From Paenibacillus sp. (GTDB lineage: Bacteria; Bacillota; Bacilli; Paenibacillales; YIM-B00363): 64,000 nucleotides of DNA. Location of the stretch: the NCBI RefSeq assembly GCF_035645195.1, contig NZ_DASQNA010000041.1, positions 124,001 through 188,000 on the forward strand. The letters run 5' to 3'. This document shows positions 1 through 64,000 of the stretch, piece by piece; position 1 is the first letter of the stretch, and the number at the start of each line of letters is the position of its first letter. Both the position numbers and the translations under genes were made by a program. Below the pieces are notes generated by a model. The model ran no database searches and was not told where the DNA came from. It worked only from the letters and a program-made list of their open reading frames with translations.

Positions 1-987
1 AACTCGAAACCGAAAGCAGTAGTTTCCAAACCGCTGCCGCAACCGGCGATCGACCTGCTGCGGGAGCATTGCGATCTGTACGTATGGGACGGCGGCTCCC
101 CGATGCCCCGCGATCGGCTCCTCGAAGCGTTGGCCGACGCGGAAGGTCTGCTCACCTCGGGCGACCGCATCGACGACGAGCTCCTAACCCGCGCTCCGAA
201 GCTGCGGGCCGTCAGCACGGTGTCGGTCGGGTATGATCACTTCGACCTGAACGCGATGCGCCGCCGCGGCGTCGTCGGGACGCATACGCCGTACGTGCTC
301 GACGACACGGTGGCCGATCTCGTGCTGGCGCTCATGCTGGCGGCGGCAAGACGCGTGCCGGAGCTGGACGCTTATGTGAAGAGCGGCCAATGGCACCGGG
401 ACGAAGGAAAAGCGGGAGCCGCGCTGTTCGGAACGGACGTGCACCACGCGAAGCTCGGCCTCATCGGCCTCGGCCGCATCGGCGAGCGGATCGCGCGGCG
501 GGCCGCGCTCGGCTTCGATATGCAGGTGTACTATTACAACCGGAGTCGAAATCCGGAAGCCGAGGAGAAATACGGCGCCCAGTATGTGTCGTTGGAGGAG
601 CTGCTGCGCGAGTCCGACTTCGTCGTGCTGATGCTGCCGCTGACGCCGAAAACCGAACGGTTCTTCGGCCGGGCGCAGTTCGAGCTCATGAAGCCGACGG
701 CGTTCTTCATCAACGCGTCGCGCGGGAAAGTCGTCGACGAAGCGGCGCTCGTCGAGGCGCTCCGCGGCGGAACGATTCGCGGGGCGGGACTCGACGTATT
801 CGAGACGGAGCCGGTGCCGCCGGATCATCCGCTGCTCGCGCTGCGGAACGTCGTCGCGGTGCCGCACATCGGGTCGGCTACGGCGCAAACCCGCTTCGAC
901 ATGGCGATGACGGCCGCGCGCAACTTGGTCGAGACGCTGCGGGGCGGCGGCGGCGCTTATGTCGTGAAAGAACTGAAGCAGCCGTAG
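1..987 (+). CDS. D-2-hydroxyacid dehydrogenase (5' end outside window)
   Basis: NAD(P)-dependent reduction of a 2-keto acid, of the glyoxylate/hydroxypyruvate reductase or gluconate 2-dehydrogenase type. The frame is already open at base 1, reading into SKPLPQPAIDLL, so the true start lies just upstream and the gene is 5'-truncated by the window edge. Family features visible: Rossmann motif GLIGLGRIG, the INASRGKVVDE segment with the substrate-binding Arg, DVFETEP with the catalytic Glu, and PHIGSAT with the catalytic His. The cytosolic protein lacks a C-terminal ACT domain. A 16-nt GC palindrome follows the stop codon, then the GNAT gene starts 30 bases on. Exact substrate cannot be told. 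Confidence 0.9.
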   Translation, partial: NSKPKAVVSKPLPQPAIDLLREHCDLYVWDGGSPMPRDRLLEALADAEGLLTSGDRIDDELLTRAPKLRAVSTVSVGYDHFDLNAMRRRGVVGTHTPYVLDDTVADLVLALMLAAARRVPELDAYVKSGQWHRDEGKAGAALFGTDVHHAKLGLIGLGRIGERIARRAALGFDMQVYYYNRSRNPEAEEKYGAQYVSLEELLRESDFVVLMLPLTPKTERFFGRAQFELMKPTAFFINASRGKVVDEAALVEALRGGTIRGAGLDVFETEPVPPDHPLLALRNVVAVPHIGSATAQTRFDMAMTAARNLVETLRGGGGAYVVKELKQP

Positions 988-1017
988 CCGGCCGCGGCCG
1001 GCAAGGAGGACGACGGA

Positions 1018-1623
1018 ATGGTGAAACTGCTGCCCGCCCGCTGGGAAACGGAGCGCTGCGAGGTCGCGTCGTTCGATGCGGACGATGCCGCGGCGCGGCA
1101 AGCGCTGCAAGCGCTCTATGAGAAGTCGAGCTACATGGCCGCATGGGACGGCCGCGTCGTGGAGCCCGATTATATCGACCGGATCGCGGAAGGCCGCGGC
1201 GAGGTGCCGCCGGGCGGCAGTCAGGATCGCTTGCTGCTGCAGAGAATCGCGCGGAAGGACGATCCCGAGCGGCGGCCGATCGGCCTGCTCGAGCTGTACC
1301 ACGGGTACCCGCACGAGCGTTCGTTATACATCGGATTTTTATTTATCGACCCGGTGGAGCAGGGGAACGGCTGCGGCCGCGAGATCGCGAGCCGATGCCG
1401 CGAGCTCGCCCTCGGGCTCGGGTACGAAGAAGCGCGCGTCGCGGTCGCGCTGAAAAATTGGCCGGCGCTCCGGTTTTGGATCCGGAACGGGTACCGCCAC
1501 GCGACCAAAACAGCCGGAGACCGTCTGTTCGGCGAGGATGCGTACGCGGTCCTCGAGCTGTCGACGTCCGGCGTCGAAACCGCGGACGGAACATCATCGA
1601 TGGAGGGCGAAAGCGATGTGTAG
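1018..1623 (+). CDS. GNAT family N-acetyltransferase
   Basis: Acetyl-CoA dependent N-acyltransferase of the RimJ/RimL-like type, 201 aa. The ATG is preceded by AAGGAGG at 1003-1009. The mid-protein block with GFLFIDPVEQGNGCGREI resembles the GNAT motif A acetyl-CoA loop (R/Q-x-x-G-x-G/A), followed by the C-terminal RFWIRNGYRHA segment typical of the family. Substrate unknown. Its last 8 bases overlap the start of the DUF2277 gene, so the two are probably translationally coupled. Confidence 0.85.
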   Translation: MVKLLPARWETERCEVASFDADDAAARQALQALYEKSSYMAAWDGRVVEPDYIDRIAEGRGEVPPGGSQDRLLLQRIARKDDPERRPIGLLELYHGYPHERSLYIGFLFIDPVEQGNGCGREIASRCRELALGLGYEEARVAVALKNWPALRFWIRNGYRHATKTAGDRLFGEDAYAVLELSTSGVETADGTSSMEGESDV

Positions 1624-1906
1624 AAGCATTAAAACGCTGCACAATTTCGATCCGCCGGCGACCGAAGCGGAAGTTCGCGCCGCCGCGCTGCAGTTCGTCC
1701 GGAAGCTGTCCGGCTTCCGCGAGCCGTCGAAGGCGAACGAGGACGCGTTCCGCCGCGCCGTCGACGAGGTGGCGGACGCGGCCGGGAAACTGCTCGCTTC
1801 GCTCGAGACGAAAGCCGCGCCGCGCAGCCGCGAAATCGAAGCGCAGCGGGCGAAAGTCAGATCCGCGAAACGGTTCGCAAGGCCGAACGAATCCGTTCGA
1901 GAATGA
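1616..1906 (+). CDS. DUF2277 family protein
   Basis: 96-aa protein beginning MCRSIKTLHNFDPPAT, a very characteristic N-terminus of the DUF2277 family, whose function is unknown. I chose the ATG at 1616 (SD GGAGGGCGAAAG just upstream, inside the end of the acetyltransferase gene) rather than upstream in-frame positions, because the family begins with MCRxIK. The gene sits between the acetyltransferase and a sugar isomerase on the same strand. No membrane segments or signal peptide. Confidence 0.85.
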   Translation: MCRSIKTLHNFDPPATEAEVRAAALQFVRKLSGFREPSKANEDAFRRAVDEVADAAGKLLASLETKAAPRSREIEAQRAKVRSAKRFARPNESVRE

Positions 1907-1928
1907 CGAAATCCAAGGAGGAAACGCG

Positions 1929-2804
1929 ATGAAACTCGACAACAAAATCGGCGTGATCGTAGACAGCTTTGGAGTCGGCGTGCGCGAAGGGCTGAAGAAG
2001 GCGAAAGAGGTCGGAGCGGAAGGCGTTCAAATTTATGCCGTCAAAGGCGAAATGGACCCAGACAACCTAACCCCGGCCGCTCGGAAGGAATTAAAATCGT
2101 ATATCGAGGACTTGGGTCTGGAAATTTCGGCGTTGTGCGGCGATCTGGGCGGGCACGGCTTTCAAGACCGCGCCGTCAACCGCGAGAAGGTGGAGAAATC
2201 CAAGCGCATTCTCGATCTCGCCGTCGAGCTCGGCACGAACATCGTCACGACGCATATCGGCATCGTGCCGCACGACGCGAACGGACCGATTTACGCGGCG
2301 ATGCAGGAAGCTTGCGAAGAGCTTAGCCGGTACGCGAACAGCTTGAACGCGTATTTCGCGATCGAGACCGGTCCCGAGACGGCCGCGCATCTGAAAGCGT
2401 TCCTCGATACGCTGAGCGGCAAAGGCGTATCCGTCAATTTCGATCCGGCGAACATGGTGATGGTGACGGGCGACGATCCGGTTGCAGGCGTCCATATTTT
2501 GAAAGACTATATCGTGCACACGCATGTGAAAGACGGCGTCCGCCATCGCGAGGTCGACCCCCGGGCGGTATACGGCAGCTTGGACACGGAGGGGATGGAT
2601 CACGACAAAATCGCGGAAATCCTTAAAGAAGGCCAGCTGTTCGAGGAGCTGCCGCTCGGCGAAGGCGCCGTCGACTTCGACGCGTACTTCCGGGCGCTGC
2701 AAGAGATCGGCTATCGCGGGTACTTGACGATCGAGCGCGAGGTCGGCGACTCCCCGGAGGACGACATTCGCAAAGCGGTGCAATTCATCCGCGCCTATCG
2801 CTGA
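1929..2804 (+). CDS. sugar phosphate isomerase/epimerase (TIM barrel)
   Basis: Xylose-isomerase-like TIM-barrel protein (AP endonuclease family 2 fold), 291 aa, with strong SD AAGGAGG at 1915-1921. Metal-binding type positions are visible: Glu in AIETGPET, Asp in NFDPANM, His in HTHVKDG and Glu in TIEREVG near the C-terminus. Such enzymes isomerise or epimerise sugars, keto-sugars or inositol derivatives; the substrate is not evident. Same strand and close spacing to the upstream genes suggest one transcript. Confidence 0.9.
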   Translation: MKLDNKIGVIVDSFGVGVREGLKKAKEVGAEGVQIYAVKGEMDPDNLTPAARKELKSYIEDLGLEISALCGDLGGHGFQDRAVNREKVEKSKRILDLAVELGTNIVTTHIGIVPHDANGPIYAAMQEACEELSRYANSLNAYFAIETGPETAAHLKAFLDTLSGKGVSVNFDPANMVMVTGDDPVAGVHILKDYIVHTHVKDGVRHREVDPRAVYGSLDTEGMDHDKIAEILKEGQLFEELPLGEGAVDFDAYFRALQEIGYRGYLTIEREVGDSPEDDIRKAVQFIRAYR

Positions 2805-2837
2805 CGGCTTCCAAGGCGCGGCGGGGAGGCTTACGGC

Positions 2838-3272
2838 ATGAACGAACGGGAACGAGAGTCGTGGAAACGGCTGAAGGAGCAGCTGCAGGCGGAGGAGGAA
2901 GAGCTCCGCATGTACCGCCAATACAACGATCGGGTGGACGAAGCGGTTCAAGAGTTCGAGAAGAACGGCGGGCTCGAGCATGTGAAAGGGAAAGGCAAGC
3001 CGCTGCAGCTCGCGACCGGCGACCCGCTGTACGGCGTGCTCAAGACGGCCGGCGTGAAACCGCCGTGGCTGGAGTTGCAGCATGTCATTCGCGACGAGCT
3101 GCGCGAGCTGCTGAAGGAGCTTCGTCTCGGGACGGCGGTGCGAGCGGAGGAGACGCTCCGCAGCATTAACGGCCGCATCTCGAAATACAACCGCATCGTT
3201 CCGCATTATACGATGCAGCGCACGCCCGTTTCGCTCGAGACGATCGAGGACCAACTAAAGACGTGGGAATAA
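2838..3272 (+). CDS. DUF1992 (DnaJ-homologue subfamily C member 28-like) protein
   Basis: 144-aa protein with the DUF1992 signature: a charged helical N-terminus, then FEKNGGLEHVKGKGKPL matching the family GxGKPL motif near residues 40-55, then ELRELLKELRL. The eukaryotic relative is DNAJC28; the bacterial role is unknown and there is no J domain here. It is the last gene before a perfect palindromic terminator at 3279-3300, immediately beyond which a transposon-like element has inserted. Confidence 0.85.
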   Translation: MNERERESWKRLKEQLQAEEEELRMYRQYNDRVDEAVQEFEKNGGLEHVKGKGKPLQLATGDPLYGVLKTAGVKPPWLELQHVIRDELRELLKELRLGTAVRAEETLRSINGRISKYNRIVPHYTMQRTPVSLETIEDQLKTWE

Positions 3273-3278
3273 TCGATG

Positions 3279-3300
3279 GGGAGCCGCCCGGGCGGCTCCC
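3279..3300. terminator. palindromic terminator hairpin after the DUF1992 gene
   Basis: A perfect 22-nt palindrome (GGGAGCCGCC arm) is followed by a T-rich TGTTGCTTTG. The element insertion at 3311 cut the sequence right after this run, so the original T-rich tail may have been longer or different. Confidence 0.7.
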
Positions 3301-3305
3301 TGTTG

Positions 3306-3310
3306 CTTTG
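3306..3310. repeat. left copy of 5-bp target site duplication
   Basis: CTTTG directly before the left terminus TGTT of the element; an identical CTTTG follows the right terminus at 5581-5585. Confidence 0.85.
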
Positions 3311-3463
3311 TGTTATGAAAAAATAAAGTATTAGACTGAAATTGTTGAATTTGTGAATTTTTTTGAACCCCCAATCGGCTACCTAGGGAAAATAAGTTTT
3401 AGACTAATTCAGAAAATGAAACAGCGGCGTAACTAAGGACGTGAAAATAAAGTCTTAGACTGA
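3311..3463 (+). repeat. left end of element: terminal inverted repeat plus three transposase-site-like repeats
   Basis: Three direct copies of a site related to GAAAATAAAGTATTAGACTG lie at about 3320-3339, 3388-3407 (one base shorter, with changes) and 3443-3463 (one change). They are spaced 55-68 bp apart. The first lies ten bases inside the terminus TGTTATGAAA. This spaced arrangement resembles the Tn7 left end. Confidence 0.8.
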
Positions 3464-3482
3464 CGCGGTTTTTTTTGGTATT

Positions 3483-3507
3483 GGTTATGATAATAGCCCT
3501 TTTAGCA
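3483..3507 (+). repeat. left copy of internal 25-nt imperfect direct repeat
   Basis: GGTT-GATAAT-CTTTTAGCA pattern upstream of the first cargo gene; matches 20 of 25 positions with 5471-5495 downstream of the third cargo gene. It includes a possible -10 region (TATGATAAT at 3486-3494), so it could be a promoter-region duplicate. Confidence 0.6.
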
Positions 3508-3562
3508 CACATACCCACTCCGCTTAAACCGCTGGGTCATATACTAACTTACCTGCTGTGGA

Positions 3563-4288
3563 ATGGACGGTGAAAAGATGAAGGGAAGGCCTCGCAAGGA
3601 TACAAGCACGAAACAGGAAAAACTCACAATTTCTCAGGCATTCATGAGGGTTACAGTAGCGCTTCCTCAAGCACCTTCAATTGAAGACCCGTTACCGACT
3701 CACCTAACCTTCTTCGTTGATTCTAGATTCACAACGGCGCAGAGAAATCGGATTACCAGGTTAATTACAGGCGTTATGTCTCAATGGGCCCGATATTACA
3801 TTAATAGAGATAATGGGGTTAACAGTCCACTGAAACAGTGTACGGCTCGATATGCCCGCTTTAACCTAGCCCCTGAATGGTTTGAAGACAAGATAGCTAA
3901 CGGTAACGTCGCCGTGGATGTGATGATGGATGGTTTAACACGGGCATTTATTGCTAATGGTTTTGGGAGAGCGTTTCGTGCTCAAATTATGTATCCTTCT
4001 CCAGGTACGACACCCCCAAAGGCTATTAGAGGTGCAAACGCTTCTGATCCTGACAGGAACTCATTATCTGTAATCATCAATCCGAAAACATTAAGCAGAA
4101 TCGACCTTGGTGACACGACTCTTATCGGTTCATTATTGCACGCATGGTTGCATCGGATTGGTTATCGTCATCCTGCCGAACTCTATACGTCGTACTTTAT
4201 CGGTGAGGCAGCAATGTGTCTAATGCATGGCAATACTAGCAAACAAAGCGGAGTACCCGACAGCAGGTTAACTGCATTTCTAGATTGA
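3563..4288 (+). CDS. metzincin-like protein with HAxxHxxGxxH motif, cargo gene A
   Basis: 241-aa protein of unknown function. I see a metzincin-like layout: a strand plus helix LTFFVDSRFTTAQR (residues 48-61), continuing to a Trp-containing helix near 75, then HAWLHRIGYRHP at 193-204, and a candidate Met-turn at M218 in GEAAMCLM. The three zinc-type histidines (193, 197, 203) and Gly200 are in the exact HExxHxxGxxH spacing, but the catalytic Glu is Ala194. Expected outcome: zinc binding without normal proteolysis. No signal peptide or membrane segment. A basic N-terminus (KGRPRK) is absent from its paralogue at 4802. An alternative start is ATG 3578. First gene of a three-gene cassette in the transposon-like element. 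The fold assignment is my inference from motif and spacing. Confidence 0.75.
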   Translation: MDGEKMKGRPRKDTSTKQEKLTISQAFMRVTVALPQAPSIEDPLPTHLTFFVDSRFTTAQRNRITRLITGVMSQWARYYINRDNGVNSPLKQCTARYARFNLAPEWFEDKIANGNVAVDVMMDGLTRAFIANGFGRAFRAQIMYPSPGTTPPKAIRGANASDPDRNSLSVIINPKTLSRIDLGDTTLIGSLLHAWLHRIGYRHPAELYTSYFIGEAAMCLMHGNTSKQSGVPDSRLTAFLD

Positions 4289-4313
4289 CTCATACCTTTT
4301 TGGGGGAAGGAAA

Positions 4314-4775
4314 GTGACACACCAAGATATTAACTCCTTGATTGAATACGCTAAAAGGTTTCTTGTGGCTAGCCCTAAACTTCGAACGACACCTTATCCC
4401 AAGTTACGAAAAATGGATTGTTCCTCTTTCACGCAGCATGTCTATGGAAAATACGGCATTAAGCTGCCGCGCAAAGCCAGAGAGCAAGCAAAGCACGGAA
4501 TAGAAGTGGATAAAACCGACTTGAAGGAAGGCGACTTATTATTTTTCTATGTACCCGAAAGGTTCCCAACAAACTACATCCCCGGACACGTCGGCATTTA
4601 TCTTGGTGATGGAACCATGATCCACTGCCTACCCTCGCCCAAGAGAGTATTAATCTCCGATATCAATACCCCACACAAGAAAAAGACGTTCTTATTCGCT
4701 AAAAGAGTCATCCTACCGAACGACATATCCATATATGAGCAACACAAAGCGCTTAACGATTTTTGGAGGTTGTAG
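4314..4775 (+). CDS. NlpC/P60 family cysteine peptidase, cargo gene
   Basis: 153-aa NlpC/P60 (CHAP-like papain fold) hydrolase, a family that cleaves peptidoglycan stem peptides. The triad is visible: Cys36 in MDCSSF, His92 in GHVGIYLGDG and His104 in MIHC, with the usual 12-residue spacing between the two histidines; GDLLFF precedes the His. GTG start with GGGGGAAGG just upstream. Unlike housekeeping members it has no signal peptide, no SH3 or LysM domain, and barely anything besides the catalytic domain. It therefore stays cytoplasmic unless exported or released by another route. It lies 25 bases after gene A and about 20-26 bases before gene B, so the three are one operon. A toxin, effector or lysis-type role is possible but unproven. 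Confidence 0.85.
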   Translation: MTHQDINSLIEYAKRFLVASPKLRTTPYPKLRKMDCSSFTQHVYGKYGIKLPRKAREQAKHGIEVDKTDLKEGDLLFFYVPERFPTNYIPGHVGIYLGDGTMIHCLPSPKRVLISDINTPHKKKTFLFAKRVILPNDISIYEQHKALNDFWRL

Positions 4776-4801
4776 AAAACCTTTTGAAAGAGGGGATGAG
4801 G

Positions 4802-5470
4802 ATGAAAGCGTTTATTAGTCAATCGTTTAGACGGACTACAGTAACGCTTCCTCAAGCACCTGGAATTGAAGACCCGTTACCAACTCACTTAACCTTCTTT
4901 GTTGATTCCAGATTTACAACGGCTCAGAGGAGTAGGATACAAAGATTAATTTCCGGTATATTTGCACAATGGAATGAGTATTACGCCGACCGAGATAATG
5001 GAGTTGATAGTCCTCTAAAGCAATGCACAGCTAGATATGCTCGATTTAATCTTGCCCCTGTTTGGTTTGAAGATAAGATAGCCAACGTGAATGTTGCCTT
5101 TGATGTAATGATGGAGGGTTTAACAAGAATGTTCATTGCAAATGGCTTTGGTAGAGCTGCCCGTGCACAAATTATGCATCCAGGTTCATCCACCCCACCA
5201 AAAGCTATCCGAGGTGTCAATGCTTCTAATCCCGACCAAAACTCATTGTCCGTCACAATTAACCCGAATACTCTCGGTCGGACCGATATCGTTGATGCAA
5301 CTCTTAGAGGCTCATTACTGCACGCATGGATGCATAGAGAAGGATATAGACACCCTGTGGGAAGGTATACATCTTTTATGATTGGGGAAGCAGCAATGTG
5401 CCTAATGAGAAATAACTCCAACAAACAAGCCGGTGTCCCAGACAGCAGATTTACCCAATTCTTAGATTAG
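4802..5470 (+). CDS. metzincin-like protein with HAxxHxxGxxH motif, cargo gene B
   Basis: 222-aa paralogue of the protein at 3563, highly similar over its whole length at both DNA and protein level, so the two arose by duplication. The zinc-type motif is HAWMHREGYRHP with His174, His178, His184 and Gly181, again with Ala (175) in place of the catalytic Glu, followed by the conserved GEAAMCLM (M199 as candidate Met-turn). The start at ATG 4802 fits SD GAGGGG at a 6-base gap; ATG 4796 or TTG 4763 are less likely. Retention of the Ala substitution in both divergent copies argues that it is functional, not decay. No signal peptide. Unknown function. Confidence 0.75.
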   Translation: MKAFISQSFRRTTVTLPQAPGIEDPLPTHLTFFVDSRFTTAQRSRIQRLISGIFAQWNEYYADRDNGVDSPLKQCTARYARFNLAPVWFEDKIANVNVAFDVMMEGLTRMFIANGFGRAARAQIMHPGSSTPPKAIRGVNASNPDQNSLSVTINPNTLGRTDIVDATLRGSLLHAWMHREGYRHPVGRYTSFMIGEAAMCLMRNNSNKQAGVPDSRFTQFLD

Positions 5471-5495
5471 GGTTGCGATAATCTCTCTTTTAGCA
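5471..5495 (+). repeat. right copy of internal 25-nt imperfect direct repeat
   Basis: Same GGTT-GATAAT-CTTTTAGCA pattern as 3483-3507. Here it directly follows the stop codon of cargo gene B and can also pair with itself (GGTTGC at 5471-5476, GCAACC at 5493-5498), so it may double as a weak terminator hairpin. Confidence 0.55.
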
Positions 5496-5510
5496 ACCTT
5501 ACATGGTCAC

Positions 5511-5580
5511 TAGTCTACAACTATATTTTCTCGGTCTAATACTTTATTTTCCCAGTCTAATACTTTATTTGCGTTGAACA
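5511..5580 (-). repeat. right end of element: three abutting inverted transposase-site-like repeats and terminus
   Basis: Reverse-complement copies of the left-end site lie at 5511-5530 (degenerate), 5533-5551 and 5553-5570, about 20-22 bp apart, then ten bases to the terminus ending AACA at 5580. Tight packing on this side and wide spacing on the other mirrors Tn7 right and left ends. Confidence 0.8.
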
Positions 5581-5585
5581 CTTTG
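5581..5585. repeat. right copy of 5-bp target site duplication
   Basis: CTTTG immediately outside the right terminus, identical to 3306-3310. Confidence 0.85.
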
Positions 5586-5657
5586 CCCCGTCTATCGCGG
5601 GCTCCGCGTGGGTACAATGGATGCGACAGGATCACATTACCCGGAGGTGTCGCGCAC

Positions 5658-7112
5658 ATGAACGGCGGCGCGCTCGCGTTGCATATGGATAAATACGAAG
5701 TCAACATGGCGTACGCCCATTGGCTTCACGGCACGCATCGGAAGCGGGCCGTATTCGAGCTTTATTTCCGCAAGCTTCCGTTCGGCAACGGATTCGCCGT
5801 TTTCGCCGGGCTGGAGCGGGTGATTGATTATTTGTCGACGCTTCGTTTCGACGAAGAGGACATTCGTTACCTGCGGGAGCAGGAGGAAGCGTACCGGGAA
5901 CCGTTTCTCGACGAGCTGCGCCGCTTTCGCTTCGCCGGCGACCTGTTCGCCGCGCAGGAGGGGACCATCGTGTTTCCGAACGAGCCGCTGCTTCGCGTGG
6001 AAGCGTCGGTGTTCGAAGCGCAAATGATCGAGACGGCGCTGCTCAATTTCGTCAATTTCCAAACGTTAATCGCAACGAAAGCGGCGCGCATCAAGCGCAC
6101 GTCGCCCGGCGACAACTTTCTGGAGTTCGGTTCGCGGCGGGCCCAGGAGGCGGACGCGGCCATTTGGGGGGCGCGGGCCGCGTATATCGCCGGCTTCGAC
6201 GCCACGTCGAACTTGCTCGCCGGGAAACGGTTCGGCATTCCGACGGCGGGGACGCATGCGCACTCGTGGGTGCAGGCGCACGATTCCGAGCTCGAGGCGT
6301 TCGAAAAATACGCCGAAGCGCTGCCGGATCAAGTGACGCTGCTCGTCGATACGTACGATACGCTGTCCCTCGGCGTCCCGCATGCGATTCGCATCGCCCA
6401 GCGGCTGGAAGCGCGCGGCAAGCGGATGCGCGCCATCCGGATCGACAGCGGCGACCTCGCCGCGCAGGCGAAGGCGGCGCGCGCCATGCTTGACGAGGCG
6501 GGGCTCGGTTACGTCCGGATCGTCGCTTCGAACGACTTGGACGAGCATGTCATCCTTCATTTGAAGGCGCAGGGCGCTCCGATCGACAGCTGGGGCGTCG
6601 GCACGAAGCTGATTACGGGCGGGGAAGAGTCGGCGCTCGGGGGCGTCTACAAGCTGGTCGCCCGGGAGACGGACGACGGCTGGCAGCCGGTGATCAAAAT
6701 TTCGGGCAACGCGGAGAAAACGGTGACGCCGGGCGCCAAAACGGCGTATCGGTTGATCCGAGCCGATACCGGCCGAGCCGCGGCCGACGCGCTGGCGTTC
6801 CCGTCGGAGGACGACGTGCGCGGCGCGAAGGCGACCGTGTTCGTCGACCCGTCGGATCCGCTGCAGCGGCGCGAACTCGAGCGGTACGAAGCGGTGCCGC
6901 TGCTTACGCAGGTCGTCGCCCGAGGCGAACTGCGGGAAGAGGGGCTGCCCGATTTAGGGCGCATCCGGGAGCACCATGCCGCCCAATTGCGGCTGTTCGC
7001 TCCCGAGCATTTGCGCGCCCTTAATCCGGAACCGTATCCCGTCTGGCTGTCCGAGGACGTCTGGAAGCTGAAGACGGATATGATCCGCCGATACCGATCG
7101 TCGCGCGCCTGA
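5658..7112 (+). CDS. pncB: nicotinate phosphoribosyltransferase
   Basis: Converts nicotinate and PRPP to nicotinate mononucleotide in NAD salvage; cytosolic, 484 aa, a normal length. Family landmarks: the MDKYEVNMAY N-terminus, the FLEFGSRRAQ segment, GIPTAGTHAHSW, RIDSGDL and WGVGTKLITGG (phosphoribosyl-binding). The start at ATG 5658 is set by GGAGGTG at 5643-5649; the longer open frame upstream runs into the mobile element end and is not coding. A -10-like TACAAT at 5613-5618 has no good -35, and the element inserted 33 bp upstream of it, so the insertion may have changed the promoter or its upstream region. Confidence 0.93.
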   Translation: MNGGALALHMDKYEVNMAYAHWLHGTHRKRAVFELYFRKLPFGNGFAVFAGLERVIDYLSTLRFDEEDIRYLREQEEAYREPFLDELRRFRFAGDLFAAQEGTIVFPNEPLLRVEASVFEAQMIETALLNFVNFQTLIATKAARIKRTSPGDNFLEFGSRRAQEADAAIWGARAAYIAGFDATSNLLAGKRFGIPTAGTHAHSWVQAHDSELEAFEKYAEALPDQVTLLVDTYDTLSLGVPHAIRIAQRLEARGKRMRAIRIDSGDLAAQAKAARAMLDEAGLGYVRIVASNDLDEHVILHLKAQGAPIDSWGVGTKLITGGEESALGGVYKLVARETDDGWQPVIKISGNAEKTVTPGAKTAYRLIRADTGRAAADALAFPSEDDVRGAKATVFVDPSDPLQRRELERYEAVPLLTQVVARGELREEGLPDLGRIREHHAAQLRLFAPEHLRALNPEPYPVWLSEDVWKLKTDMIRRYRSSRA

Positions 7113-7151
7113 CTCGCCGCGGCTTTTTCGACAACTTTCGCCGCGAGGACC

Positions 7152-7181
7152 TTGTTCCAGCCGGAGGTTTAGGGATATAAT
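7152..7181 (+). promoter_or_regulatory. sigma-A type promoter of yeeI
   Basis: TTGTTC at 7152-7157 and TATAAT at 7176-7181 with an 18-bp spacer, 56 bp before the yeeI start. Confidence 0.7.
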
Positions 7182-7237
7182 GGACAAGGACTTTGGAATC
7201 GTTAGAATCGACGAAATAAAGAGAAAGCGGGAGCAGC

Positions 7238-7954
7238 ATGGGCCGTAAATGGAACAATATCAAAGAAAAGAAAGCGTCCAAGGACGCCAACACAAGCCGC
7301 ATCTACGCGAAATTCGGTCTTGAAATTTACGTCGCCGCGAAGAAAGGCGAGCCGGACCCGGAGTCGAACCGAGCGCTGAAGGTCGTTCTGGAGCGCGCCA
7401 AAACATACAACGTGCCGAAAGCGATCATCGACCGCGCGATCGAGAAGGCGAAGAAGGGCGCGGAAGAAAATTACGAGGAGCTTCGCTACGAAGGCTTCGG
7501 CCCGAACGGGTCGATGGTCATCGTGGACGCGCTCACGAACAACGTCAACCGAACGGCGTCGGCGGTGCGGGCCGCGTTCAACAAGAACGGCGGCAGCATG
7601 GGCGTCAACGGGTCGGTGTCGTACATGTTCGACGCGGCGGCCGTCATCGGATTGACCGGCAAGTCGGCGGACGAAGTCATCGAAGTGCTGCTGAACGCCG
7701 ACGTCGACGTGAAGGATGTCACGGAGGAGGACGAGGCGGTCATCGTCTATGCGGCGCCCGACCAATTCCACGCCGTGCAGGAAGCGCTGAAGCAGGCCGG
7801 CGTCACCGAGTTTACGGTGGCGGAAATTTCGATGCTCGCGCAAAACTACGTCACGCTGTCGGGAGACGCCCAAGTTCAATTTGATAAGCTGATCGACGCG
7901 CTGGAAGATTTGGAAGACGTCCAACAGGTGTATCATAACGTCGAGTCGGAATAA
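7238..7954 (+). CDS. yeeI: YebC/TACO1 family protein YeeI
   Basis: 238-aa member of the YebC/PmpR family, very close to Bacillus subtilis YeeI: it begins [20 protein letters not shown] and ends in VQQVYHN. Older annotations call the family a transcriptional regulator; more recent work on YebC/TACO1 proteins points to ribosome association and help with difficult (proline-rich) translation. The usual three-domain layout is complete. SD GAAAGCGGGAG precedes the ATG. It has its own promoter and ends in a strong hairpin shared with the convergent germination operon. Confidence 0.93.
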
Positions 7955-7967
7955 GGACGACGACGCA

Positions 7968-8001
7968 ACGAGAAGACCGCCGAACCCGGCGGTCTTCTCG
8001 T
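7968..8001. terminator. bidirectional hairpin between yeeI and the germination operon
   Basis: 15-bp perfect stem (7968-7982 with 7987-8001, arm ACGAGAAGACCGCCG) and a 4-nt loop, placed between two convergent genes. The T tract is weak on both sides. Confidence 0.75.
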
Positions 8002-8003
8002 CG

Positions 8004-9095
8004 TTATCCGGTCTCGGCTTCGGCGGGAGGCGGCCCGCGTTTCCGCTTCCGCCGTCCGTAGAACGCGAGGATCGCCAGAGGGACCACAAACGCGAACGTC
8101 CCGAGGAATATAGGTCGGGAACGCGTCGTCTCGATCATCTGCGCCGCGGAATCGTAAAACCAAGCGGACACGACGACCGCGAAAACGGCGAGAGGCGTCG
8201 TCAGTACATCCGCATTCACGCGCGGCACGATGAGGCCGATCAAGCGGCATAGGAAATAAATCGTAACGCCGCTCTTAACGAATGCGGTCGGCATCCACGC
8301 CGCGGCGATCGCCATATCGAGCCGGTCCAAGAAATCGGTGACGCGAAGCTGACGGATCAGCTCATAAGGCGGATCCCAGAACATCGTCGTCAAATCGGGG
8401 CCGAACAACACGAGCTCTCCGATGATCAAGATCACATTCGAAGCGAGGCCGACGAGGAAGCCCGGCGCGATATCCCGCATTCGCAGCGATTGATCCCGCA
8501 GCAGCATCGGGATAATCAACAGCTCCGCGAAATGGCCGAAGGCGTAAGCGCCGGCTTCCAAGATGCCCGCGGGCCGCTCGAAGAACGGCGCTAAAAACTC
8601 CATTCGCGTTTGCCCCTGCAGCAAAATCGGCAAAGCGGCCACCTGCGAGATGAACAGCGCGACGAACAAGATGTTCGCGCGCGCGGTCGCCGCGAGTCCG
8701 GCTTTCGCGAACAGCACCGCCGTGAAAGCGCCCGTCGCGGCGATGATGATCGGAGGCGTATTCGGCAGCAAATAAATGTTCACGAGCTCCGTCAAAAACC
8801 GGAGGTCGTGCGCGAGGATCGCGAAAAACACCAATGCGACGAGCGCGAGCAGCGCCCTTCCGATCCAAGGCCGCCGCGCGACGAACGTTTCCGGCAGCGT
8901 GCCTTCTGGGTACTTCCGGTGGACGACGCCAATGATCCATAGAGGAGGGATGATGGCGACGCCGGCGACGATGTAGCCCATCCAAGCGTCCTGCCGAGCC
9001 GCTTCGATCATCGGGACGGGCGGATGCTTGATCGCCACCGCAACCATGAACAGCGTCGTTAATGCGTTAAGCTGCAGTTTCGACAACGTCTGCAT
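8004..9095 (-). CDS. GerAB-type spore germination permease
   Basis: 363-aa integral membrane protein of the GerAB (APC superfamily-like) group, the ligand-sensing B subunit of GerA-type germinant receptors in the spore inner membrane. About ten hydrophobic helices can be seen, starting with LTTLFMVAVAIKHPP. The C-terminus is basic and proline-rich. Last gene of the operon GerAA, GerAC, small protein, GerAB, and convergent with yeeI. In this family such operons are normally transcribed in the forespore by sigma-G; I could not pick out the promoter. Germinant unknown. Confidence 0.88.
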   Translation of the reverse strand: MQTLSKLQLNALTTLFMVAVAIKHPPVPMIEAARQDAWMGYIVAGVAIIPPLWIIGVVHRKYPEGTLPETFVARRPWIGRALLALVALVFFAILAHDLRFLTELVNIYLLPNTPPIIIAATGAFTAVLFAKAGLAATARANILFVALFISQVAALPILLQGQTRMEFLAPFFERPAGILEAGAYAFGHFAELLIIPMLLRDQSLRMRDIAPGFLVGLASNVILIIGELVLFGPDLTTMFWDPPYELIRQLRVTDFLDRLDMAIAAAWMPTAFVKSGVTIYFLCRLIGLIVPRVNADVLTTPLAVFAVVVSAWFYDSAAQMIETTRSRPIFLGTFAFVVPLAILAFYGRRKRKRGPPPAEAETG

Positions 9096-9113
9096 CGAAG
9101 CCTTATCCTCCCG

Positions 9114-9311
9114 TCACCATATCGAATCGATCCAATCCGCCGGACGGGGGATCCGCGCGTCCCGCGTGATCCACCACCACAGCGCGCAGCTGGCCGCATA
9201 GAACAGGAAGACGGCCCAGCGGTCCGTCCGGCTTCCTCTCCGGTACAGCTTCCACTCCCAGGCGACGGCGGCGGCCGCGAGCACGAAGATCGGCGCGGCG
9301 GAGAACGTCAT
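9114..9311 (-). CDS. small two-helix membrane protein of the germination operon (D-type subunit candidate)
   Basis: 65 aa with two hydrophobic segments (about residues 4-18 and 32-47) joined by a basic loop RRGSRTDR. SD AAGGAGG lies in the gap after the GerAC stop, and the gene ends 18 bases before GerAB. Small two-transmembrane D proteins encoded in or near gerA-type operons are known in Bacillus and modulate germination; assignment to that group rests on size, topology and position only. Confidence 0.7.
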   Translation of the reverse strand: MTFSAAPIFVLAAAAVAWEWKLYRRGSRTDRWAVFLFYAASCALWWWITRDARIPRPADWIDSIW

Positions 9312-9325
9312 GACCGCATTCCTCC

Positions 9326-10492
9326 TTATTTCATTTGTTCCAACGATTTCGTCAGCGCGCCGTCATGTTCCAGATGGACGCGGGCGCGCACGCGGATGTC
9401 CGCCCGCGGCAGCTCCTCGCGTTCCCATCGGCCGCGGACGTCCTTCCAGACGCGAGGCTGCTTTCGATGAAGGGCGTCGCCGAAGCCGATCGGATCCGAT
9501 TGATGCCGCTGACTTTCCCGAATCGCATGTTCGACCATCTTGGTCAGCCTCGATTCGACCGCCCGCTCCAATGCGTCGCGTTGGACGGTCGTCGAGGTCG
9601 GGTAGTCCGACATTTTTTCGGCGACGTTCCCGTGCGCCATGATCGTCACGTCGAAGCCGATGCGTGCGCCTTTGACCTTCGGCTCGATGCTCGTTATGGA
9701 CTGTTGAAGCTGAATCATGATCGTTCCTTTCGCGCCGTGCGGCGGTTTCACGTCGATGAGCGGCGATCGCGCCTGGTTCATCGCGATCAAGAGCCCCAGC
9801 GCGTCGTCCTCCGATAAGATCGCCGCGAGCCGATCGTGGCGGAACAAGGCGACGCCGGCCAGCTCGATCGTCGATTTCGACTTCTTGATATTCGTCGCGG
9901 AGCTGATCCGCTTCACGGCCGGCGCGATCGGATCGATGCCTTCCGTCAGCAGCGAATAGAAGAAGATTCGCAAATTGATCGGATCGACGGTGGCGAGCTG
10001 CGCAACCTCTCGGAGCATCTCCGCGGGCATTTTCTCGATCGGCGCGTCGGCGGTCAAAATGTCCTTCGCATCCCCTATGGCGACGAGCGGGAATGCGCTC
10101 AGCCGGTTTTGCGGAATGCGAAAGACGGCGTCGAAAAACGGCATGACCCCTTGGCTGGCCAACGGCATACCGATGACGAACACGCGTCGGTGGGAGAAAT
10201 TGAGCACGCGGGACAAATGGTCCTGCAGCGCTTCCGTTGCGCCGCGAATCGTTTTGCCGAACGCGGACTCGATATGCCACGCCTTCGAGCCGGACGTGCC
10301 GCCGCCGCCGCCCTGCGGGCCGCCCATTTGGCCGACGAGCGGAATTTGCAGCGTGCCGCGGTAGCCGTCTTTCTCGAGATCGATGGCGGTGCCGACGACG
10401 AAGGCGACGTCGTTGATTTCTCTCCGATCCCAACAACCCGTCAGCAGCAGCGCCATGCAGACGCACAGCGAGACAGCGGCCGCCCCTCTCAT
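9326..10492 (-). CDS. Ger(x)C family spore germination lipoprotein
   Basis: 388-aa GerAC homologue, the lipoprotein C subunit of a germinant receptor. The signal peptide has a lipobox LLTGC around residues 16-20, followed directly by WDRREINDVAFVVG, the hallmark of the family. The ATG at 10492 overlaps the GerAA stop by four bases (ATGA), a translational coupling arrangement, so the long upstream extension of this frame is rejected. Confidence 0.9.
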   Translation of the reverse strand: MRGAAAVSLCVCMALLLTGCWDRREINDVAFVVGTAIDLEKDGYRGTLQIPLVGQMGGPQGGGGGTSGSKAWHIESAFGKTIRGATEALQDHLSRVLNFSHRRVFVIGMPLASQGVMPFFDAVFRIPQNRLSAFPLVAIGDAKDILTADAPIEKMPAEMLREVAQLATVDPINLRIFFYSLLTEGIDPIAPAVKRISSATNIKKSKSTIELAGVALFRHDRLAAILSEDDALGLLIAMNQARSPLIDVKPPHGAKGTIMIQLQQSITSIEPKVKGARIGFDVTIMAHGNVAEKMSDYPTSTTVQRDALERAVESRLTKMVEHAIRESQRHQSDPIGFGDALHRKQPRVWKDVRGRWEREELPRADIRVRARVHLEHDGALTKSLEQMK

Positions 10493-12036
10493 GTCGGCGC
10501 CGCTCCGTCGCCGCCGACTCGTCTCCGGTTTCTGCGGGAGAGGAAGGAGGGCCGGCGCCGCATCGACCACCATGGGACGCGGAGGAGAATATCTTTCTGA
10601 TCTCCGGATCGGAACGGGGTGACGCCCGTCAAATACGGCACGCCGAATGACGTCAATTTGCACAAATGGAGCACGATCCATACGGTGCCGAGCACGATGC
10701 CGTACACGCCGAAGATGCTGCCGAGCAGCATCAGCGGGAACCGGAGCATCCGGATCGAAATGGCGAGATTGAAGCGCGGAATCGTGAACGACGCGATTCC
10801 CGTGAGCGACACGACGATGACGACCGGCGCGGAAACGATGCCCGCCTGGACGGCCGCCTGCCCGATGACGAGCGCGCCGAGAATGCTCACGGCCTGCCCG
10901 ATCACCCTCGGCAGCCGGATGCCCGCTTCCCGGAGCGCTTCGAACGAAATCTCCATGATAAGCGCTTCGATCAAGGCGGGGAACGGAATCGGCTCCCGCG
11001 CCGCCGCGATGCTGAACATGAGGCTCGTCGGCAGCATGTCTTGATGGAACGTAGTGACGGCGATATATAATGCCGGCAAATACAGCGCCAAGAAAAGAAA
11101 GGCGTACCGAAGCATGCGCAGCAAATTCGCCACATAGTACCTTTCGTAATAATCTTCGCTCGAATGCATCAGCTGCCAGAACGTGATCGGACCGGTCAAG
11201 ACGTTCGGCGTCCCGTCGACGAGAATGACGACGCGGCCTTCGAGCAGCATGGCGGCGGCCGTGTCGGGCCTTTCGGTGTACTGCATTTGCGGGAACGGGG
11301 AATGCGGATCGTCCTCGATGCACTCCTCGATATATCCGCTTTCCAGCACGCCGTCGATCCGTATGGAGCGAATGCGCTGCATCGCTTCCGCGACGACGCC
11401 GGGGTTCGCGACGCCCTGCAGGTAAGCGACGATGACATTCGTATGCGTGCGCTCTCCGACGCGAAGGGAGACCATTTTCAGATCCGTCGTCTTGATCTTG
11501 AGCCGCAGCAGCGACGTGTTGACTTGAATGTCCTCCGTGAACGATTCTTTCGGTCCGCGGATGCTCACTTCCGTCGTAGATTCCTGCACCGCTCGCCGGG
11601 TGGCGCCCGGCACGCGCAGCGCGATCGCTTCGGCAATGCCGTCGACGAGCAGCGCCGCGCCGCCTTCGGTCACCTCCGCGATGACCGCGTCCAACGTCTC
11701 GGCGACGGACGCCGCCGCCACCGACAGCAGGTGCTCGTTCAATCGGGAGGCGGCCGAACCGTTCCCCCCGGCGGATACCGCGCCGTCCAAGAACGGGCGG
11801 AGCGCATGCTCGCTCAGCTCTTTCGTCTCCGCCAGACCGGCAATATAAACGAGGCATGCTTTCGTCCCGTTCTCCGATTCCAGCATGCGGAAGACGACGT
11901 CGTCGCAGTTCGAGAACGCTTCCCGCACCGCTTCCACGTTCCGATCCAAGCGATCGACCAGCGCGGCGGAGGACGGCTTCGTCGAGGTTCCTTCTTTACT
12001 GGTTAAGCGATCTTTGATCCCGCCGTCTCGCATCAT
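10489..12036 (-). CDS. GerAA-type spore germination protein
   Basis: 515-aa A subunit of a GerA-type nutrient germinant receptor: a large N-terminal soluble domain, then the family core GRVVILVDGTPNVLTGP and about five to six C-terminal membrane helices ending in HLCKLTSFGVPYL. The start at ATG 12036 (MMRDGG) is supported by AAGGGA eight bases upstream; a TTG further out is less likely. First gene of the operon. Divergent from an amidase gene across a 217-bp gap. Confidence 0.9.
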   Translation of the reverse strand: MMRDGGIKDRLTSKEGTSTKPSSAALVDRLDRNVEAVREAFSNCDDVVFRMLESENGTKACLVYIAGLAETKELSEHALRPFLDGAVSAGGNGSAASRLNEHLLSVAAASVAETLDAVIAEVTEGGAALLVDGIAEAIALRVPGATRRAVQESTTEVSIRGPKESFTEDIQVNTSLLRLKIKTTDLKMVSLRVGERTHTNVIVAYLQGVANPGVVAEAMQRIRSIRIDGVLESGYIEECIEDDPHSPFPQMQYTERPDTAAAMLLEGRVVILVDGTPNVLTGPITFWQLMHSSEDYYERYYVANLLRMLRYAFLFLALYLPALYIAVTTFHQDMLPTSLMFSIAAAREPIPFPALIEALIMEISFEALREAGIRLPRVIGQAVSILGALVIGQAAVQAGIVSAPVVIVVSLTGIASFTIPRFNLAISIRMLRFPLMLLGSIFGVYGIVLGTVWIVLHLCKLTSFGVPYLTGVTPFRSGDQKDILLRVPWWSMRRRPSFLSRRNRRRVGGDGAAPT

Positions 12037-12253
12037 CTGACATCCCTTATCCGCTATAGTCGTACCCAAAGTTTGTCAATCCGCTTCCTTTTTTATGCAA
12101 ACGGAGGCAATTAGACGGGGAACCAAAATGCGCCCCCGAAATTTAGTCTCGGTACCAAACTTGACCGAATCGTATTTCGGCGGTTGCCGCATCCCGATAT
12201 AATGAAACCAGTTTCGAACGAAAGGCGAGGATGTCGATGGAACGCTCATTAGG

Positions 12254-13498
12254 ATGGATGGCGCCGGTACGCAAGCGGGATGCCGCCGCCGGCAGGCCGT
12301 GACCGCGGCGGGGAAGGCGGACCCGTGGGGAGCGGTATGCGCGCCTGACGTTCGAAGGGACCCGATCGGTCATGGCGTACTGAACGCTCTGACGTTCGCG
12401 GCGAAGGACGTGTTCGAGGTTCGAGGCTACACCGCCGGCGCGGGCCATCCGGATTGGAAGCGGACGCACGCCCCCTCGGCACGCGACGCGGAAGCGATTG
12501 TGCGGCTGCTGCGCGCGGGCGCCCGGCTCACGGGCATGACGCATACCGATGAGCTGATGTACAGCTTGAACGGCGAGAATTACCACTACGGCACGCCGGT
12601 AAATCCGAAGGCGCCGGAGCATATTCCCGGCGGGTCGTCCAGCGGCTCGGCTTCGGCCGTCGCCGGGGAGCTGACGGATTTCGCCATCGGCACCGATACG
12701 GGCGGGTCCGTGCGCGTGCCGTCCGCGTATTGCGGCATTTACGGGTTCCGGCCGACGCACGGCGCCGTGTCCGAGGACGGCGTCATTCCGCTCGCGCCGT
12801 CGTTCGATACGGTCGGCTGGATGGCGCGGGACGCGCGCACGCTGGAAGCTGTCGGCGCAGCGCTGCTGGAGCAGCCGGACGACGCGGCGCCGTTCCGCCG
12901 GGCGATCATGCCGCTCGACGCCTGCGCGCTGCTCGCGCCGGAGTGCGAGCCGACGCTGCTGGGTCTCGTTCGCGAGCTCGCGGCGCGCGCCGATTCGCAA
13001 GAGGAGACGACGCTCGCGCCGGAGGGGCTCGAGGAATGGATGCGCGCGTTCCGGATTTTGCAGGCGTCGGAAATATGGCGGACGCACGGCGCTTGGATCG
13101 AACGGGTGAAGCCGCGCTTCGGTCCCGGCATCGCCGAGAGGTTCGCGTGGGCGAGCACGGTCGACGACGCCGCGAGCGCGGCGAAGACGGCGATGCGCTC
13201 GGTCATTCGCGAACGGCTCGTCGACGTTCTCGGCGAAGACGGCGTTCTCGTTCTGCCGACGACGCCGGGTCCCGCGCCGCGGCGGGGAGCGGGCGGAGAA
13301 GCGCTGGAGCGGCTGCGCAGCCGAACGCTGCAGCTGTGCTGCATCGCGGGCCTCGCCGGATTGCCCCAGGCGACGCTGCCGTGGGGCGACGTCGGCGGCT
13401 TGCCGGTCGGCGTATCCGTCGTCGCGGGCCCCGGGCAAGATCGAAGGCTGCTCCGATGGCTTCGACAAATCGCGGACGAGCGGACGCAGCTGACATAA
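12254..13498 (+). CDS. amidase signature family hydrolase
   Basis: 414-aa amidase (AtzF/GatA-like fold) hydrolysing an unknown carboxamide. The Ser-cisSer-Lys triad is visible: Lys51 in FAAKDVF, the GGSSSGSA loop at 126-133 and nucleophile Ser152 in TDTGGSVR. The 5' end is uncertain: ATG 12254 lacks a clean SD, while ATG 12237, which has one, is in another frame and stops after 21 codons. A short frameshift or a downstream GTG start (12299) are alternatives. TATAAT at 12198-12203 is a likely -10 element. The length is normal for the single-domain family. Confidence 0.85.
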   Translation: MDGAGTQAGCRRRQAVTAAGKADPWGAVCAPDVRRDPIGHGVLNALTFAAKDVFEVRGYTAGAGHPDWKRTHAPSARDAEAIVRLLRAGARLTGMTHTDELMYSLNGENYHYGTPVNPKAPEHIPGGSSSGSASAVAGELTDFAIGTDTGGSVRVPSAYCGIYGFRPTHGAVSEDGVIPLAPSFDTVGWMARDARTLEAVGAALLEQPDDAAPFRRAIMPLDACALLAPECEPTLLGLVRELAARADSQEETTLAPEGLEEWMRAFRILQASEIWRTHGAWIERVKPRFGPGIAERFAWASTVDDAASAAKTAMRSVIRERLVDVLGEDGVLVLPTTPGPAPRRGAGGEALERLRSRTLQLCCIAGLAGLPQATLPWGDVGGLPVGVSVVAGPGQDRRLLRWLRQIADERTQLT

Positions 13499-13529
13499 TT
13501 TACGCGATTCAAAATGATGGTTCCCCGTC

Positions 13530-13558
13530 TTGTGCGGCGGCGAATCGCCCCCTATAAT
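13530..13558 (+). promoter_or_regulatory. sigma-A type promoter of the secreted protein gene
   Basis: TTGTGC at 13530-13535 and TATAAT at 13553-13558, spacer 17 bp. The implied leader is over 110 nt long. Confidence 0.65.
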
Positions 13559-13641
13559 GAAGTCTGCGATATAGCGGGATGCGAAGAAGCCTGCCCTGTA
13601 CATGGACACTTAGGGTATGCGGAGCGAATAGTGTAACCGGC

Positions 13642-13667
13642 CCTCTTAGCGACATCGACCTAAGAGG
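13642..13667 (+). promoter_or_regulatory. leader hairpin masking the Shine-Dalgarno sequence
   Basis: CCTCTTAG (13642-13649) pairs perfectly with CTAAGAGG (13660-13667), which contains most of the ribosome binding site AAGAGGAG for the ATG at 13678. Translation could be gated by opening of this hairpin. Confidence 0.5.
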
Positions 13668-13677
13668 AGACAACCAG

Positions 13678-14874
13678 ATGAAAATCATTCAGAACGGAAC
13701 ATGGGCAAGCAAAGTCGGGGCGGCCGGATTGGCCGGCTTCATGCTGTTCGGCTGCGGCGCGGGCGCGCTGGACGCCGCGGCGGCCGCGAAAACGGCGGCG
13801 GAAGCCAAGGAGACAGGCAGGACGGAACAGCAGCGCATGACGGGCGCGATCAGCCCGGATTTCATTCCGACGCTCGCTCACTACGCGACCGACGTCGTGC
13901 TCACGGGCACCGTCACGATCGACGGTCCGAAGCTCGTGCTGCTCGTCAACGGACAAGACGTCAGCGCATCGGCGCAGCTTACGAAAATCGGCGATCGAAC
14001 GTGGACGTACCGCTACCCGACGTCCGTCGGCTCGCAAACCGGCGACGTGGCGTTCAATGTCGACGCATATACGGTTTACATGAACGGCAAGACGGCGGGC
14101 GCCGTCCATACGCGGGCCGCATCCGCGGCCGCGCAAGTCGTGCACGTGCCGTTCATTAAGTATTACGAATATACGAATCTCTCTTGGGACGCGTACGACC
14201 GCGTATCGAATTTGTTCTCGTTCTCGTACCAATTGGTGAAAGTGTGGGACGACGAGGTGAGGGAGGTCGTGGCGGAGCCGACCTTGGCGCAGGTTGCGGG
14301 GGACGCGGTATACGCCGCATCGGGCTTCGAAATCGCGCCTCCGGTCGTGCTGCGGGACTTCGCGCTGACCGCCGCGGAGCCGGTATGGACGTACGAAGCG
14401 CCGACGTACAGCGTCGACTTCGCCGTCGAGAAGACGTACAGCAACGGCGCGAAGTCGTCGGAGACGGTGCAGCGCGCGGGCTTACTGCCGGGGACGTCCA
14501 CCGACGTGACGGTAACGCTGGAAGGATGGACGAAGACGTTCACGCTCGCCGCTCCGGCCGCCCCGGCCGCTCCGGCGCCGTCGATTCCGGCCGAAACGAC
14601 GGGCGTCGTGGACGAAAGCGGCATCGAGTCCACGTGGACCGGAACGTCGGCGAACGGCGGCAACGTGCAGCAAAACTACACGCTGCGCTACACGATCAAC
14701 GGCACGTCGTTCGAGCAGAAGCTGCAAACGAATTTCACCAAGAACGGAACCGGTTTTACGACGCAGCAGCTTGTGTATCTGGCGAGCTACGAAGGTCAGA
14801 CGGTGAAAATCGTCTACGCGCTGCCGTTCGTTCAGCCGGCTTCCTTGAATGACAACACGACGAACAAATCGTAA
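13678..14874 (+). CDS. secreted protein of unknown function, possible lipoprotein
   Basis: 398 aa. A signal peptide covers about residues 1-25 (basic start, hydrophobic GAAGLAGFMLFGCGAG); LFGC could be a lipobox though Phe before Gly is atypical, otherwise cleavage would fall in the following Ala-rich stretch. The mature part is beta-rich, Thr/Val/Tyr-rich, with an Ala-Pro linker near 300 and a C-terminal region NGTSFEQKLQTNF. No catalytic motif recognised. ATG 13678 is chosen because it carries the SD and starts the signal peptide. Own promoter and terminator, so a monocistronic gene. Confidence 0.7.
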   Translation: MKIIQNGTWASKVGAAGLAGFMLFGCGAGALDAAAAAKTAAEAKETGRTEQQRMTGAISPDFIPTLAHYATDVVLTGTVTIDGPKLVLLVNGQDVSASAQLTKIGDRTWTYRYPTSVGSQTGDVAFNVDAYTVYMNGKTAGAVHTRAASAAAQVVHVPFIKYYEYTNLSWDAYDRVSNLFSFSYQLVKVWDDEVREVVAEPTLAQVAGDAVYAASGFEIAPPVVLRDFALTAAEPVWTYEAPTYSVDFAVEKTYSNGAKSSETVQRAGLLPGTSTDVTVTLEGWTKTFTLAAPAAPAAPAPSIPAETTGVVDESGIESTWTGTSANGGNVQQNYTLRYTINGTSFEQKLQTNFTKNGTGFTTQQLVYLASYEGQTVKIVYALPFVQPASLNDNTTNKS

Positions 14875-14889
14875 ACCCTTTTGACCCAA

Positions 14890-14918
14890 GAGGCCTGCGG
14901 AACCGATCCGCAGGCCTC
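14890..14918 (+). terminator. terminator after the secreted protein gene
   Basis: 12-bp stem with arm GAGGCCTGCGGA and a 5-nt loop, followed by GCCTTTAC. Confidence 0.7.
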
Positions 14919-14946
14919 GCCTTTACTATGTGAGGAGTGGACCGAG

Positions 14947-16527
14947 ATGCAGCAAACGTTCAAAGGTACGAAAGCGATGGTCGTCAGCCCCCATTACTTG
15001 GCTTCGGCGGCGGGAGCGCGCGCGCTCGCTCGAGGCGGCAACGCGTTCGATGCCGCGGTGGCGGTCAGCGCGTGTTTGGCGGTCGTCTATCCTCATATGA
15101 CGGGGCTCGGCGGCGATGCGTTCTGGCTCGTCTGCCGCGCCGGGGAAGGAAAGGTGCGGGCGTACAACGCAAGCGGGCGTTCCGCATACGCCGCTACCCT
15201 TGCCCGTTACGCCGGACTCGACGCCATACCGGTACGCGGGCCTCTGGCCGCTTTGACAGTGCCGGGCATGGTCGACGGCTGGGACGCCGTGCTTCGGCAG
15301 TACGGGCGTCTCGGCCTCGCCGAAGCGCTTGAGCCGGCCATCGCGTACGCGGCGGACGGATTTCCGCTGTCCGCGGACCAGCACGCGAACACGGCGGCGC
15401 ACGCTTCGGTATTGGAACGATACCCGTCGACGGCCTCCATCTATTTGCCGGGCGGGCGCGTGCCGAAAGCGGGGGAGCGGTTCGTGCAGCGGCAGCTGGC
15501 CGCAAGCCTCAGGCTGATCGCGGAGCAAGGGCGCGACGCGTTCTACCGAGGTCCGATCGCGCGGACGATCGCGGGCGAGGCGAGCGAGCACGGCGGGCTG
15601 CTCTCGGAAGACGATTTCGCCGATCACGAAGGCGATTGGGTCGATCCGATCACGACGACGTACCGGGGCTACGACGTGTTCCAGATGCCGCCGAATTCGC
15701 AAGGCTTCGCGGCGCTGATGGCGCTGAATATCGCGGAGCGCTTCGACCTCTCCGCCGTCGAGCACGGCTCGCCGGAGTATTACCATCTGTTGATCGAGGC
15801 GATCAAGCTGAGCTTCCGCGACCGCAACCGCTACCTCACGGACCCGGCATTCTCCGCGATCCCGCTCGACCGGCTGCTGGACAAAGCGTACGCGGCCGAA
15901 CTCGCCGGCGCCATCCGTATGGACCGCACCGTCGACGTCAGCGCCGTGCCGCAGGGGAACGACACCGCGTACGCGGCCGTCGTCGACGAAGAGGGCAACG
16001 CCGTCTCGTTCATCCAGAGCTTGTATTTCGAATTCGGATCGGGCGTGGCGGCGGGCGATACCGGCATTTTGCTGCAAAACCGGGGCTCGTTCTTCTCGCT
16101 CGACCCGAACCACGTCAACCGGCTGGAGCCGCACAAACGGACGTTCCACACGCTCGCCCCGGCGATGGCGCTGCGGGACGGGAAGCCCGCGTTCGTGTAC
16201 GGCACGCAAGGCGGGGAAGGGCAGCCGCAAACGATGACCGCCGTGTTCACCCGCATGGTCGATTACGGCATGGATCCGCTGCAGGCGGTTTCCGAGCCGC
16301 GGTGGGTGTGGGGAAGAACGTGGGGAGCGCCGACGCAGGAGGTTAAGCTCGAAGGGCGCATCGCGCCGGAGGTGGCCGAGGCGCTGCGCAAGGCGGGTCA
16401 CCAGGTGAACGTCGTGCAGCCTTGGGACGGCATTATGGGTCACGCCCATGCGATCGCGATCGACGAGCGCGGCTTCCCGAGCGGCGGGGCCGACCCGCGC
16501 AGCGACGGCGCGGCCATCGGCTGGTAA
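14947..16527 (+). CDS. gamma-glutamyltransferase family protein
   Basis: 526-aa N-terminal nucleophile hydrolase of the GGT/cephalosporin acylase group. The autocatalytic Thr is Thr340 in QGNDTAYAAVVDEEG; upstream landmarks are GGNAFDAAVAVSA and YPHMTGLGGDAFW. Unlike classical secreted GGT there is no signal peptide, so the protein appears cytoplasmic, and glutathione-type residues cannot be verified. It could be a YwrD-like enzyme. ATG 14947 sits close behind GAGGAG. A strong convergent hairpin follows. Confidence 0.88.
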   Translation: MQQTFKGTKAMVVSPHYLASAAGARALARGGNAFDAAVAVSACLAVVYPHMTGLGGDAFWLVCRAGEGKVRAYNASGRSAYAATLARYAGLDAIPVRGPLAALTVPGMVDGWDAVLRQYGRLGLAEALEPAIAYAADGFPLSADQHANTAAHASVLERYPSTASIYLPGGRVPKAGERFVQRQLAASLRLIAEQGRDAFYRGPIARTIAGEASEHGGLLSEDDFADHEGDWVDPITTTYRGYDVFQMPPNSQGFAALMALNIAERFDLSAVEHGSPEYYHLLIEAIKLSFRDRNRYLTDPAFSAIPLDRLLDKAYAAELAGAIRMDRTVDVSAVPQGNDTAYAAVVDEEGNAVSFIQSLYFEFGSGVAAGDTGILLQNRGSFFSLDPNHVNRLEPHKRTFHTLAPAMALRDGKPAFVYGTQGGEGQPQTMTAVFTRMVDYGMDPLQAVSEPRWVWGRTWGAPTQEVKLEGRIAPEVAEALRKAGHQVNVVQPWDGIMGHAHAIAIDERGFPSGGADPRSDGAAIGW

Positions 16528-16530
16528 AGG

Positions 16531-16563
16531 AAAGCGCGCGGACCGAATCGGTTCGCGCGCTTT
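16531..16563. terminator. bidirectional terminator
   Basis: AAAGCGCGCG and CGCGCGCTTT arms, extended by an inner ACCGA/TCGGT pairing, ending in TTTT on the plus strand and preceded by AAA, so it can serve both the GGT gene and the convergent kinase gene. Confidence 0.75.
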
Positions 16564-16572
16564 TGCTATCCG

Positions 16573-18150
16573 CTATGAAGCTTCCTCGAGCTCGAAATAA
16601 AACTCGACGCCGCCCTCCAGATTCCTCGCGCCGAACGCGCTCCCGTGCAGCCGCAAAATTTGCCGCACGATCGCAAGGCCGATGCCCGAGCCGCCGTGCC
16701 CGCGGTGGCGCGATTTTTCCACGCGGTAGAAGTGCGTCCAAATGTGCTCGAGCTCCGCTTCCGGAATCGGCTCGCCGTCGTTCCAGACGACGACGCGCAC
16801 GGTGCCGGGAGCCGGCCGGTCGATCCGCACGCCGAACGCGCCGCCGTCGGGCGTATGGCGGATCGCGTTGCTGAGCAGATTGGTCAGCACTTGCCGAATC
16901 CGGAACGGGTCCGCTCGAACGTCCGCGGCGGCGCCCTCGATTTCCAGCAGCTTGCCGTCGTAATAAGGCGCCAGCTTCTGCGCCGCCTCGCGAGCCGTCT
17001 CGGCGATGTCGAACGGCACGGGTTCGACGGTGTATTGCCCCGCTTCGAGCTGCGACAAATCGAGCATGTCGAGCACGAGCTTCTCCATCTGCGCCGCCTC
17101 GTCCATAATGACTTCCACGTAATGCGCCTTGCGCGCCTCGTCCCCCAAATTGTCCTGCAGCGCCTCCGCATAGCCGCTGATGAGGCTGATCGGCGTCTTC
17201 AATTCGTGCGAGACGCCGGCGACGAATTCTTTCCGAAGCTGCTCCAGCCGTTTCTCCCGCTCGATGTCCGCTTGCAGCTGCGCGTTCGTGCGCGTCAACT
17301 CCTCCATCGCGCGCTGCAAGTTGTCCGCGAGAAAATTGAGCGTCTCCGACAAATTGCCGAGCTCGTCCTTGCGCGCAAGGCGGCTGCGTTCGCTGAAATC
17401 GAGCTTCGCCATCCGTAGCGCGACTCGGTTGAGGGCGCGCAGCGGCTTCGTCAGCATGCCCGAGTAGACGAAGGCGAGCAGGAGCACGATGGCGATCGCC
17501 GCGCCGTACATCACGAAATAAATATCTCCGAGCACCATGACGGCGTCGCCGACCGGTTGGAGGGAGGTGACCGCGAACAGCAGCGCCGTGTCCCCGGTCT
17601 CGGTTTCCGCCGGGGCGATGACCAGCATGTGCGTCGCCGTTTCCAGACCCGGCAGCGGAACGTCGAACGTGCGGATGACCGCTCGCCCTTCCTCCATCAC
17701 GGCGCGCAGCGCCTCCTCGTCGCTCGCCCAATCGCGAATGCCGAGCAGCAGCTTGTCCCGGTCAAAATCGAGAAACGGCATCAGCGGCGCGAGTTGCGGC
17801 GCGCCGCCCGGCTCGACTCGCAGCGTTCGAACGATCGTGCGGTTCCCGTCGCCGGAGCCTTGGCTCAGCGTTAAATGCAGCTGCCCGTCTTGGAAGGTGC
17901 CGATCGCCGTCATCGCGCCGAACCGATCCTCGAATCCAAGAAAATAAAGCGGAATCGTATTCGGATTCTCCTTCTCCCGAACGAATCGGTCGCGCAGCTC
18001 GATCCATTCGTTCCTGATCTCGGACTCCTTCTTGTATAAATAATATTTCTCGAAAAACAGCAGCTGTGACAGCATCAGCAGCGTCAGCAGCCCGATTAAG
18101 ACGGCGCTGGTGATCGCGAACAGCTTGAACGCGATGCCTCGAAACCTCAT
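16573..18150 (-). CDS. sensor histidine kinase (OmpR-type system)
   Basis: 525-aa membrane kinase: TM helix near residues 10-30, an extracellular sensor domain of about 180 residues, a second TM near 205-225, HAMP, a HisKA domain with the phospho-acceptor in GVSHELKTPISL, and a HATPase with NLLSNAIRHTPDGG and GIGLAIVRQI. It lies directly after its response regulator (one base apart) and divergent from the ABC/sigma operon at 18.9 kb, which it may control. Signal unknown. Confidence 0.9.
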   Translation of the reverse strand: MRFRGIAFKLFAITSAVLIGLLTLLMLSQLLFFEKYYLYKKESEIRNEWIELRDRFVREKENPNTIPLYFLGFEDRFGAMTAIGTFQDGQLHLTLSQGSGDGNRTIVRTLRVEPGGAPQLAPLMPFLDFDRDKLLLGIRDWASDEEALRAVMEEGRAVIRTFDVPLPGLETATHMLVIAPAETETGDTALLFAVTSLQPVGDAVMVLGDIYFVMYGAAIAIVLLLAFVYSGMLTKPLRALNRVALRMAKLDFSERSRLARKDELGNLSETLNFLADNLQRAMEELTRTNAQLQADIEREKRLEQLRKEFVAGVSHELKTPISLISGYAEALQDNLGDEARKAHYVEVIMDEAAQMEKLVLDMLDLSQLEAGQYTVEPVPFDIAETAREAAQKLAPYYDGKLLEIEGAAADVRADPFRIRQVLTNLLSNAIRHTPDGGAFGVRIDRPAPGTVRVVVWNDGEPIPEAELEHIWTHFYRVEKSRHRGHGGSGIGLAIVRQILRLHGSAFGARNLEGGVEFYFELEEAS

Positions 18151-18151
18151 C

Positions 18152-18838
18152 TTAATCGCCCGCCTTCAGCATATATCCGTTCCCGCGCACCGTGCGGATC
18201 CAGTCGGCGCAATGCCCGAGCTTTTGGCGCAGCCGTTTCACATGCGTGTCCACCGTGCGCACGTCGCCGAAATAGTCGTGGCCCCAGACGCTGTCGAGCA
18301 GCTGATCCCGCGACAAGACGAGGTTGCGGTTGCGGCACATGAACAGCAGCAGATCGAACTCTTTCGGCGTCAGCGCGAGCGGCTCGCCGCGGAGACGCGC
18401 CTCGAACGTCGCTTCGTTGATTTCGAGGTCGCCGGCGCGCACGAGCGCGGCGTCAACATCGCTCCCGGACCGCTCCGCGCGCTTCAGGAGCGCCCGCACC
18501 TTGGCGACGAGCACTTTGGGGCTGAACGGCTTCGTCACGTAGTCGTCCGCGCCGAGCTCGTAGCCGAGCAGCTTGTCCGCTTCCTCCGATTTCGCGGTTA
18601 AGATGACGATCAGCACGTCGGACTTTCGGCGCAGCGTCCGGCACACTTCGAATCCGTCCACGAACGGCATCATCACGTCCAGAATGACCAGATCGGCCGG
18701 ATCCTTCGCGAACGCCTCGAGCGCCTGCCGGCCGTCGCGGGCGCGGAGCAGCCGGAACGGCTGCTCTTGCAAGTAGTCGCATATCAAGTCTTGCATTCTC
18801 GGTTCGTCCTCGACGACCATGATCGTTTTCACCGGCAA
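18152..18838 (-). CDS. OmpR/PhoB family response regulator
   Basis: 228 aa: receiver domain with phospho-acceptor Asp54 in VILDVMMP and Lys103 in YVTKPF, then a winged-helix domain with LTPKEFDLLLF and the C-terminal RTVRGNGYML. The start is TTG 18838 or GTG 18832; GGGAG lies five bases before the TTG. A TATAAT on the minus strand (18878-18883) is a plausible -10. Partner of the kinase at 16573. Confidence 0.92.
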   Translation of the reverse strand: MPVKTIMVVEDEPRMQDLICDYLQEQPFRLLRARDGRQALEAFAKDPADLVILDVMMPFVDGFEVCRTLRRKSDVLIVILTAKSEEADKLLGYELGADDYVTKPFSPKVLVAKVRALLKRAERSGSDVDAALVRAGDLEINEATFEARLRGEPLALTPKEFDLLLFMCRNRNLVLSRDQLLDSVWGHDYFGDVRTVDTHVKRLRQKLGHCADWIRTVRGNGYMLKAGD

Positions 18839-18945
18839 CGATTCTCCCTTCTTGTCACACGCCCGTCACATTGCAAGATTATAGTTCTATTCATACCCGA
18901 TCCGCCGCTAGAAAGTCCAACTATTATTTTACCCGGGAGGTTGTT

Positions 18946-19836
18946 ATGGTTCAAAGCCGTCTTCGCCGTCTGTCGGCGCCGCTGCGGGGGGAAGGAGGGA
19001 TCGCCCTTGCCTTCCTGCTCCCGAGCGCCGCCGGGTTTTGCCTCTTTTTCGCGCTTCCGTTCGCCGTAGGTTTCTATTATTCGCTGGTAGACCATCCGGT
19101 GCGAGGCGACTTCGTCGGATTCGCGAACTACCGGGAAGTGCTCGCGTCCGCATCGTTCCGCAAAGCGGCCGGCAATTCGCTGTGGTTCACGCTCGTCAGC
19201 GTTCCGGCTGTCATGTCGTTGTCGCTCGCTCTCGCGCTGCTCTTGAACCGCAACCTGCCGTTCCGCGATTGGCTGCGAACCGCCTACGTCATGCCGCTCG
19301 TCGTGCCGGTCGCCTCGGTCGTGTTGTTTTGGCAGGTGCTGTTCGACGGCTTCGGAGCGGTCAACGGCTGGCTGCTGTCGATCGGCGCCGTTCCCCGCGA
19401 TTGGATGAAAACGGAAGCGGCCCGTTGGGTGCTCGTCTGCATGTACATCTGGAAAAACGTCGGATACAACATGGTGATGTTCCTCGCAGGACTGCAGATG
19501 ATTCCGAAGGATTACTACGAAGCGGCAAGCATGGACGGCGCGGGGCGGCTGAGGCAGTTCGTGTCCATTACGCTCGTATATTTGACGCCGTCGTCGTTTT
19601 TCGTGCTGATCATGTCGATCATCAATTCCTTCAAGGTGTTTCGGGAGACGTACCTCGTCGCGGGGGAATACCCGCATGACAGCATTTATTTGCTGCAGCA
19701 TTATATGAACAACATGTTTTTATCTCTGAACTATCAGAAGCTGACGTCCGCCGCGTACTTGATGGCGCTGGCGATCGCGGTCGCGGTCGTCGCGCTGTTC
19801 CGGGTGGAATCGCAATTTCGGAAGGCGTTGGAGTAG
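18946..19836 (+). CDS. ABC transporter permease (carbohydrate type, MalF-like)
   Basis: 296 aa, six hydrophobic segments, with the cytoplasmic EAA loop YYEAASMDGAGRLRQFVSITLVYLTP that contacts an ATPase. Start ATG 18946 with GGGAGG at 18935-18940. Begins a five-gene unit (permease, permease, HlyD-like adaptor, binding protein, sigma factor). No ATPase gene is in the unit. Substrate not evident. Confidence 0.88.
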   Translation: MVQSRLRRLSAPLRGEGGIALAFLLPSAAGFCLFFALPFAVGFYYSLVDHPVRGDFVGFANYREVLASASFRKAAGNSLWFTLVSVPAVMSLSLALALLLNRNLPFRDWLRTAYVMPLVVPVASVVLFWQVLFDGFGAVNGWLLSIGAVPRDWMKTEAARWVLVCMYIWKNVGYNMVMFLAGLQMIPKDYYEAASMDGAGRLRQFVSITLVYLTPSSFFVLIMSIINSFKVFRETYLVAGEYPHDSIYLLQHYMNNMFLSLNYQKLTSAAYLMALAIAVAVVALFRVESQFRKALE

Positions 19837-19847
19837 GGGGTGTCGGA

Positions 19848-20702
19848 ATGACGCGGATACGGGAAAGCGTCGTCGCGGCGCTGCTGGCGGCGGGGGCGGC
19901 GCTCATGCTGCTGCCGCTCGTCGTGACGCTGACGAATTCGGTCATGACGGAAGAAGAGATTGGAATCAATTACGACGCTATCGGTTCCACGGCGGAAGCG
20001 GGGGCGTACGCGAATCTCAAACTGGTGCCCGACATGGTCTCGTTGGCGCAGTATGCGGTCGTGTTGTTGGATAAAAGCCAATTTTTGACGATGTTTTGGA
20101 ACTCCGTCGCGCTTGTCGTCCCGATCGTCGCGGGCCAAACGCTCGTCGGCGCCATGGCGGCGTTCGCGTTCGCGAAATTGCGTTTTCCCGGCAGGGAGCG
20201 GCTGTTTCTCGTGTACCTTATCACGATGCTGATGCCGTTCCAGGTGACGCTCGTGCCGAATTATTTGGCGATGGAGCGGCTCGGGCTGCTCGATACGCGC
20301 TGGGCGATCATCTGGCCGGGGGTGTTCGCGGCGTTCGGCGTGTTCTTGCTCCGCCAGTTCATGCTGCACATTCCGAAGGCGTACGTCGAGGCGGCGCAGA
20401 TCGACGGCGCGTCGTATGCGTACATTTTCGCGCGCATCATCGTGCCGATGACGGCGCCCGGCATCGCGGCCTTGTCGATTTTGGCGTTCGTCGACTACTG
20501 GAACATGGTGGAGCAGCCGCTCATTTTTATTCGCGACGCGTACAAACTGCCGTTGTCCATTTATTTGGCCAATGTCAACGAGGGGGACCGGGGCGTCGCC
20601 TTCGCCGCTTCCGTGCTGTACATGGCGCCGATGATTTTCGTGTTCCGGTACGGAGAGAACGAGTTGATCGAGGGCATACAGCTCTCCGGCGTCAAAGGTT
20701 GA
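19848..20702 (+). CDS. ABC transporter permease (carbohydrate type, MalG-like)
   Basis: 284 aa, partner of the upstream permease. EAA loop YVEAAQIDGASYAYIFARIIVPM; the C-terminus ends ENELIEGIQLSGVKG as in MalG-type proteins. It has an expanded first extracellular region (residues about 35-70). Starts 11 bases after the upstream stop. Confidence 0.88.
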   Translation: MTRIRESVVAALLAAGAALMLLPLVVTLTNSVMTEEEIGINYDAIGSTAEAGAYANLKLVPDMVSLAQYAVVLLDKSQFLTMFWNSVALVVPIVAGQTLVGAMAAFAFAKLRFPGRERLFLVYLITMLMPFQVTLVPNYLAMERLGLLDTRWAIIWPGVFAAFGVFLLRQFMLHIPKAYVEAAQIDGASYAYIFARIIVPMTAPGIAALSILAFVDYWNMVEQPLIFIRDAYKLPLSIYLANVNEGDRGVAFAASVLYMAPMIFVFRYGENELIEGIQLSGVKG

Positions 20703-20724
20703 AAGGAAGGATGGGGATGGTCGG

Positions 20725-21828
20725 TTGATCGCTGCAAAATCGGAGGAAGCTCGACAGCGCGAACGGCGCCGCGCGCTGCGCATCGTCATGGCGGCGTTTT
20801 TCGGGGGGCTGCTCCTCTTGTCGATGTTCGCGAATACGTATCGGCAGCTGACGCTGCCCAAGGTTCAGGCGGAGGAGGCGAAGCTCGGCGGATTATCGTT
20901 CACGATCGAAGGCGAGGGCACGGTCGAAGCGATGAGGGAAACCGAGGTGTACGACCGGACGGGATGGAAGGTCGCCGAGGTGCTGGTAGAAGAGGATCAA
21001 TCTGTTAAAAAAGGCGAGCCGCTGCTTCGTCTCGATACGGAAGCCGCGGAGCGGGAGCTGTCGGACGAACGGATCCGACTGAAGAAATACGAGTTGCAAT
21101 TGAACAGGCTGTTGGATCAATACAAGAAAGCGTCTATGGGCGGCAGCGAAGAGCAAGCGAAAACCGCGGAGCAGGACGTTCGCTCCCTGCGTCTCGACAT
21201 CGAACTGCAGCGGCGGAAGATCGATCGGCTGCGCGAAAGGATCGACGAAGAGGGCACGGTGCGCGCGCCCGTCGACGGCATCGTGTTGAACGTTTCCGCT
21301 AAGGAGGGACTGCCTAACGGGCAAGGCGCGGCGGTCGTGCTCGCGGACGCGGCGGACGGCTGGGGGGTGTCGGTCGAGATCGACGAGGAATTGGCGTCGT
21401 ACATCGCGCCGGGCCAAGAGGTGACGATGCAAATCATCGGCGACGAATACCGGACGGCGCACGCGACGCTCGAAAAAATCGAAGACGGCGGCCAGGGCAA
21501 TCCTCGGAAGCTGCTTCGATTCCGATTCGCGGACGGAACGGTGCAAGGCGGGGAACGAGTGAGGTTCCGGTGGACGAACCAAACCCGGCAGCCCGGTCTG
21601 CTCGTGCCGAACGAAGCAGTGAAACAGGACGGGAGCGGCACCTACGTCTACGTCGTGAACGAGAAGACGAGTCCGCTCGGCAACGAATTCACCGTCCAGA
21701 AGGTGTACGTCAGCACGGGCGATTCGGACGCGGCGAGCACGCTCGTCGTCGGCGGATTGTCGCCCAAAGACCGGGTCGTGAAGGAAACGTCGGCGCCGCT
21801 GAACGACGGCGACCGCGTTCGCTATTAA
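20725..21828 (+). CDS. HlyD/MFP-like membrane fusion (adaptor) protein
   Basis: 367 aa, TTG start after AAAGGAAGG. One N-terminal TM helix (about 20-37), a split biotinyl-lipoyl-like domain (TGWKVAEVLVEEDQSVKKGEPL and VRAPVDGIVLNV) around a long coiled coil (about 115-170), then a beta-barrel domain and a C-terminal VSTGDSD segment. Such adaptors usually serve MacB-type exporters. Here it sits between importer permeases and a binding protein, with no exporter gene nearby, which is odd. It may instead couple the transporter to the cell envelope or signalling; that is speculation. Confidence 0.8.
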   Translation: MIAAKSEEARQRERRRALRIVMAAFFGGLLLLSMFANTYRQLTLPKVQAEEAKLGGLSFTIEGEGTVEAMRETEVYDRTGWKVAEVLVEEDQSVKKGEPLLRLDTEAAERELSDERIRLKKYELQLNRLLDQYKKASMGGSEEQAKTAEQDVRSLRLDIELQRRKIDRLRERIDEEGTVRAPVDGIVLNVSAKEGLPNGQGAAVVLADAADGWGVSVEIDEELASYIAPGQEVTMQIIGDEYRTAHATLEKIEDGGQGNPRKLLRFRFADGTVQGGERVRFRWTNQTRQPGLLVPNEAVKQDGSGTYVYVVNEKTSPLGNEFTVQKVYVSTGDSDAASTLVVGGLSPKDRVVKETSAPLNDGDRVRY

Positions 21829-21849
21829 TCAATGAATGGAGGATAAGAG

Positions 21850-23320
21850 ATGAACATGAAACGGAAAAAGGTTGCGTGGATCGCGATGGGGCTGGCGATG
21901 TTGTTGACGGCTTGCAGCGGGGGGGGCGGCTCCGGCAGGAGGCAACGACAGCTCCGGCTCCGGCTCCGGCGGAGGCAACGAGGTGCATCGGGAAGGAGGA
22001 AGCGGCGGAGGCCAGGAGGTGCATCAAGAAAGCGGGGGCGGTTCAGGGGAAAAGAAAACGGCGGTTACCGTATCAGTGCCGAAAAACAGCAGGTTTCTGC
22101 AGCAGGCCGAAGCCGAATTCGAGCAGGCGAATCCGACGATCGACATTCAAATTCAATCGTACGCCGCATCCCCCGAAGCTCAAGGCCCGGTCGTGGAAGA
22201 GCTCGGCGGCGGACTCGACGAAGCGACGCTGGAGAAATTCCGCTCGACCGTGAACACCGAGTTGATGTCGGGCCAAGGAGCCGATTTGATCGCGGTCGAG
22301 TCGCTCGCCTACGGGAAATATGCGGAGCAAGGCATGCTCGTCGATTTGACGGAACGGCTGCAGAAGGACGCCGCAACGAAGACGGACGAACTGAACGCGG
22401 GCGTGCTGGAAGGCGTCAAGGTGAACGGTCGGCAAGCGGCGCTCCCGATTTACTACAACTTAAATTTGATCGTGGGGAACGCCAAGCTGTTGAACGACGC
22501 CGGACTCTCCGTCGACGATCGAACGTGGACGTGGCAGGAACTGCTGCAGGCCGGGGAGCGGGCGCTCGCTTCGCGGCCGGGCGCCGCGCAAGTCGTCTTG
22601 GCCGGAACGAGCCCGGAGGAAGTGCTCGCCCGCATCGTCCAATCCGAGTTCGGACAGTACGCCGATGCCGCCGCCAAAACCGCGAATTTTACGAACGATT
22701 CATTCATCTCTCTGCTCCAAGAATTGAAGCGCCTATCGGATGCGGGACTGATCGACGCCGATGTCGAAACGGCCATGCAGGATTTGGACGTATTCAAATC
22801 GCTGCAGATGAAACGTCCGATGGAACTGTTCATGATGCCGAAAATCGCTTATCAAGGATCCGGGGAAGTATATTGGGCGCCCGGCGGCGGGGAAAGCCAA
22901 GGCATCTCCTACAATTCGGGTTTGATGCTGGCCATGAACAGCAATTCGAAGGTTCCGGAGGAAGCGTGGAAGTTTCTTTCGTTCCTGCTGTCGGATTCGG
23001 TGCAGTCGCATCCGAGCGTGGAAGGGTTTCCGGTCCGGAAGGCGGCGCTGAAGGAGATGTTGAACCGGGTCGTGGACATGATGAGCAAAGGCCAAATCCG
23101 GATGTCCGGTCCGGCCGGCGACACGCCCCCCGCGCCGACGGAGGCGGAGATCGAAGCGATCGCCGCATTGACGGAGCAAGTCGGGGCGTATACCGGCAGC
23201 GACCCGCAAATCCTGAGCATGGTCAAGGAGGAAGCGGCTTCCTTCTTCAACGGGGCGATGTCCGCCGAGGACGCGGCGGAGCTGATCCAAAACCGCGTCG
23301 GCACGTACTTGAATGAATAA
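21850..23320 (+). CDS. extracellular solute-binding lipoprotein, frameshifted at a G8 tract
   Basis: Family 1 (sugar/oligosaccharide) binding protein. A lipoprotein signal peptide with lipobox LLTAC opens in one frame; at the run of eight G (21919-21926) the reading frame must shift by one to continue into a Gly/Ser linker and the full binding domain (EFEQANPTIDIQIQSY to the C-terminus at 23320). Deleting one G restores a continuous protein of about 490 residues. So this is either a sequencing or assembly error, a phase-variable tract, or a real inactivation. The domain itself looks intact. The end overlaps the sigma factor start by eight bases. Confidence 0.8.
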
Positions 23321-23882
23321 CGGCGCGTTTCAGGACGGCTTCGCCGCCGCCGTCGAGCCGCATCTTCCGCAGCTGAAACGGTACTGCGCGAGGCTCGCCC
23401 GTTCGCCCTGGGACGCGGAAGATTTGCTGCAGACGACGTTGATGAAGGCGTATTTGCACTATTGCCGGACGGGCGCGATTCGAGGCGGCGCTGCGCTGCT
23501 GTACCGGGTCGCTCGCAACGCCTGGATCGACGATTACCGCCGGCGCCGCCGAATGTCGGAGGAGCTCCGCCAAGCAGCGGAGGCTCGAGGCGACTTGGAC
23601 TACGTGCTCGTCATCAGCTGCCTCGAAAGCTTGGCCGAACGGCTGCCGTCCCGCAGCGCGGAAATGTGGCTGCTCTCCGAATATTTCGGGTTTACGGTTC
23701 AGGAACTGGCCGATATGATGCACACGTCGGCATCCGCGGTGAAATCCCAGCTGCATCGAGCGAGAGGCCGGCTCCGCTCCGGAAGCCGTCTCGAGCCGCC
23801 CCGCGCCGCCGCGGACGGGGCTCGGCTGGAGCGCTGGGCGAGAGCGATCTTGTCGGGCGAACCCGACATTGCTTGTTCCTAA
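23313..23882 (+). CDS. ECF-type RNA polymerase sigma factor
   Basis: 189-aa sigma-70 family protein: region 2 with SPWDAEDLLQTTLMKAY and WIDDYRRRRR, region 4 with LAERLPSRSAEMWLLSEYFGFTVQELADMM and SASAVKSQLHRARGRLR. The ATG lies within the last codons of the binding protein gene (ATGAATAA), so its translation is coupled to the transporter. No anti-sigma factor gene is adjacent. Binding of ligand at the membrane might therefore be linked to sigma activity, but nothing in the sequence proves this. Confidence 0.85.
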   Translation: MNNGAFQDGFAAAVEPHLPQLKRYCARLARSPWDAEDLLQTTLMKAYLHYCRTGAIRGGAALLYRVARNAWIDDYRRRRRMSEELRQAAEARGDLDYVLVISCLESLAERLPSRSAEMWLLSEYFGFTVQELADMMHTSASAVKSQLHRARGRLRSGSRLEPPRAAADGARLERWARAILSGEPDIACS

Positions 23883-23895
23883 TCGAGTTAACGCG

Positions 23896-23936
23896 AACAC
23901 TTCGTCCGCACCGCGGGCGAAGTGTTTCTTTTTTCT
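23896..23936 (+). terminator. intrinsic terminator after the ECF sigma gene
   Basis: AACACTTCG / CGAAGTGTT arms with further GC pairing in the loop, followed by TCTTTTTT. Confidence 0.85.
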
Positions 23937-24006
23937 CCCAAACGGCTTATGATAGAAACGGCGGCCCGTTCAATATGGTTAGCAGCTCGAATGGGGGAAA
24001 CACCAA

Positions 24007-26538
24007 GTGTATGCATTCATCGAACAACATAACATTGCGCTGTTATCCATCTCTCAGCTTATTGCACTGATTACGTCGTACGTCTCCTTACATCTTCTCG
24101 GCTATATGAAAATCGAGCCCTGGAAATTTTGGCGTTGGCTGATCGCGGGGCTCATCGGCATCGGGCTTTGGGCGATGCATTTCACTGCGCTTATGTCCGT
24201 CGATCTCGGGTTTCCTGTCGCGTACGATAGGTGGCTTACGTTACTCTCTTTATTCGTAGCGGTAGGGACTTCCTATGCGGCGTTCGGCTGCTTCGGCGGC
24301 GGGGGCTCGAAATCGCGCTACGTCGGAGCCTCGCTCCTGCTCGGCCTCGGCGCCGTCTCCATGCATATGATCGGCGTGGAAGCCATTCAAGCAACCAAAC
24401 AGTACGATCCGGCGATGGTTGTATTGAGCGGAGCGATCGGCGTCGCGGCCGCAATGTTGGTATTCGGCATCGCGGCGCGTCGGGAGCCCCGGCAAGGCGC
24501 GGCGGCGAGATTTTTCTGCGCGCTGCTGCTGACCGCGGGCATGACCTTCATGCACAGCGTCGGGATGCACGGTACAACGTTCGCGCCGCAGGCGGCGATC
24601 GCGGGGAGGCCGTATTTCGGACCCGTTTCCAACTGGCTCGCCCACACGGTCGCGCATGTGACGATCGGTATCGTATTGGCCGCTTTAATCGCGGTGTATC
24701 TCCATCGTTTGACATACAACGACCGGAAACATAAATCGCTGTTCGAAAATTATCCTGACGTCATCCTGCTCGTCGACGGGAACGGAACGATCCTGCAAAG
24801 CAACCGCGCGGCGGCAGGCGCGTTCGGATGGGAGCCCGAGGCGCTCGCCGGACGGACCTTCGACCTGCTCGTCTCCGAGGAGGATCGCTCCCGGGCGATA
24901 GAAACGCTGCGTCAAGCGGCCGGAGGCGCGCCGGTCGAGCTCGAGCTGACGATCCGGCACCGCAGCGGCCGCACGCTGTATTTCCAAACCAAAGCGATTC
25001 CGCATACCGGCGACCCCGCGGGTCAGTCGATATACGTCGTACTTAAGGACGTAACGGAGGCCAAGCTTGCCCGCAGGAAGCAGACGCAGATGGAGATGCA
25101 GTTCCACTCTGTCGTCGAGACGGCGCTCGACGCGGTCATCGTTACGGACGAGAATATGAACATTTTGGTATGGAACAAAGGCGCTCGAAAAATGTTCGGT
25201 TATTCCGAAGAAGAGGTGCTCGGCCAAAGAATCGATTTCATTATTCCGCAGCGCCTGCAGCCGTCGCACCGGGAAGCGGTCGAGCGGTATCGGCGTACGC
25301 AGAAGGGACGGATCGTCGGCACGACGCAGGAGCTGCACGGGGTTCGAAAAGGCGGGGAGGAATTTCCGCTGGAGCTGTCGATCAGCGCCTGGAAGGTCGA
25401 GGGAACTGCGTATTACAGCGCGATTATCCGCGACATTACCGAGCGGAAAGCGGCGGAGCGGGCGCTGCGCGTCAGCGAGGAGCGTTACCGTCAGCTGATC
25501 GAGTCGTTCCCCGAAGCGATCTTCATCGGACAAGGCAATCGGTGGGTGTATGCGAACGAAACCGGAGCGAAGCTGCTCGGCGCCTCGTCGCGGGAACAAT
25601 TGTTGGGACGGGACGTCTTCTCGTTCGTACATCCCGAATACCATGCAAACATCCATGCCCGCATTCGGCTCACGGAAACCGAGGAACGCCGCACCGAGCG
25701 GATGGAGGAGAAGTGGATCCGGTTCGACGGCAGCGAAATTCACGTTCAAGTGTCCGCCATTCCCGCGAGGCTCGGGGATACCGACGGTCTCGTCCGCATC
25801 GTGCTCGTCCGGGATATGACGGAGCTTCGGAAAGCGCGGGAGCTCTACGAGCGTTCCGAAAAGCTTTCGGTAGCCGGGGAGCTGGCGGCGGGCATCGCGC
25901 ACGAGATCCGCAATCCGCTGACGGCGATCAAAGGGTTCCTGCAGCTGATGAGCGAGGAACAGGAGCCCCCCTATTACGACATCATCCGCTCCGAACTGAG
26001 CCGCATCGAGTTCGTCATCAGCGAGCTGCTCATGATCGCGAAGCCGCAGCAGGTGCGCTTCGTGAAGCGCCGCATCGCCGACATCGCGGTGCAGGTCGTT
26101 GCGCTGCTGGAGTCGCAGGCGATCATGAGCGATGTCTCGATCGTCTGCGACATCGAGGCCGAGGACGCCGAAGTGCTGTGCGACGAAAACCAAATGAAGC
26201 AGGTGCTCATCAACATTATGAAAAACGGCATCGAAGCGATGGCGGACGGCGGCACGCTGCATGTCTCGTTGGAGCGTGACGGCGCGTTCGCGGTGCGCAT
26301 CCGCATTCGCGACGAAGGCATCGGCATCTCGCCCGATATGCTGAAACGGCTCGGCGAGCCCTTCTACACGACGAAAGAGAAAGGGACCGGCCTGGGTCTC
26401 ATGACCAGCTACCGCATCGTCGGCAATCACCGCGGCAGAATTTCGGTCGACAGCGAATTAGGACGGGGGACGACGTTTACCATCTCGCTGCCCGTCTCGA
26501 GAGATGACGACGGTTTGGAAGATATGTATCCGTTTTGA
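24007..26538 (+). CDS. MHYT-PAS sensor histidine kinase
   Basis: 843 aa. The N-terminal MHYT integral-membrane sensor has seven-helix character, with repeats of the motif at MHFTAL, MHMIG and MHSVGMHG, usually proposed to bind a metal and sense a diatomic gas. Three PAS domains follow (about 245-360, 365-480, 490-605), then HisKA with phospho-acceptor GIAHEIRNPLTAIKGFLQL and HATPase with NIMKNGIEAM and GTGLGLMTSY. The C-terminal module is like the sporulation kinases KinA-E. GTG start after GGGGGAAA. No response regulator adjacent, so an orphan kinase, possibly feeding Spo0F. Confidence 0.88.
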   Translation: MYAFIEQHNIALLSISQLIALITSYVSLHLLGYMKIEPWKFWRWLIAGLIGIGLWAMHFTALMSVDLGFPVAYDRWLTLLSLFVAVGTSYAAFGCFGGGGSKSRYVGASLLLGLGAVSMHMIGVEAIQATKQYDPAMVVLSGAIGVAAAMLVFGIAARREPRQGAAARFFCALLLTAGMTFMHSVGMHGTTFAPQAAIAGRPYFGPVSNWLAHTVAHVTIGIVLAALIAVYLHRLTYNDRKHKSLFENYPDVILLVDGNGTILQSNRAAAGAFGWEPEALAGRTFDLLVSEEDRSRAIETLRQAAGGAPVELELTIRHRSGRTLYFQTKAIPHTGDPAGQSIYVVLKDVTEAKLARRKQTQMEMQFHSVVETALDAVIVTDENMNILVWNKGARKMFGYSEEEVLGQRIDFIIPQRLQPSHREAVERYRRTQKGRIVGTTQELHGVRKGGEEFPLELSISAWKVEGTAYYSAIIRDITERKAAERALRVSEERYRQLIESFPEAIFIGQGNRWVYANETGAKLLGASSREQLLGRDVFSFVHPEYHANIHARIRLTETEERRTERMEEKWIRFDGSEIHVQVSAIPARLGDTDGLVRIVLVRDMTELRKARELYERSEKLSVAGELAAGIAHEIRNPLTAIKGFLQLMSEEQEPPYYDIIRSELSRIEFVISELLMIAKPQQVRFVKRRIADIAVQVVALLESQAIMSDVSIVCDIEAEDAEVLCDENQMKQVLINIMKNGIEAMADGGTLHVSLERDGAFAVRIRIRDEGIGISPDMLKRLGEPFYTTKEKGTGLGLMTSYRIVGNHRGRISVDSELGRGTTFTISLPVSRDDDGLEDMYPF

Positions 26539-26560
26539 TTAAACAGAATCGTTTTGGAAG

Positions 26561-26589
26561 AAAACGCCTCGGGGGAACCGAGGCGTTTT
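26561..26589 (+). terminator. intrinsic terminator after the MHYT kinase gene
   Basis: 12-bp stem AAAACGCCTCGG / CCGAGGCGTTTT. Confidence 0.8.
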
Positions 26590-26723
26590 GCGCAGGACAT
26601 TCCCAAAAAACGGTCCGTTGCCTCCAAAATTATGTCGTTCCGCGGCTCGCCGCGCTCCTCTACAATGGAAGCACGCAAGGCGCCGAACCTTGGAACGACG
26701 GCGCGCGCAGGAGGGGGACAACG

Positions 26724-27566
26724 ATGGCGAACGAAATGCAAACGATAACCGAACAATCCTACGATACCGCTCATATCATGGGCTCCTTGTACGGCCCCGG
26801 GTTTCTAGGGCTGAAAGGCGCGTTCAGCCGCGAATGGACGGAGCGTCTGCGCGAAGACGTCGAGCGGCTGTACCGGGAAGCGCTTGAACGTCCCGGCGGA
26901 GCGGTCGGCCGCGGTCCGAAGCGGCATTATGTCGAAATTCATCCCGAAGACATTCGCGGCTTCGTGGAACTTGCGACGCATCCGTGGGTGACCGCCGTCT
27001 GCGAGGCGGTGCTCGGCCCCGATTACAAAATCGTCGAAATCGGCTTCGACGTGCCGAACCCGGGCGCGGTCGACCAGCCTTGGCATCGCGATTTCCCTTC
27101 GCCGGAGGAGACGTACCGGGGGAGACGGCTCAACTCGCTGGCGTTTAACGTAACGACGGTCGACGTGGAGCCGGACATGGGGCCGTTCGAAATCGCGCCC
27201 GGCACCCAGTGGGACGACGCGTCGGATTTCGAGTACGGCATGTTCCCGCCGAAGGAGAAGTACGCCCGCTACGAAGCGAGAGCGGAGCGGAAAATGCCGA
27301 AGATGGGAGACATTTCGGTGCGATCCGCGCTGACGATTCATCGGGGGACCGCCAACGTCTCCGATAAAGCGAGGCCGGTGCTCGTGCTCGGCGTCGACGC
27401 GCCGGGGGCGAACAATCACGAGCGGCACGATTTGCAAGTGACCCGCGCGTTTTATGAAACGCTGCCGGAGCGGCTGAAGACGCATTTGCTGTGCAGGATC
27501 GTGGATGAGTTGGAGCCGATCGTGCAGAAGCACGACATCGAAGGGTTGAAGATGGGGGAGGCGTAA
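26724..27566 (+). CDS. phytanoyl-CoA dioxygenase (PhyH) family protein
   Basis: 280-aa Fe(II)/2-oxoglutarate dependent oxygenase. Iron ligands: His121 and Asp123 in PWHRDFPS and distal His206 in TIHRGTANVS. It hydroxylates an unknown small molecule. ATG 26724 follows GGAGGGGGA; upstream open frame belongs to the previous terminator region. TACAAT near 26663 may be the -10. Separated from the next gene by a good convergent terminator. Confidence 0.88.
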   Translation: MANEMQTITEQSYDTAHIMGSLYGPGFLGLKGAFSREWTERLREDVERLYREALERPGGAVGRGPKRHYVEIHPEDIRGFVELATHPWVTAVCEAVLGPDYKIVEIGFDVPNPGAVDQPWHRDFPSPEETYRGRRLNSLAFNVTTVDVEPDMGPFEIAPGTQWDDASDFEYGMFPPKEKYARYEARAERKMPKMGDISVRSALTIHRGTANVSDKARPVLVLGVDAPGANNHERHDLQVTRAFYETLPERLKTHLLCRIVDELEPIVQKHDIEGLKMGEA

Positions 27567-27589
27567 GCGAGAGAGTAGCAAACCAAACA

Positions 27590-27615
27590 AGCCCTTCGGC
27601 TCGCGCCGAAGGGCT
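27590..27615. terminator. bidirectional terminator
   Basis: 11-bp perfect stem AGCCCTTCGGC / GCCGAAGGGCT with a TCGC tetraloop-like loop, between convergent genes. Confidence 0.7.
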
Positions 27616-27623
27616 CGGCGCGT

Positions 27624-28466
27624 TTACGTCATCCAATCCTCCGCCGTTTCCCGGAACTCGCTGGGGGAGACGCCGGTCGCTTTTTTAAACAGCCTCGCGA
27701 AATAATTAGCGTCTTCGAACCCGAGCTGCGCGGCGATTTCGGAAACGCGGTCGGCGCGCCGGAGGAGCAGCTGCTTGCTTTGGTGAATTTTGACGGAATG
27801 GACGTACTGCAGCGGCGACATGCCGGTGTGCTTTCGGAACAGCTTACGCAGCTGCGCTTCGCTCAGGCCGACCCATTCGCCGAGCTCGCGGACGGTCGGC
27901 AGCCGCCGCGGCTGCAGGGCGATCGTCTCCGCGAGCCGGGCGAGGCGGGCGTCGGCGTACGGCGCATTCCCTTCGGCCGCCGCCCCCGCGACGAGCGACA
28001 GCTCGATCCATTCCGCGAGCAGCAGCGTCAGCAGCGCCTGACGCTTCATCGGCGCCAGAGCCGACGTTGCGTCGGCCGTCTCGGCGAGCTCCGCCAGCCG
28101 GGCGCGGAACGGCAGCGCCGATTGGCAATGCGGAAACCGAACGAGTTCGAGCCAAGGCAAGGAAGCGGCGTACGGCAGACGGACGTCGAAATTGACGCTG
28201 AGAATGTCGATGTCATCCGCGATCGCCCGACTCGAAATCCGCGCGTTCGCCGGCAGGCAGACGAGCTGCCCCCGCTCGGCGCGGCGCGTTTCGCCGTTCA
28301 CGGCGAACGCGAAGCTGCCCCCGATCACATGCCACAGAACGGCATGCTTCAGCTTCCGCTCGGGAATCGCCCAGCCGCCGTCGAGCCGATACCGCCTTGC
28401 CGAATAGCACGTAATCTCCAAAGCGTCCACCCACAAATGCGCGCCCGCAACCGAAACCATGCCCAT
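27624..28466 (-). CDS. AraC family transcriptional regulator
   Basis: 280 aa: N-terminal cupin-like sensing half (residues about 1-100), C-terminal double helix-turn-helix with LGEWVGLSEAQLRKLFRKHTGMSP and VSEIAAQLGFEDANYFARLFKKATGVSP. The start is ATG 28466 or ATG 28460, GGGGA being closer to ideal for the second. Divergent from the second PhyH gene with 146 bp between, so it probably controls that gene and perhaps the convergent one. Confidence 0.9.
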   Translation of the reverse strand: MGMVSVAGAHLWVDALEITCYSARRYRLDGGWAIPERKLKHAVLWHVIGGSFAFAVNGETRRAERGQLVCLPANARISSRAIADDIDILSVNFDVRLPYAASLPWLELVRFPHCQSALPFRARLAELAETADATSALAPMKRQALLTLLLAEWIELSLVAGAAAEGNAPYADARLARLAETIALQPRRLPTVRELGEWVGLSEAQLRKLFRKHTGMSPLQYVHSVKIHQSKQLLLRRADRVSEIAAQLGFEDANYFARLFKKATGVSPSEFRETAEDWMT

Positions 28467-28612
28467 TCCCCGCCTCTCGTCGATCTTCGTTCGCGACCAT
28501 TGTACCGCCCATGAGCGATTTGTGCTAGCATTGATCGTTTTGACGGCTGATGCGGCGCCGCGGCCGTTCGTATAATGAGAATCACAAGGGCGAGTCGAAG
28601 GAGGAGACGCGA

Positions 28613-29380
28613 ATGATCGCGGCGGGGACGGCGTTTTCGTTGAAACAGTACGAGGAAGAAGGGTACAGCGGGCCGATTCAGGGGCTGACCTCGGAGGAGG
28701 CGGAGGATGGATACCGCCGGTTTTTCGAGACGATCGGGCAATCGAGGCATGCGTGCGGTCCGACGTCGTCGCCCATGTCGGCGTGGCATCACCGGCACGC
28801 ATGGGCGTACGAGCTGGCGACGCACCCGTCGATCGTTACGGTCATGCAAGACATCCTCGGACCCGATCTGATTTTGTGGGCGATGCATTTTTGGTATAAG
28901 GAGCCGTTCAACGACAAGTTCATTCCTTGGCACCAGGACATTCATTATTGGCCGATGGATCCTCCGATCAATGCGACGGCGTGGGTAAGCCTCGGATTTT
29001 CGCTCGCGGAGAACGGCTGTCTGCGCGTCATCCCCGGCACGCACGGCGGGGAAACCGTCCATGCACCAATAGGCGACGACGGCAGCGCCTTCCGGGAAGG
29101 CGTCAGGCCCGAGGACGTCGACGAAACGAAGGCGATCGACTTGGAAATGGCGCCGGGGCAAATCGCGTTCTTCAACGAGCGCATCGTGCACGGGTCGAAC
29201 CGGAACGGCTCGCCGATTCCCCGCGTAGCGTTCTCGGTTCGGTACACGACTCCCGAAGTGAAGTTCAAGATCGACGAATGGGAAGGCGACAAAAACCGCA
29301 TCCGGACGTTCCTGGTCAGCGGGGAGGACCGCCGCCGCTACAATGACGCGATTCGCGGAGAACCGCCTCGCCGCCAATAA
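28613..29380 (+). CDS. phytanoyl-CoA dioxygenase (PhyH) family protein
   Basis: 255-aa Fe(II)/2-oxoglutarate oxygenase distinct from the protein at 26724. Ligands: His107 and Asp109 in PWHQDIHYW and distal His193 in IVHGSNRN. The sequence resembles the ectoine hydroxylase/halogenase-like branch only generally. ATG 28613 follows GAAGGAGGAG; TATAAT at 28571-28576 is a likely -10. Target of the divergent AraC regulator by position. Confidence 0.88.
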   Translation: MIAAGTAFSLKQYEEEGYSGPIQGLTSEEAEDGYRRFFETIGQSRHACGPTSSPMSAWHHRHAWAYELATHPSIVTVMQDILGPDLILWAMHFWYKEPFNDKFIPWHQDIHYWPMDPPINATAWVSLGFSLAENGCLRVIPGTHGGETVHAPIGDDGSAFREGVRPEDVDETKAIDLEMAPGQIAFFNERIVHGSNRNGSPIPRVAFSVRYTTPEVKFKIDEWEGDKNRIRTFLVSGEDRRRYNDAIRGEPPRRQ

Positions 29381-29521
29381 TCGACGAGCGCGGTCTCGCC
29401 AACAAGCCGAGCTTGCCCGATTCATCGGGGCGGGGTCGGCTTGCGTGCGTGAACTGGGGTAAAATGGTTATTCCGTTCGGGTTGCAGGTTTCCGAGTGCG
29501 GAAGGATAATACATACATGAA

Positions 29522-29537
29522 ATGCTAACGCTTACAT
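29522..29537 (+). promoter_or_regulatory. cre-like site before the YesN/YesM operon
   Basis: ATGCTAACGCTTACAT matches the CcpA cre consensus WTGNAANCGNWNNCAW with one mismatch (T at the first A), 25 bp before the regulator start. Confidence 0.5.
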
Positions 29538-29561
29538 TCTGTGCGGAAAGGAGATCTCCAT

Positions 29562-31160
29562 ATGACGAATAAACCGCTGAACGTTCTTGTCGTGGACGAT
29601 GAACTGCCGATTCGTCAAGAGCTGCGCGCGTTCCCGTGGGACGCGTGCGGCGCCCGATGGGCCGGCGAAGCGGAGAACGGCGAGGAAGCGCTGACGCTGT
29701 GCGCTCGTCAGCCGCCGGACGTCATCGTCTCCGACATTACGATGCCGATTATGGACGGCCTGACGTTCGTCAAGGAAGTGCGCCGCCGGTATCCGGGAGT
29801 TCAAATCATTTTGCTGACTTGCCACAGCGATTTCCGCTTCGCGCAGGAAGCGATCCGCATCGGGGCGTTGGAGTATATCCTGAAGGTGTCGATGGACGAG
29901 GAAGAGCTGCTGCGCGCCATCGCCAAAGCGCGCGAAGCGATCGAGCGGGAAACCGACGCGCGGCGGCAGGAAGCGAGAAAGCGGGAGGCGCGAAAAGCGA
30001 AGGCGCTCGAGTCGTTGCTGCGCGGTGTGAAGGGCGACGGCGCCGCCGCGGTTGACGGCGGGGCGCGCTGGGAGACGCTCGATATCGGCGACCGTTTCCC
30101 GTTACGCTGCGTCCGGCTGCGGATTCGCCTCCCGGCGGACGATCCGTTCGCGTTCGACGAGTTGCTTGACGCCTTGACGGCGTTCGAGCGGCAGCAGCGG
30201 GAGCGCGTCGGTTGGCTCGCCTTGCCCGGCGAGGAGTTCGCTTTGTTTTTCCCTGGAGAAGAGCCGGAACCATCCGTCGCCGACCGGCTCATCCAGCTGT
30301 TCTCCTCGATCGCGGAGGCGGTCGGGAGCGACGCCGCCGGGAGGGCGCCGGTATGCCGGGCGTGGATCGCCGGGGTCGTCCGCACGCGCGAGGAGGCGCT
30401 CGCAAAGCTCGGGGAACAGACGGACTGGATAGATTGGCTGTTTTACGAGCGAGACGACGAGCCGATCGTGCTGGCCGGTTCGCCGCAGCGGCCGCTGGGG
30501 GAGCTGTCCGAGCGGCACCGCAAATTTCTTCGCGTCTCGGTGCAACGCTCGGACGCCGACCCGGAGCGGCTGCTGAGGTTTTTCCGTACGGAGTTTCCCG
30601 CATGGTGCGCCCGCGAACGGATCCGTCCCGACGCGCTGAAACGGTGGCTCATCCGGTGGTGGACGGAATGGCTGTCGGAACGGGAACGGGAGGGAGGAGC
30701 GGCGCAGCGGCACTGGCACCTTCCGTCGTTCGCCGCGGCCGACAGCTTAGAGGGGTTGTCCGCGGATTTGGAAAGCGCCGTTCGGGCCGTGCAGAGCTCT
30801 GGAGCGAGGCTGCGTCCGGAAATTCGGGAAGCGAAGCGGCACATTAAAGAACATCTGCATGAAGCGCTGTCGCTGGCCCGCGTCGCGGAGCACGTCGGCT
30901 TAAGCCCGGAATACGTCAGCCGGCTGTTCAAAGACGAAACCGGCGAATCGGTCAATCAATATATTACGAGACTGCGAATGGAGAAGGCGATGGAGCTGCT
31001 CCAGCATTCCACGCTGCGGGTGTACGAAATCGCCGAAGCGGTCGGCATCCCGAATTACCGGTATTTCGCGTCCACGTTCCGCAATTGGACGGGAATCGCG
31101 CCGACCGATTTCAAAAGCGGCCGTTCGCCGGAACCGGGGCAGGACGGGGGACGGCCATGA
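29562..31160 (+). CDS. YesN-type response regulator (receiver plus AraC DNA-binding domain)
   Basis: 532 aa: receiver with Asp58 in VIVSDITMPIMDG, a ~270-residue central region, and a C-terminal AraC domain with ALSLARVAEHVGLSPEYVSRLFK. ATG 29562 behind AAAGGAGAT. Overlaps the kinase gene by four bases (ATGA). Together they should regulate the importer genes at 33-36 kb. Confidence 0.92.
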   Translation: MTNKPLNVLVVDDELPIRQELRAFPWDACGARWAGEAENGEEALTLCARQPPDVIVSDITMPIMDGLTFVKEVRRRYPGVQIILLTCHSDFRFAQEAIRIGALEYILKVSMDEEELLRAIAKAREAIERETDARRQEARKREARKAKALESLLRGVKGDGAAAVDGGARWETLDIGDRFPLRCVRLRIRLPADDPFAFDELLDALTAFERQQRERVGWLALPGEEFALFFPGEEPEPSVADRLIQLFSSIAEAVGSDAAGRAPVCRAWIAGVVRTREEALAKLGEQTDWIDWLFYERDDEPIVLAGSPQRPLGELSERHRKFLRVSVQRSDADPERLLRFFRTEFPAWCARERIRPDALKRWLIRWWTEWLSEREREGGAAQRHWHLPSFAAADSLEGLSADLESAVRAVQSSGARLRPEIREAKRHIKEHLHEALSLARVAEHVGLSPEYVSRLFKDETGESVNQYITRLRMEKAMELLQHSTLRVYEIAEAVGIPNYRYFASTFRNWTGIAPTDFKSGRSPEPGQDGGRP

Positions 31161-32908
31161 GATGGATCCTGAAGTTCCAAAAGCTCGGCATCGCGACGAA
31201 GCAATTCATCTATTTGTTTTCCGTCACGCTGACGATGTTTTTGCTGCTCGCTTGGAACAACTTGAACGAAGCGGAACGGCTTCTGAAGGAGCGGGCGACG
31301 ACCGACGCGGAGCTGCTCGTGGCCCGCACGAATCAATTCATCGACGCGAGCCTCGACAACGTCGAGAATATGCTCCTGCTGCTGTCTTCCCGCCACGAGC
31401 TGCTGGAGCCCGGCAGCGAGGAGGCGGCCGTCCGCACGCTGCAGGACTACGCCAATTACAATAGCTCCGTCGCGAGAACGCTGTATTTCGTCCGTACCGA
31501 CGGACGAGTCCTCTCCAATTCGCAAACGATTTACGAAATCATCGGCAATCCGCATTTGCACTCCTTGTATAAGCAAGCGCTCGGCAACTACGGCGCCATC
31601 CGGGTGAGCGAACCGTACCGTTCCCCCTTGTCGGGTCATACGCTCGCCTATATGATGCCGGTGACGGATCGGGCTAAGCAGCTGAAGGGCGTCGTCATCG
31701 CGGAAATCGATCTCGACCTGCTCGCCGCCCGCATCGCGCCGCTCATCTACAAGTCATACGCGCTCATTTCGGCAGACGGCAACGTCATCAACCGGATCGA
31801 TCCGTCCGAGAAGCTGCTTCCCGTCAAACCGAGAACGTATCCGCCCGAGCTTGAGCCGGATTTCGTCGAGAGGCTGCCGGAGCTCAAGGTCGGGGTCGAC
31901 AGTCTGCGGATCGGCGGCGATACGCTCGTCGTCGTCAAATCGGGCAAAAACCGGCTCGGCTGGTCCTTGATCGCATTCATCCCCGAGGATTCGTTTTACA
32001 AAGATTTGCAGCCATTGTACGAAAACTACCGCGCGGCCTCGATCGCCTGGGCGATGATCCTGCTGTTCAGCGCCTACATGCTGTCCCGTTCGTTCACGAA
32101 GCCGATCCGCCGGCTCGTCGAGAAAATGGATCGGTTGAGCGACGTGCAGGTCGTCTCCAAACTGTCCGAAACACGGCAGGACGAAATCGGACGGCTCGCG
32201 CGAAGTTACAATGCGATGCTCGAGCGTATCCATAATTTGCTCCAGGAAACGAAGCGGGCGGAGGAGCAGAAGAAAGAGTACGAGCTGAAAATGCTGCGCA
32301 GCCAAATCGCGCCGCATTTTCTGTACAATACGCTCGCCTGCATCAGCAGCCTCGCCAAGCAGCAGCAAATCGCCGAAGTGCGGCAGACGATTCGTTCGCT
32401 CGTCGGTCTGCTGACGTTCAGCTTCGACAAGCAATCGGAGTTCGTCACGCTGGCGGAGGAGCTGGAGGGACTGCGCATGTACATGCAAATACAACAGGTA
32501 CGCTACGGAGAGAGGTATGCGTACGCCGTCGACGTCGACCCGTCGCTGCTAAACTGCCGCATGCTGAAGCTGACGCTGCAGCCGCTCGTGGAGAATGCGC
32601 TGTTCCACGGCATCGCGCCGAAAGGCGGCGGCACGGTGACGGTAAAAGCGAAGGCGGAGAAGGGGAGGCTGCGGCTGTACGTGCGGGATGACGGCGCCGG
32701 GATGGACCGGACGGCCATCCGTTCCGCCCTGCGGCAGCAAGCGGCCGAACCGTCCAAGCACCGGTTTACCGGCATCGGTCTCTCCAACGTGCATGAGCGC
32801 ATCCGCATCCATTTCGGCGAACCGCACGGGCTGAAAGTCGCGAGCCGCAAGGGCGCCGGCACCGTCGTCCGCATCGATGTGCCGCTCGAGGCGTACGTGC
32901 CGGAGTAA
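31157..32908 (+). CDS. YesM-type sensor histidine kinase
   Basis: 583 aa: TM near 18-35, an extracellular dCache-like sensor, a second TM near 305-325, HAMP, then the His_kinase domain with QIAPHFLYNTLACISS (phospho-acceptor His) and HATPase with LQPLVENALFHG. Cognate of the YesN-type regulator. Likely signal is the sugar taken up by the downstream importer or its binding protein. Confidence 0.92.
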   Translation: MRWILKFQKLGIATKQFIYLFSVTLTMFLLLAWNNLNEAERLLKERATTDAELLVARTNQFIDASLDNVENMLLLLSSRHELLEPGSEEAAVRTLQDYANYNSSVARTLYFVRTDGRVLSNSQTIYEIIGNPHLHSLYKQALGNYGAIRVSEPYRSPLSGHTLAYMMPVTDRAKQLKGVVIAEIDLDLLAARIAPLIYKSYALISADGNVINRIDPSEKLLPVKPRTYPPELEPDFVERLPELKVGVDSLRIGGDTLVVVKSGKNRLGWSLIAFIPEDSFYKDLQPLYENYRAASIAWAMILLFSAYMLSRSFTKPIRRLVEKMDRLSDVQVVSKLSETRQDEIGRLARSYNAMLERIHNLLQETKRAEEQKKEYELKMLRSQIAPHFLYNTLACISSLAKQQQIAEVRQTIRSLVGLLTFSFDKQSEFVTLAEELEGLRMYMQIQQVRYGERYAYAVDVDPSLLNCRMLKLTLQPLVENALFHGIAPKGGGTVTVKAKAEKGRLRLYVRDDGAGMDRTAIRSALRQQAAEPSKHRFTGIGLSNVHERIRIHFGEPHGLKVASRKGAGTVVRIDVPLEAYVPE

Positions 32909-32996
32909 CGGCGACCGTCAGGTCAAAAATTCGAACATTATTTCGGAATTTGTGTATAACGGCCCGAATCGAACCTCGGATACACTAAATACAGAA

Positions 32997-33012
32997 ATGC
33001 AAGCGTTTACAA
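32997..33012 (+). promoter_or_regulatory. cre site before the LplB/LplC importer operon
   Basis: ATGCAAGCGTTTACAA fits WTGNAANCGNWNNCAW at every position. It lies downstream of a TACACT -10-like hexamer (32981-32986), a position suited to CcpA repression by blocking transcription. Confidence 0.7.
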
Positions 33013-33034
33013 CAAGTGCGGAGAGGTGACATTC

Positions 33035-33943
33035 ATGGCCGTGGTCGCTCGATCGATACGCAAATTTTGGCCCTTATACCTCATGCTGCTGCCGGGGGTC
33101 GCATACTACGTCGTCTTCCGTTACTTCCCGATGTACGGCATGATCATCGCGTTCAAAGACTTCTCGATCATGGACGGCATCGTCGGCAGCGGATGGGCGA
33201 ACCCGTGGTACAAACATTTCGAGGCGTTTTACCGATCGCCTTATTTCAGCCAGCTGTTGACCAATACGCTGCTCATCAGTCTCTACAAGCTCGTGTGGGG
33301 GACGATCCCCCCGATCGTGCTGGCGCTGCTCCTGAACGAATGCCGCGTTCGATGGCTGAAATCGATCGTGCAGACGCTGACGTACATGCCGCACTTTTTG
33401 TCCTGGGTCATCATCTTCGGCATTCTGCTGGCATTGTTTTCCCAGAACGGGGGGCTGGTCAACCGGTGGATCGTCGAGAACGGCGGCGAATCGATTCCGT
33501 TCTTGACGTCTACGGATACGTTCCGCAGCATGCTCGTCGGCTCGGACGTCTGGCAAAATCTCGGTTGGGGCGCGATCATTTATCTCGCCGCCATCGCCGG
33601 CATCGACCCGACGCTGTACGAAGCCGCCCGGGTGGACGGCGCGAATCGGCTGCGCATGATCTGGCACATAACGCTGCCCGGCATTCGCAACGTCATCGTC
33701 CTGCTGCTGATCTTGAAGCTCGGACATGTGATGGACGCCGGTTTCGACCAAATTTACATCTTATATAACATTCAGGTGTACCCGGTCGCGGACATTCTCG
33801 ACACTTGGGTGTACCGAACCGGTTTGCAGCAGCTGAATTTCAGCCTCGCATCCGCCGTCGGCTTGTTCAAATCGCTGATCGGCATGGTGCTTGTGTTAGC
33901 CGCGAACCAAGTCGCGAAGCGGTGGGGGGAAGGCATATGGTAA
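33035..33943 (+). CDS. ABC transporter permease, LplB family
   Basis: 302 aa, six TM segments, N-terminus LYLMLLPGVAYYVVFRYFPMYGMIIAFKDF typical of LplB/YtcP-cluster permeases, EAA loop YEAARVDGANRLRMIWHITLPGI. ATG 33035 is eight bases after GAGAGG; GTG 33026 is possible. No ATPase in the operon, as usual for this importer class, which borrows an MsmX-like ATPase. Confidence 0.9.
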   Translation: MAVVARSIRKFWPLYLMLLPGVAYYVVFRYFPMYGMIIAFKDFSIMDGIVGSGWANPWYKHFEAFYRSPYFSQLLTNTLLISLYKLVWGTIPPIVLALLLNECRVRWLKSIVQTLTYMPHFLSWVIIFGILLALFSQNGGLVNRWIVENGGESIPFLTSTDTFRSMLVGSDVWQNLGWGAIIYLAAIAGIDPTLYEAARVDGANRLRMIWHITLPGIRNVIVLLLILKLGHVMDAGFDQIYILYNIQVYPVADILDTWVYRTGLQQLNFSLASAVGLFKSLIGMVLVLAANQVAKRWGEGIW

Positions 33944-34797
33944 GAAGCCTAGAGGATAAAGTATTCAACGCCGTCGTCTACTCGATTCTTGTCTTCTGCG
34001 CGCTGATCGCCGTTTTCCCGCTTATGTACGTCGTGTCGGTGTCGGTGACGCCGTTCGGCGAAGTGCTTCGCAACGGGGGATTCATTCTGATCCCTAGAGA
34101 AATTACGTTCACGGCCTATCGGACGCTGCTGACGGAATCGAACATTCCGCAGGCGTTCCAGGTGACGGTGTTCATTACGGTCGTCGGGACCGCCATCAAC
34201 TTGGTATTAACCGCCTTGATGGCGTATCCGCTCAGCCGCAAAAATTTGCCGGGCCGGGAATGGTTTTTGCTGATGATCTTGTTCACCTTGATTTTTAACG
34301 GAGGCTTGATCCCGACCTACCTGACGGTGAAAGGAGTCGGCTTGCTCGACACCGTCTGGGCGATGATCCTGCCGAATGCGATATGGAGCTTTAATGTGCT
34401 CATTATGAAAAGCTTCTTCGAAGGGCTTCCCGAAGAGCTGTTCGAATCGGCCCGCATGGACGGGGCGAAGGAGTTCCGAATTTTGCTGCAGATCGTAACG
34501 CCGCTGTCGGTTCCCGTCATATTGACGATCGGGTTGTTTTACTTGGTCGGTCACTGGAACGAATTTTTCCAAGCGGTCTTTTACGTGACGGATCGGACGT
34601 TGTTCCCGCTGCAAGTCGTCGTGAGAGAAATTTTGATGCAGAGCCAGCAGCCGCTCGAGAATGCCGACAACGTCACCCCGACCCAAACAATGCAGATGGC
34701 GTCCGTCATTCTCGCCAGCCTGCCGGTGCTCATCGTATATCCGTTCATTCAAAAGCATTTCACGAAAGGCATGCTGCTCGGCTCGATCAAAGGGTAA
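33937..34797 (+). CDS. ABC transporter permease, LplC/YtcP family
   Basis: 286 aa, partner permease with EAA loop FESARMDGAKEFRILLQIVTPLS and C-terminal FTKGMLLGSIKG. ATG 33937 overlaps the previous gene by seven bases. Confidence 0.9.
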   Translation: MVRSLEDKVFNAVVYSILVFCALIAVFPLMYVVSVSVTPFGEVLRNGGFILIPREITFTAYRTLLTESNIPQAFQVTVFITVVGTAINLVLTALMAYPLSRKNLPGREWFLLMILFTLIFNGGLIPTYLTVKGVGLLDTVWAMILPNAIWSFNVLIMKSFFEGLPEELFESARMDGAKEFRILLQIVTPLSVPVILTIGLFYLVGHWNEFFQAVFYVTDRTLFPLQVVVREILMQSQQPLENADNVTPTQTMQMASVILASLPVLIVYPFIQKHFTKGMLLGSIKG

Positions 34798-34877
34798 GCC
34801 GGATCGCCGCGCGGGAACTGGCCAGACGCGCGGCCGTCCGTACCATATCATTAGAATGCAGAAAGGGGTTCATCGAC

Positions 34878-36440
34878 ATGATCCGTAAGAAGCTGTATTC
34901 GCTCTCGGTCGCCGTCGTCTTGCTGGCGTCCGTTCTCTTGACGGCTTGTTCCTCCGGAGGCGCAGGCGCGGGATCGCCGGCGAACAGCGCACCGGCGGAG
35001 AACTCCGGCGGCGCCGCCGCTCCCGAAGGGAAGAAGGAAGAGACGTCGAACAAAAAAATCAAGCTGGAGATTATCGAAGGCGGCAACAACCTGCCTTCGC
35101 CCGACAAAGATATTATCAAGCAGGAGCTGGATAAGGCGCTGAACATCGATTTGAATTTGACGGTGTACGCTTCCGGGGACGATTACAAAAACCAGCTGAA
35201 CGTTCGGATGGCGTCCGGCAATTTCCCGGATTTGTTCGCGGTCGACCGCCAGCAGCTGGTCGAGTTCTCGAAACAAGGTTTGCTTTTGGATCTAACGCCG
35301 TATATGGATCAGCTGCAGCAGGTGCAGACGTTCATCGGCGAGGACAGCGTGAAGAAGGGCATGGTGGACGGCAAGCTGTTCGCGATTTCGAAATCGCCGC
35401 AAATTCCGTACAACACGTTCTTTATCCGCAAAGATTGGCTCGATCGGCTGCAGCTTCAGGTGCCGACGACGATCGAAGAATTGAAAGCGGTGTCGGAGGC
35501 GTTCACGAAAAACGACCCGGACGGCAACGGCAAAAAGGACACGTTCGGCTTGACCGGAGGCAGATTCGGCGCGTTCTCGCCCATCTTCGGCGCGTTCGGC
35601 GTCGGCGATCCCGGCCATTTCTACGAGAAAGACGGCAAAGTCGTCAACGCGCTGTACGATCCGGCGATGCGCGACGCGCTCGCCTTCATCAAAACGTTGA
35701 TCGACGGCGGTTCGGTCGATCCGGAGCTGCTCGCCAACGCGGGGCTGCAGCACCAAGAGAAGGCGATCAAAGGGCAGGCCGGCATCATTTATATCGATTG
35801 GCCGAACATGACCAAGGAGCAGTTCGTCGAACAAATCAAGACGGTCAATCCGAACGCGGATTGGATTCAAATCGAACCGCCGGCGGGACCGGCCGGCGCG
35901 AACTACGGTTCTTGGGACATCGGGGCGACGCCGGGGCGATACGCGATTCCGAAGGCGCTCGAGAAAGATCCGGAAAAGCTGCAGCGCGTCTTCGATCTGC
36001 TGAACTATATCAGCGACCCGAACGGCGGCTCGATGCTCGTGCAGTTCGGCGTGGAAGGCGTGCATTACAATCTGGAAGGCGGCAAGCCCGTCATGACCGA
36101 CAAGGCGGGCGAGGTCGGCTATTCGTGGCTGTATCAATTTACGGGCCGGCCGGAGATGGAATACTTGCAGGCGAAGTTCGCGAAGCAGGCGGAATTTATC
36201 GAGTTCGCGAACGACCAGCCGCGCATTCAATCGCTCAACGGCTTCATCGATACGCCGGAAGGATTTAACGGCGCGGACGCGTACCGCTTCATCGAGGAGG
36301 AGCTCGCGAAATTCATATACGGCAAGCGCGATCTCGCCGAGTACGACGACTTCCTGAAGACGCTGGAGACGACGATGAATTATCAGACGTATATGGACTC
36401 TTCCGTCGCGCAGCTGAACGCGCTCGGCTTCGGCAAATGA
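34878..36440 (+). CDS. extracellular solute-binding lipoprotein, LipO/LplA type
   Basis: 520-aa lipoprotein; the signal peptide ends in lipobox LLTAC. A Gly/Ser/Ala linker is followed by a large two-lobe binding domain including DPDGNGKKDTFGLTGG, a segment common in Paenibacillus complex-carbohydrate binding proteins. Third gene of the importer, SD GAAAGGGG. Ligand unknown, probably an oligosaccharide. Confidence 0.9.
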   Translation: MIRKKLYSLSVAVVLLASVLLTACSSGGAGAGSPANSAPAENSGGAAAPEGKKEETSNKKIKLEIIEGGNNLPSPDKDIIKQELDKALNIDLNLTVYASGDDYKNQLNVRMASGNFPDLFAVDRQQLVEFSKQGLLLDLTPYMDQLQQVQTFIGEDSVKKGMVDGKLFAISKSPQIPYNTFFIRKDWLDRLQLQVPTTIEELKAVSEAFTKNDPDGNGKKDTFGLTGGRFGAFSPIFGAFGVGDPGHFYEKDGKVVNALYDPAMRDALAFIKTLIDGGSVDPELLANAGLQHQEKAIKGQAGIIYIDWPNMTKEQFVEQIKTVNPNADWIQIEPPAGPAGANYGSWDIGATPGRYAIPKALEKDPEKLQRVFDLLNYISDPNGGSMLVQFGVEGVHYNLEGGKPVMTDKAGEVGYSWLYQFTGRPEMEYLQAKFAKQAEFIEFANDQPRIQSLNGFIDTPEGFNGADAYRFIEEELAKFIYGKRDLAEYDDFLKTLETTMNYQTYMDSSVAQLNALGFGK

Positions 36441-36760
36441 CGCTTTCGCGGCTCATCGGCTCAACTTTCTTCGCGGCGCTCCTTGTCATGTAACCGCTGT
36501 CATGTTACTATAGGAGATGGAAATTTTGTCCGAACATTACTTGTGCGCTCATGGAAGGGCGCCGGTCGGCGGCGAAGCAGCGAACCTGTTCTCCCGTTTT
36601 CCGGTCTTCCATCCCGCGGCATGACAACGTTGGTTCCCGTAGCGATCCTGCGGCGAACGGCGACCGTCATTCTCTTGGCTCGCTTCATCGGGGCCGGAGG
36701 TGGCGGTTTTCTTTTTGTCCGGGGCGAAACGTATTCCAAGGAGAAGGAGTTGTGAAGGAT
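36441..36760 (+). other. intergenic region with promoter, operator-like repeats and long leader
   Basis: 320 bases without a supported gene. The left part holds the promoter at 36483-36512. The remainder (about 250 nt) would be the 5' leader of the transporter gene. It contains GC-rich self-complementary stretches and a T-rich GGCGGTTTTCTTTTTG at about 36701-36716, but I could not match it to a known riboswitch. Confidence 0.5.
36483..36512 (+). promoter_or_regulatory. promoter with overlapping direct repeat
   Basis: TTGTCA (36483-36488) and TACTAT (36507-36512), spacer 18. TGTCATGTAAC and TGTCATGTTAC occur 14 bp apart across the spacer, a possible regulator binding site. Confidence 0.55.
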
Positions 36761-38041
36761 ATGGCGAAGACAAAGAACCGTTGGCTGATTGCGGCATCCG
36801 CCGTCGGCATTCACATCTCGATCGGATCGGTGTATGCCTGGAGCAATTTTACGAACCCGCTCATCGAAAAATTCGGCTGGAGCGCGTCGCAGGTGCAGTT
36901 TACGTTCAGCTTGGCGATTTTGTTTCTCGGGTTGTCGGCGGCGTTTCTCGGCCACTTCGTCGAAAAGTACGGACCTCGGGCATCGGGGCTGCTTTCGGCT
37001 GCGTTTTTCGGCGTCGGCGTATTCGGCTCCGGCTTCGCGGTGAACGCCGGCTCGCTGGAGCTGCTGTATTTGTTTTACGGCGTACTCGGGGGGATCGGGC
37101 TCGGCGTCGGATATATCGCGCCCGTCTCGACGCTGGTCAAGTGGTTTCCGGATAAGCGGGGCATGGCGACGGGACTCGCGATTATGGGGTTCGGCTTCGC
37201 TGCCGCGATTTCGAGTCCGATCATGGAAATGCTCATTACGAGCGTCGGGCTCGCGAACACGTTCTTCGTGCTCGGCGCCGCTTACTTCCTCGTCATGGGC
37301 GGCTCTTCGCTGTATATGGCGCGCCCGCCGGAAGGCTGGCTGCCCGCCGGGTTCAAGGCGAAGCTCGAATCGAAAGCGAAGCGCATCGCCGTCGATTTGT
37401 CCCAACTGACCGCGAACGAATCGATCAAAACGAGAAGGTTTTACTATTTATGGGTAATGCTGTTCATCAACGTTACGTGCGGCATCGCGATTTTGTCGGC
37501 GGCGAAGCCGCTCGCTCAGGAGAGCATCGGGATGAGCACGGCCGCGGCGGCGGCGCTCGTCGGCGTGCTCGGACTGTTTAACGGGATCGGGCGCATCGGT
37601 TGGGCGAGCGTGTCCGATTATATCGGCCGCCCGAATACGTACACGATTTTCTTCGCCCTCCAAATCGTCTTGTTCGCGCTGCTGCCGTTCACGACGGCCG
37701 CCGTTCCCTTCCAGATCATGCTAGCTATCGTGTATACTTGTTATGGAGGCGGTTTCGCGTCCATTCCCGCGTACATCGGCGATTTGTTCGGAACGAAGCA
37801 GCTCGGCGCCATCCACGGTTACATCTTGACCGCATGGGCGGCGGCGGGGCTGGCAGGTCCGCTGTTCGCGGCGTGGATGAAGGATACGACGGGGTCGTAC
37901 GCCAACAGTCTCGTCTTTTTCTCGGGATTGTTCGTCGTCGCCTTAATCGTGTCGCTGTTGATCCGCATCGACATTCGCCGGCTTCGGGAGGAGAACGAGC
38001 GCCAAGCGGCGAACGCGAACACGCGCACGATCGCCTCGTAA
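36761..38041 (+). CDS. OFA-family MFS transporter (oxalate/formate antiporter-like)
   Basis: 426 aa, twelve hydrophobic segments. Begins NRWLIAASAVGIHISIGSVYAWSNFTNPL, the typical N-terminus of the oxalate:formate antiporter family, and contains GLGVGYIAPVSTLVKWFPDKRG. ATG 36761 preferred over GTG 36752, which lies too close to the SD AAGGAG. Together with the downstream FdhF-like enzyme and FdhD it suggests transport of formate, oxalate or a related carboxylate. Transported substrate is inferred from context. Confidence 0.88.
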   Translation: MAKTKNRWLIAASAVGIHISIGSVYAWSNFTNPLIEKFGWSASQVQFTFSLAILFLGLSAAFLGHFVEKYGPRASGLLSAAFFGVGVFGSGFAVNAGSLELLYLFYGVLGGIGLGVGYIAPVSTLVKWFPDKRGMATGLAIMGFGFAAAISSPIMEMLITSVGLANTFFVLGAAYFLVMGGSSLYMARPPEGWLPAGFKAKLESKAKRIAVDLSQLTANESIKTRRFYYLWVMLFINVTCGIAILSAAKPLAQESIGMSTAAAAALVGVLGLFNGIGRIGWASVSDYIGRPNTYTIFFALQIVLFALLPFTTAAVPFQIMLAIVYTCYGGGFASIPAYIGDLFGTKQLGAIHGYILTAWAAAGLAGPLFAAWMKDTTGSYANSLVFFSGLFVVALIVSLLIRIDIRRLREENERQAANANTRTIAS

Positions 38042-38112
38042 CGCGGAGGGACGCAGTTCGTCTTGGAATCGCTTACTTCGAAAATTCGGCAGTCCAAAGG
38101 AACGACGCACTT

Positions 38113-38511
38113 ATGAACAAATACGAAGCGGAATTCAGCAATCTGGTACGCGCGTTTCGAAAGCGCCACATGGGGAAAGGCCCGAGCCATATCCGCACGA
38201 CGTTTTGCCGCAATTGGGCGATCTGCGAGCTCGAAGGCAATTTATCCCCGGTCGAGAAGTTCATCGCGGAGCATAAAGAAGGCAAACCGATGCTTCGCGC
38301 CGCGCGCACGGAGATGGTGAAATCGATGTACCGGAAGCATCATCCGGTCGAGATGGAACAATTTCTCGGCGCCAAGTTCGTCGATTTGTACGTCGACATC
38401 GACATCGAGAAGGATTACGGCATTTCGATTTTCGTGTTCGACATCAATTTGGAAGAGAAATTCGGCCGCGGCGGCCCGGCGAACGGGTCGCCCGGCGCCG
38501 GACACGCATGA
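38113..38511 (+). CDS. DUF2294 family protein
   Basis: 132-aa cytosolic protein with the DUF2294 pattern: RKRHMGKGPSHIRTTF near residues 17-32, ELEGNLSPVEK, and VDLYVDIDIEKDYGISIFVF. Function unknown; relatives (YbcI-like) occur beside membrane transport and formate dehydrogenase genes in Bacillales. Lies between the OFA transporter and the molybdoenzyme and is followed by a terminator. Confidence 0.82.
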   Translation: MNKYEAEFSNLVRAFRKRHMGKGPSHIRTTFCRNWAICELEGNLSPVEKFIAEHKEGKPMLRAARTEMVKSMYRKHHPVEMEQFLGAKFVDLYVDIDIEKDYGISIFVFDINLEEKFGRGGPANGSPGAGHA

Positions 38512-38576
38512 CGCGAAGGCGGCTGTTCGACCGCCCGCGCGCAGGTTGGCACTTGGCAGCGACCCTGCTCTAGACT

Positions 38577-38631
38577 AACCGCCACGCATCCTCGACAACC
38601 GATCGACATCGGGGGACGTGCGCGGTTTTTT
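38577..38631 (+). terminator. intrinsic terminator after DUF2294 gene
   Basis: AACCGC-CACG pairs with CGTG-GCGGTT across a long loop with one bulge, followed directly by TTTTTT. Confidence 0.55.
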
Positions 38632-38679
38632 GTTCCGCTTGGGCGGGAGGCGCTTGAATATAATGGCAATGAGGTGAGC

Positions 38680-41034
38680 ATGATGGGGACTACGAAGCAT
38701 CCTGGGCCGATTCGACTGCCCAGCACGCCGGATCCGAAGCTGTGGGTCAGTCCGGTCCCGTTCGGACTCGGCAAAATCAAGCCGAAGCATATTCGGGACA
38801 CGCTGAAGGTCGCCTGGGATAATCGCGACAATTTGCCATACGCGGCCCGCATTTTGACGCAGGGCGTTTGCGACGGCTGCGCGCTGGGCGTATCCGGGCT
38901 GTACGATCGAACGTTGACCGGGCCGCATCTGTGCACGACGCGATTGAACGTGCTGCGGCTCAATACGATGCCGGCGATTCGCCCGGAGGTGCTGCACGCG
39001 GACATCGACGAGCTGCGGAGGCTCAGCAGCGCGGAGCTGCGCCAGCTGGGGCGCTTGCCGTACCCGTTGCGCCGGAAGAAGGGGGAGCGCCGGTTCCGCC
39101 GCGTCACGTGGGACGAGGCGATGGACGCGATCGCCGCCAAAATCCGCTCGATCGACCCGAAGCAGCTCGCGTTTTTCTTGACGGCCCGCGGCATTACGAA
39201 CGAAGTGTATTATACGGCGGCGAAGGCGGCTCGCTTCCTCGGCACGAACAACATCGACAACGCTTCGCGCATCTGCCACTCGCCGAGCAAGACAGCATTG
39301 AAGCGGTCGATCGGCATCGGGGCGTCGAGCTGCAACTACCAGGATTGGATCGGCACGGACGTGCTCGTGTTCTGGGGCTCCGTCGCGGCGACGAACCAGC
39401 CGGTATCGACGAAGTATATGTACGCGGCGAAGCGGCAGGGCACGAAAATCATTATGATAAACCCGTATCGAGAGCCTTCGATGGAACAGTATTGGATTCC
39501 GTCGATCCCGGATAGCGCGCTGTTCGGGACGAAGCTCGTCGATGATGTGTATCAGGTGAACATCGGCGGCGACATCGCCTTCATGAACGGCGTCATCAAG
39601 ACGTGGTTCGAGATGGAGGAGGAACGCCCCGGCTCGGCGATCGACGAATCGTTCGTCCGCGAACATACGACCGGGCTCGAGGAGCTGAAAGTCCATGCGC
39701 TCCAGCAGGACTGGGAGCTGCTGGAGCGGTCGTCCGGGCTGTCCCGGGCGCGGATCCGGGAATTCGCGGAGCTGCTGGCGCGGTCGAAGTCCGGCGTCTT
39801 CGTCTGGTCGATGGGCCTCACGCAGCATCGGTTCGGCACCGACAACATCACGCAGGTCGTCAACCTCGCGCTGCTGCGCGGCTTTCTCGGCCGCAAGCAC
39901 TGCGGCGTCATGCCGATTCGCGGCCATTCCGGCGTGCAGGGCTCCGGCGAGATGGGGGCCGATCCGTTCTCGCTGCCGGGCGGAGAATTCGACCCGCGCA
40001 CGATCGATCGAATCGAACGGCTGTGGGGCTTCCGCCTGCCCGAATGGCAGGGGGACATCGTCGGCGTATCGCTCGAGAACGCGACGCTGCCGGACGACCA
40101 TGAGCGGAGGCTGAAGGTGTTTTACACGTCGGGCGGCAATTTTCTCGAAACGATGCCGGACCCGGAATTCGTCCGACAATGTCTCGAACGGGTGGAGCTG
40201 CGGGTACACCAAGACATTATTTTGAACACGTCGACGCTCGTCGACGCGGCGGAGGAGACGATCGTGCTGCCGGCGATGACGCGGTACGAGCAGCGAGGCG
40301 GCGGCACTTCGACGTCTACCGAGCGGATGGTGTATTTCTCGCCGGAGATCGAAGGGCCGCGTATCGAGGAAGCTCGCTGCGAATGGGAGATCTACGTCGA
40401 TCTCGCCTCCCGCGTCAAACCGGAGCGCAAACACCTGATCGCGTTCGAATCGGCCGAGCAGATCCGCGCGGAAATCGCGAAGGCGAACCCGAACTATGAC
40501 GGCATCCAGCATTTGAAAGCGCGCGGCGACGTGTTTCAATGGGGCGGCTCCTGGCTGTGCGAAGGCGGCGTCTGTCCGACGCCGGACGGGCGCGGCCGCT
40601 TGATCCCGATCGAGCTGCCGGAGCTGCGGAAGCCGGAGGGGCATTTCTACGTGACGACGCGGCGCGGCAAGCAGTTCAACTCGATGGTCTACAGCGACAA
40701 GGACCCGTTCAACGACGCGGATCGGCGCGACGTGCTTATGCATCCGGACGACGCCAAGGCGCTCGGCATCCGGGACGGCGAGGCCATCGTCGCGTACAAC
40801 CGGTACGGCACGTTCCACGGGCGAGCGAAGTTCGCGGACACGCGCCGCGGCAACGTCGCCGTCTATTGGCCCGAAGGCAACGTGCTGATACCGAAAGGCG
40901 TCTACGAGCCGCACGCGGGCATCCCCGAATATAACGCGGCCGTCGTCGTCGAACGCGCGGACACGTTCTTCGCGTTCAAAGACACGAAATACGCGGAGAA
41001 ACGGATCGAGGAATTGGAGACGGAAGTTCATTAA
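38680..41034 (+). CDS. FdhF/YdeP family molybdopterin oxidoreductase
   Basis: 784-aa molybdenum bis-MGD enzyme related to formate dehydrogenase H and Escherichia coli YdeP. An Fe-S cysteine set is seen as CDGC near residue 65 plus a Cys in HLCTTRL; the molybdenum-ligand position is Cys in SRICHSPSKTAL, where FdhF has selenocysteine. ATG 38680 follows GAGGTG; TATAAT at 38659-38664 is the likely -10. YdeP homologues are tied to acid tolerance in E. coli, and the true reaction is uncertain. Cytoplasmic (no Tat signal). FdhD encoded directly downstream would mature the cofactor. Confidence 0.9.
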   Translation: MMGTTKHPGPIRLPSTPDPKLWVSPVPFGLGKIKPKHIRDTLKVAWDNRDNLPYAARILTQGVCDGCALGVSGLYDRTLTGPHLCTTRLNVLRLNTMPAIRPEVLHADIDELRRLSSAELRQLGRLPYPLRRKKGERRFRRVTWDEAMDAIAAKIRSIDPKQLAFFLTARGITNEVYYTAAKAARFLGTNNIDNASRICHSPSKTALKRSIGIGASSCNYQDWIGTDVLVFWGSVAATNQPVSTKYMYAAKRQGTKIIMINPYREPSMEQYWIPSIPDSALFGTKLVDDVYQVNIGGDIAFMNGVIKTWFEMEEERPGSAIDESFVREHTTGLEELKVHALQQDWELLERSSGLSRARIREFAELLARSKSGVFVWSMGLTQHRFGTDNITQVVNLALLRGFLGRKHCGVMPIRGHSGVQGSGEMGADPFSLPGGEFDPRTIDRIERLWGFRLPEWQGDIVGVSLENATLPDDHERRLKVFYTSGGNFLETMPDPEFVRQCLERVELRVHQDIILNTSTLVDAAEETIVLPAMTRYEQRGGGTSTSTERMVYFSPEIEGPRIEEARCEWEIYVDLASRVKPERKHLIAFESAEQIRAEIAKANPNYDGIQHLKARGDVFQWGGSWLCEGGVCPTPDGRGRLIPIELPELRKPEGHFYVTTRRGKQFNSMVYSDKDPFNDADRRDVLMHPDDAKALGIRDGEAIVAYNRYGTFHGRAKFADTRRGNVAVYWPEGNVLIPKGVYEPHAGIPEYNAAVVVERADTFFAFKDTKYAEKRIEELETEVH

Positions 41035-41053
41035 TGAAGAAGGAGGGGGCGGC

Positions 41054-41857
41054 ATGGACGACTTCGCCGGCGAACGCGTTTCGCTCAGGCGGCGCATCGT
41101 GCGCTACGGCGCCGACGGCGTGCGGGACGAGGAAGACGAGATCGCGGTCGAATACGCGCTGACGATTCGGCTCGACGGCGACGATTTCGCCACGATGGTG
41201 TGCACGCCCGCCGATTTGGAGGAGCTCGTCGTCGGCTTTCTCGCCTCGGAGGGCGTCATTCGGCTTCCTAGCGACATTAAGTCGCTGGCGGTCGACGAAG
41301 CCGCCGGCTTCGCCCGCGTCGAGCTCGTCAATCCGAACGCGGCGGGCAAGTCGACCGTCTCGAAGCGGTTCATCGGTTCGTGCTGCGGCAAGAGCCGGCA
41401 GTTTTATTTCCACAACGACGCGCGGACGGCGAAGACGTCGACGAGCGCGGTGACGCTGACGCCGCGGCAGTGCCGGTCGCTGATGGCGGAGCTGCAGGCG
41501 TCGTCCGGCGGCTTCCGCGCGACGGGCGGCGTCCATAACGCGGCGCTCTGCACGCCCGAAGCCGTCGTCGTCGCGAGAGCCGACATCGGCCGCCATAACG
41601 CGTTGGACAAAATTTACGGCTACTGCCTGCAGCGGCGCGTGCCGACGAAGGACGCGATCGTCGCCTTCAGCGGACGCATCTCCTCCGAAGTGCTGCTCAA
41701 GGTCGCGAAAATCGGCGCCGGCGTCGTCCTTTCGAAATCGGCGCCGACGACGCTCGCCCTCGATTTGGCCGACGACCTCGGCATTACGGCGGTCGGCTTC
41801 ATCCGCGGCGAGTCGATGAACGTGTATACGCATACGCATCGGATCATAGAAGCGTAA
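41054..41857 (+). CDS. fdhD: formate dehydrogenase accessory sulfurtransferase FdhD
   Basis: 267 aa. Transfers sulfur to the molybdenum cofactor of formate dehydrogenase-type enzymes. The sulfur-carrying pair is Cys110-Cys111 in GSCCGKS; the conserved GGVHNAALC and ADIGRHNALDKI motifs are present. AAGGAGGGGG precedes the ATG, 19 bases after the molybdoenzyme stop, so the two are cotranscribed. Confidence 0.95.
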   Translation: MDDFAGERVSLRRRIVRYGADGVRDEEDEIAVEYALTIRLDGDDFATMVCTPADLEELVVGFLASEGVIRLPSDIKSLAVDEAAGFARVELVNPNAAGKSTVSKRFIGSCCGKSRQFYFHNDARTAKTSTSAVTLTPRQCRSLMAELQASSGGFRATGGVHNAALCTPEAVVVARADIGRHNALDKIYGYCLQRRVPTKDAIVAFSGRISSEVLLKVAKIGAGVVLSKSAPTTLALDLADDLGITAVGFIRGESMNVYTHTHRIIEA

Positions 41858-41860
41858 TCG

Positions 41861-41886
41861 ACTCCCCGGTTTGGGGAGTTTCGTTT
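41861..41886 (+). terminator. intrinsic terminator after fdhD
   Basis: ACTCCCC / GGGGAGT stem with a 5-nt loop, then TTCGTTT. Confidence 0.8.
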
Positions 41887-41915
41887 GAAAGCGCATCCCT
41901 TTGGCATTTTTTCCA

Positions 41916-41924
41916 TGGTATAAT
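41916..41924 (+). promoter_or_regulatory. extended -10 promoter of the VOC protein gene
   Basis: TGGTATAAT, with no convincing -35 hexamer at normal spacing. The same CATGGTATAAT string recurs at 43177-43187 before the toxin gene. Confidence 0.55.
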
Positions 41925-41984
41925 AGTTTCGTAGAGGCAAGATAGAAGATTCGCCTCATAAAATCCAGGAGAGTGGGAAGCGCG

Positions 41985-42359
41985 ATGATTCGGAAAGTCG
42001 GTCAAATTATGCTGTATGTCAACGATCAAGACAAATCTCGGGATTTTTGGACGGAAAAGCTCGGCTTTCGGATCGTGTCCGAAGGAAGCCTCGGCGAGAT
42101 GAAATGGATCGAAGTAGGACCTGCGGACGCGGAAACCAGCATCGTATTGCACAATAAAGAGCTCGTCGCCCGAATGTCCCCGGGGTTGAATCTCGGCACG
42201 CCTTCCCTGATGTTCTTCACCGACGATCTGGACCGGTTGTACGGCGATCTGAAGAACAAAAACGTCAACGTCGGCGAAATCGTGACGATGCCTACCGGAC
42301 GGGTGTTCAATTTCTCGGATGACGAAGACAATTATTTCGCCGTGATGGAACGGCAATAA
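41985..42359 (+). CDS. VOC family protein (glyoxalase/bleomycin resistance fold)
   Basis: 124 aa, one vicinal-oxygen-chelate unit pair: MLYVNDQDKSRDFWTEKLGFRI and a second half with LMFFTDDLDRLYGDL. Chelating residues are not clear enough to assign chemistry. ATG 41985 behind GGAGAG. Single gene with its own promoter. Confidence 0.88.
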   Translation: MIRKVGQIMLYVNDQDKSRDFWTEKLGFRIVSEGSLGEMKWIEVGPADAETSIVLHNKELVARMSPGLNLGTPSLMFFTDDLDRLYGDLKNKNVNVGEIVTMPTGRVFNFSDDEDNYFAVMERQ

Positions 42360-42433
42360 CGTGCAGGCGGCTGGTTCGTTCGACCGGCCGCCTTTCCGTC
42401 CATGTTACATACTACTGGAAAGGAAGATCATTG

Positions 42434-43087
42434 ATGAGTTTGCGCCTTGAGGCATGGATGATCGGGGACGATACGGACGCGCCGTACCACCCGCTAGAAC
42501 CGGCATTGAAAGCGATGCAGGAGATTTTGCAAGAGGAGTTCGACGTAACGGGCACGGAGGATTACGACGCGTTCGCGCGGCTCGAGCCGTCGCGGCTGCC
42601 GCTGTGCATCAGCTATACGGATTGCTGGCTGCGGAGCGGCCCGACGCCGGAACAAACCGCCGGATTGCTTCGTTACGTGGCGGGCGGCGGGGGACTGCTC
42701 GTCGTCCATACCGGTATATCCATCCAAGCGAGCTACGAGCTGGCGCAAATGGTTGGCGGCAAGTTCACGACTCATCCGCCGTATCAACCGCTGAAGTATG
42801 TTCCGGCCGGGGACGGACATCCGTTGATGGACGGAGTCGCACCGTTCGAGATGGACGAGGAGCCGTATATGTTCGAGCTCGATTCGTTCTCGCCGAGGAA
42901 CGTATTCTTGGAATACGAGTTCGAAGGCGCGCGCATTCCTGCGGGATGGGAGCAGCGGTACGGACTCGGCCGAGTCGTGTATCTGCAGCCGGGACACAAT
43001 GCGTCGTCGTTCCAAGTAGAACCGTATCGAAGGCTGATTCGCAACAGCGCGCGCTGGGCGGCCAGCGTCGAGGGCGGGAAGGAATGA
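42434..43087 (+). CDS. ThuA-like domain protein
   Basis: 217 aa with the class-I glutamine amidotransferase-like fold of trehalose-utilisation protein ThuA: LLVVHTGISI, GGKFTTHPPY, HPLMDGVAPFEMDEEPY and GLGRVVYLQPGHN. Such proteins occur in sugar degradation clusters, but the reaction is not settled. AAAGGAAG upstream of the ATG. Confidence 0.85.
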   Translation: MSLRLEAWMIGDDTDAPYHPLEPALKAMQEILQEEFDVTGTEDYDAFARLEPSRLPLCISYTDCWLRSGPTPEQTAGLLRYVAGGGGLLVVHTGISIQASYELAQMVGGKFTTHPPYQPLKYVPAGDGHPLMDGVAPFEMDEEPYMFELDSFSPRNVFLEYEFEGARIPAGWEQRYGLGRVVYLQPGHNASSFQVEPYRRLIRNSARWAASVEGGKE

Positions 43088-43178
43088 GGATCACGCAGCG
43101 AACGCGAACGATCCGTCATTCCGTATTTGGCGAACTAAAAAAATAGGAACATACATTCTATCATTGTAGAAATTCCCA

Positions 43179-43187
43179 TGGTATAAT
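43179..43187 (+). promoter_or_regulatory. extended -10 promoter of the small toxin gene
   Basis: TGGTATAAT; transcription would begin near 43194, giving a ~185-nt mRNA up to the terminator at 43379. Confidence 0.55.
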
Positions 43188-43217
43188 TATGAAGTACAAT
43201 TGAATCTTGGGCGGGTC

Positions 43218-43249
43218 ATGGTTTCCCTTCGAAAGGGGGTGAAACCATG
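43218..43249 (+). promoter_or_regulatory. hairpin masking SD and start codon of the toxin mRNA
   Basis: CATGGTTTC (43218-43226) pairs with GAAACCATG (43241-43249), with an inner CCTT/AAGG pairing around CGAA. The stem buries AGGGGGTG and the ATG. Translation block by such 5' hairpins is typical for type I toxins. Confidence 0.65.
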
Positions 43250-43342
43250 GAGTTGAAAGATGCGATTACGATCATGATCCTATTCGGAACGTTCGTCATA
43301 GCACTTTTAACGTACATCGGAAATCACTACAAGAGAAAGTAA
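43247..43342 (+). CDS. putative holin-like (type I) toxin
   Basis: 31-aa peptide MELKDAITIMILFGTFVIAL then TYIGNHYKRK: a short N-terminal amphipathic stretch, one TM helix (about residues 7-24) and a basic tail. This is the layout of the putative holin-like toxin family in Firmicutes (TxpA/BsrG-like membrane toxins). Strong SD AAGGGGGTG, its own extended -10 promoter, and a terminator whose stem begins at the stop codon, as in compact toxin mRNAs. An antisense antitoxin RNA is expected from the minus strand across the 3' end but is not proven. No phage genes are around it. Confidence 0.75.
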   Translation: MELKDAITIMILFGTFVIALLTYIGNHYKRK

Positions 43343-43379
43343 AAACCCACCCCAAGGTTGCTCGCCGGAGGTGGGTTTT
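43342..43379 (+). terminator. terminator of the toxin mRNA
   Basis: 10-bp stem AAAACCCACC / GGTGGGTTTT closing an 18-nt loop. Confidence 0.8.
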
Positions 43380-43567
43380 CGTGTCCTGAGACTTAGAAGG
43401 GAGAAACCCATCCAAGCCAATTGTATAGCCGAGTGTTCGCCGCACTCGGCTTCGTTAGTTACAGAATACCATACAGATCGCCGGATGGAAACCCTGAAAG
43501 AGACATTTTCGAGGCGGCGGAACGCCGCGAACGCGCGCTTCCGCCGGCGTCGGGCGGGAGGCTTCGC

Positions 43568-44212
43568 ATGAAAGTTCGAGCGGAAGGCATCATCTTCGAC
43601 TTGGATAACACGCTGCTGCGGTCAAACATCGATTTCGCGCGCATGAAGACGGAGACGCATGCGTATCTCGCTGCCCGCGGCGTGCTGCCGAGCGGCATGA
43701 ATTTGGAGGCGCACACGACGGCGACCGTCATCGAAGCGGCGATGAATACGAACCGCATGACCGAGCAGTGGATTCGGGAAATGTGGGACATTCCGAGACG
43801 GCTCGAGCTGCTCGGCATGGAGAACGCGGAGCTGGAGCCCGGCGTCCCGGAGGCGCTCGCCCGGCTGCGCGGGAATCGCCGGTTGGTCGTCGTCACGAAC
43901 AACTCCGTCGAAGCCGCGGTGAGGGCGCTGCGCGACAACGGAATATACGAAGCGTTCGACTGCGTCGTCGGCCGGGAGATGATGCGTACGCTGAAGCCGG
44001 CCCCCGACGGATTTCTGTACGTGCTGGAACGGTTTCGGGACATAGCGGCGGGGAAATGGATTTCGGTCGGGGATTCGTGGGCGGACGGCAAAGCTTCGGC
44101 GGCCGCCGGCATCCCGTTCGTCGCTTACCGGGCGGACGAGCCGAGCATGCGCCGGATGGGCGTCGCTCCGATCGGGCACATCGCGGACATTAGGGAATTG
44201 ACCGCGGAATGA
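43568..44212 (+). CDS. HAD family hydrolase (phosphatase-like)
   Basis: 214 aa. Motif I DLDNT (Asp11, Asp13), motif II VVTNNS, motif III Lys in TLKPAPDG and motif IV GDSWADGKAS are all present; a helical cap sits between I and II. Likely a small-molecule phosphatase. ATG 43568 follows CGGGAGG. The upstream hairpin GCCGAGTG/CACTCGGC (43429-43450) belongs to the toxin-HAD gap. Confidence 0.88.
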   Translation: MKVRAEGIIFDLDNTLLRSNIDFARMKTETHAYLAARGVLPSGMNLEAHTTATVIEAAMNTNRMTEQWIREMWDIPRRLELLGMENAELEPGVPEALARLRGNRRLVVVTNNSVEAAVRALRDNGIYEAFDCVVGREMMRTLKPAPDGFLYVLERFRDIAAGKWISVGDSWADGKASAAAGIPFVAYRADEPSMRRMGVAPIGHIADIRELTAE

Positions 44213-44258
44213 CATCCGACGGAACGGCTTACGCATATATTTTCATTTCCTTCGCGCG

Positions 44259-45401
44259 TCATGAATGTCCGTGTTTATAATCCCGCGGACTTTGCCCGGT
44301 CAGCTTTTTGAATGTGAGCGAGAAGTAGCCCGGGTCGCCGAACCCGACCATCGCCGAAATTTCGGTGACCGGGTATTCGCCCGAAGCGATCAGCTCCTTC
44401 GCTTTCTCGATGCGGAACCGGTTAATGTAATCGGTCAGCGACTCGCCCGTTTCCTTCTTGAACAACCGGCTCAAGTAGCTTTGATTCATATGGACGTGGT
44501 CGGCCAGCGTTTCGAGCTGCAGCTTCTCATGATAATGCGCTTCGATATAACGCAGCAGCTGCTGGATTCCCCGATGCGTGGAGGCGGGCTCCGGCCAGCC
44601 GTTCGCCTGCGATGCGCCGCCGCAGGAGGCGAGGGCTTCCTCGCAGGCGGCCCGCAGCCCGGCTAGGGACACGGCTTCGCCGTTCCAACCGATCCGCGGC
44701 GGAGCGAGCACCTCCCGAAGCCGGTCCTCCAGCTCCTCCGGCTCGAAGGACGCCGCGGGCGCGACGACGGCGACGCGGCGTCGATCGACCGCCAGTGCGT
44801 AGATCGGGCGCGGATGCCGCTCTTCCGCGAAGGCGTCGACGAGCCGGCGCGCGGCGTCCGAGGCTTCCGGCGTCTCCAGCGCCAATACACGATACGGCCC
44901 TGGCTCGACGCCGAGCTCCGCGGCCGCTCGGGCCGTGTCGGCTTCGTCCGCGTCCGCGCCCGTAAGCAAATCGCGGAACCAGGCGGCGCGAACTTCGCGC
45001 AGCTGCCGCGCGAGCCGCCGATCGGCTTCGATCCGGTCGATCGCCCGGCCGATCGCTTCTTTCAGCTTCGGAATCGGATTCGTCTTGACGATAAAATCGA
45101 TCACGCCGTACCGAATGGCGGACTGCGCATAAGCGAAATCGGCGAAGCCGGTCAAGATGACGACTTTGATGCCCGGGTGCTCACGCTGCACGTATTCGGC
45201 GAGTTCGATGCCGCTCATCCCGGGCATGCGAATATCGGCCACGACGATGTCGATCGGCTCGCCGTCGACGGCTCGTTTCGCTTGAAGGCCGTCCTCCGCA
45301 ACGTGCGCTACCCGGCACTGCAGCGATTCCCAATCCATGAAATGGACGAGTCCGTCGCGAATGATCGGTTCGTCGTCGGCGATCAGAATGCGGTATGTCA
45401 T
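44259..45401 (-). CDS. YesN-type response regulator (receiver plus AraC domain)
   Basis: 380 aa: receiver with Asp56 in VVADIRMPGMSG and Lys at IVKTNPIPK, a short linker, and an AraC domain with LETLADHVHMNQSYLSRLFKKE and VTEISAMVGFGDPGYFSLTFKKL. Overlaps the kinase gene by four bases. Expected to control the divergent importer at 47.4-53.3 kb. Confidence 0.92.
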   Translation of the reverse strand: MTYRILIADDEPIIRDGLVHFMDWESLQCRVAHVAEDGLQAKRAVDGEPIDIVVADIRMPGMSGIELAEYVQREHPGIKVVILTGFADFAYAQSAIRYGVIDFIVKTNPIPKLKEAIGRAIDRIEADRRLARQLREVRAAWFRDLLTGADADEADTARAAAELGVEPGPYRVLALETPEASDAARRLVDAFAEERHPRPIYALAVDRRRVAVVAPAASFEPEELEDRLREVLAPPRIGWNGEAVSLAGLRAACEEALASCGGASQANGWPEPASTHRGIQQLLRYIEAHYHEKLQLETLADHVHMNQSYLSRLFKKETGESLTDYINRFRIEKAKELIASGEYPVTEISAMVGFGDPGYFSLTFKKLTGQSPRDYKHGHS

Positions 45402-47218
45402 GCGTCTTCACCTCTGTCGACGGGGATGTGGATGACGACCTTCGCGCCCGCCCCCGGCGCGCTGACGACGGTTAAGCCGTACTCGTCGCCGTATAGGTAG
45501 CGGATGCGTTTGTCCGTATTCGCCAACCCGACGTTCGTATGGTTCGGAAGATGCCGGCGGACGCGGGCATCGTTCCAACGGACGACGCCCGGGTCGAAGC
45601 CGACGCCGTCGTCCTCGATTTCGAAGTAGATGCCGTCGTTCCGCTTCTCCGCGCGAATCGACAGCCGGCCCTTGCCGATCTTGCGCTCGAGGCCGTGCAC
45701 GATGGCGTTCTCGACGATCGGCTGCAGGCACAGCTTCGGCACGTAGTATCCGTACACGTGCGGGTCGATCCGCGAGCGGTCGATTTCGAACCGGTCCGCG
45801 AACCGGACCTGCTGCAGGTACAAGTAAAAGTCGACGTTTTTTAATTCGTCGGCGATCGTCGTTTTGTCGCGGGAGCCGGCGAAGATCGACGCTTGGAGCA
45901 GCTCGCTGAGCGACGTGACCATCCGGTACACGTCTTCGCTGCCGGTCTTTTTCGCTTTCCACCCAATGCTGAGCAGCGTGTTGAACAGAAAATGGGGATT
46001 GATTTGCGCCTGCAGCGATTTCAGCTCGGCTTCCTTGACCGTCAGCTGCTTCTCGTATACTTCGTTGATCAAATAGTGGATTTGACTTGTCATTTCGTTG
46101 AAGATGCGGCTCAGCTTCCGGAGCTCGTACTCTTTGAAATCTTCCATGCGCGTTTCATAGTTGCCTTGGTGGACCGTTTCCATTTTGCGCACGACCATGC
46201 CGATCTGCTTCGAGATGCGGGCGGACAGCAAAGAACTGACGAAGACGAACAGCAGGCAAATAAGCAGCGCGATGATCGCGTATTGACGGATGCTCGCGGT
46301 CAGCTTGGCGAATACTTCGTTTTTCGGCACGGCCATGACCGTCGTGAGCCCGAGCGAACCGAGCTTCCGGGCCGCGGCCAAGTACGTTCGGCCCTCAATG
46401 ACGATTTCCTTGTAAGCAATCGATGAGGAGACGCCGAGCAGCTCGGGCGGCGCCGAGGAGCCGAGCATCGCATGATCGGTGTGCGAGACGATGACGCCCT
46501 GCCCGTCGACGACCGCGGCGAACGAGCCTTCATAACGCAAATTCGTCCGGTAAAACGTGGAGAGAACGGTTTCATCAATACCCAGCACGATGAGCCCTTT
46601 GAACGCTGTCGAATTGAAATCGTAGAAATCCCTGGCGTAATAGAGCGTGGGATCCCCGGGCGAGGGGGGGAGGAGCTGCTTGACGCGCTGTTTGCGGGCG
46701 ATGTTGTCGCGAAGCTCCGGCCAAGAAACGTGTAGGAGCTGCGTCATCGTTTTGTTGCGTTCTTCGTTATTATATTGATAATTGTTGGAGTATACGTTGT
46801 TGTAATCGTAGAAATAGCTCGTTTCTTCATTAATAAAGATGTATACGGATTGAAGCAGCTTGCTCGTCCAAGGGTAGTTGAAGAACAAAAAATTTTGCAT
46901 ACGCAGGTCGATGCGCTCGTTCGTTTCGTACACGTCCGCTCCGGTCAGCGCCAGCCGGTCGACGTCCTGTCGAAAGGAGGGATCGCTGATCAGCATGAAG
47001 TATGTATTTTCGATTAAATCGAGCTGCGAAGATAAATCGTCATGCGCCGCGTCGGCGAGCCGCACGAATTCCTCGTAATGGCTGCCGGAGAGAATCGTAT
47101 GGATCGTCCGAATGAAATACGCGCCTGTCACGAGCAGCGGGATCAAGATCATAAACACGGTAAATACGGAAATTTTGCGTTTGATCGAATAATTCCAAAT
47201 CTTGTCCCACGCCTTCAT
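45398..47218 (-). CDS. YesM-type sensor histidine kinase
   Basis: 606 aa: TM near 15-35, a large dCache-type extracellular domain, TM near 295-320, HAMP, His_kinase with QINPHFLFNTLLSIGWKA and HATPase with LQPIVENAIVHGLERK. ATG 47218 is nine bases after AAGGA; GTG 47224 is an alternative. Divergent from the sugar-binding protein gene. Confidence 0.92.
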   Translation of the reverse strand: MKAWDKIWNYSIKRKISVFTVFMILIPLLVTGAYFIRTIHTILSGSHYEEFVRLADAAHDDLSSQLDLIENTYFMLISDPSFRQDVDRLALTGADVYETNERIDLRMQNFLFFNYPWTSKLLQSVYIFINEETSYFYDYNNVYSNNYQYNNEERNKTMTQLLHVSWPELRDNIARKQRVKQLLPPSPGDPTLYYARDFYDFNSTAFKGLIVLGIDETVLSTFYRTNLRYEGSFAAVVDGQGVIVSHTDHAMLGSSAPPELLGVSSSIAYKEIVIEGRTYLAAARKLGSLGLTTVMAVPKNEVFAKLTASIRQYAIIALLICLLFVFVSSLLSARISKQIGMVVRKMETVHQGNYETRMEDFKEYELRKLSRIFNEMTSQIHYLINEVYEKQLTVKEAELKSLQAQINPHFLFNTLLSIGWKAKKTGSEDVYRMVTSLSELLQASIFAGSRDKTTIADELKNVDFYLYLQQVRFADRFEIDRSRIDPHVYGYYVPKLCLQPIVENAIVHGLERKIGKGRLSIRAEKRNDGIYFEIEDDGVGFDPGVVRWNDARVRRHLPNHTNVGLANTDKRIRYLYGDEYGLTVVSAPGAGAKVVIHIPVDRGEDA

Positions 47219-47380
47219 CGCCACTCATCCTTCGCGCCGGTTAGAGTACGTATGTATTCGTCCGGCGAAAGCCCGAATCCTTCCTCCGGGAGAAGAAAGT
47301 AAAGAGACTATAGGAAAAGTAAATATATTCGACATGACGGCGCAGCGGAAGCGGAAAAAAAGTAAAAATCGTCGAACATC

Positions 47381-47397
47381 ATGTAAAGCGCTTACAT
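47381..47397. promoter_or_regulatory. cre-like palindrome in the divergent regulatory region
   Basis: ATGTAAAGCGCTTACAT is a near-perfect palindrome with the cre half-sites TGTAA and TTACA but one base longer than the canonical core. It sits 74 bp before the binding protein gene. Confidence 0.5.
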
Positions 47398-47470
47398 TCC
47401 AATGGATCTTTCTTTCCCGTACACTTGGATTGTAAAAGGTTGAAGGCGAAATGAAGATGAGGGGGCATTC

Positions 47471-48787
47471 GTGTTGAAACCGAAATGGAGATGGCTTACG
47501 GCGACCTCGGCGCTCGCGTCCATGCTGACCGCGGCCGCATGCGGCTCGGGCGGCACGGCGCCGTCCGCTTCCGGGGGAGCCGGGACGGACGGAGCGGCGG
47601 ATGAAAAGGTGTCTATCAAAGTGTTTACGGAGTTCGTCGGCGCGCACCCGTTCAGCCCGTATTGGGACAAACGGCTGCAGGAGTTCCGCGACGCGCATCC
47701 GAACATCGACGTGCAGGTCGAGGAGATCGCAGGCGCCGGCAACATGAACATGGACGGCAAGCTGAAGGTGCTGATCTCATCGGGCGAGCTGCCCGACGTC
47801 TTCTACACGAACGATAAAGATATGATCCGCATCGCGAAGGAAGCGAATTTGCTGCACGACATGAAGCCGCTGCTCGATGCGGACGCGGAATTCAAAAACG
47901 CGCTCGACCCGGCCGATCTCGCGGATTGGAACGACGGGGCGGATCATGTGTACGGTATTTCCAGCCACAAAGATTTCTATGGCTATTTCTACAATAAAGA
48001 GATGTTCGAGAAAGCGGCGATCGCCCCGGCGAAAACATGGGACGAATTTTTCACGAATCTCGAGAAGCTGAAAGCGATCGGCGTCGCGCCGCTCGCGCTG
48101 GAGACGAAGACGGCGTTCATCTCCAGCAATGTGCTGCTCGGCCTATTGGGCACGCAGAGCGACGCGGGCAATAGGCTGGCGCTGACGCCGTCGCCGGAGA
48201 GCTACGAGACGCCGGAGTTCGTACGAGCCGCCGCGGACTTGCAAACGATGTTCCGGCAGTACACGACGAAAGACGCGATCGGCGGCGATTACTCGGTGGC
48301 GCAAAACAACTTCTTCAACGAGAAGGCGGCCATCTTCTCGACCGGCACGTGGGATATTACGCTGATCAACAGCGCGGCCCCGGAAGGTTTCAGCGCGAAG
48401 GTGGGCGTCGCGGCGTTCCCGAATAACGGTATTTTCTCGTTCCCGGCGTACGCGTGGTTTACCGGCTCCAAAGACGAGGCGAAGGTGAAGGCGTCTTACG
48501 AGTTCATCAAACATTTCAACAATACGGAGGACCAGGGCGTGCGTCTCGAGATGCTCGACTTCATGCCGGCGGACAAAAACATCGACGTCACCAAGCTCGA
48601 CGTCGACCCGCTCCTCCAGACGTACATGGATATGGCGGACGACGTTCAATACCGGATGATGTCGCCGTGGCGGGTGTATCAATCGAGCGTGTCCGCGATC
48701 ATCGCGCAGGAGCTCGCCGCGCTCGGCTCGGGCGCCATTACGCCGGAGGAGTTCGCGAAGCGTCTCACTCAAGCGGCGAATAAATAA
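47471..48787 (+). CDS. extracellular solute-binding lipoprotein (sugar ABC importer)
   Basis: 438 aa, family 1 binding protein. GTG start after GAGGGGG. Signal peptide with Cys at AAACGS (lipobox variant TAAAC) and a Gly/Ser linker; then VFTEFVGAHPFSPYWDKRL and IFSTGTWDITL. First gene of a cluster with two permeases, cupin, dehydrogenase and hydrolase, controlled by the divergent YesMN pair and perhaps CcpA. Confidence 0.88.
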   Translation: MLKPKWRWLTATSALASMLTAAACGSGGTAPSASGGAGTDGAADEKVSIKVFTEFVGAHPFSPYWDKRLQEFRDAHPNIDVQVEEIAGAGNMNMDGKLKVLISSGELPDVFYTNDKDMIRIAKEANLLHDMKPLLDADAEFKNALDPADLADWNDGADHVYGISSHKDFYGYFYNKEMFEKAAIAPAKTWDEFFTNLEKLKAIGVAPLALETKTAFISSNVLLGLLGTQSDAGNRLALTPSPESYETPEFVRAAADLQTMFRQYTTKDAIGGDYSVAQNNFFNEKAAIFSTGTWDITLINSAAPEGFSAKVGVAAFPNNGIFSFPAYAWFTGSKDEAKVKASYEFIKHFNNTEDQGVRLEMLDFMPADKNIDVTKLDVDPLLQTYMDMADDVQYRMMSPWRVYQSSVSAIIAQELAALGSGAITPEEFAKRLTQAANK

Positions 48788-48868
48788 GCGGAACGAGGCG
48801 CGCGAAGCGTCCGTCCCGGGGCGCGGCTCCCGGGACGGACGCGGCGGCGGCGCGAAGGAGGGTGCGGC

Positions 48869-49741
48869 ATGACGGTTCGTTACGCCCGTTGGATCGCTTT
48901 GTTTTTGGCGCCGACGCTTTTATTTTTCTTGGCATTTTACGCTTATCCGATCATCACGGTGTTCATCTCCTCGTTCGCGGATTGGCGTCTGGCGTCGAGC
49001 ATGTCGTTCGTCGGCTTCGACAACTACGCTTCGCTCGGGACCGACGCGGATTTCGCGGCGGGCCTTGCGCACACGCTGCTGTGGCTCGTCATCCATTGGG
49101 TCGTCTACGTCGGCATGGGGCTCGCGGTCGCGGTCATGACGGCGAACGGAAGCCGGTTTTCCCGCTTCGTCCGCACCGCGTATTTGCTGCCGAACATGAT
49201 TCCGATCGCGGCGCTCGCGTTTTTGTTTTATTTCATCTTCAATCCTTCGATCGGTCCGATCAACGGCTTCCTGGAGGCGGTCGGTTTGGAGCGTTGGGCG
49301 CTGAACTGGTATCAGGACACGCGCACGGCGTTCCTCACGGTTACGCTGACGTCGGTGTTGTACGGCGGCATATTATGCCTGCTGTTTGCGGCGGAAATAT
49401 CGGCGATTCCCGCAGAAGTGTACGAATCGGCCAAAATCGACGGTTCCAGCGAGCTGCGCACGGCGTTCTCGATTACGCTTCCGCTGCTGCGCAACATGAT
49501 CGGCACGGCGATGATTTTAACGACCGTTCACGTGTTGAAGTCGTTCGAGATCATTTATTTGACGACGGTCGGCGGGCCGGGGAACGACACGGTCAATTTG
49601 CCGATTCTCATTTTCCGCATGGCGATGAACAACAACAATTTGGGTTATTCGAACACGATCGCGGTCGTCACGATTGTAATCGGCGTCGTCAGCATCGCGA
49701 TGATCAGCCGCGCGTTTCGAATGGGAACATCGTATCAATAA
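48869..49741 (+). CDS. ABC transporter permease (sugar, MalF/UgpA type)
   Basis: 290 aa, six TM segments, EAA loop YESAKIDGSSELRTAFSITLPLL. AAGGAGGGTG before the ATG. Follows the binding protein gene after an 81-bp GC-rich gap containing a CGTCCGTCCCGGG / CCCGGGACGGACG hairpin at 48809-48840. Confidence 0.9.
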   Translation: MTVRYARWIALFLAPTLLFFLAFYAYPIITVFISSFADWRLASSMSFVGFDNYASLGTDADFAAGLAHTLLWLVIHWVVYVGMGLAVAVMTANGSRFSRFVRTAYLLPNMIPIAALAFLFYFIFNPSIGPINGFLEAVGLERWALNWYQDTRTAFLTVTLTSVLYGGILCLLFAAEISAIPAEVYESAKIDGSSELRTAFSITLPLLRNMIGTAMILTTVHVLKSFEIIYLTTVGGPGNDTVNLPILIFRMAMNNNNLGYSNTIAVVTIVIGVVSIAMISRAFRMGTSYQ

Positions 49742-49758
49742 CGGACGGGGGCTCGTAC

Positions 49759-50589
49759 ATGACAAGATCCGCTCGGACGGGGCAGGCCGCTCGCCTTTTG
49801 TTTCTCGGGTTCGTCGCCGCCATTTCGGTGGTTCCGTTTTTGTGGACGCTGATGTCTTCCATGAAATCGAACCGCGATATTTTAACTTCGGCGTTCACGC
49901 TGCCGTCCGCGTTCGGGTTCGACAATTACGCCGGCGCGTTCGACAGCTTGCCGCTCGGAGTATATTACGGCAACAGCTTGATCGTATCCGCGCTCTGTAT
50001 CGTCGTAAGCCTCGCGGTGTTCAGCATGTCGGCTTACGTGTTCGCTCGTTTTCACTTTCGGGGGAAGGCGTTCCTTTACGTTTGTCTGTCTATGTCGCTG
50101 CTCATTCCGGTGACGGCGATCATTTTTCCCATTTATATCTTCGTGAAAGCGATCGGTTTGTACGATACGAAAATCGGCTTGGTGCTCGTGTACGCCGCAT
50201 TGTCGATGCCGGTCGTCATTTACATCATGCGCAGCTACTTCCTGACGATCCCCAAAGAGATCGAGGAGGCGGCGTATTTGGACGGGGCCGGCTTTGCCGG
50301 CACGTTCCTGCGCATCATGCTGCCGCTGTCCGCGCCGGTGCTCGCCAGCTCTGCGGTGCTCGTCTTTCTGACGGCGTGGAACGATTTTCTGTACGCGCTC
50401 GTGCTGACGACGGGCGACAGCGCCCGGACGGTGCCGGTCGCGCTGACGGCGTTCCAAAGCATGTATGGCAGCAATTACGGCCAGCTGTTCGCCGCGTCGG
50501 TCGTCGTCGTCCTGCCGAGCGTTGTAATATTCTTGCTGCTTCAGCGTAAAATCGAAAGCGCGCTCGTGGCGGGCGCCGTGAAGGGCTAA
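49759..50589 (+). CDS. ABC transporter permease (sugar, MalG/UgpE type)
   Basis: 276 aa, partner permease; EAA loop EEAAYLDGAGFAGTFLRIMLPLS and C-terminal ESALVAGAVKG. ATG 49759, weak G-rich SD. No ATPase gene follows. Confidence 0.9.
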   Translation: MTRSARTGQAARLLFLGFVAAISVVPFLWTLMSSMKSNRDILTSAFTLPSAFGFDNYAGAFDSLPLGVYYGNSLIVSALCIVVSLAVFSMSAYVFARFHFRGKAFLYVCLSMSLLIPVTAIIFPIYIFVKAIGLYDTKIGLVLVYAALSMPVVIYIMRSYFLTIPKEIEEAAYLDGAGFAGTFLRIMLPLSAPVLASSAVLVFLTAWNDFLYALVLTTGDSARTVPVALTAFQSMYGSNYGQLFAASVVVVLPSVVIFLLLQRKIESALVAGAVKG

Positions 50590-50627
50590 CGTTGTAACAA
50601 CCATTCTGACAAGGGGGTGTGCACCAC

Positions 50628-51287
50628 ATGCCAGTATTAAAACGGGCGAAGCAGCTGCCCGACTGGTGCGAGTTGAAGCATTACGAAATTATTCGTCTGG
50701 AGGCCGGGGACGTTTGGTCGGTGACGTTGAACGGCCGGGGGTACAAGGAGAAATGGATTTGCTGCGAAGGCGCAGGCATCGTTTCGAAGGAAGAGCGGCA
50801 GATGCCGGTCTTCGCCGGAACTGCGCTGGATTTCGCTGCGGAGGAAGACGCCGTCGCCGCGCGCATCTCCGTGCGGGAAGGCCCGTTCGTGCTGATCCGC
50901 ATGTTCGGGCAATGGGGCGAGGAGGTCGGCGGTTGCGGCGTATTCCGGATGGAGGCGTCGGAGCTGCCCGGCAACGACGGAGACCCGGCGGAATACCCGA
51001 GAAACACGTTCAACGACAATCATTACCACGATTGCGATGAATATTACATTATCTATGACGGCTTCGGCGTCGTCGTCACCGAGTCGCGCCACTATATCGT
51101 CGGCGCCGGCGACTGCGTCGTGACGGCGGCCGGCGACCATCACGACATTCCGATCGTCGTGAAGCCGCTGAAGGCCGTGTTTTTCGAGACGACCTTGATC
51201 GGGCGGAAGCGGCGCGGTCATTTATGGAATCACACGCACGGCCCGGCGACGCCGGATCCCGCGAAGCGGATGCATTGCTTGACTTGA
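50628..51287 (+). CDS. cupin domain protein
   Basis: 219 aa. A C-terminal cupin barrel has the metal-type pattern HYHDCDEYYIIYDGFG and GDHHDIPI, suggesting sugar isomerase or sensor function; the N-terminal half is not recognised. ATG 50628 rather than GTG 50619, which touches the SD AAGGGGG. In the sugar cluster by strand and spacing. Confidence 0.8.
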   Translation: MPVLKRAKQLPDWCELKHYEIIRLEAGDVWSVTLNGRGYKEKWICCEGAGIVSKEERQMPVFAGTALDFAAEEDAVAARISVREGPFVLIRMFGQWGEEVGGCGVFRMEASELPGNDGDPAEYPRNTFNDNHYHDCDEYYIIYDGFGVVVTESRHYIVGAGDCVVTAAGDHHDIPIVVKPLKAVFFETTLIGRKRRGHLWNHTHGPATPDPAKRMHCLT

Positions 51288-51309
51288 GTGGAACGGGGAG
51301 GCGGCCGAC

Positions 51310-52362
51310 GTGGCATTGAGAGGCATTCTAGTCGGGACGGGCGGACACGGAGCATATTGGTGCCGGGCATACTTGCCCCCGGTCTTGCGGCAGGGGCTCG
51401 TCGACATCGTCGCCGCGGTCGATATCGATCCGACGGCGCATATTCACGCGAAGGAAGGGCTAGGGCTCGCGGACGATCGCTGCTACACGGATTTGGAACG
51501 GGCGTTCGCGGAGCATGAGGCCGATTTTTGCGCGATCGTCGTGCCGCCCGCTTTCCACGAGCGCGTCGTCGACTTGGCGCTGCGGTACGGCATGGATATT
51601 TTGTCGGAGAAGCCGATCGCGGACACGCTGGAAGCGTCCGTGCGCATCGCCCGCAAGGTGAAGGCGGCCGGAGCGAAGATGGGCGTCACGATGACGCACC
51701 GATTCGACCAAGACAAGACGTCGCTGCGCCACGCGCTCCGAAGCGGCGCTTACGGCGCGCTCGACTATTTGACGTGCCATTACTCCGGACGGTACCGCGA
51801 ATACGGCAGCGCCCGCGCGTACCGGCACGAGATGGAGCATCCGCTGCTGATCGAGATGGCCGTGCATCATTTGGACATACTCGCGGATCTCGCGGGCGGC
51901 GTGTGCGAGACGATTTACGCGGAAACGTGGAACGCGCCGTGGTCGACGTTCAAGGGGGACGCCCAAGGGTTCGTGGTCATGAACATGCGCGGCGGCGTCC
52001 GGGCCGTATACGAAGGCGCCAACACGAACGCGCACGGCCTCAACGATTGGGCGAACGAGTACATCCGCGCGGAATGCGAGAACGGGACGATCGTGCTCGA
52101 CCACCGCCGGATCGACGTCCGGGACGGAACCGGCGGCGCGCAGCCGCTGGCGCTGCTGGACCGGCCTTCTTGGGGCAATGTATGGCTGATCGAACAGTTC
52201 GTCGAATGGGTGCGGGGCGGCGCGCCGATGGAAACCGAGGTCGCCTCGAATCTGCAGTCGATGGCGATGGTGTTCGCCGCCATCGAGAGCAGCCGCACGA
52301 AGCGGCCGGTGCAGGTGCAGGAGCTGCTGGCGAACGCGATGCGAACGGAGGGGGACGCATGA
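51310..52362 (+). CDS. Gfo/Idh/MocA family oxidoreductase
   Basis: 350-aa NAD(P)-dependent sugar or inositol dehydrogenase. Rossmann start RGILVGTGGHGAYWCRAYL, then the EKPIADT motif (Lys in the active site) and HPLLIEMAVHHLDIL with the catalytic-type His. GTG start after GGGGAGG. Oxidises an unknown sugar imported by the neighbouring transporter. Confidence 0.9.
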   Translation: MALRGILVGTGGHGAYWCRAYLPPVLRQGLVDIVAAVDIDPTAHIHAKEGLGLADDRCYTDLERAFAEHEADFCAIVVPPAFHERVVDLALRYGMDILSEKPIADTLEASVRIARKVKAAGAKMGVTMTHRFDQDKTSLRHALRSGAYGALDYLTCHYSGRYREYGSARAYRHEMEHPLLIEMAVHHLDILADLAGGVCETIYAETWNAPWSTFKGDAQGFVVMNMRGGVRAVYEGANTNAHGLNDWANEYIRAECENGTIVLDHRRIDVRDGTGGAQPLALLDRPSWGNVWLIEQFVEWVRGGAPMETEVASNLQSMAMVFAAIESSRTKRPVQVQELLANAMRTEGDA

Positions 52363-53270
52363 ACGTGAACGAAGATCGGAAAGCGTTGATGGGGCTGCTC
52401 GAGCTGGACCAGCTGCCCGACGTCGACGCCCCGCTGCGCATCATCGCGCGAGAAGCGGAGGAGCGCGACGATTATGTGCTGGAGCGGCTGACGCTCGACC
52501 TGAACGGCCTGGAGCCGGTGTCCGCGCTGCTGGCGCTGCCGAAGGACCGCCCGGGGCCGTTCCCGGCGGTCGTATTCAATCACTCGCACGGCGGCAATTA
52601 CAAGGCAGGCAAAATAGAGTTGATCGAGGGTGCGTCATATCTTGACCCGGAGCCGTACGCGAAGCTGCTCACGTCGCTCGGGTTCGCGGCCTTGGCCACC
52701 GACGCTTGGGGATTCGGGGATCGGTTCACGCGGAAGGAATCCGAGCTGTTCAAGGAAATGCTGTGGCGCGGCCGCGTCCTCTGGGGCATGATGCTGTACG
52801 ACAGCATGCGCGCGGTTAGTTATTTGCGCTCGCGCGACGACATCGACGCCTCGCGCATCGGCACGCTCGGCATGTCGATGGGCGGCACGAAAGCGTGGTG
52901 GCTGACGGCGCTCGACGAGCGGATCGCGTTCTGCGCGGATTTGTGCGGCGCGGCCGATTACGACGCGCTGATCGAGGAGCGCAGGCTGGATTATCACGGC
53001 ATCTATTATTACGTGCCGAAGCTGCTGACGCGCTTTAGCTCGGGCGACATCCAAGCGATGGGCGCGCCGCGTCCGCGGCTGTGCGCGGTCGGGGTGCGCG
53101 ATCCGCTGACGCCCGGCGTCGACCGGTTCGCGGAGCGCATCGCGCAGGCGTACCGGGAGGCGGATGCGGAGCATGCTTGGCGGCTGCGGCAGTTCGACGC
53201 CGGGCATGAGGAAACGGCCGAGATGCGCGGGGCGGTCCGCGCGTTCCTTCGATCGTTCACGGAGGAGTAA
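52359..53270 (+). CDS. alpha/beta hydrolase (dienelactone hydrolase/acetyl xylan esterase-like)
   Basis: 303 aa: oxyanion region FNHSHGGNYKAGK, nucleophile elbow GMSMGG, Asp candidate near VRDPLTPG and catalytic His in DAGHEE. Overlaps the dehydrogenase gene by four bases (ATGA). Perhaps deacetylates or opens a lactone of the imported sugar. Confidence 0.87.
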   Translation: MNVNEDRKALMGLLELDQLPDVDAPLRIIAREAEERDDYVLERLTLDLNGLEPVSALLALPKDRPGPFPAVVFNHSHGGNYKAGKIELIEGASYLDPEPYAKLLTSLGFAALATDAWGFGDRFTRKESELFKEMLWRGRVLWGMMLYDSMRAVSYLRSRDDIDASRIGTLGMSMGGTKAWWLTALDERIAFCADLCGAADYDALIEERRLDYHGIYYYVPKLLTRFSSGDIQAMGAPRPRLCAVGVRDPLTPGVDRFAERIAQAYREADAEHAWRLRQFDAGHEETAEMRGAVRAFLRSFTEE

Positions 53271-53282
53271 GAGAGTCTCACG

Positions 53283-53330
53283 AAAAGCGGCGGTCCAGGA
53301 CATGATTTGCGTCCTGGACCGCCGCTTTTT
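53283..53330 (+). terminator. strong intrinsic terminator ending the sugar cluster
   Basis: 19-bp stem (AAAAGCGGCGG arm, 53283-53301 with 53311-53330) and TTTTT tail. Confidence 0.9.
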
Positions 53331-53444
53331 CTATGAAACGCCGCTGCATCGATATCTTCATAGAATCTCAACGCTTGTTTTACAATCCCCGAATATATTT
53401 GGGCTAATCTAGAAGAGGAGTCAACAATCGAGGGAGGGAAACTC

Positions 53445-54284
53445 ATGAGATTGATCGTTATGGGGGATTTGCATTATCACGATACGGACGCCGCTATCGC
53501 CGGGTGGACGGAGGCGCGCGACCGGTTTTACGAAACGATGATCGGGAAGTTTCTGGAGGAAGAAGGCGACTTCCACATCTCGCTCGGCGATTTGACGAAT
53601 TACGGGACGGCGACGGAGTTGGCGGGCGTGTACGGCTTGCTCGGACAAGCGTCGAGAACGTTCGTGCATGCGCTCGGCAATCATGACCTGTACGCTCAGA
53701 AGAGAGCCGACGTGCTGGCCATCACAGGGCAGAAACGATACCATTCGATCGATACAGAGCGAGCGACGCTTGTTTTCTTGGATACAGCGAAGGAACAAGA
53801 TTTCGAGGATTGGGGCGGCTGGGTCGACGAAGAGCAGCTGCGCTGGCTCGAGGGCGTCGTGCAGGCGTCGGGCGCGAAGCCGATGCTCGTATTCGCTCAT
53901 CATCCGGTGTATCGGACGACGAAGCGCTCGGAGATGGACAAAGGCTCGATCCACCACAGCATCGACATGTGGAGCGTGCTCGGCCAAAAGCAAGGCGTCG
54001 GCGTATATTTCAACGGTCACACGCACGTCGACTCGATCCACCGGGAGCGCAATTGGACGTTCGTGCAGCTGTCCGCCGTGCTGGATCAGCATGCCGTTCG
54101 CCTCGTAGACGTCGAGTCCGATTGCATCCGCATTGCGGCGAAGGACGTAGAGGAAGCAGGCGTGCTTGAGTCCGCGCCTACGTTGTACGCGCATATGCCG
54201 CATTTCCGCCACAACCCCGAAGCGCGCGGCGGAGCGGAAGACCGGGAGTGCGTCGTATCGCTGACGGCGGCGACGCAGGCATGA
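53445..54284 (+). CDS. metallophosphoesterase
   Basis: 279-aa calcineurin-like phosphoesterase with all dimetal motifs: Asp8/His10 in GDLHYHD, Asp49 in LGDLTNYG, Asn79-His80 in GNHD, FAHHPVY and NGHTHVD. Such enzymes include glycerophosphodiesterases and cyclic nucleotide phosphodiesterases. Its four-base overlap with glpP supports a role in releasing glycerol-3-phosphate from a diester, but this is context only. No signal peptide, so cytosolic. Confidence 0.9.
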   Translation: MRLIVMGDLHYHDTDAAIAGWTEARDRFYETMIGKFLEEEGDFHISLGDLTNYGTATELAGVYGLLGQASRTFVHALGNHDLYAQKRADVLAITGQKRYHSIDTERATLVFLDTAKEQDFEDWGGWVDEEQLRWLEGVVQASGAKPMLVFAHHPVYRTTKRSEMDKGSIHHSIDMWSVLGQKQGVGVYFNGHTHVDSIHRERNWTFVQLSAVLDQHAVRLVDVESDCIRIAAKDVEEAGVLESAPTLYAHMPHFRHNPEARGGAEDRECVVSLTAATQA

Positions 54285-54898
54285 AGCAGACTTGGGACGC
54301 CGCGGCGTTTATGAACAGGCTGACTGCGCATCGGATGATCGCTTCGATCAAAGAGCCGAAGCAAATCGAAGCCGCATTAGCTTTAAAACATCAGCTCAGC
54401 GGCGTATTTTTGCTGACAGGACATATCGGCGTCATCAAGGGTTATGTTGATTTGTTTCGAAAGCACGACCTTCCCGTGTTTCTTCATTTAGAAAAAATCG
54501 GCGGTTTGAGCGTAGATACTTACGGTCTCGAATACATCGCGAACGCCATTCGACCTACGGGCATCATTACGACGAAGACGAACGTCGTCAAGACGGTGAA
54601 GCGGATGGGGCTCATTACGGTGCAGCGGTTCTTCCTCGTCGACAGCGAAGGGCTGGATAACATCGCGAAGAGCCTCAATCAAATCGAACCGGACATCGTC
54701 GAATTGATGCCGGCTCGCATACCGGAGATGATCCAGCGGGTGAGAACGTTCACGAATCTGCCGATCATTACCGGGGGACTGCTGTCGGACGCCGCGCAAT
54801 CGCTCGAATGTCTCCGGTACGGCGCTTCCGCCGTTTCGTCCTCTCGCACGGAACTATGGCGCGAACCGCTGCAAAGAAGATTTACAGAAGTTTCATAG
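54281..54898 (+). CDS. glpP: glycerol-3-phosphate responsive antiterminator GlpP
   Basis: 205-aa GlpP-family (beta/alpha) protein; in Bacillus subtilis it binds glp leader mRNA with glycerol-3-phosphate and prevents termination. Recognisable stretches: MIASIKEPKQIEAAL, VFLLTGHIG, FLHLEKIGGL, GIITTKTNVVK and ELMPARIPEMI. ATG 54281 overlaps the phosphoesterase stop. A leader terminator lies 82 bases downstream ahead of an ABC transporter operon, the probable target. Confidence 0.92.
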   Translation: MKQTWDAAAFMNRLTAHRMIASIKEPKQIEAALALKHQLSGVFLLTGHIGVIKGYVDLFRKHDLPVFLHLEKIGGLSVDTYGLEYIANAIRPTGIITTKTNVVKTVKRMGLITVQRFFLVDSEGLDNIAKSLNQIEPDIVELMPARIPEMIQRVRTFTNLPIITGGLLSDAAQSLECLRYGASAVSSSRTELWREPLQRRFTEVS

Positions 54899-54916
54899 AG
54901 AGATAACACTCGTTTA

Positions 54917-54934
54917 ATAAACCTAGTTTATAGT
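54917..54934 (+). promoter_or_regulatory. -10-like TATAGT with overlapping palindrome upstream of the ABC operon
   Basis: ATAAAC (54917-54922) and GTTTAT (54926-54931) form a palindrome that overlaps TATAGT (54929-54934). No clear -35, so either an operator or a regulated weak promoter. Confidence 0.4.
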
Positions 54935-54979
54935 TAAGGTATCCAAAGACAAGTAAATAGTCGGGTTGGAGTATTGGAG

Positions 54980-55024
54980 AAACCTAATTCACCGCTGAGC
55001 GCGCACAGCGGTAGATTTAGGTTT
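54980..55024 (+). terminator. leader terminator ahead of the ABC operon (candidate GlpP target)
   Basis: AAACCTAA pairs with TTAGGTTT (8 bp) and encloses ACCGCT/AGCGGT; CTTTCGTT follows. It lies between glpP and the binding protein gene, so read-through would need antitermination. Confidence 0.65.
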
Positions 55025-55057
55025 CTTTCGTTATTAAAAAAATGGAGGGAAACACAC

Positions 55058-56404
55058 ATGTTAAAGAAATGGTCGATGGCGGCAGTAACGATGGTAACGG
55101 CAGTGACGATGACGGCTTGCGGCGGCGGCACGGCGCAGCAGACGCAAGGCGGCGCAGAGGGCGGAAGCGCGCCGGCGGCGACGAGCGGAGCGAGCGCGAA
55201 CAGCGGCTCCGGCGAAAAGATTACGATCAAGTACTGGTACGCGTTCGGCGGCAAAATCGAGGAAGCGAAAAAACATCTCGTCGAAGAGTTCAATAAATCG
55301 CAGGACCGCATCGAAGTCATTGCCGAGCATCAAGGCAATTACGAAGACTTGCACGCGAAGGTGCAGGCGTCGTTCGCGGCGGGCAACGCCCCGGCCGTTA
55401 GCGATCTGGAGATCGCGTCCACCGGCGTGTTCGCGCGCTCGGGCATGATCCAGGAGCTGACGGCGCTCGCTGAACGCGACGCGGAAGAAGTACAAATCGA
55501 AGACTTCAACCCGGGTCTGATGGGCAACGCATACGTCGACGGCAAGCTGTACGGCCTTCCGTTCATGCGTTCCACGCCGATCCTCTACAAAAACAACACG
55601 ATGCTGAAGGAAGCCGGGCTCGATCCGGAAGGTCCGCGCAACTGGGCGGAGCTCGAGGAATATTCCCGCGTCCTGAAGGAGAAGGGCAAGAACGGCCTCA
55701 CGATGCCGGCGGACATCTGGTTCTACGAAGCGTTCGTCGCGCAAAGCGGCGGCACGGTGCTCAGCGAAGACGGCAAAACGGCGACGTTCAACGGCCCGGC
55801 AGGCGTAGAGCCGGTAGCATTCTGGGAACGTCTGCATGACGAAGGTCTCATTAAGATTCCGGTCGGCAACGAAGGCGGCGCGACGGCGGACAAAGACTGG
55901 GCGAACCAGCTGTCGGCATTCAAATTCGGTTCGACGGCCGGCGTTACGGGGAGCCTCGAAGTCGCGAACGGCGCAGGGTTCGAAATGGGCACGTCGTTCA
56001 TGCCTGCGAACAAATCGTACGGCGTGCCGACGGGCGGCTGCCAGCTCGTCATGACGTCGAAGCTTAGCGACGAAGAGAAAGAAGCGGCTTGGGAATTCAT
56101 TAAGTTTATGACGACGAAGGAAAACACGATTTATCAGCACAAGCATGTAGGTTACTTGCCGACGCGCCTGTCCGCAGTGGAAACGGAAGAACTGCAGCAG
56201 CTGTATAAGGAAGTTCCGCACTTCAAAACGGCGTTCGAGCAGCTCGAATACGCAAGACCGCGCCCGATGGAGAACGCGTACCCGGAAATCGCGACGATCA
56301 TTAAGCAAGCGATCGAGTTGGCCATTCTCGATAAGAACGTAACGCCGCAGCAGGCGATGGACCAAGCCGCGGAGAAGGCGAACAAGCTGTTGAGCGCGCA
56401 ATGA
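55058..56404 (+). CDS. extracellular solute-binding lipoprotein, UgpB-like
   Basis: 448 aa; lipobox MTAC near residues 20-23, Gly/Ala-rich linker, then KYWYAFGGKIEEAKKHLVEEFNKSQDRIEV, the start typical of UgpB-type binding proteins, and NNTMLKEAGLDPEGPRNW. Ligand is inferred as glycerol-3-phosphate or a glycerophosphodiester from the GlpP context. SD GGAGGG. First gene of a full importer with ATPase and two permeases. Confidence 0.88.
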   Translation: MLKKWSMAAVTMVTAVTMTACGGGTAQQTQGGAEGGSAPAATSGASANSGSGEKITIKYWYAFGGKIEEAKKHLVEEFNKSQDRIEVIAEHQGNYEDLHAKVQASFAAGNAPAVSDLEIASTGVFARSGMIQELTALAERDAEEVQIEDFNPGLMGNAYVDGKLYGLPFMRSTPILYKNNTMLKEAGLDPEGPRNWAELEEYSRVLKEKGKNGLTMPADIWFYEAFVAQSGGTVLSEDGKTATFNGPAGVEPVAFWERLHDEGLIKIPVGNEGGATADKDWANQLSAFKFGSTAGVTGSLEVANGAGFEMGTSFMPANKSYGVPTGGCQLVMTSKLSDEEKEAAWEFIKFMTTKENTIYQHKHVGYLPTRLSAVETEELQQLYKEVPHFKTAFEQLEYARPRPMENAYPEIATIIKQAIELAILDKNVTPQQAMDQAAEKANKLLSAQ

Positions 56405-57273
56405 GGAAACTGACCGACATTTCCGTCGTCATCTTCGATATGGACGGAACGTTATACCAAGAAGATACATTCGTCGAACGCTATATCGCTTATATGATGG
56501 CGGAGACGGAAGAGGGGGCCCGGTCGGCGGCGGCGCTTCGCGCGCGAGCGCTGCTGACCGGCGACTCGCCGATCCGGCTCGGGCAATATTATCATCGCGA
56601 GGACGATGTCGTGCTCGTTCGCTCGGGCGGCATCTTCGCGAATGCGTACACGTGGGAAGGCGAACCGCTGGAAGCCGGGCGGTTCGCGGCTTCCTACGCA
56701 TCGATGGAGCCGACGGATGAGCGGCTGCTGTATCTCGGCGACCCGTGGGGCGTCGTCAACGCGCTTCGCCATAAGCATCGGATTCCGCTGGAGACCGCGG
56801 ATGCAGCGTTCCGCCGCGTGCGGGAGGAGATGCTGGAAGCGCCTTATGCGTTTCCGCTCGACGAGTCGCTGCTTCAAGCCGTCCGCGAACTGGACGGGGT
56901 GACGAAAGTGCTTATGACGAACACGTATGAGCAGTCCGCGCTTGATTTCCTGCGTCGCATGGGACTCGACGGCGCATTCGACGACGTCGTACCTGCGGCG
57001 GAGAAGCCGGCGGGCATCGCGGAATACATGGATGCTTTAGTGCGCCGGGGCATCGCCCCTAGCGAAATTTTGTCTATCGGGGACAACCCGTGGAACGACT
57101 TGCTGCCGGCGAAGCGGCTCGGCGCCCTTACCTGCTGCATATCGCCGTACGAACTGGCGGAAGAGGAATCCTGGGATATACGAGTTCATACGGTCGGCGA
57201 GCTCGCCGCTTTGCTTCGTGAGCTGCGCGAAGCGAAGCGCGGCGAGCGGTCGACGGCGGCGCAACTCAACTAA
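56401..57273 (+). CDS. HAD family hydrolase
   Basis: 290 aa, four-base overlap with the binding protein gene. Motif I FDMDGTLY (Asp13, Asp15), motif II LMTNTYE, Lys in PAAEKPAG and motif IV GDNPWNDLLPAK are present. Inserted within an ABC operon, so probably a phosphatase acting on the imported phosphorylated compound (for example glycerol-3-phosphate); inference only. Confidence 0.88.
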   Translation: MRKLTDISVVIFDMDGTLYQEDTFVERYIAYMMAETEEGARSAAALRARALLTGDSPIRLGQYYHREDDVVLVRSGGIFANAYTWEGEPLEAGRFAASYASMEPTDERLLYLGDPWGVVNALRHKHRIPLETADAAFRRVREEMLEAPYAFPLDESLLQAVRELDGVTKVLMTNTYEQSALDFLRRMGLDGAFDDVVPAAEKPAGIAEYMDALVRRGIAPSEILSIGDNPWNDLLPAKRLGALTCCISPYELAEEESWDIRVHTVGELAALLRELREAKRGERSTAAQLN

Positions 57274-57286
57274 GGAGGCGGAACGA

Positions 57287-58354
57287 TTGGCGAAGATCGA
57301 ACTGAAAAACATCGTCAAACGGTTTAAAGACGAGACGGTCATCCCGAGCCTGAACCTGACGATTCGGGACGGCTCGTTCACGGTGCTCGTCGGTCCTTCG
57401 GGCTGCGGCAAGTCGACGACGCTGCGGATGATCGCCGGTCTCGAGAAGCAATCGAGCGGGGATATTTGGATCGGAGATAAATTGGTGAACGACACGGCGC
57501 CGGGCATGCGGGACGTCGCCATGGTGTTCCAAAACTATGCTTTGTACCCGACGATGACGGTGCGCGACAACATCGAATTCGGCCTCAAAAACCGGAAGGT
57601 GCCGAAGCCGGAGCGGGAAGCGCTCGTGAAAGAAATATCCGAAATCGTCGGTTTGACGCCTTACCTCGATAAGAAGCCGCAGACGCTGTCGGGCGGCCAG
57701 CGGCAGCGGGTGGCGCTCGCCCGCGCGATGGTGAAGAAGCCGAAGGTGTTCATTCTAGACGAACCGCTGTCCAACTTGGACGCGAAGCTGCGCAGCCAAA
57801 TGCGGACGGAGCTCATCCAGCTGCACCAGCGTCTCGGCACGACGTTCGTGTATGTCACGCACGATCAAGTCGAAGCGATGTCGATGGGCGACGAAATCGT
57901 CGTTATGAATAAGGGCGTCATTCAACAGCAGGACGCGCCGATGACGCTGTATGAGGAGCCGAAAAATTTGTTTGCGGCGCAGTTCATCGGCTCGCCGGCG
58001 ATGAACGTATTCCCGTATCATGCCGGCCTCGGATTAGTACCTAACGTCGAGGGCGACATCGCTCATGTAGGCTTCCGGCCGGAGCATGTCCGGTTCGGCG
58101 AAGCCCGCGGCGAGGAAGGTCTCGCGCTCGCAGGCGAAATCGTAACGCGCGAAAGCTTGGGCGCCGAAACGATTTACCAAATTCGCACGGAGGCGGGCTC
58201 GTTGTTCGCGAAAACGTTCCTCGCCCCGGTCGAGCAGTCGTCCCGCGCGGCGATGTTCGTACCGCAGGAGCGGCTATACTTCTTCGGCGCCGACGGCCAG
58301 CGTCTGTACGCGAAAGAACCGGTCCGGCCGCTGACGGCCGTCGGGGGAGTGTAA
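57287..58354 (+). CDS. ugpC: ABC transporter ATP-binding protein, UgpC/MsmX/MalK family
   Basis: 355 aa. TTG start after AAGGAGG. Walker A GPSGCGKST (36-44), Q-loop, signature LSGGQRQR, Walker B VFILDEP, H-loop YVTHDQVEAM, then the C-terminal OB-like domain with GFRPEHV. It is the only importer ATPase seen in the window and belongs to the family of multitask ATPases that energise several sugar importers. It may therefore also power the other importers encoded here. Confidence 0.93.
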   Translation: MAKIELKNIVKRFKDETVIPSLNLTIRDGSFTVLVGPSGCGKSTTLRMIAGLEKQSSGDIWIGDKLVNDTAPGMRDVAMVFQNYALYPTMTVRDNIEFGLKNRKVPKPEREALVKEISEIVGLTPYLDKKPQTLSGGQRQRVALARAMVKKPKVFILDEPLSNLDAKLRSQMRTELIQLHQRLGTTFVYVTHDQVEAMSMGDEIVVMNKGVIQQQDAPMTLYEEPKNLFAAQFIGSPAMNVFPYHAGLGLVPNVEGDIAHVGFRPEHVRFGEARGEEGLALAGEIVTRESLGAETIYQIRTEAGSLFAKTFLAPVEQSSRAAMFVPQERLYFFGADGQRLYAKEPVRPLTAVGGV

Positions 58355-58355
58355 G

Positions 58356-59228
58356 ATGCGTTATTGGGAGCGAATTCGCCCTTACGCGATGGTGTCGCCG
58401 TCGATTCTCATCTTTGCGATCTTTTTCATCTACCCGATCTTGTTCATGATCTATTTAAGTACGTTCAGCTGGGATTTCGTGAGCCCGACGAAAACGTTCG
58501 TCGGCTTCCAAAACTTCGTCGATCTGTTCAAGGAGGAAGGGTTCCGGCAGGTCATCCGTAACTCTACGATATATACGTTTCTCGCGGTGACGCTGACGAC
58601 CGGCATCGCGCTGGCGGCGGCGATTTGGCTGAATCGCTCCACTTGGCTGCACGGCTTCGTGCAGGGGGCGATCTTCAGTCCGCACATCATTTCGCTCGTG
58701 TCGATTTCGCTGCTGTGGAGCTGGCTGATGGATCCGGAGTACGGCCTCTTGAACTGGGTGATCGGGCTGTTCGGCATCGGGCCGAGCGGATGGCTCAACG
58801 ATCCAAGCACCTCGCTCTTTTCGCTCGTGCTTGTTGCTATCTGGAAAAACGTAGGCTTTAACACGCTCGTGTTTATCGCGGGGCTGCAAAGTATCCCGAG
58901 AGATATTTACGAGGCAGCCGACCTCGACCGGTCCAAGCCATGGACGACGTTTTATCGGTTGACGCTGCCGATGCTGTCGCCGACCGTCTTCTTCCTCGTC
59001 GTCATCAACATGATCGATTCGTTCAAAGTGTTCGAGACGATCGCGATCATGACGCAGGGCGGACCGATCAATACGACGAACACGCTCGTGTATTACATCT
59101 ACGAATACGGGTTCCGCTTCTTCAAGATCGGCTATGCATCCGCGGCCGGCGTCGTGCTGCTCGTCATCATCGGCGCGCTGACGATCCTGTATTTCAAGCT
59201 GTTGTCCCGCCGCGTCCATTACCGTTGA
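58356..59228 (+). CDS. ABC transporter permease (UgpA/MalF type)
   Basis: 290 aa, six TM segments, EAA loop YEAADLDRSKPWTTFYRLTLPML. Starts two bases after the ATPase stop. Substrate inferred from the operon. Confidence 0.9.
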   Translation: MRYWERIRPYAMVSPSILIFAIFFIYPILFMIYLSTFSWDFVSPTKTFVGFQNFVDLFKEEGFRQVIRNSTIYTFLAVTLTTGIALAAAIWLNRSTWLHGFVQGAIFSPHIISLVSISLLWSWLMDPEYGLLNWVIGLFGIGPSGWLNDPSTSLFSLVLVAIWKNVGFNTLVFIAGLQSIPRDIYEAADLDRSKPWTTFYRLTLPMLSPTVFFLVVINMIDSFKVFETIAIMTQGGPINTTNTLVYYIYEYGFRFFKIGYASAAGVVLLVIIGALTILYFKLLSRRVHYR

Positions 59229-59244
59229 GAAAGGAGGCGCATCG

Positions 59245-60144
59245 ATGAAAGCCCTGAACCGCGAGATGTGGAATCCGCCGGCGGAACGCCCCGACCTTTG
59301 GTCGGCGCTGTCGCCCGTCAAACTGCTGCAATACGCGAAATCGGCGATCAGCGTCGCGGGCATGCTCCTGGTTGTCGTCATCTTCGCGATGCCGTTCTTC
59401 TGGATGTTGTCCACATCGTTCAAGACGCTGCCGGAAACGATGATTTTCCCGCCGGAATGGATCCCGCGCAGCCTCGAGTGGTCGAACTACGCCAGCGCGT
59501 GGAATTCGGGACCGTTCCCGCAATACTTCGTCAACAGCTTCGTGGTAGCGATCGGCATACTCGTGTTCCAATTCGCTACGATCATTCCGGCTGCTTACGC
59601 TTTCGCTCGGTACACGTTCAAAGGCTCCAGCGTGCTGTTCGGTCTCGTCATGATCACGCTCATGATCCCGTCGCAGCTGATCTTCCTTCCGGTCTACCTG
59701 CAGCTCAGCCAATGGCAGCTGCTCAACACCCATTGGGCGCTGATCTTGCCGTTCGCTTCCAGCGCCTTCGGGATCTTCCTGCTTAGGCAGTCGTTCATGC
59801 AGGTATCGGAAGAGCTGCTCGAAGCCGCGCGGCTCGACAACGCGCCGGAATGGAAAATTATTTGGAAAATCATGGTCCCCATGGCGAAGCCCGTCCTCGT
59901 CACGTTCGCGCTGTTCAGCTTTATCGCGCATTGGAACGATTATTTTTGGCCGCTCGTCATGACGACGGACGAAACGGCGCGCACGCTGCCGCTCGGCATC
60001 GCGAAAATTCGCGAAGTCGAAGGGGTGGAGACGTGGAACGTGTTGATGGCCGGCAACGTCATTCTCGTGCTGCCGATTTTAATCGCCTTTTTCTTCGCCC
60101 AACGCCAAATTATACGGGCGTTCGTATACACAGGGGTAAAGTAA
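59245..60144 (+). CDS. ABC transporter permease (UgpE/MalG type)
   Basis: 299 aa, partner permease, EAA loop LEAARLDNAPEWKIIWKIMVPMA and C-terminal QIIRAFVYTGVK. GAAAGGAGG upstream. Closes the operon before a strong terminator. Confidence 0.9.
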   Translation: MKALNREMWNPPAERPDLWSALSPVKLLQYAKSAISVAGMLLVVVIFAMPFFWMLSTSFKTLPETMIFPPEWIPRSLEWSNYASAWNSGPFPQYFVNSFVVAIGILVFQFATIIPAAYAFARYTFKGSSVLFGLVMITLMIPSQLIFLPVYLQLSQWQLLNTHWALILPFASSAFGIFLLRQSFMQVSEELLEAARLDNAPEWKIIWKIMVPMAKPVLVTFALFSFIAHWNDYFWPLVMTTDETARTLPLGIAKIREVEGVETWNVLMAGNVILVLPILIAFFFAQRQIIRAFVYTGVK

Positions 60145-60166
60145 GCTTCCCCGACGAACGCCAAAA

Positions 60167-60206
60167 GAACGCGGTCCGGATTTGCCGGCCGCGTTCTTTT
60201 TTTACA
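60167..60206 (+). terminator. intrinsic terminator after the Ugp-like operon
   Basis: GAACGCGG-CCGG / CCGG-CCGCGTTC stem and a TTTTTTT tail. Confidence 0.9.
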
Positions 60207-60312
60207 AAAATACTGGTAAAATAACGGATTTTTACCTATTTAGGTCGGATTTTTTCACCTATGTTCAGAAAGAGATTGCGATATAATAGAGAACGACATT
60301 TTTTTGGGAGGA

Positions 60313-60328
60313 ATGCAAACGCTTACAT
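60313..60328 (+). promoter_or_regulatory. cre site before the membrane AraC regulator
   Basis: ATGCAAACGCTTACAT matches the cre consensus at every position, 26 bp downstream of TATAAT (60282-60287), a roadblock-type position. Confidence 0.7.
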
Positions 60329-60362
60329 CATAATCACCATCGGAAGGGCAGGCGATACGCGC

Positions 60363-62651
60363 ATGTTTCAACGCAGCGCAACCCAATCGGCGAAAAAGGG
60401 GACCTATTATAAAAAAAGCTTAATCATGTTTTTGCTCACGGCGAGCATACCCGGATTGATTACCGGCGCGATAATTTACTTTTTCGTCATTGGCGGCATG
60501 GAGCGCCATCTCGGCGCTTTGCATCAGGAGCAAATCGAAGAACGGGCCCGGAACGTGGACGACCAGCTGCAATATTTGGAGCTGAACCTCGCGCATTGGG
60601 CGTTCGACCCGCGATTCGGCTCGGGGATGCGCGACCTCGATTTCGTGTACTATTTTCAAGAAACGAACGATATCAGCAAGACGCTGGTCGTCATGCAGGG
60701 CTCGCATCCGCTCATTAAAGATACGGAGCTATACGTCGGCGGGAGAGAGAAGCCCGTCCTCTTCCAGCCCGGCTACCGGAGGCTAACCGATCCTTCGCGC
60801 ATACGGGAATACCAACGGCTGATGGACGATGGCCGCACCGTATATTGGATCAGCGACCGAGAGCCCATTACGTTGGTTCACAAAGTGCCGGGAGACAGTC
60901 AGACGCCGTTCGCGCTGCTGTCGCTGACGCTTGAGCGGGAGAGGCTGTTGAATTTGCTGCGCACGTTGACTCCGTACAATGAAGGGATCACGATGCTCTT
61001 AGACGGGGAGGGCCGAAGCATCGTGTCGGACAGTACGGTGGGCGCGGAAGCGACGGAGACGCTGCGCGAGCGGGTCGCGAAGCGGCTGCTCGAGTCGCCG
61101 AACGGGACGTTCGTGTTCGAGACGGGAGATGTCGCGTACACCGTTTCCTACGGGAGGATGCCCCGGATCGAGACGGAGTGGACGTACGTGTCGGCCGCTC
61201 CGCTCACCGCGATCGTGTCGTCGGCCGTCGTCACGTCGAACATCATTCTCGCCGTCAGTTCGTTGGGTTTGCTTGCGGCGGTCGTCTTATCGTGGTTTGC
61301 GTCCAACCGCATGTATTCGCCGGTAGCGCGCATGCTCCAGGTGTTGACCGGCGGAACACCCCACGAGCTGAAGCCGCACGGACTGGACGAATTCCAGTTC
61401 CTCGAGCACCGGTGGACGGACCTGACGCAGGAAAGCCGCAACCTGCAGGAGCGTCTTCGCGAGCAGGTGCCGCATCTGCGAATCGGCTTCCTGCAGCAGC
61501 TGCTCCAAGGTCATTTGTACGGCTACTCGGAGGAGGAGCTTCGCGAGCGGCTGCGCAAGTACGAATGGGACGTCGCCGGCCATTCGTTTTATTTGATGTA
61601 CATTCAATTGACCGGCCACGACAGCGTATCCGACCGATTCTCCGGCGACGAGAGCCTCGTGTCGTTCTCGGCGTCGAACATCATCGACGAGCTGGCGCGA
61701 GAGCGGTTCGGGCAATATTGCGTCATACCTTTCTATAACCTCTCCGCCGGGTTGTTAATTTCTTGTCCGGCGGATGAGGATACGGAGCGGCGCCTGCGCG
61801 AGCTAGGGGACGACATGACGAAGGCGATCAACGCGATTTTAAAAATGAGGGTGTCGATTACGATCGGCCGTTCCGAAGGCTGCGTCAAACGGCTGTCGGA
61901 CGTGTTCATGGAAGTCGAGCGGGCGTCGAACTATCGGCAATTCGGCAACAAAAATCAAATTATCGACCTGAACGAAGCGACGGCCGAACCGGAGAGCGGC
62001 GAAAGCAAATATCCGTTCTCTCTGGAGAAAGACATCGTACAGGCGCTGCGCATGGGACGCAGCCAGGAGGCGGGCAAGCTCACCTCGGCGTTCCTGCAAG
62101 AGCTGCAAACCGCGAGGGGGTCGGAATACGGCGTGCAGCAGGGTATGCTGCAGCTGTACGGCAGCCTGCGCCACGCGGTGCTCGAATCCGGGTTCGACGC
62201 AGGCCGTTGGCTCGGCGGAGCGAACGGCTTCGGCGAGCTGTCGCAAATGCGCGAACCGGGCAAGATGCTTGAATGGATGAAGCGTCACATGATCGAACCG
62301 TTCGTGAAGGAGCTCGAAGCGCGGGCGGATGCCGAAATGAAACGGATGGTCGATCAGACGGTCGCATATATCGACGAAAACTATTGGAAGGACATTTCGC
62401 TCGAGCAGTGCGCCGATTTGGCGGGGACGACCCCCTATACGCTGAGCAAGTGGTTCAAGCAGACGACGGGCGTCAATTTTATCGACTATTTGACGAACGT
62501 CCGCATCGAACGGGCGAAAACGCTCCTTCGCGAATCGGACAAAAAAATTAACGACATCGCGGAAGCGGTCGGTTACCAACAGAGCTATTTCAACCGTATC
62601 TTCAAAAAGCAAGTCGGCGTGACGCCCGGCCAATACCGCGATATGACGTGA
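60363..62651 (+). CDS. membrane-anchored AraC family regulator with extracellular sensor
   Basis: 762 aa: TM near 18-38, a Cache-like extracellular domain (about 40-290), a second TM near 300-320, a long cytoplasmic region (about 350-650) and a C-terminal AraC double helix-turn-helix with ISLEQCADLAGTTPYTLSKWFKQTTG and INDIAEAVGYQQSYFNRIFKKQVG. This one-component layout fuses sensing and DNA binding without phosphorylation. It probably controls the permease operon starting at 62831. ATG 60363 has a weak SD; the upstream start region is not well supported. Confidence 0.85.
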   Translation: MFQRSATQSAKKGTYYKKSLIMFLLTASIPGLITGAIIYFFVIGGMERHLGALHQEQIEERARNVDDQLQYLELNLAHWAFDPRFGSGMRDLDFVYYFQETNDISKTLVVMQGSHPLIKDTELYVGGREKPVLFQPGYRRLTDPSRIREYQRLMDDGRTVYWISDREPITLVHKVPGDSQTPFALLSLTLERERLLNLLRTLTPYNEGITMLLDGEGRSIVSDSTVGAEATETLRERVAKRLLESPNGTFVFETGDVAYTVSYGRMPRIETEWTYVSAAPLTAIVSSAVVTSNIILAVSSLGLLAAVVLSWFASNRMYSPVARMLQVLTGGTPHELKPHGLDEFQFLEHRWTDLTQESRNLQERLREQVPHLRIGFLQQLLQGHLYGYSEEELRERLRKYEWDVAGHSFYLMYIQLTGHDSVSDRFSGDESLVSFSASNIIDELARERFGQYCVIPFYNLSAGLLISCPADEDTERRLRELGDDMTKAINAILKMRVSITIGRSEGCVKRLSDVFMEVERASNYRQFGNKNQIIDLNEATAEPESGESKYPFSLEKDIVQALRMGRSQEAGKLTSAFLQELQTARGSEYGVQQGMLQLYGSLRHAVLESGFDAGRWLGGANGFGELSQMREPGKMLEWMKRHMIEPFVKELEARADAEMKRMVDQTVAYIDENYWKDISLEQCADLAGTTPYTLSKWFKQTTGVNFIDYLTNVRIERAKTLLRESDKKINDIAEAVGYQQSYFNRIFKKQVGVTPGQYRDMT

Positions 62652-62693
62652 TCCGCAAGAAATGAAACATCCGACAAAAGAGTGCAATCGACA

Positions 62694-62725
62694 GCGAAAG
62701 GCCTTGATACGCAAGGCCTTTTCGC
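62694..62725 (+). terminator. intrinsic terminator after the AraC regulator
   Basis: GCGAAAGGCCTTG / CAAGGCCTTTTCGC arms with a 5-nt loop; tail CTTGCAAAAATG is not T-rich, so moderate strength. Confidence 0.65.
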
Positions 62726-62741
62726 TTGCAAAAATGTTGAA

Positions 62742-62757
62742 TTGAAAGCGATCTCAC
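62742..62757 (+). promoter_or_regulatory. cre-like site before the LplB-type permease
   Basis: TTGAAAGCGATCTCAC matches 15 of 16 consensus positions, 74 bp before the ATG at 62831. Confidence 0.5.
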
Positions 62758-62830
62758 CCTTGTTCCATACTCAGGTTAACCGCAGCGGCGATGGCTGCCG
62801 CGGGACTCAATACCCGAAAGGAGCATTCCG

Positions 62831-63802
62831 ATGAATTCGTCGCTGCCGTCATCCCATGAAGCTTACGCGACGCCGCACGCAACGATGCGCAAGGCGACGC
62901 GGCCCTGGATCAGCAAGCTGAAGAGGGATCGTTGGTTATACCTTCTGTTGCTGCCCGGTCTACTGTATTTTATCGTTTTCAAATATTTGCCCATGTGGGG
63001 CGTGCTGATCGCATTTCAAAACTATTCGCCGTTTCTCGGCTTTTTCGGAAGCGACTGGATCGGCTTCGAGCATTTCCGGAATTTCTTCGCCAATCCGGAT
63101 TTCGAAAGATTGCTGCGCAACACGTTAATCTTGGCCGTATACGACTTAGCGTTTTTCTTCCCGGCTCCGATCATTATCGCGCTGCTGCTGAACGAAATTC
63201 GGATCGACATTTTCAAACGGTTCGTGCAAACGATGGTGTATGTGCCTCACTTCGTATCGATGGTGATCGTGGCGAGCATGACGTACGTCTTCCTGACGCC
63301 GAACGGCGGCATCCTGTACGAATTGATTGCGCTGATTACCGGTAAGCAAATCAATTTCCTCAGCGATCCGGCTTGGTTCCGCCCGTTAATCATTCTGCAA
63401 ATCATGTGGAAGGAGACGGGCTGGGGGACGATCATTTTTCTCGCCGCGCTCGCTTCGGTCGACGTAGAACAGTACGAAGCTGCGATCGTCGACGGCGCGA
63501 CTCGATTCCAACGGCTGCTTCATATTACGCTTCCCGCGATCAGCAGCACCATCGTCATTTTGTTGATCTTACGGATGGGGAACTTCCTAGACAACGGCTT
63601 TGAGCAAATTTTCCTGATGACGAACTCGCTGAACCGCTCCGTCGCCGATGTGTTCGATACGTATGTGTACTTCGTAGGCATTACGCAAGGCGCATTCAGT
63701 TACAGTACGGCGATCGGCTTATTCAAATCGCTCGTCGGCATCGTATTGATCTACGGCAGCAACTGGCTCGCGAAAAAGTTCGGACAAGAAGGCATTTTAT
63801 AG
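62831..63802 (+). CDS. ABC transporter permease, LplB family
   Basis: 323 aa, six TM segments, LYLLLLPGLLYFIVFKYLPMWGVLIAFQNYSPF, EAA loop YEAAIVDGATRFQRLLHITLPAI. The N-terminal 30 residues precede the usual family start. GAAAGGAGC upstream. First gene of another Lpl-type importer that continues outside the window. Confidence 0.9.
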   Translation: MNSSLPSSHEAYATPHATMRKATRPWISKLKRDRWLYLLLLPGLLYFIVFKYLPMWGVLIAFQNYSPFLGFFGSDWIGFEHFRNFFANPDFERLLRNTLILAVYDLAFFFPAPIIIALLLNEIRIDIFKRFVQTMVYVPHFVSMVIVASMTYVFLTPNGGILYELIALITGKQINFLSDPAWFRPLIILQIMWKETGWGTIIFLAALASVDVEQYEAAIVDGATRFQRLLHITLPAISSTIVILLILRMGNFLDNGFEQIFLMTNSLNRSVADVFDTYVYFVGITQGAFSYSTAIGLFKSLVGIVLIYGSNWLAKKFGQEGIL

Positions 63803-63822
63803 CGTCAAAGGGGTGAAACAAA

Positions 63823-64000
63823 ATGATCAGTAAACATGATTCGTTCATCGAAAAGATGTTTGATGGCGTGAACTATTTGCTCTTATTCATCTTTGCGCTC
63901 GTCACGGTGCTCCCGTTCGTCTACATTATCGCCGGGTCGTTCGCGACCGAGGCTGAATTAACGGCCCGGAAATTCTTTTTGTTCCCTCACGATCCGTCGA
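63823..64000 (+). CDS. ABC transporter permease, LplC/YtcP family (3' end outside window)
   Basis: Only the first 59 codons are visible: a short N-terminus, one TM helix VNYLLLFIFALVTVLPFVYII and FATEAELTARKFFLFP, which match LplC/YtcP permeases such as the one at 33937. Truncated by the window end. SD AAAGGGG. Confidence 0.85.
   Translation, partial: MISKHDSFIEKMFDGVNYLLLFIFALVTVLPFVYIIAGSFATEAELTARKFFLFPHDPS

What the first reader, a model, noticed from the sequence alone, without database searches (positions are those of the whole stretch)
18946..23882. Importer permeases, HlyD-like adaptor, binding protein and ECF sigma in one operon without ATPase
Gene order is unusual: binding protein last, an exporter-type adaptor in the middle, and a sigma factor translationally coupled to the binding protein. 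No anti-sigma and no ATPase. A divergent two-component system sits beside it. It could be a sensing or trans-envelope signalling system built from transporter parts.
Basis: inference. Interest (0 to 1): 0.58.

Follow-up and report, generated by a model that had tools for sequence, protein, structure and literature searches.

The report
Sensor-controlled importer–adaptor operon with sigma factor
A bacterial operon joins sugar-importer parts, an exporter-type adaptor and a gene-switch protein; the transporter core, often beside a sensor pair, recurs in related bacteria, the gene-switch protein is an occasional add-on, and what the machine moves or senses is still unknown.

Summary
The five genes are there: two MalF/G-type permeases, a full-length MacA/MexA-type adaptor, a sugar-type binding protein and an ECF sigma overlapping its stop codon. 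The binding-protein gene has a frame break at or near a run of eight G.

The core is not a local oddity. In 100 related loci fetched from the same order, perm2 accompanies the adaptor in 100, perm1 in 96, the binding protein in 96. An OmpR/PhoB-type regulator lies within 4 kb in 64 of 100, against 0 of 11 importer pairs in random control regions. In the window and 9 of these loci a regulator-type box precedes the operon's likely -10 at one fixed spacing.

The sigma is not a core part: an ECF sits directly at the operon end in 4 of 100 loci. But two separate ECF subfamilies were recruited there, one almost confined to these operons (10 of 11 hits).

The missing ATPase is ordinary (PMC7658222).

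Best reading: a two-component-controlled importer–adaptor module whose sigma, where present, is a second-tier output. Sensing by the transporter itself is possible, unproven.

The parts
16573..18150 (-). Sensor histidine kinase (HAMP, HisKA, HATPase_c; WalK/PhoR-like; about 180-residue extracellular PAS-like domain, with an SLQP motif invariant in 11 aligned kinases at the foot of TM2)
18152..18838 (-). OmpR/PhoB-type response regulator, divergent from the operon
18853..18870 (+). Predicted response-regulator box, 11-bp direct repeat TGTCACACGCCCGTCACA, followed after 9 nt by a possible -10 (TATAGT, 18880-18885)
   Evidence: only match in the window; the same box and spacing in 9 related loci, 0 in 620 kb of control
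18946..19836 (+). MalF-type permease (perm1); EAA loop present; the proline of the LP step is Val here and in most relatives
19848..20702 (+). MalG/UgpE-type permease (perm2); canonical EAA loop
20725..21828 (+). HlyD/MacA/MexA-type adaptor: N-terminal membrane helix, lipoyl, alpha-hairpin (2 x about 34 residues), barrel and membrane-proximal parts
21850..23320 (+). Sugar-type lipoprotein solute-binding protein; reading frame breaks at or near the G8 run 21919-21926; mature part open from about 21930 to the stop at 23318-23320
23313..23882 (+). ECF sigma factor (here called sig1), start codon overlapping the SBP stop; no obvious Shine-Dalgarno sequence
23895..23927 (+). Intrinsic-terminator-like hairpin followed by a T-rich tail; likely end of the operon

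Best explanation
The locus is one member of a conserved importer-adaptor module. A lipoprotein sugar-type binding protein delivers a glycan-like ligand to two MalF/G-type permeases, which keep recognisable ATPase-docking loops and are presumably powered by a shared MsmX/UgpC-type ATPase encoded elsewhere (inferred). The MacA-type adaptor presumably stands on this complex and reaches into the wall space, organising or gating it (inferred). Transcription starts from a promoter where the divergent PhoB-like regulator binds a tandem box in place of the -35 (predicted; box and spacing shared by 10 loci), so the WalK-like kinase switches the operon on. In the window an ECF sigma has been added to the 3' end and is probably translated by coupling to the binding protein. 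With no anti-sigma gene beside it, it is controlled by being made, and passes the two-component signal on to a second regulon: kinase, regulator, operon, sigma, further genes. Shown by sequence: parts, order, conservation, box, start/stop overlap and repeated presence of sigmas at this place. Inferred: ATPase identity, ligand, adaptor role, regulator binding, sigma regulon.
For: Quartet conserved: in 100 loci perm2 100, perm1 96, SBP 96; adaptor found in 152 of 392 order genomes at E<=1e-20. TCS linkage: RR within 4 kb in 64 of 100 loci against 0 of 11 importer pairs in 31 random 20-kb regions (Fisher p 3.7e-5). Box TGTCAYA-N5-RTCAYA: once in the window and once each in 9 of 100 operon loci, every hit within 340 nt of the 5' end of the perm1 open frame, 0 in 620 kb of control; 9 nt and then TAnnnT in 10 of 10. 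EAA loops: perm2 E 111, first A 112, G 112 of 112; perm1 E 106, second A, G and following A 108 of 108. Four UgpC-family ATPases over cut-off in the genome. The sigma start overlaps the SBP stop in the window, L144 and L163, and a probable TTG start lies 1 nt after it in L039. No anti-sigma gene before the terminator-like hairpin. Precedent for an ECF controlled only by a TCS: SigE/CseBC (passages of PMC6767563, and PMC8999054).
Against: No expression, binding or transport data exist. The box is a prediction, absent (in this form) from 91 of the 100 loci, among them L156, which has a window-type kinase and RR, and the near relatives L044, L045, L047 and L050. 36 of 100 loci show no OmpR-type RR within 4 kb. 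5 of the 11 control pairs have less than 4 kb of sequence on one side, so that control is weaker than it looks. perm1's loop is altered: the first A is Thr in 66 of 108 and A in 15, the D is Glu in 85. An anti-sigma elsewhere in the genome was not sought. The SBP frame is broken in this assembly, so the local copy may not work. The sigma's targets were not sought.
Confidence: 0.52

Rival explanations
1. The transporter complex itself is the sensor: binding protein, permeases and adaptor relay ligand occupancy or envelope state directly to the neighbouring kinase (as BceAB does to BceS; recalled), and transport is secondary or absent.
For: 31 of 64 measurable neighbouring kinases have 37 or fewer residues between their last two TM windows (one, L046, probably an artefact); two of these that were scanned are VanS-like (351.5 and 375.4 bits against a cut-off of 400). 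Kinase types differ between clades while the quartet stays. An SLQP motif at the extracellular foot of TM2 is invariant in 11 window-type kinases. 99 of 106 SBPs end in Asn-Glu, 62 in YLNE.
Against: The window's own kinase has an extracellular domain of about 180 residues with a PAS-like fold. Both EAA loops are recognisable, as expected of an ATP-driven transporter. Short loops were measured by hydropathy only, and 8 of 72 kinases could not be measured.
Confidence: 0.25
2. An ordinary oligosaccharide importer with an accessory adaptor; the sigma is a hitch-hiker that landed after a ready-made ATG and has no role in the system.
For: An ECF sits directly at the operon end in only 4 of 100 loci. 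An out-of-frame ATG by the stop is present in 33 of 106 SBP genes, most without a sigma after it. The binding protein matches sugar-type structures best (CbpC 7x0o, E 2e-19).
Against: Two separate ECF subfamilies sit at the same junction, and 10 of 11 sig2 hits are in these operons. sig1 relatives follow a MacA-MacB-type cassette in 11 of 20 loci, so the tie to adaptor-bearing transporters recurs.
Confidence: 0.25
3. The adaptor belongs to an exporter: the module moves something outward (a glycan or the large secreted protein encoded next door in many relatives), with the binding protein as an extracellular chaperone or sensor.
For: A MacB-type permease (MacB_PCD) is in 6 of 100 loci, in L149 shown between HlyD and SBP, and follows HlyD in the 4 loci found outside the order. 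The adaptor has the full MexA/MacA domain set. A loose family of large secreted proteins lies near many copies (one cluster of 35 ORFs from 34 of 108 loci).
Against: In the window there is no MacB-type permease, no ATPase and no such secreted protein in the operon. The permeases are closest to solved importers (7cad, SugA, MalF).
Confidence: 0.12
4. The frame break at the G8 run is a phase-variation or slippage switch that turns the binding protein on and off while keeping sigma coupled, since the shifted frame ends in the ATGA that contains the sigma start.
For: The frame from ATG 21850 stays open for 488 codons and stops at 23314-23316, inside the sigma start. The break lies at or near a long G run.
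Against: Of 96 relatives' SBPs only 2 have any homopolymer of 7 or more near the lipobox, so it is not conserved. Long alternative frames are common in this GC-rich DNA. A draft-assembly error or a recent mutation is simpler.
Confidence: 0.05

Closest known systems
MalFGK/MsmX-type (type I) carbohydrate importers of Gram-positives, such as AraNPQ-MsmX or MdxEFG-MsmX (PMC7658222)
   Same: SBP, two BPD_transp_1 permeases with EAA loops, no ATPase gene in the operon
   Different: A MacA-type adaptor gene sits between permease and SBP; perm1 has lost the LP proline in most members; an OmpR/PhoB-type TCS is often, and an ECF sigma sometimes, attached
MacAB-type pumps of Gram-positives (Spr0693-0695, YknWXYZ; abstracts in the listing)
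   Same: Adaptor of the same fold family; relatives of the window's sigma often follow MacA-MacB-type operons; some relatives of the operon carry a MacB-type permease
   Different: In the window neither MacB permease nor ATPase is present; the TMDs are importer-type
SigE-CseABC of Streptomyces coelicolor (ECF39)
   Same: ECF sigma without adjacent anti-sigma, neighbouring TCS, lipoprotein gene in the same operon, transcription probably ending after sigma
   Different: Here the sigma is last in a transporter operon; membership of ECF39 was not tested
ECF234 and ECF257 groups (named in PMC8999054; group models not held here)
   Same: ECF234 is described with a P. polymyxa representative and TCS neighbours; ECF257 with ABC transporter and AAA ATPase neighbours
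   Different: Whether sig1 or sig2 belongs to either could not be tested
BceRS-BceAB transporter-coupled sensing (recalled)
   Same: TCS next to a transporter; short-loop kinases in about half of the measured relatives
   Different: Different transporter fold, extra adaptor and SBP; the window's kinase has a full sensor domain

Membership tests
Type I (MalFG-type) ABC importer | Two BPD_transp_1 permeases with EAA loops | tested here: met
   perm1's loop deviates (LP proline is Val in 80 of 108 and Pro in 5; first A is Thr in 66)
Type I (MalFG-type) ABC importer | Extracellular solute-binding protein | tested here: met
   frame broken near the N-terminus in this assembly
Type I (MalFG-type) ABC importer | Cognate ATPase | tested here: inconclusive
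   none in the operon; four UgpC-family ATPases over cut-off elsewhere in the genome
Type I (MalFG-type) ABC importer | ATP-driven uptake of a ligand | not testable with these tools
   needs transport assays
Membrane-fusion/periplasmic adaptor (RND_mfp, MacA/MexA) | Profile score above curated cut-off and full lipoyl/hairpin/barrel/membrane-proximal fold | tested here: met
Tripartite or MacAB efflux pump | Cognate MacB, RND or MFS pump in the operon | tested here: not met
   absent in the window; MacB-type permease in 6 of 100 relatives
ECF sigma with cognate anti-sigma | Adjacent anti-sigma gene | tested here: not met
   terminator-like hairpin 12 nt after sigma; next gene is an MHYT-PAS kinase
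TCS-controlled ECF (ECF39 SigE/CseBC logic) | Neighbouring TCS that activates the sigma's promoter | tested here: inconclusive
   TCS present; shared box and spacing before the operon; binding not shown
TCS-controlled ECF (ECF39/ECF234 by sequence) | Match to the published ECF group models | not testable with these tools
   I found no ECF group models among the libraries offered
BceS-type intramembrane-sensing kinase pair | Kinase without extracellular domain | tested here: not met
   window kinase has about 180 extracellular residues; met by the hydropathy rule in 31 of 64 measured relatives

The most novel reading that the evidence does not exclude
The importer-adaptor-binding-protein complex is a dedicated envelope or glycan sensor that gates its neighbouring kinase through the membrane, and lineages repeatedly bolt ECF sigmas onto its 3' end to widen the output: a transporter-built signalling class, separate from Bce-type systems, spread through the Paenibacillus order.
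Probability: 0.22. Interest if true: 0.8.

Novelty: new variant of a known kind. Interest (0 to 1): 0.55.

Why it matters
If the reading holds, an operon type that is common in the Paenibacillus order, and for which I saw no description in the rows listed by my paper searches, couples an importer core to an exporter-type adaptor and to envelope-type two-component systems. It would be a testable case of a membrane-fusion adaptor serving an importer in a cell without an outer membrane, and of ECF sigmas recruited more than once as second-tier output of a two-component-controlled transporter. The shared box, the conserved SBP C-terminus and the changed perm1 loop give concrete handles for experiments.

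Tried and rejected
Sigma as a core component: rejected by the survey (4 of 100 loci with an ECF directly at the operon end). ECFs 2.3 to 6.2 kb downstream in 7 closely related loci were not counted: other genes lie between, in 5 of the 7 one on the opposite strand. The broad ECF HMM recovers 6 of 8 known sigma loci of the window's genome (3 of the 6 were in its training set), so I also scanned 20 short downstream ORFs with Pfam (20 of 47 candidates listed, the rest being known hits, regulators or ORFs left out as not sigma-like by eye): no further sigma. 'No ATPase' as a sign of pure sensing: rejected as ordinary (PMC7658222). Lost EAA loops as a sign of lost transport: not found, though perm1's loop is altered. 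A conserved G-run slippage site: not conserved. One gain of one sigma: rejected; sig1 and sig2 are separate clades and the sigma label needs 7 changes on the adaptor+perm2 tree (quick LG+G4 tree, root not inferred).

Led nowhere: paper search, no hit; collection scan, 5 loci, all Paenibacillus; Pfam on the large downstream secreted proteins (no family or weak ones for most); (one unrelated paper).

Limits of the counts: the 100 loci come from the most similar part of the hits listed (that list was cut), not a random draw; only 5 candidates a genome were scored. RR, HK and sigma were called by HMMs built here from these loci, so absences are not firm. Rows dropped or set apart: L117 was replaced by the longer L194 in the tree; L191 (sigma without HlyD in 12 kb, near a contig end) is the 1 of 11; L079's sigma was masked and not counted; L046 is probably an artefact in the short-loop count; L133 has only 472 nt after its operon. 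5 of 11 control importer pairs lack 4 kb on one side. I lowered the main confidence from 0.55 to 0.52 for that.
Full report
What is there. The window is part of a 5.95-Mb draft genome in 55 contigs. The five named loci found with its adaptor family are all Paenibacillus, so I take the order to be that of Paenibacillus (inferred). Five co-directional genes run from 18946 to 23882: two permeases, an adaptor, a binding protein (SBP) and an ECF sigma. The adaptor passes the curated cut-off of the RND adaptor family (TIGR01730, 119.8 bits against 94.9). Its model (mean pLDDT 86.1, pTM 0.50) has an N-terminal membrane helix, lipoyl part, a hairpin of two helices of about 34 residues, barrel and membrane-proximal parts and matches MexA, AcrA and MacA (TM-scores 0.53-0.56 for 6ta5, 9a2v, 5nik and 9qgy). 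The SBP is of the sugar type, best solved relative CbpC. The permeases resemble MalF/SugA- and UgpE-type importers. A terminator-like hairpin begins 12 nt after sigma.

The SBP gene changes frame at or near a run of eight G at 21919-21926: the lipoprotein signal is in one frame, the mature protein in another. Of 96 SBPs of relatives only 2 have a homopolymer of 7 or more near the lipobox, so a draft error or a recent mutation is likely. The frame begun at 21850 stays open to a TGA at 23314-23316, so ribosomes in either frame would end at the sigma start; I take this as coincidence in GC-rich DNA.

A conserved module. With the adaptor as query, 152 of 392 genomes of the order match at E<=1e-20, but in the window's own family only 2 of 8, itself included, at E<=1e-15. 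In 100 loci fetched with flanks perm2 is present in 100, perm1 in 96 and SBP in 96 (some absences are contig ends or masked frames, as in L039, whose contig ends inside perm2). A scan of 398 genomes of the phylum gave 9 genomes, the window's own included, at E<=1e-30. The four strongest matches outside the order (three genomes) also have perm1, perm2 and a MacB-type permease after the adaptor (these loci are about 4 kb long). Inside the order 6 of 100 loci have such a MacB_PCD protein.

The missing ATPase is ordinary. Multitask ATPases such as MsmX energise several importers that lack their own ATPase gene (PMC7658222, passages). This genome has four UgpC-family ATPases above cut-off. The docking (EAA) loops are recognisable: perm2 is canonical; perm1 keeps E in 106 of 108 and the second A, G and following A in all 108, but the first A is Thr in 66 and A in 15, the D is Glu in 85, and the proline of the LP step is Val in 80 and Pro in 5. 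This looks like a family signature rather than decay.

Two-component link. An OmpR/PhoB-type RR lies within 4 kb of the permease pair in 64 of 100 loci (RR or HK in 69), against 0 of 11 importer pairs in 31 random 20-kb regions (p 3.7e-5). Five of these 11 have less than 4 kb on one side; the RR density of the control, 7 in 620 kb, gives by my estimate about 0.1 expected per locus. Of 72 loci with a kinase in reach, 64 could be measured: 33 have a long extracellular part, 31 at most 37 residues between the two TM windows, one of these (L046) probably an artefact. The two short-loop kinases scanned are VanS-like, just under that family's cut-off. The window's kinase is of the long type; its model (mean pLDDT 74.8, below 50 in places) shows a PAS-like extracellular domain and weakly matches a WalK model best. 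Eleven aligned kinases share an invariant SLQP at the foot of TM2.

Predicted control site. Between the divergent RR and perm1 lies TGTCACACGCCCGTCACA (18853-18870), the only match in the window with up to 2 mismatches (29 of 100 shuffles had at least one such match, so alone it is weak). The form TGTCAYA-N5-RTCAYA occurs once in the window, once in each of 9 of the 100 operon loci (1.36 Mb), always within 340 nt of the 5' end of the perm1 open frame, and 0 times in 620 kb of control. In all 10 cases 9 nt and a TAnnnT hexamer follow. This is what a PhoB-type activator box in place of the -35 looks like (recalled). The 9 loci are ones with window-type kinases; L156, also with such a kinase, lacks the box, and so do L044, L045, L047 and L050. 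Other clades show other repeats there by eye, which I did not test.

The sigma. The window's sigma (sig1) starts inside the SBP stop with no obvious ribosome-binding site. In G003, the only other family genome with the operon at that threshold, a sigma that falls in the same clade follows the SBP, with a probable TTG start 1 nt after its stop. In L144 and L163 the overlap is as in the window, but their sigma (sig2) belongs to another clade, support 100/100. A search with sig2 found 11 matches at E<=1e-30 in 10 of 392 genomes; 10 of the 11 lie in these operons, 9 of them right after an SBP. One further locus, L175, has another ECF 86 nt after the adaptor. Among the 100 loci an ECF is directly at the operon end in 4 (L039, L144, L163, L175), and Pfam on 20 further short downstream ORFs found none. 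On the adaptor+perm2 tree the sigma label needs 7 changes, 6 forced by starred branches. Of 20 loci of sig1 relatives, 11 have the sigma after a MacA-MacB-type cassette (9 with adaptor, ATPase and permease all called, one of these with a TCS in between; 2 with one part not called), and in 1 the sigma precedes one; the other 8 do not show it. The common denominator is an adaptor-bearing transporter. The overlap is partly ready-made: 99 of 106 SBPs end in Asn-Glu, and 33 of 106 genes have an out-of-frame ATG there.

How it most likely works. A kinase-regulator pair switches on an importer-adaptor operon; where a sigma is attached, its synthesis carries the signal to a second set of genes. ECF sigmas without anti-sigma that are controlled by a TCS are known: SigE/CseBC (PMC6767563, passages) and groups listed in PMC8999054, among them ECF234 with a P. 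polymyxa representative (passages). I could not test whether sig1 or sig2 belongs to these groups. The adaptor's role in a cell without outer membrane, the ligand and the direction of transport remain inference. The MacB-type permease in some members, and the loose family of large secreted proteins near many copies (one cluster of 35 ORFs from 34 of 108 loci, some of them short pieces), keep an export role open.

Literature. Searches showed no paper on this hybrid operon among the rows listed (for 67, 69 and 77 only the first 10 of 36, 10 of 25 and 12 of 23). Passages of PMC8999054, PMC6767563 and PMC7658222 were read, no paper in full. Most subscription papers are not held, so an earlier description cannot be excluded.

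Noticed in passing
window 21919-21926: G8 run at or near which the SBP frame changes; the shifted frame ends in the ATGA that contains the sigma start.
   Followed up: partly
window 54974-60144: A second sugar-type importer gene group in the same window, with its own UgpC-like ATPase (393.5 bits, under the cut-off 432), a HAD-family hydrolase and, just downstream, a large AraC-type regulator.
   Followed up: partly
window 2001-6000: AT-richer stretch (GC 0.54 and 0.47) with two ORFs of 241 and 235 aa without Pfam matches, before a nicotinate phosphoribosyltransferase gene.
   Followed up: no
L077, L078, L080, L082, L083, L084, L086 and others: A recurrent MacA - MacB ATPase - MacB permease - ECF sigma gene order, in several loci with one or two two-component systems beside it.
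   Followed up: partly
L149, L154, L156, L160, L166, L167; L208-L210, L216: Versions of the operon with a MacB_PCD permease-like protein after the adaptor, an importer/exporter hybrid.
   Followed up: partly
L040-L043, L107, L120, L125, L141 and others: Large secreted proteins (about 600-1030 aa) of one loose family downstream of the operon, mostly without Pfam families.
   Followed up: partly
L144, L187, L188, L189: An 867-aa homologous protein follows the sig2 sigma in four loci; the L144 copy has Big_2 (bacterial Ig-like) domains.
   Followed up: no
SBP genes of 106 operon copies: The extreme C-terminus of the binding protein is conserved to the last residue (99 of 106 end in Asn-Glu), unusual for a solute-binding protein (recalled) and perhaps a contact site.
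   Followed up: no
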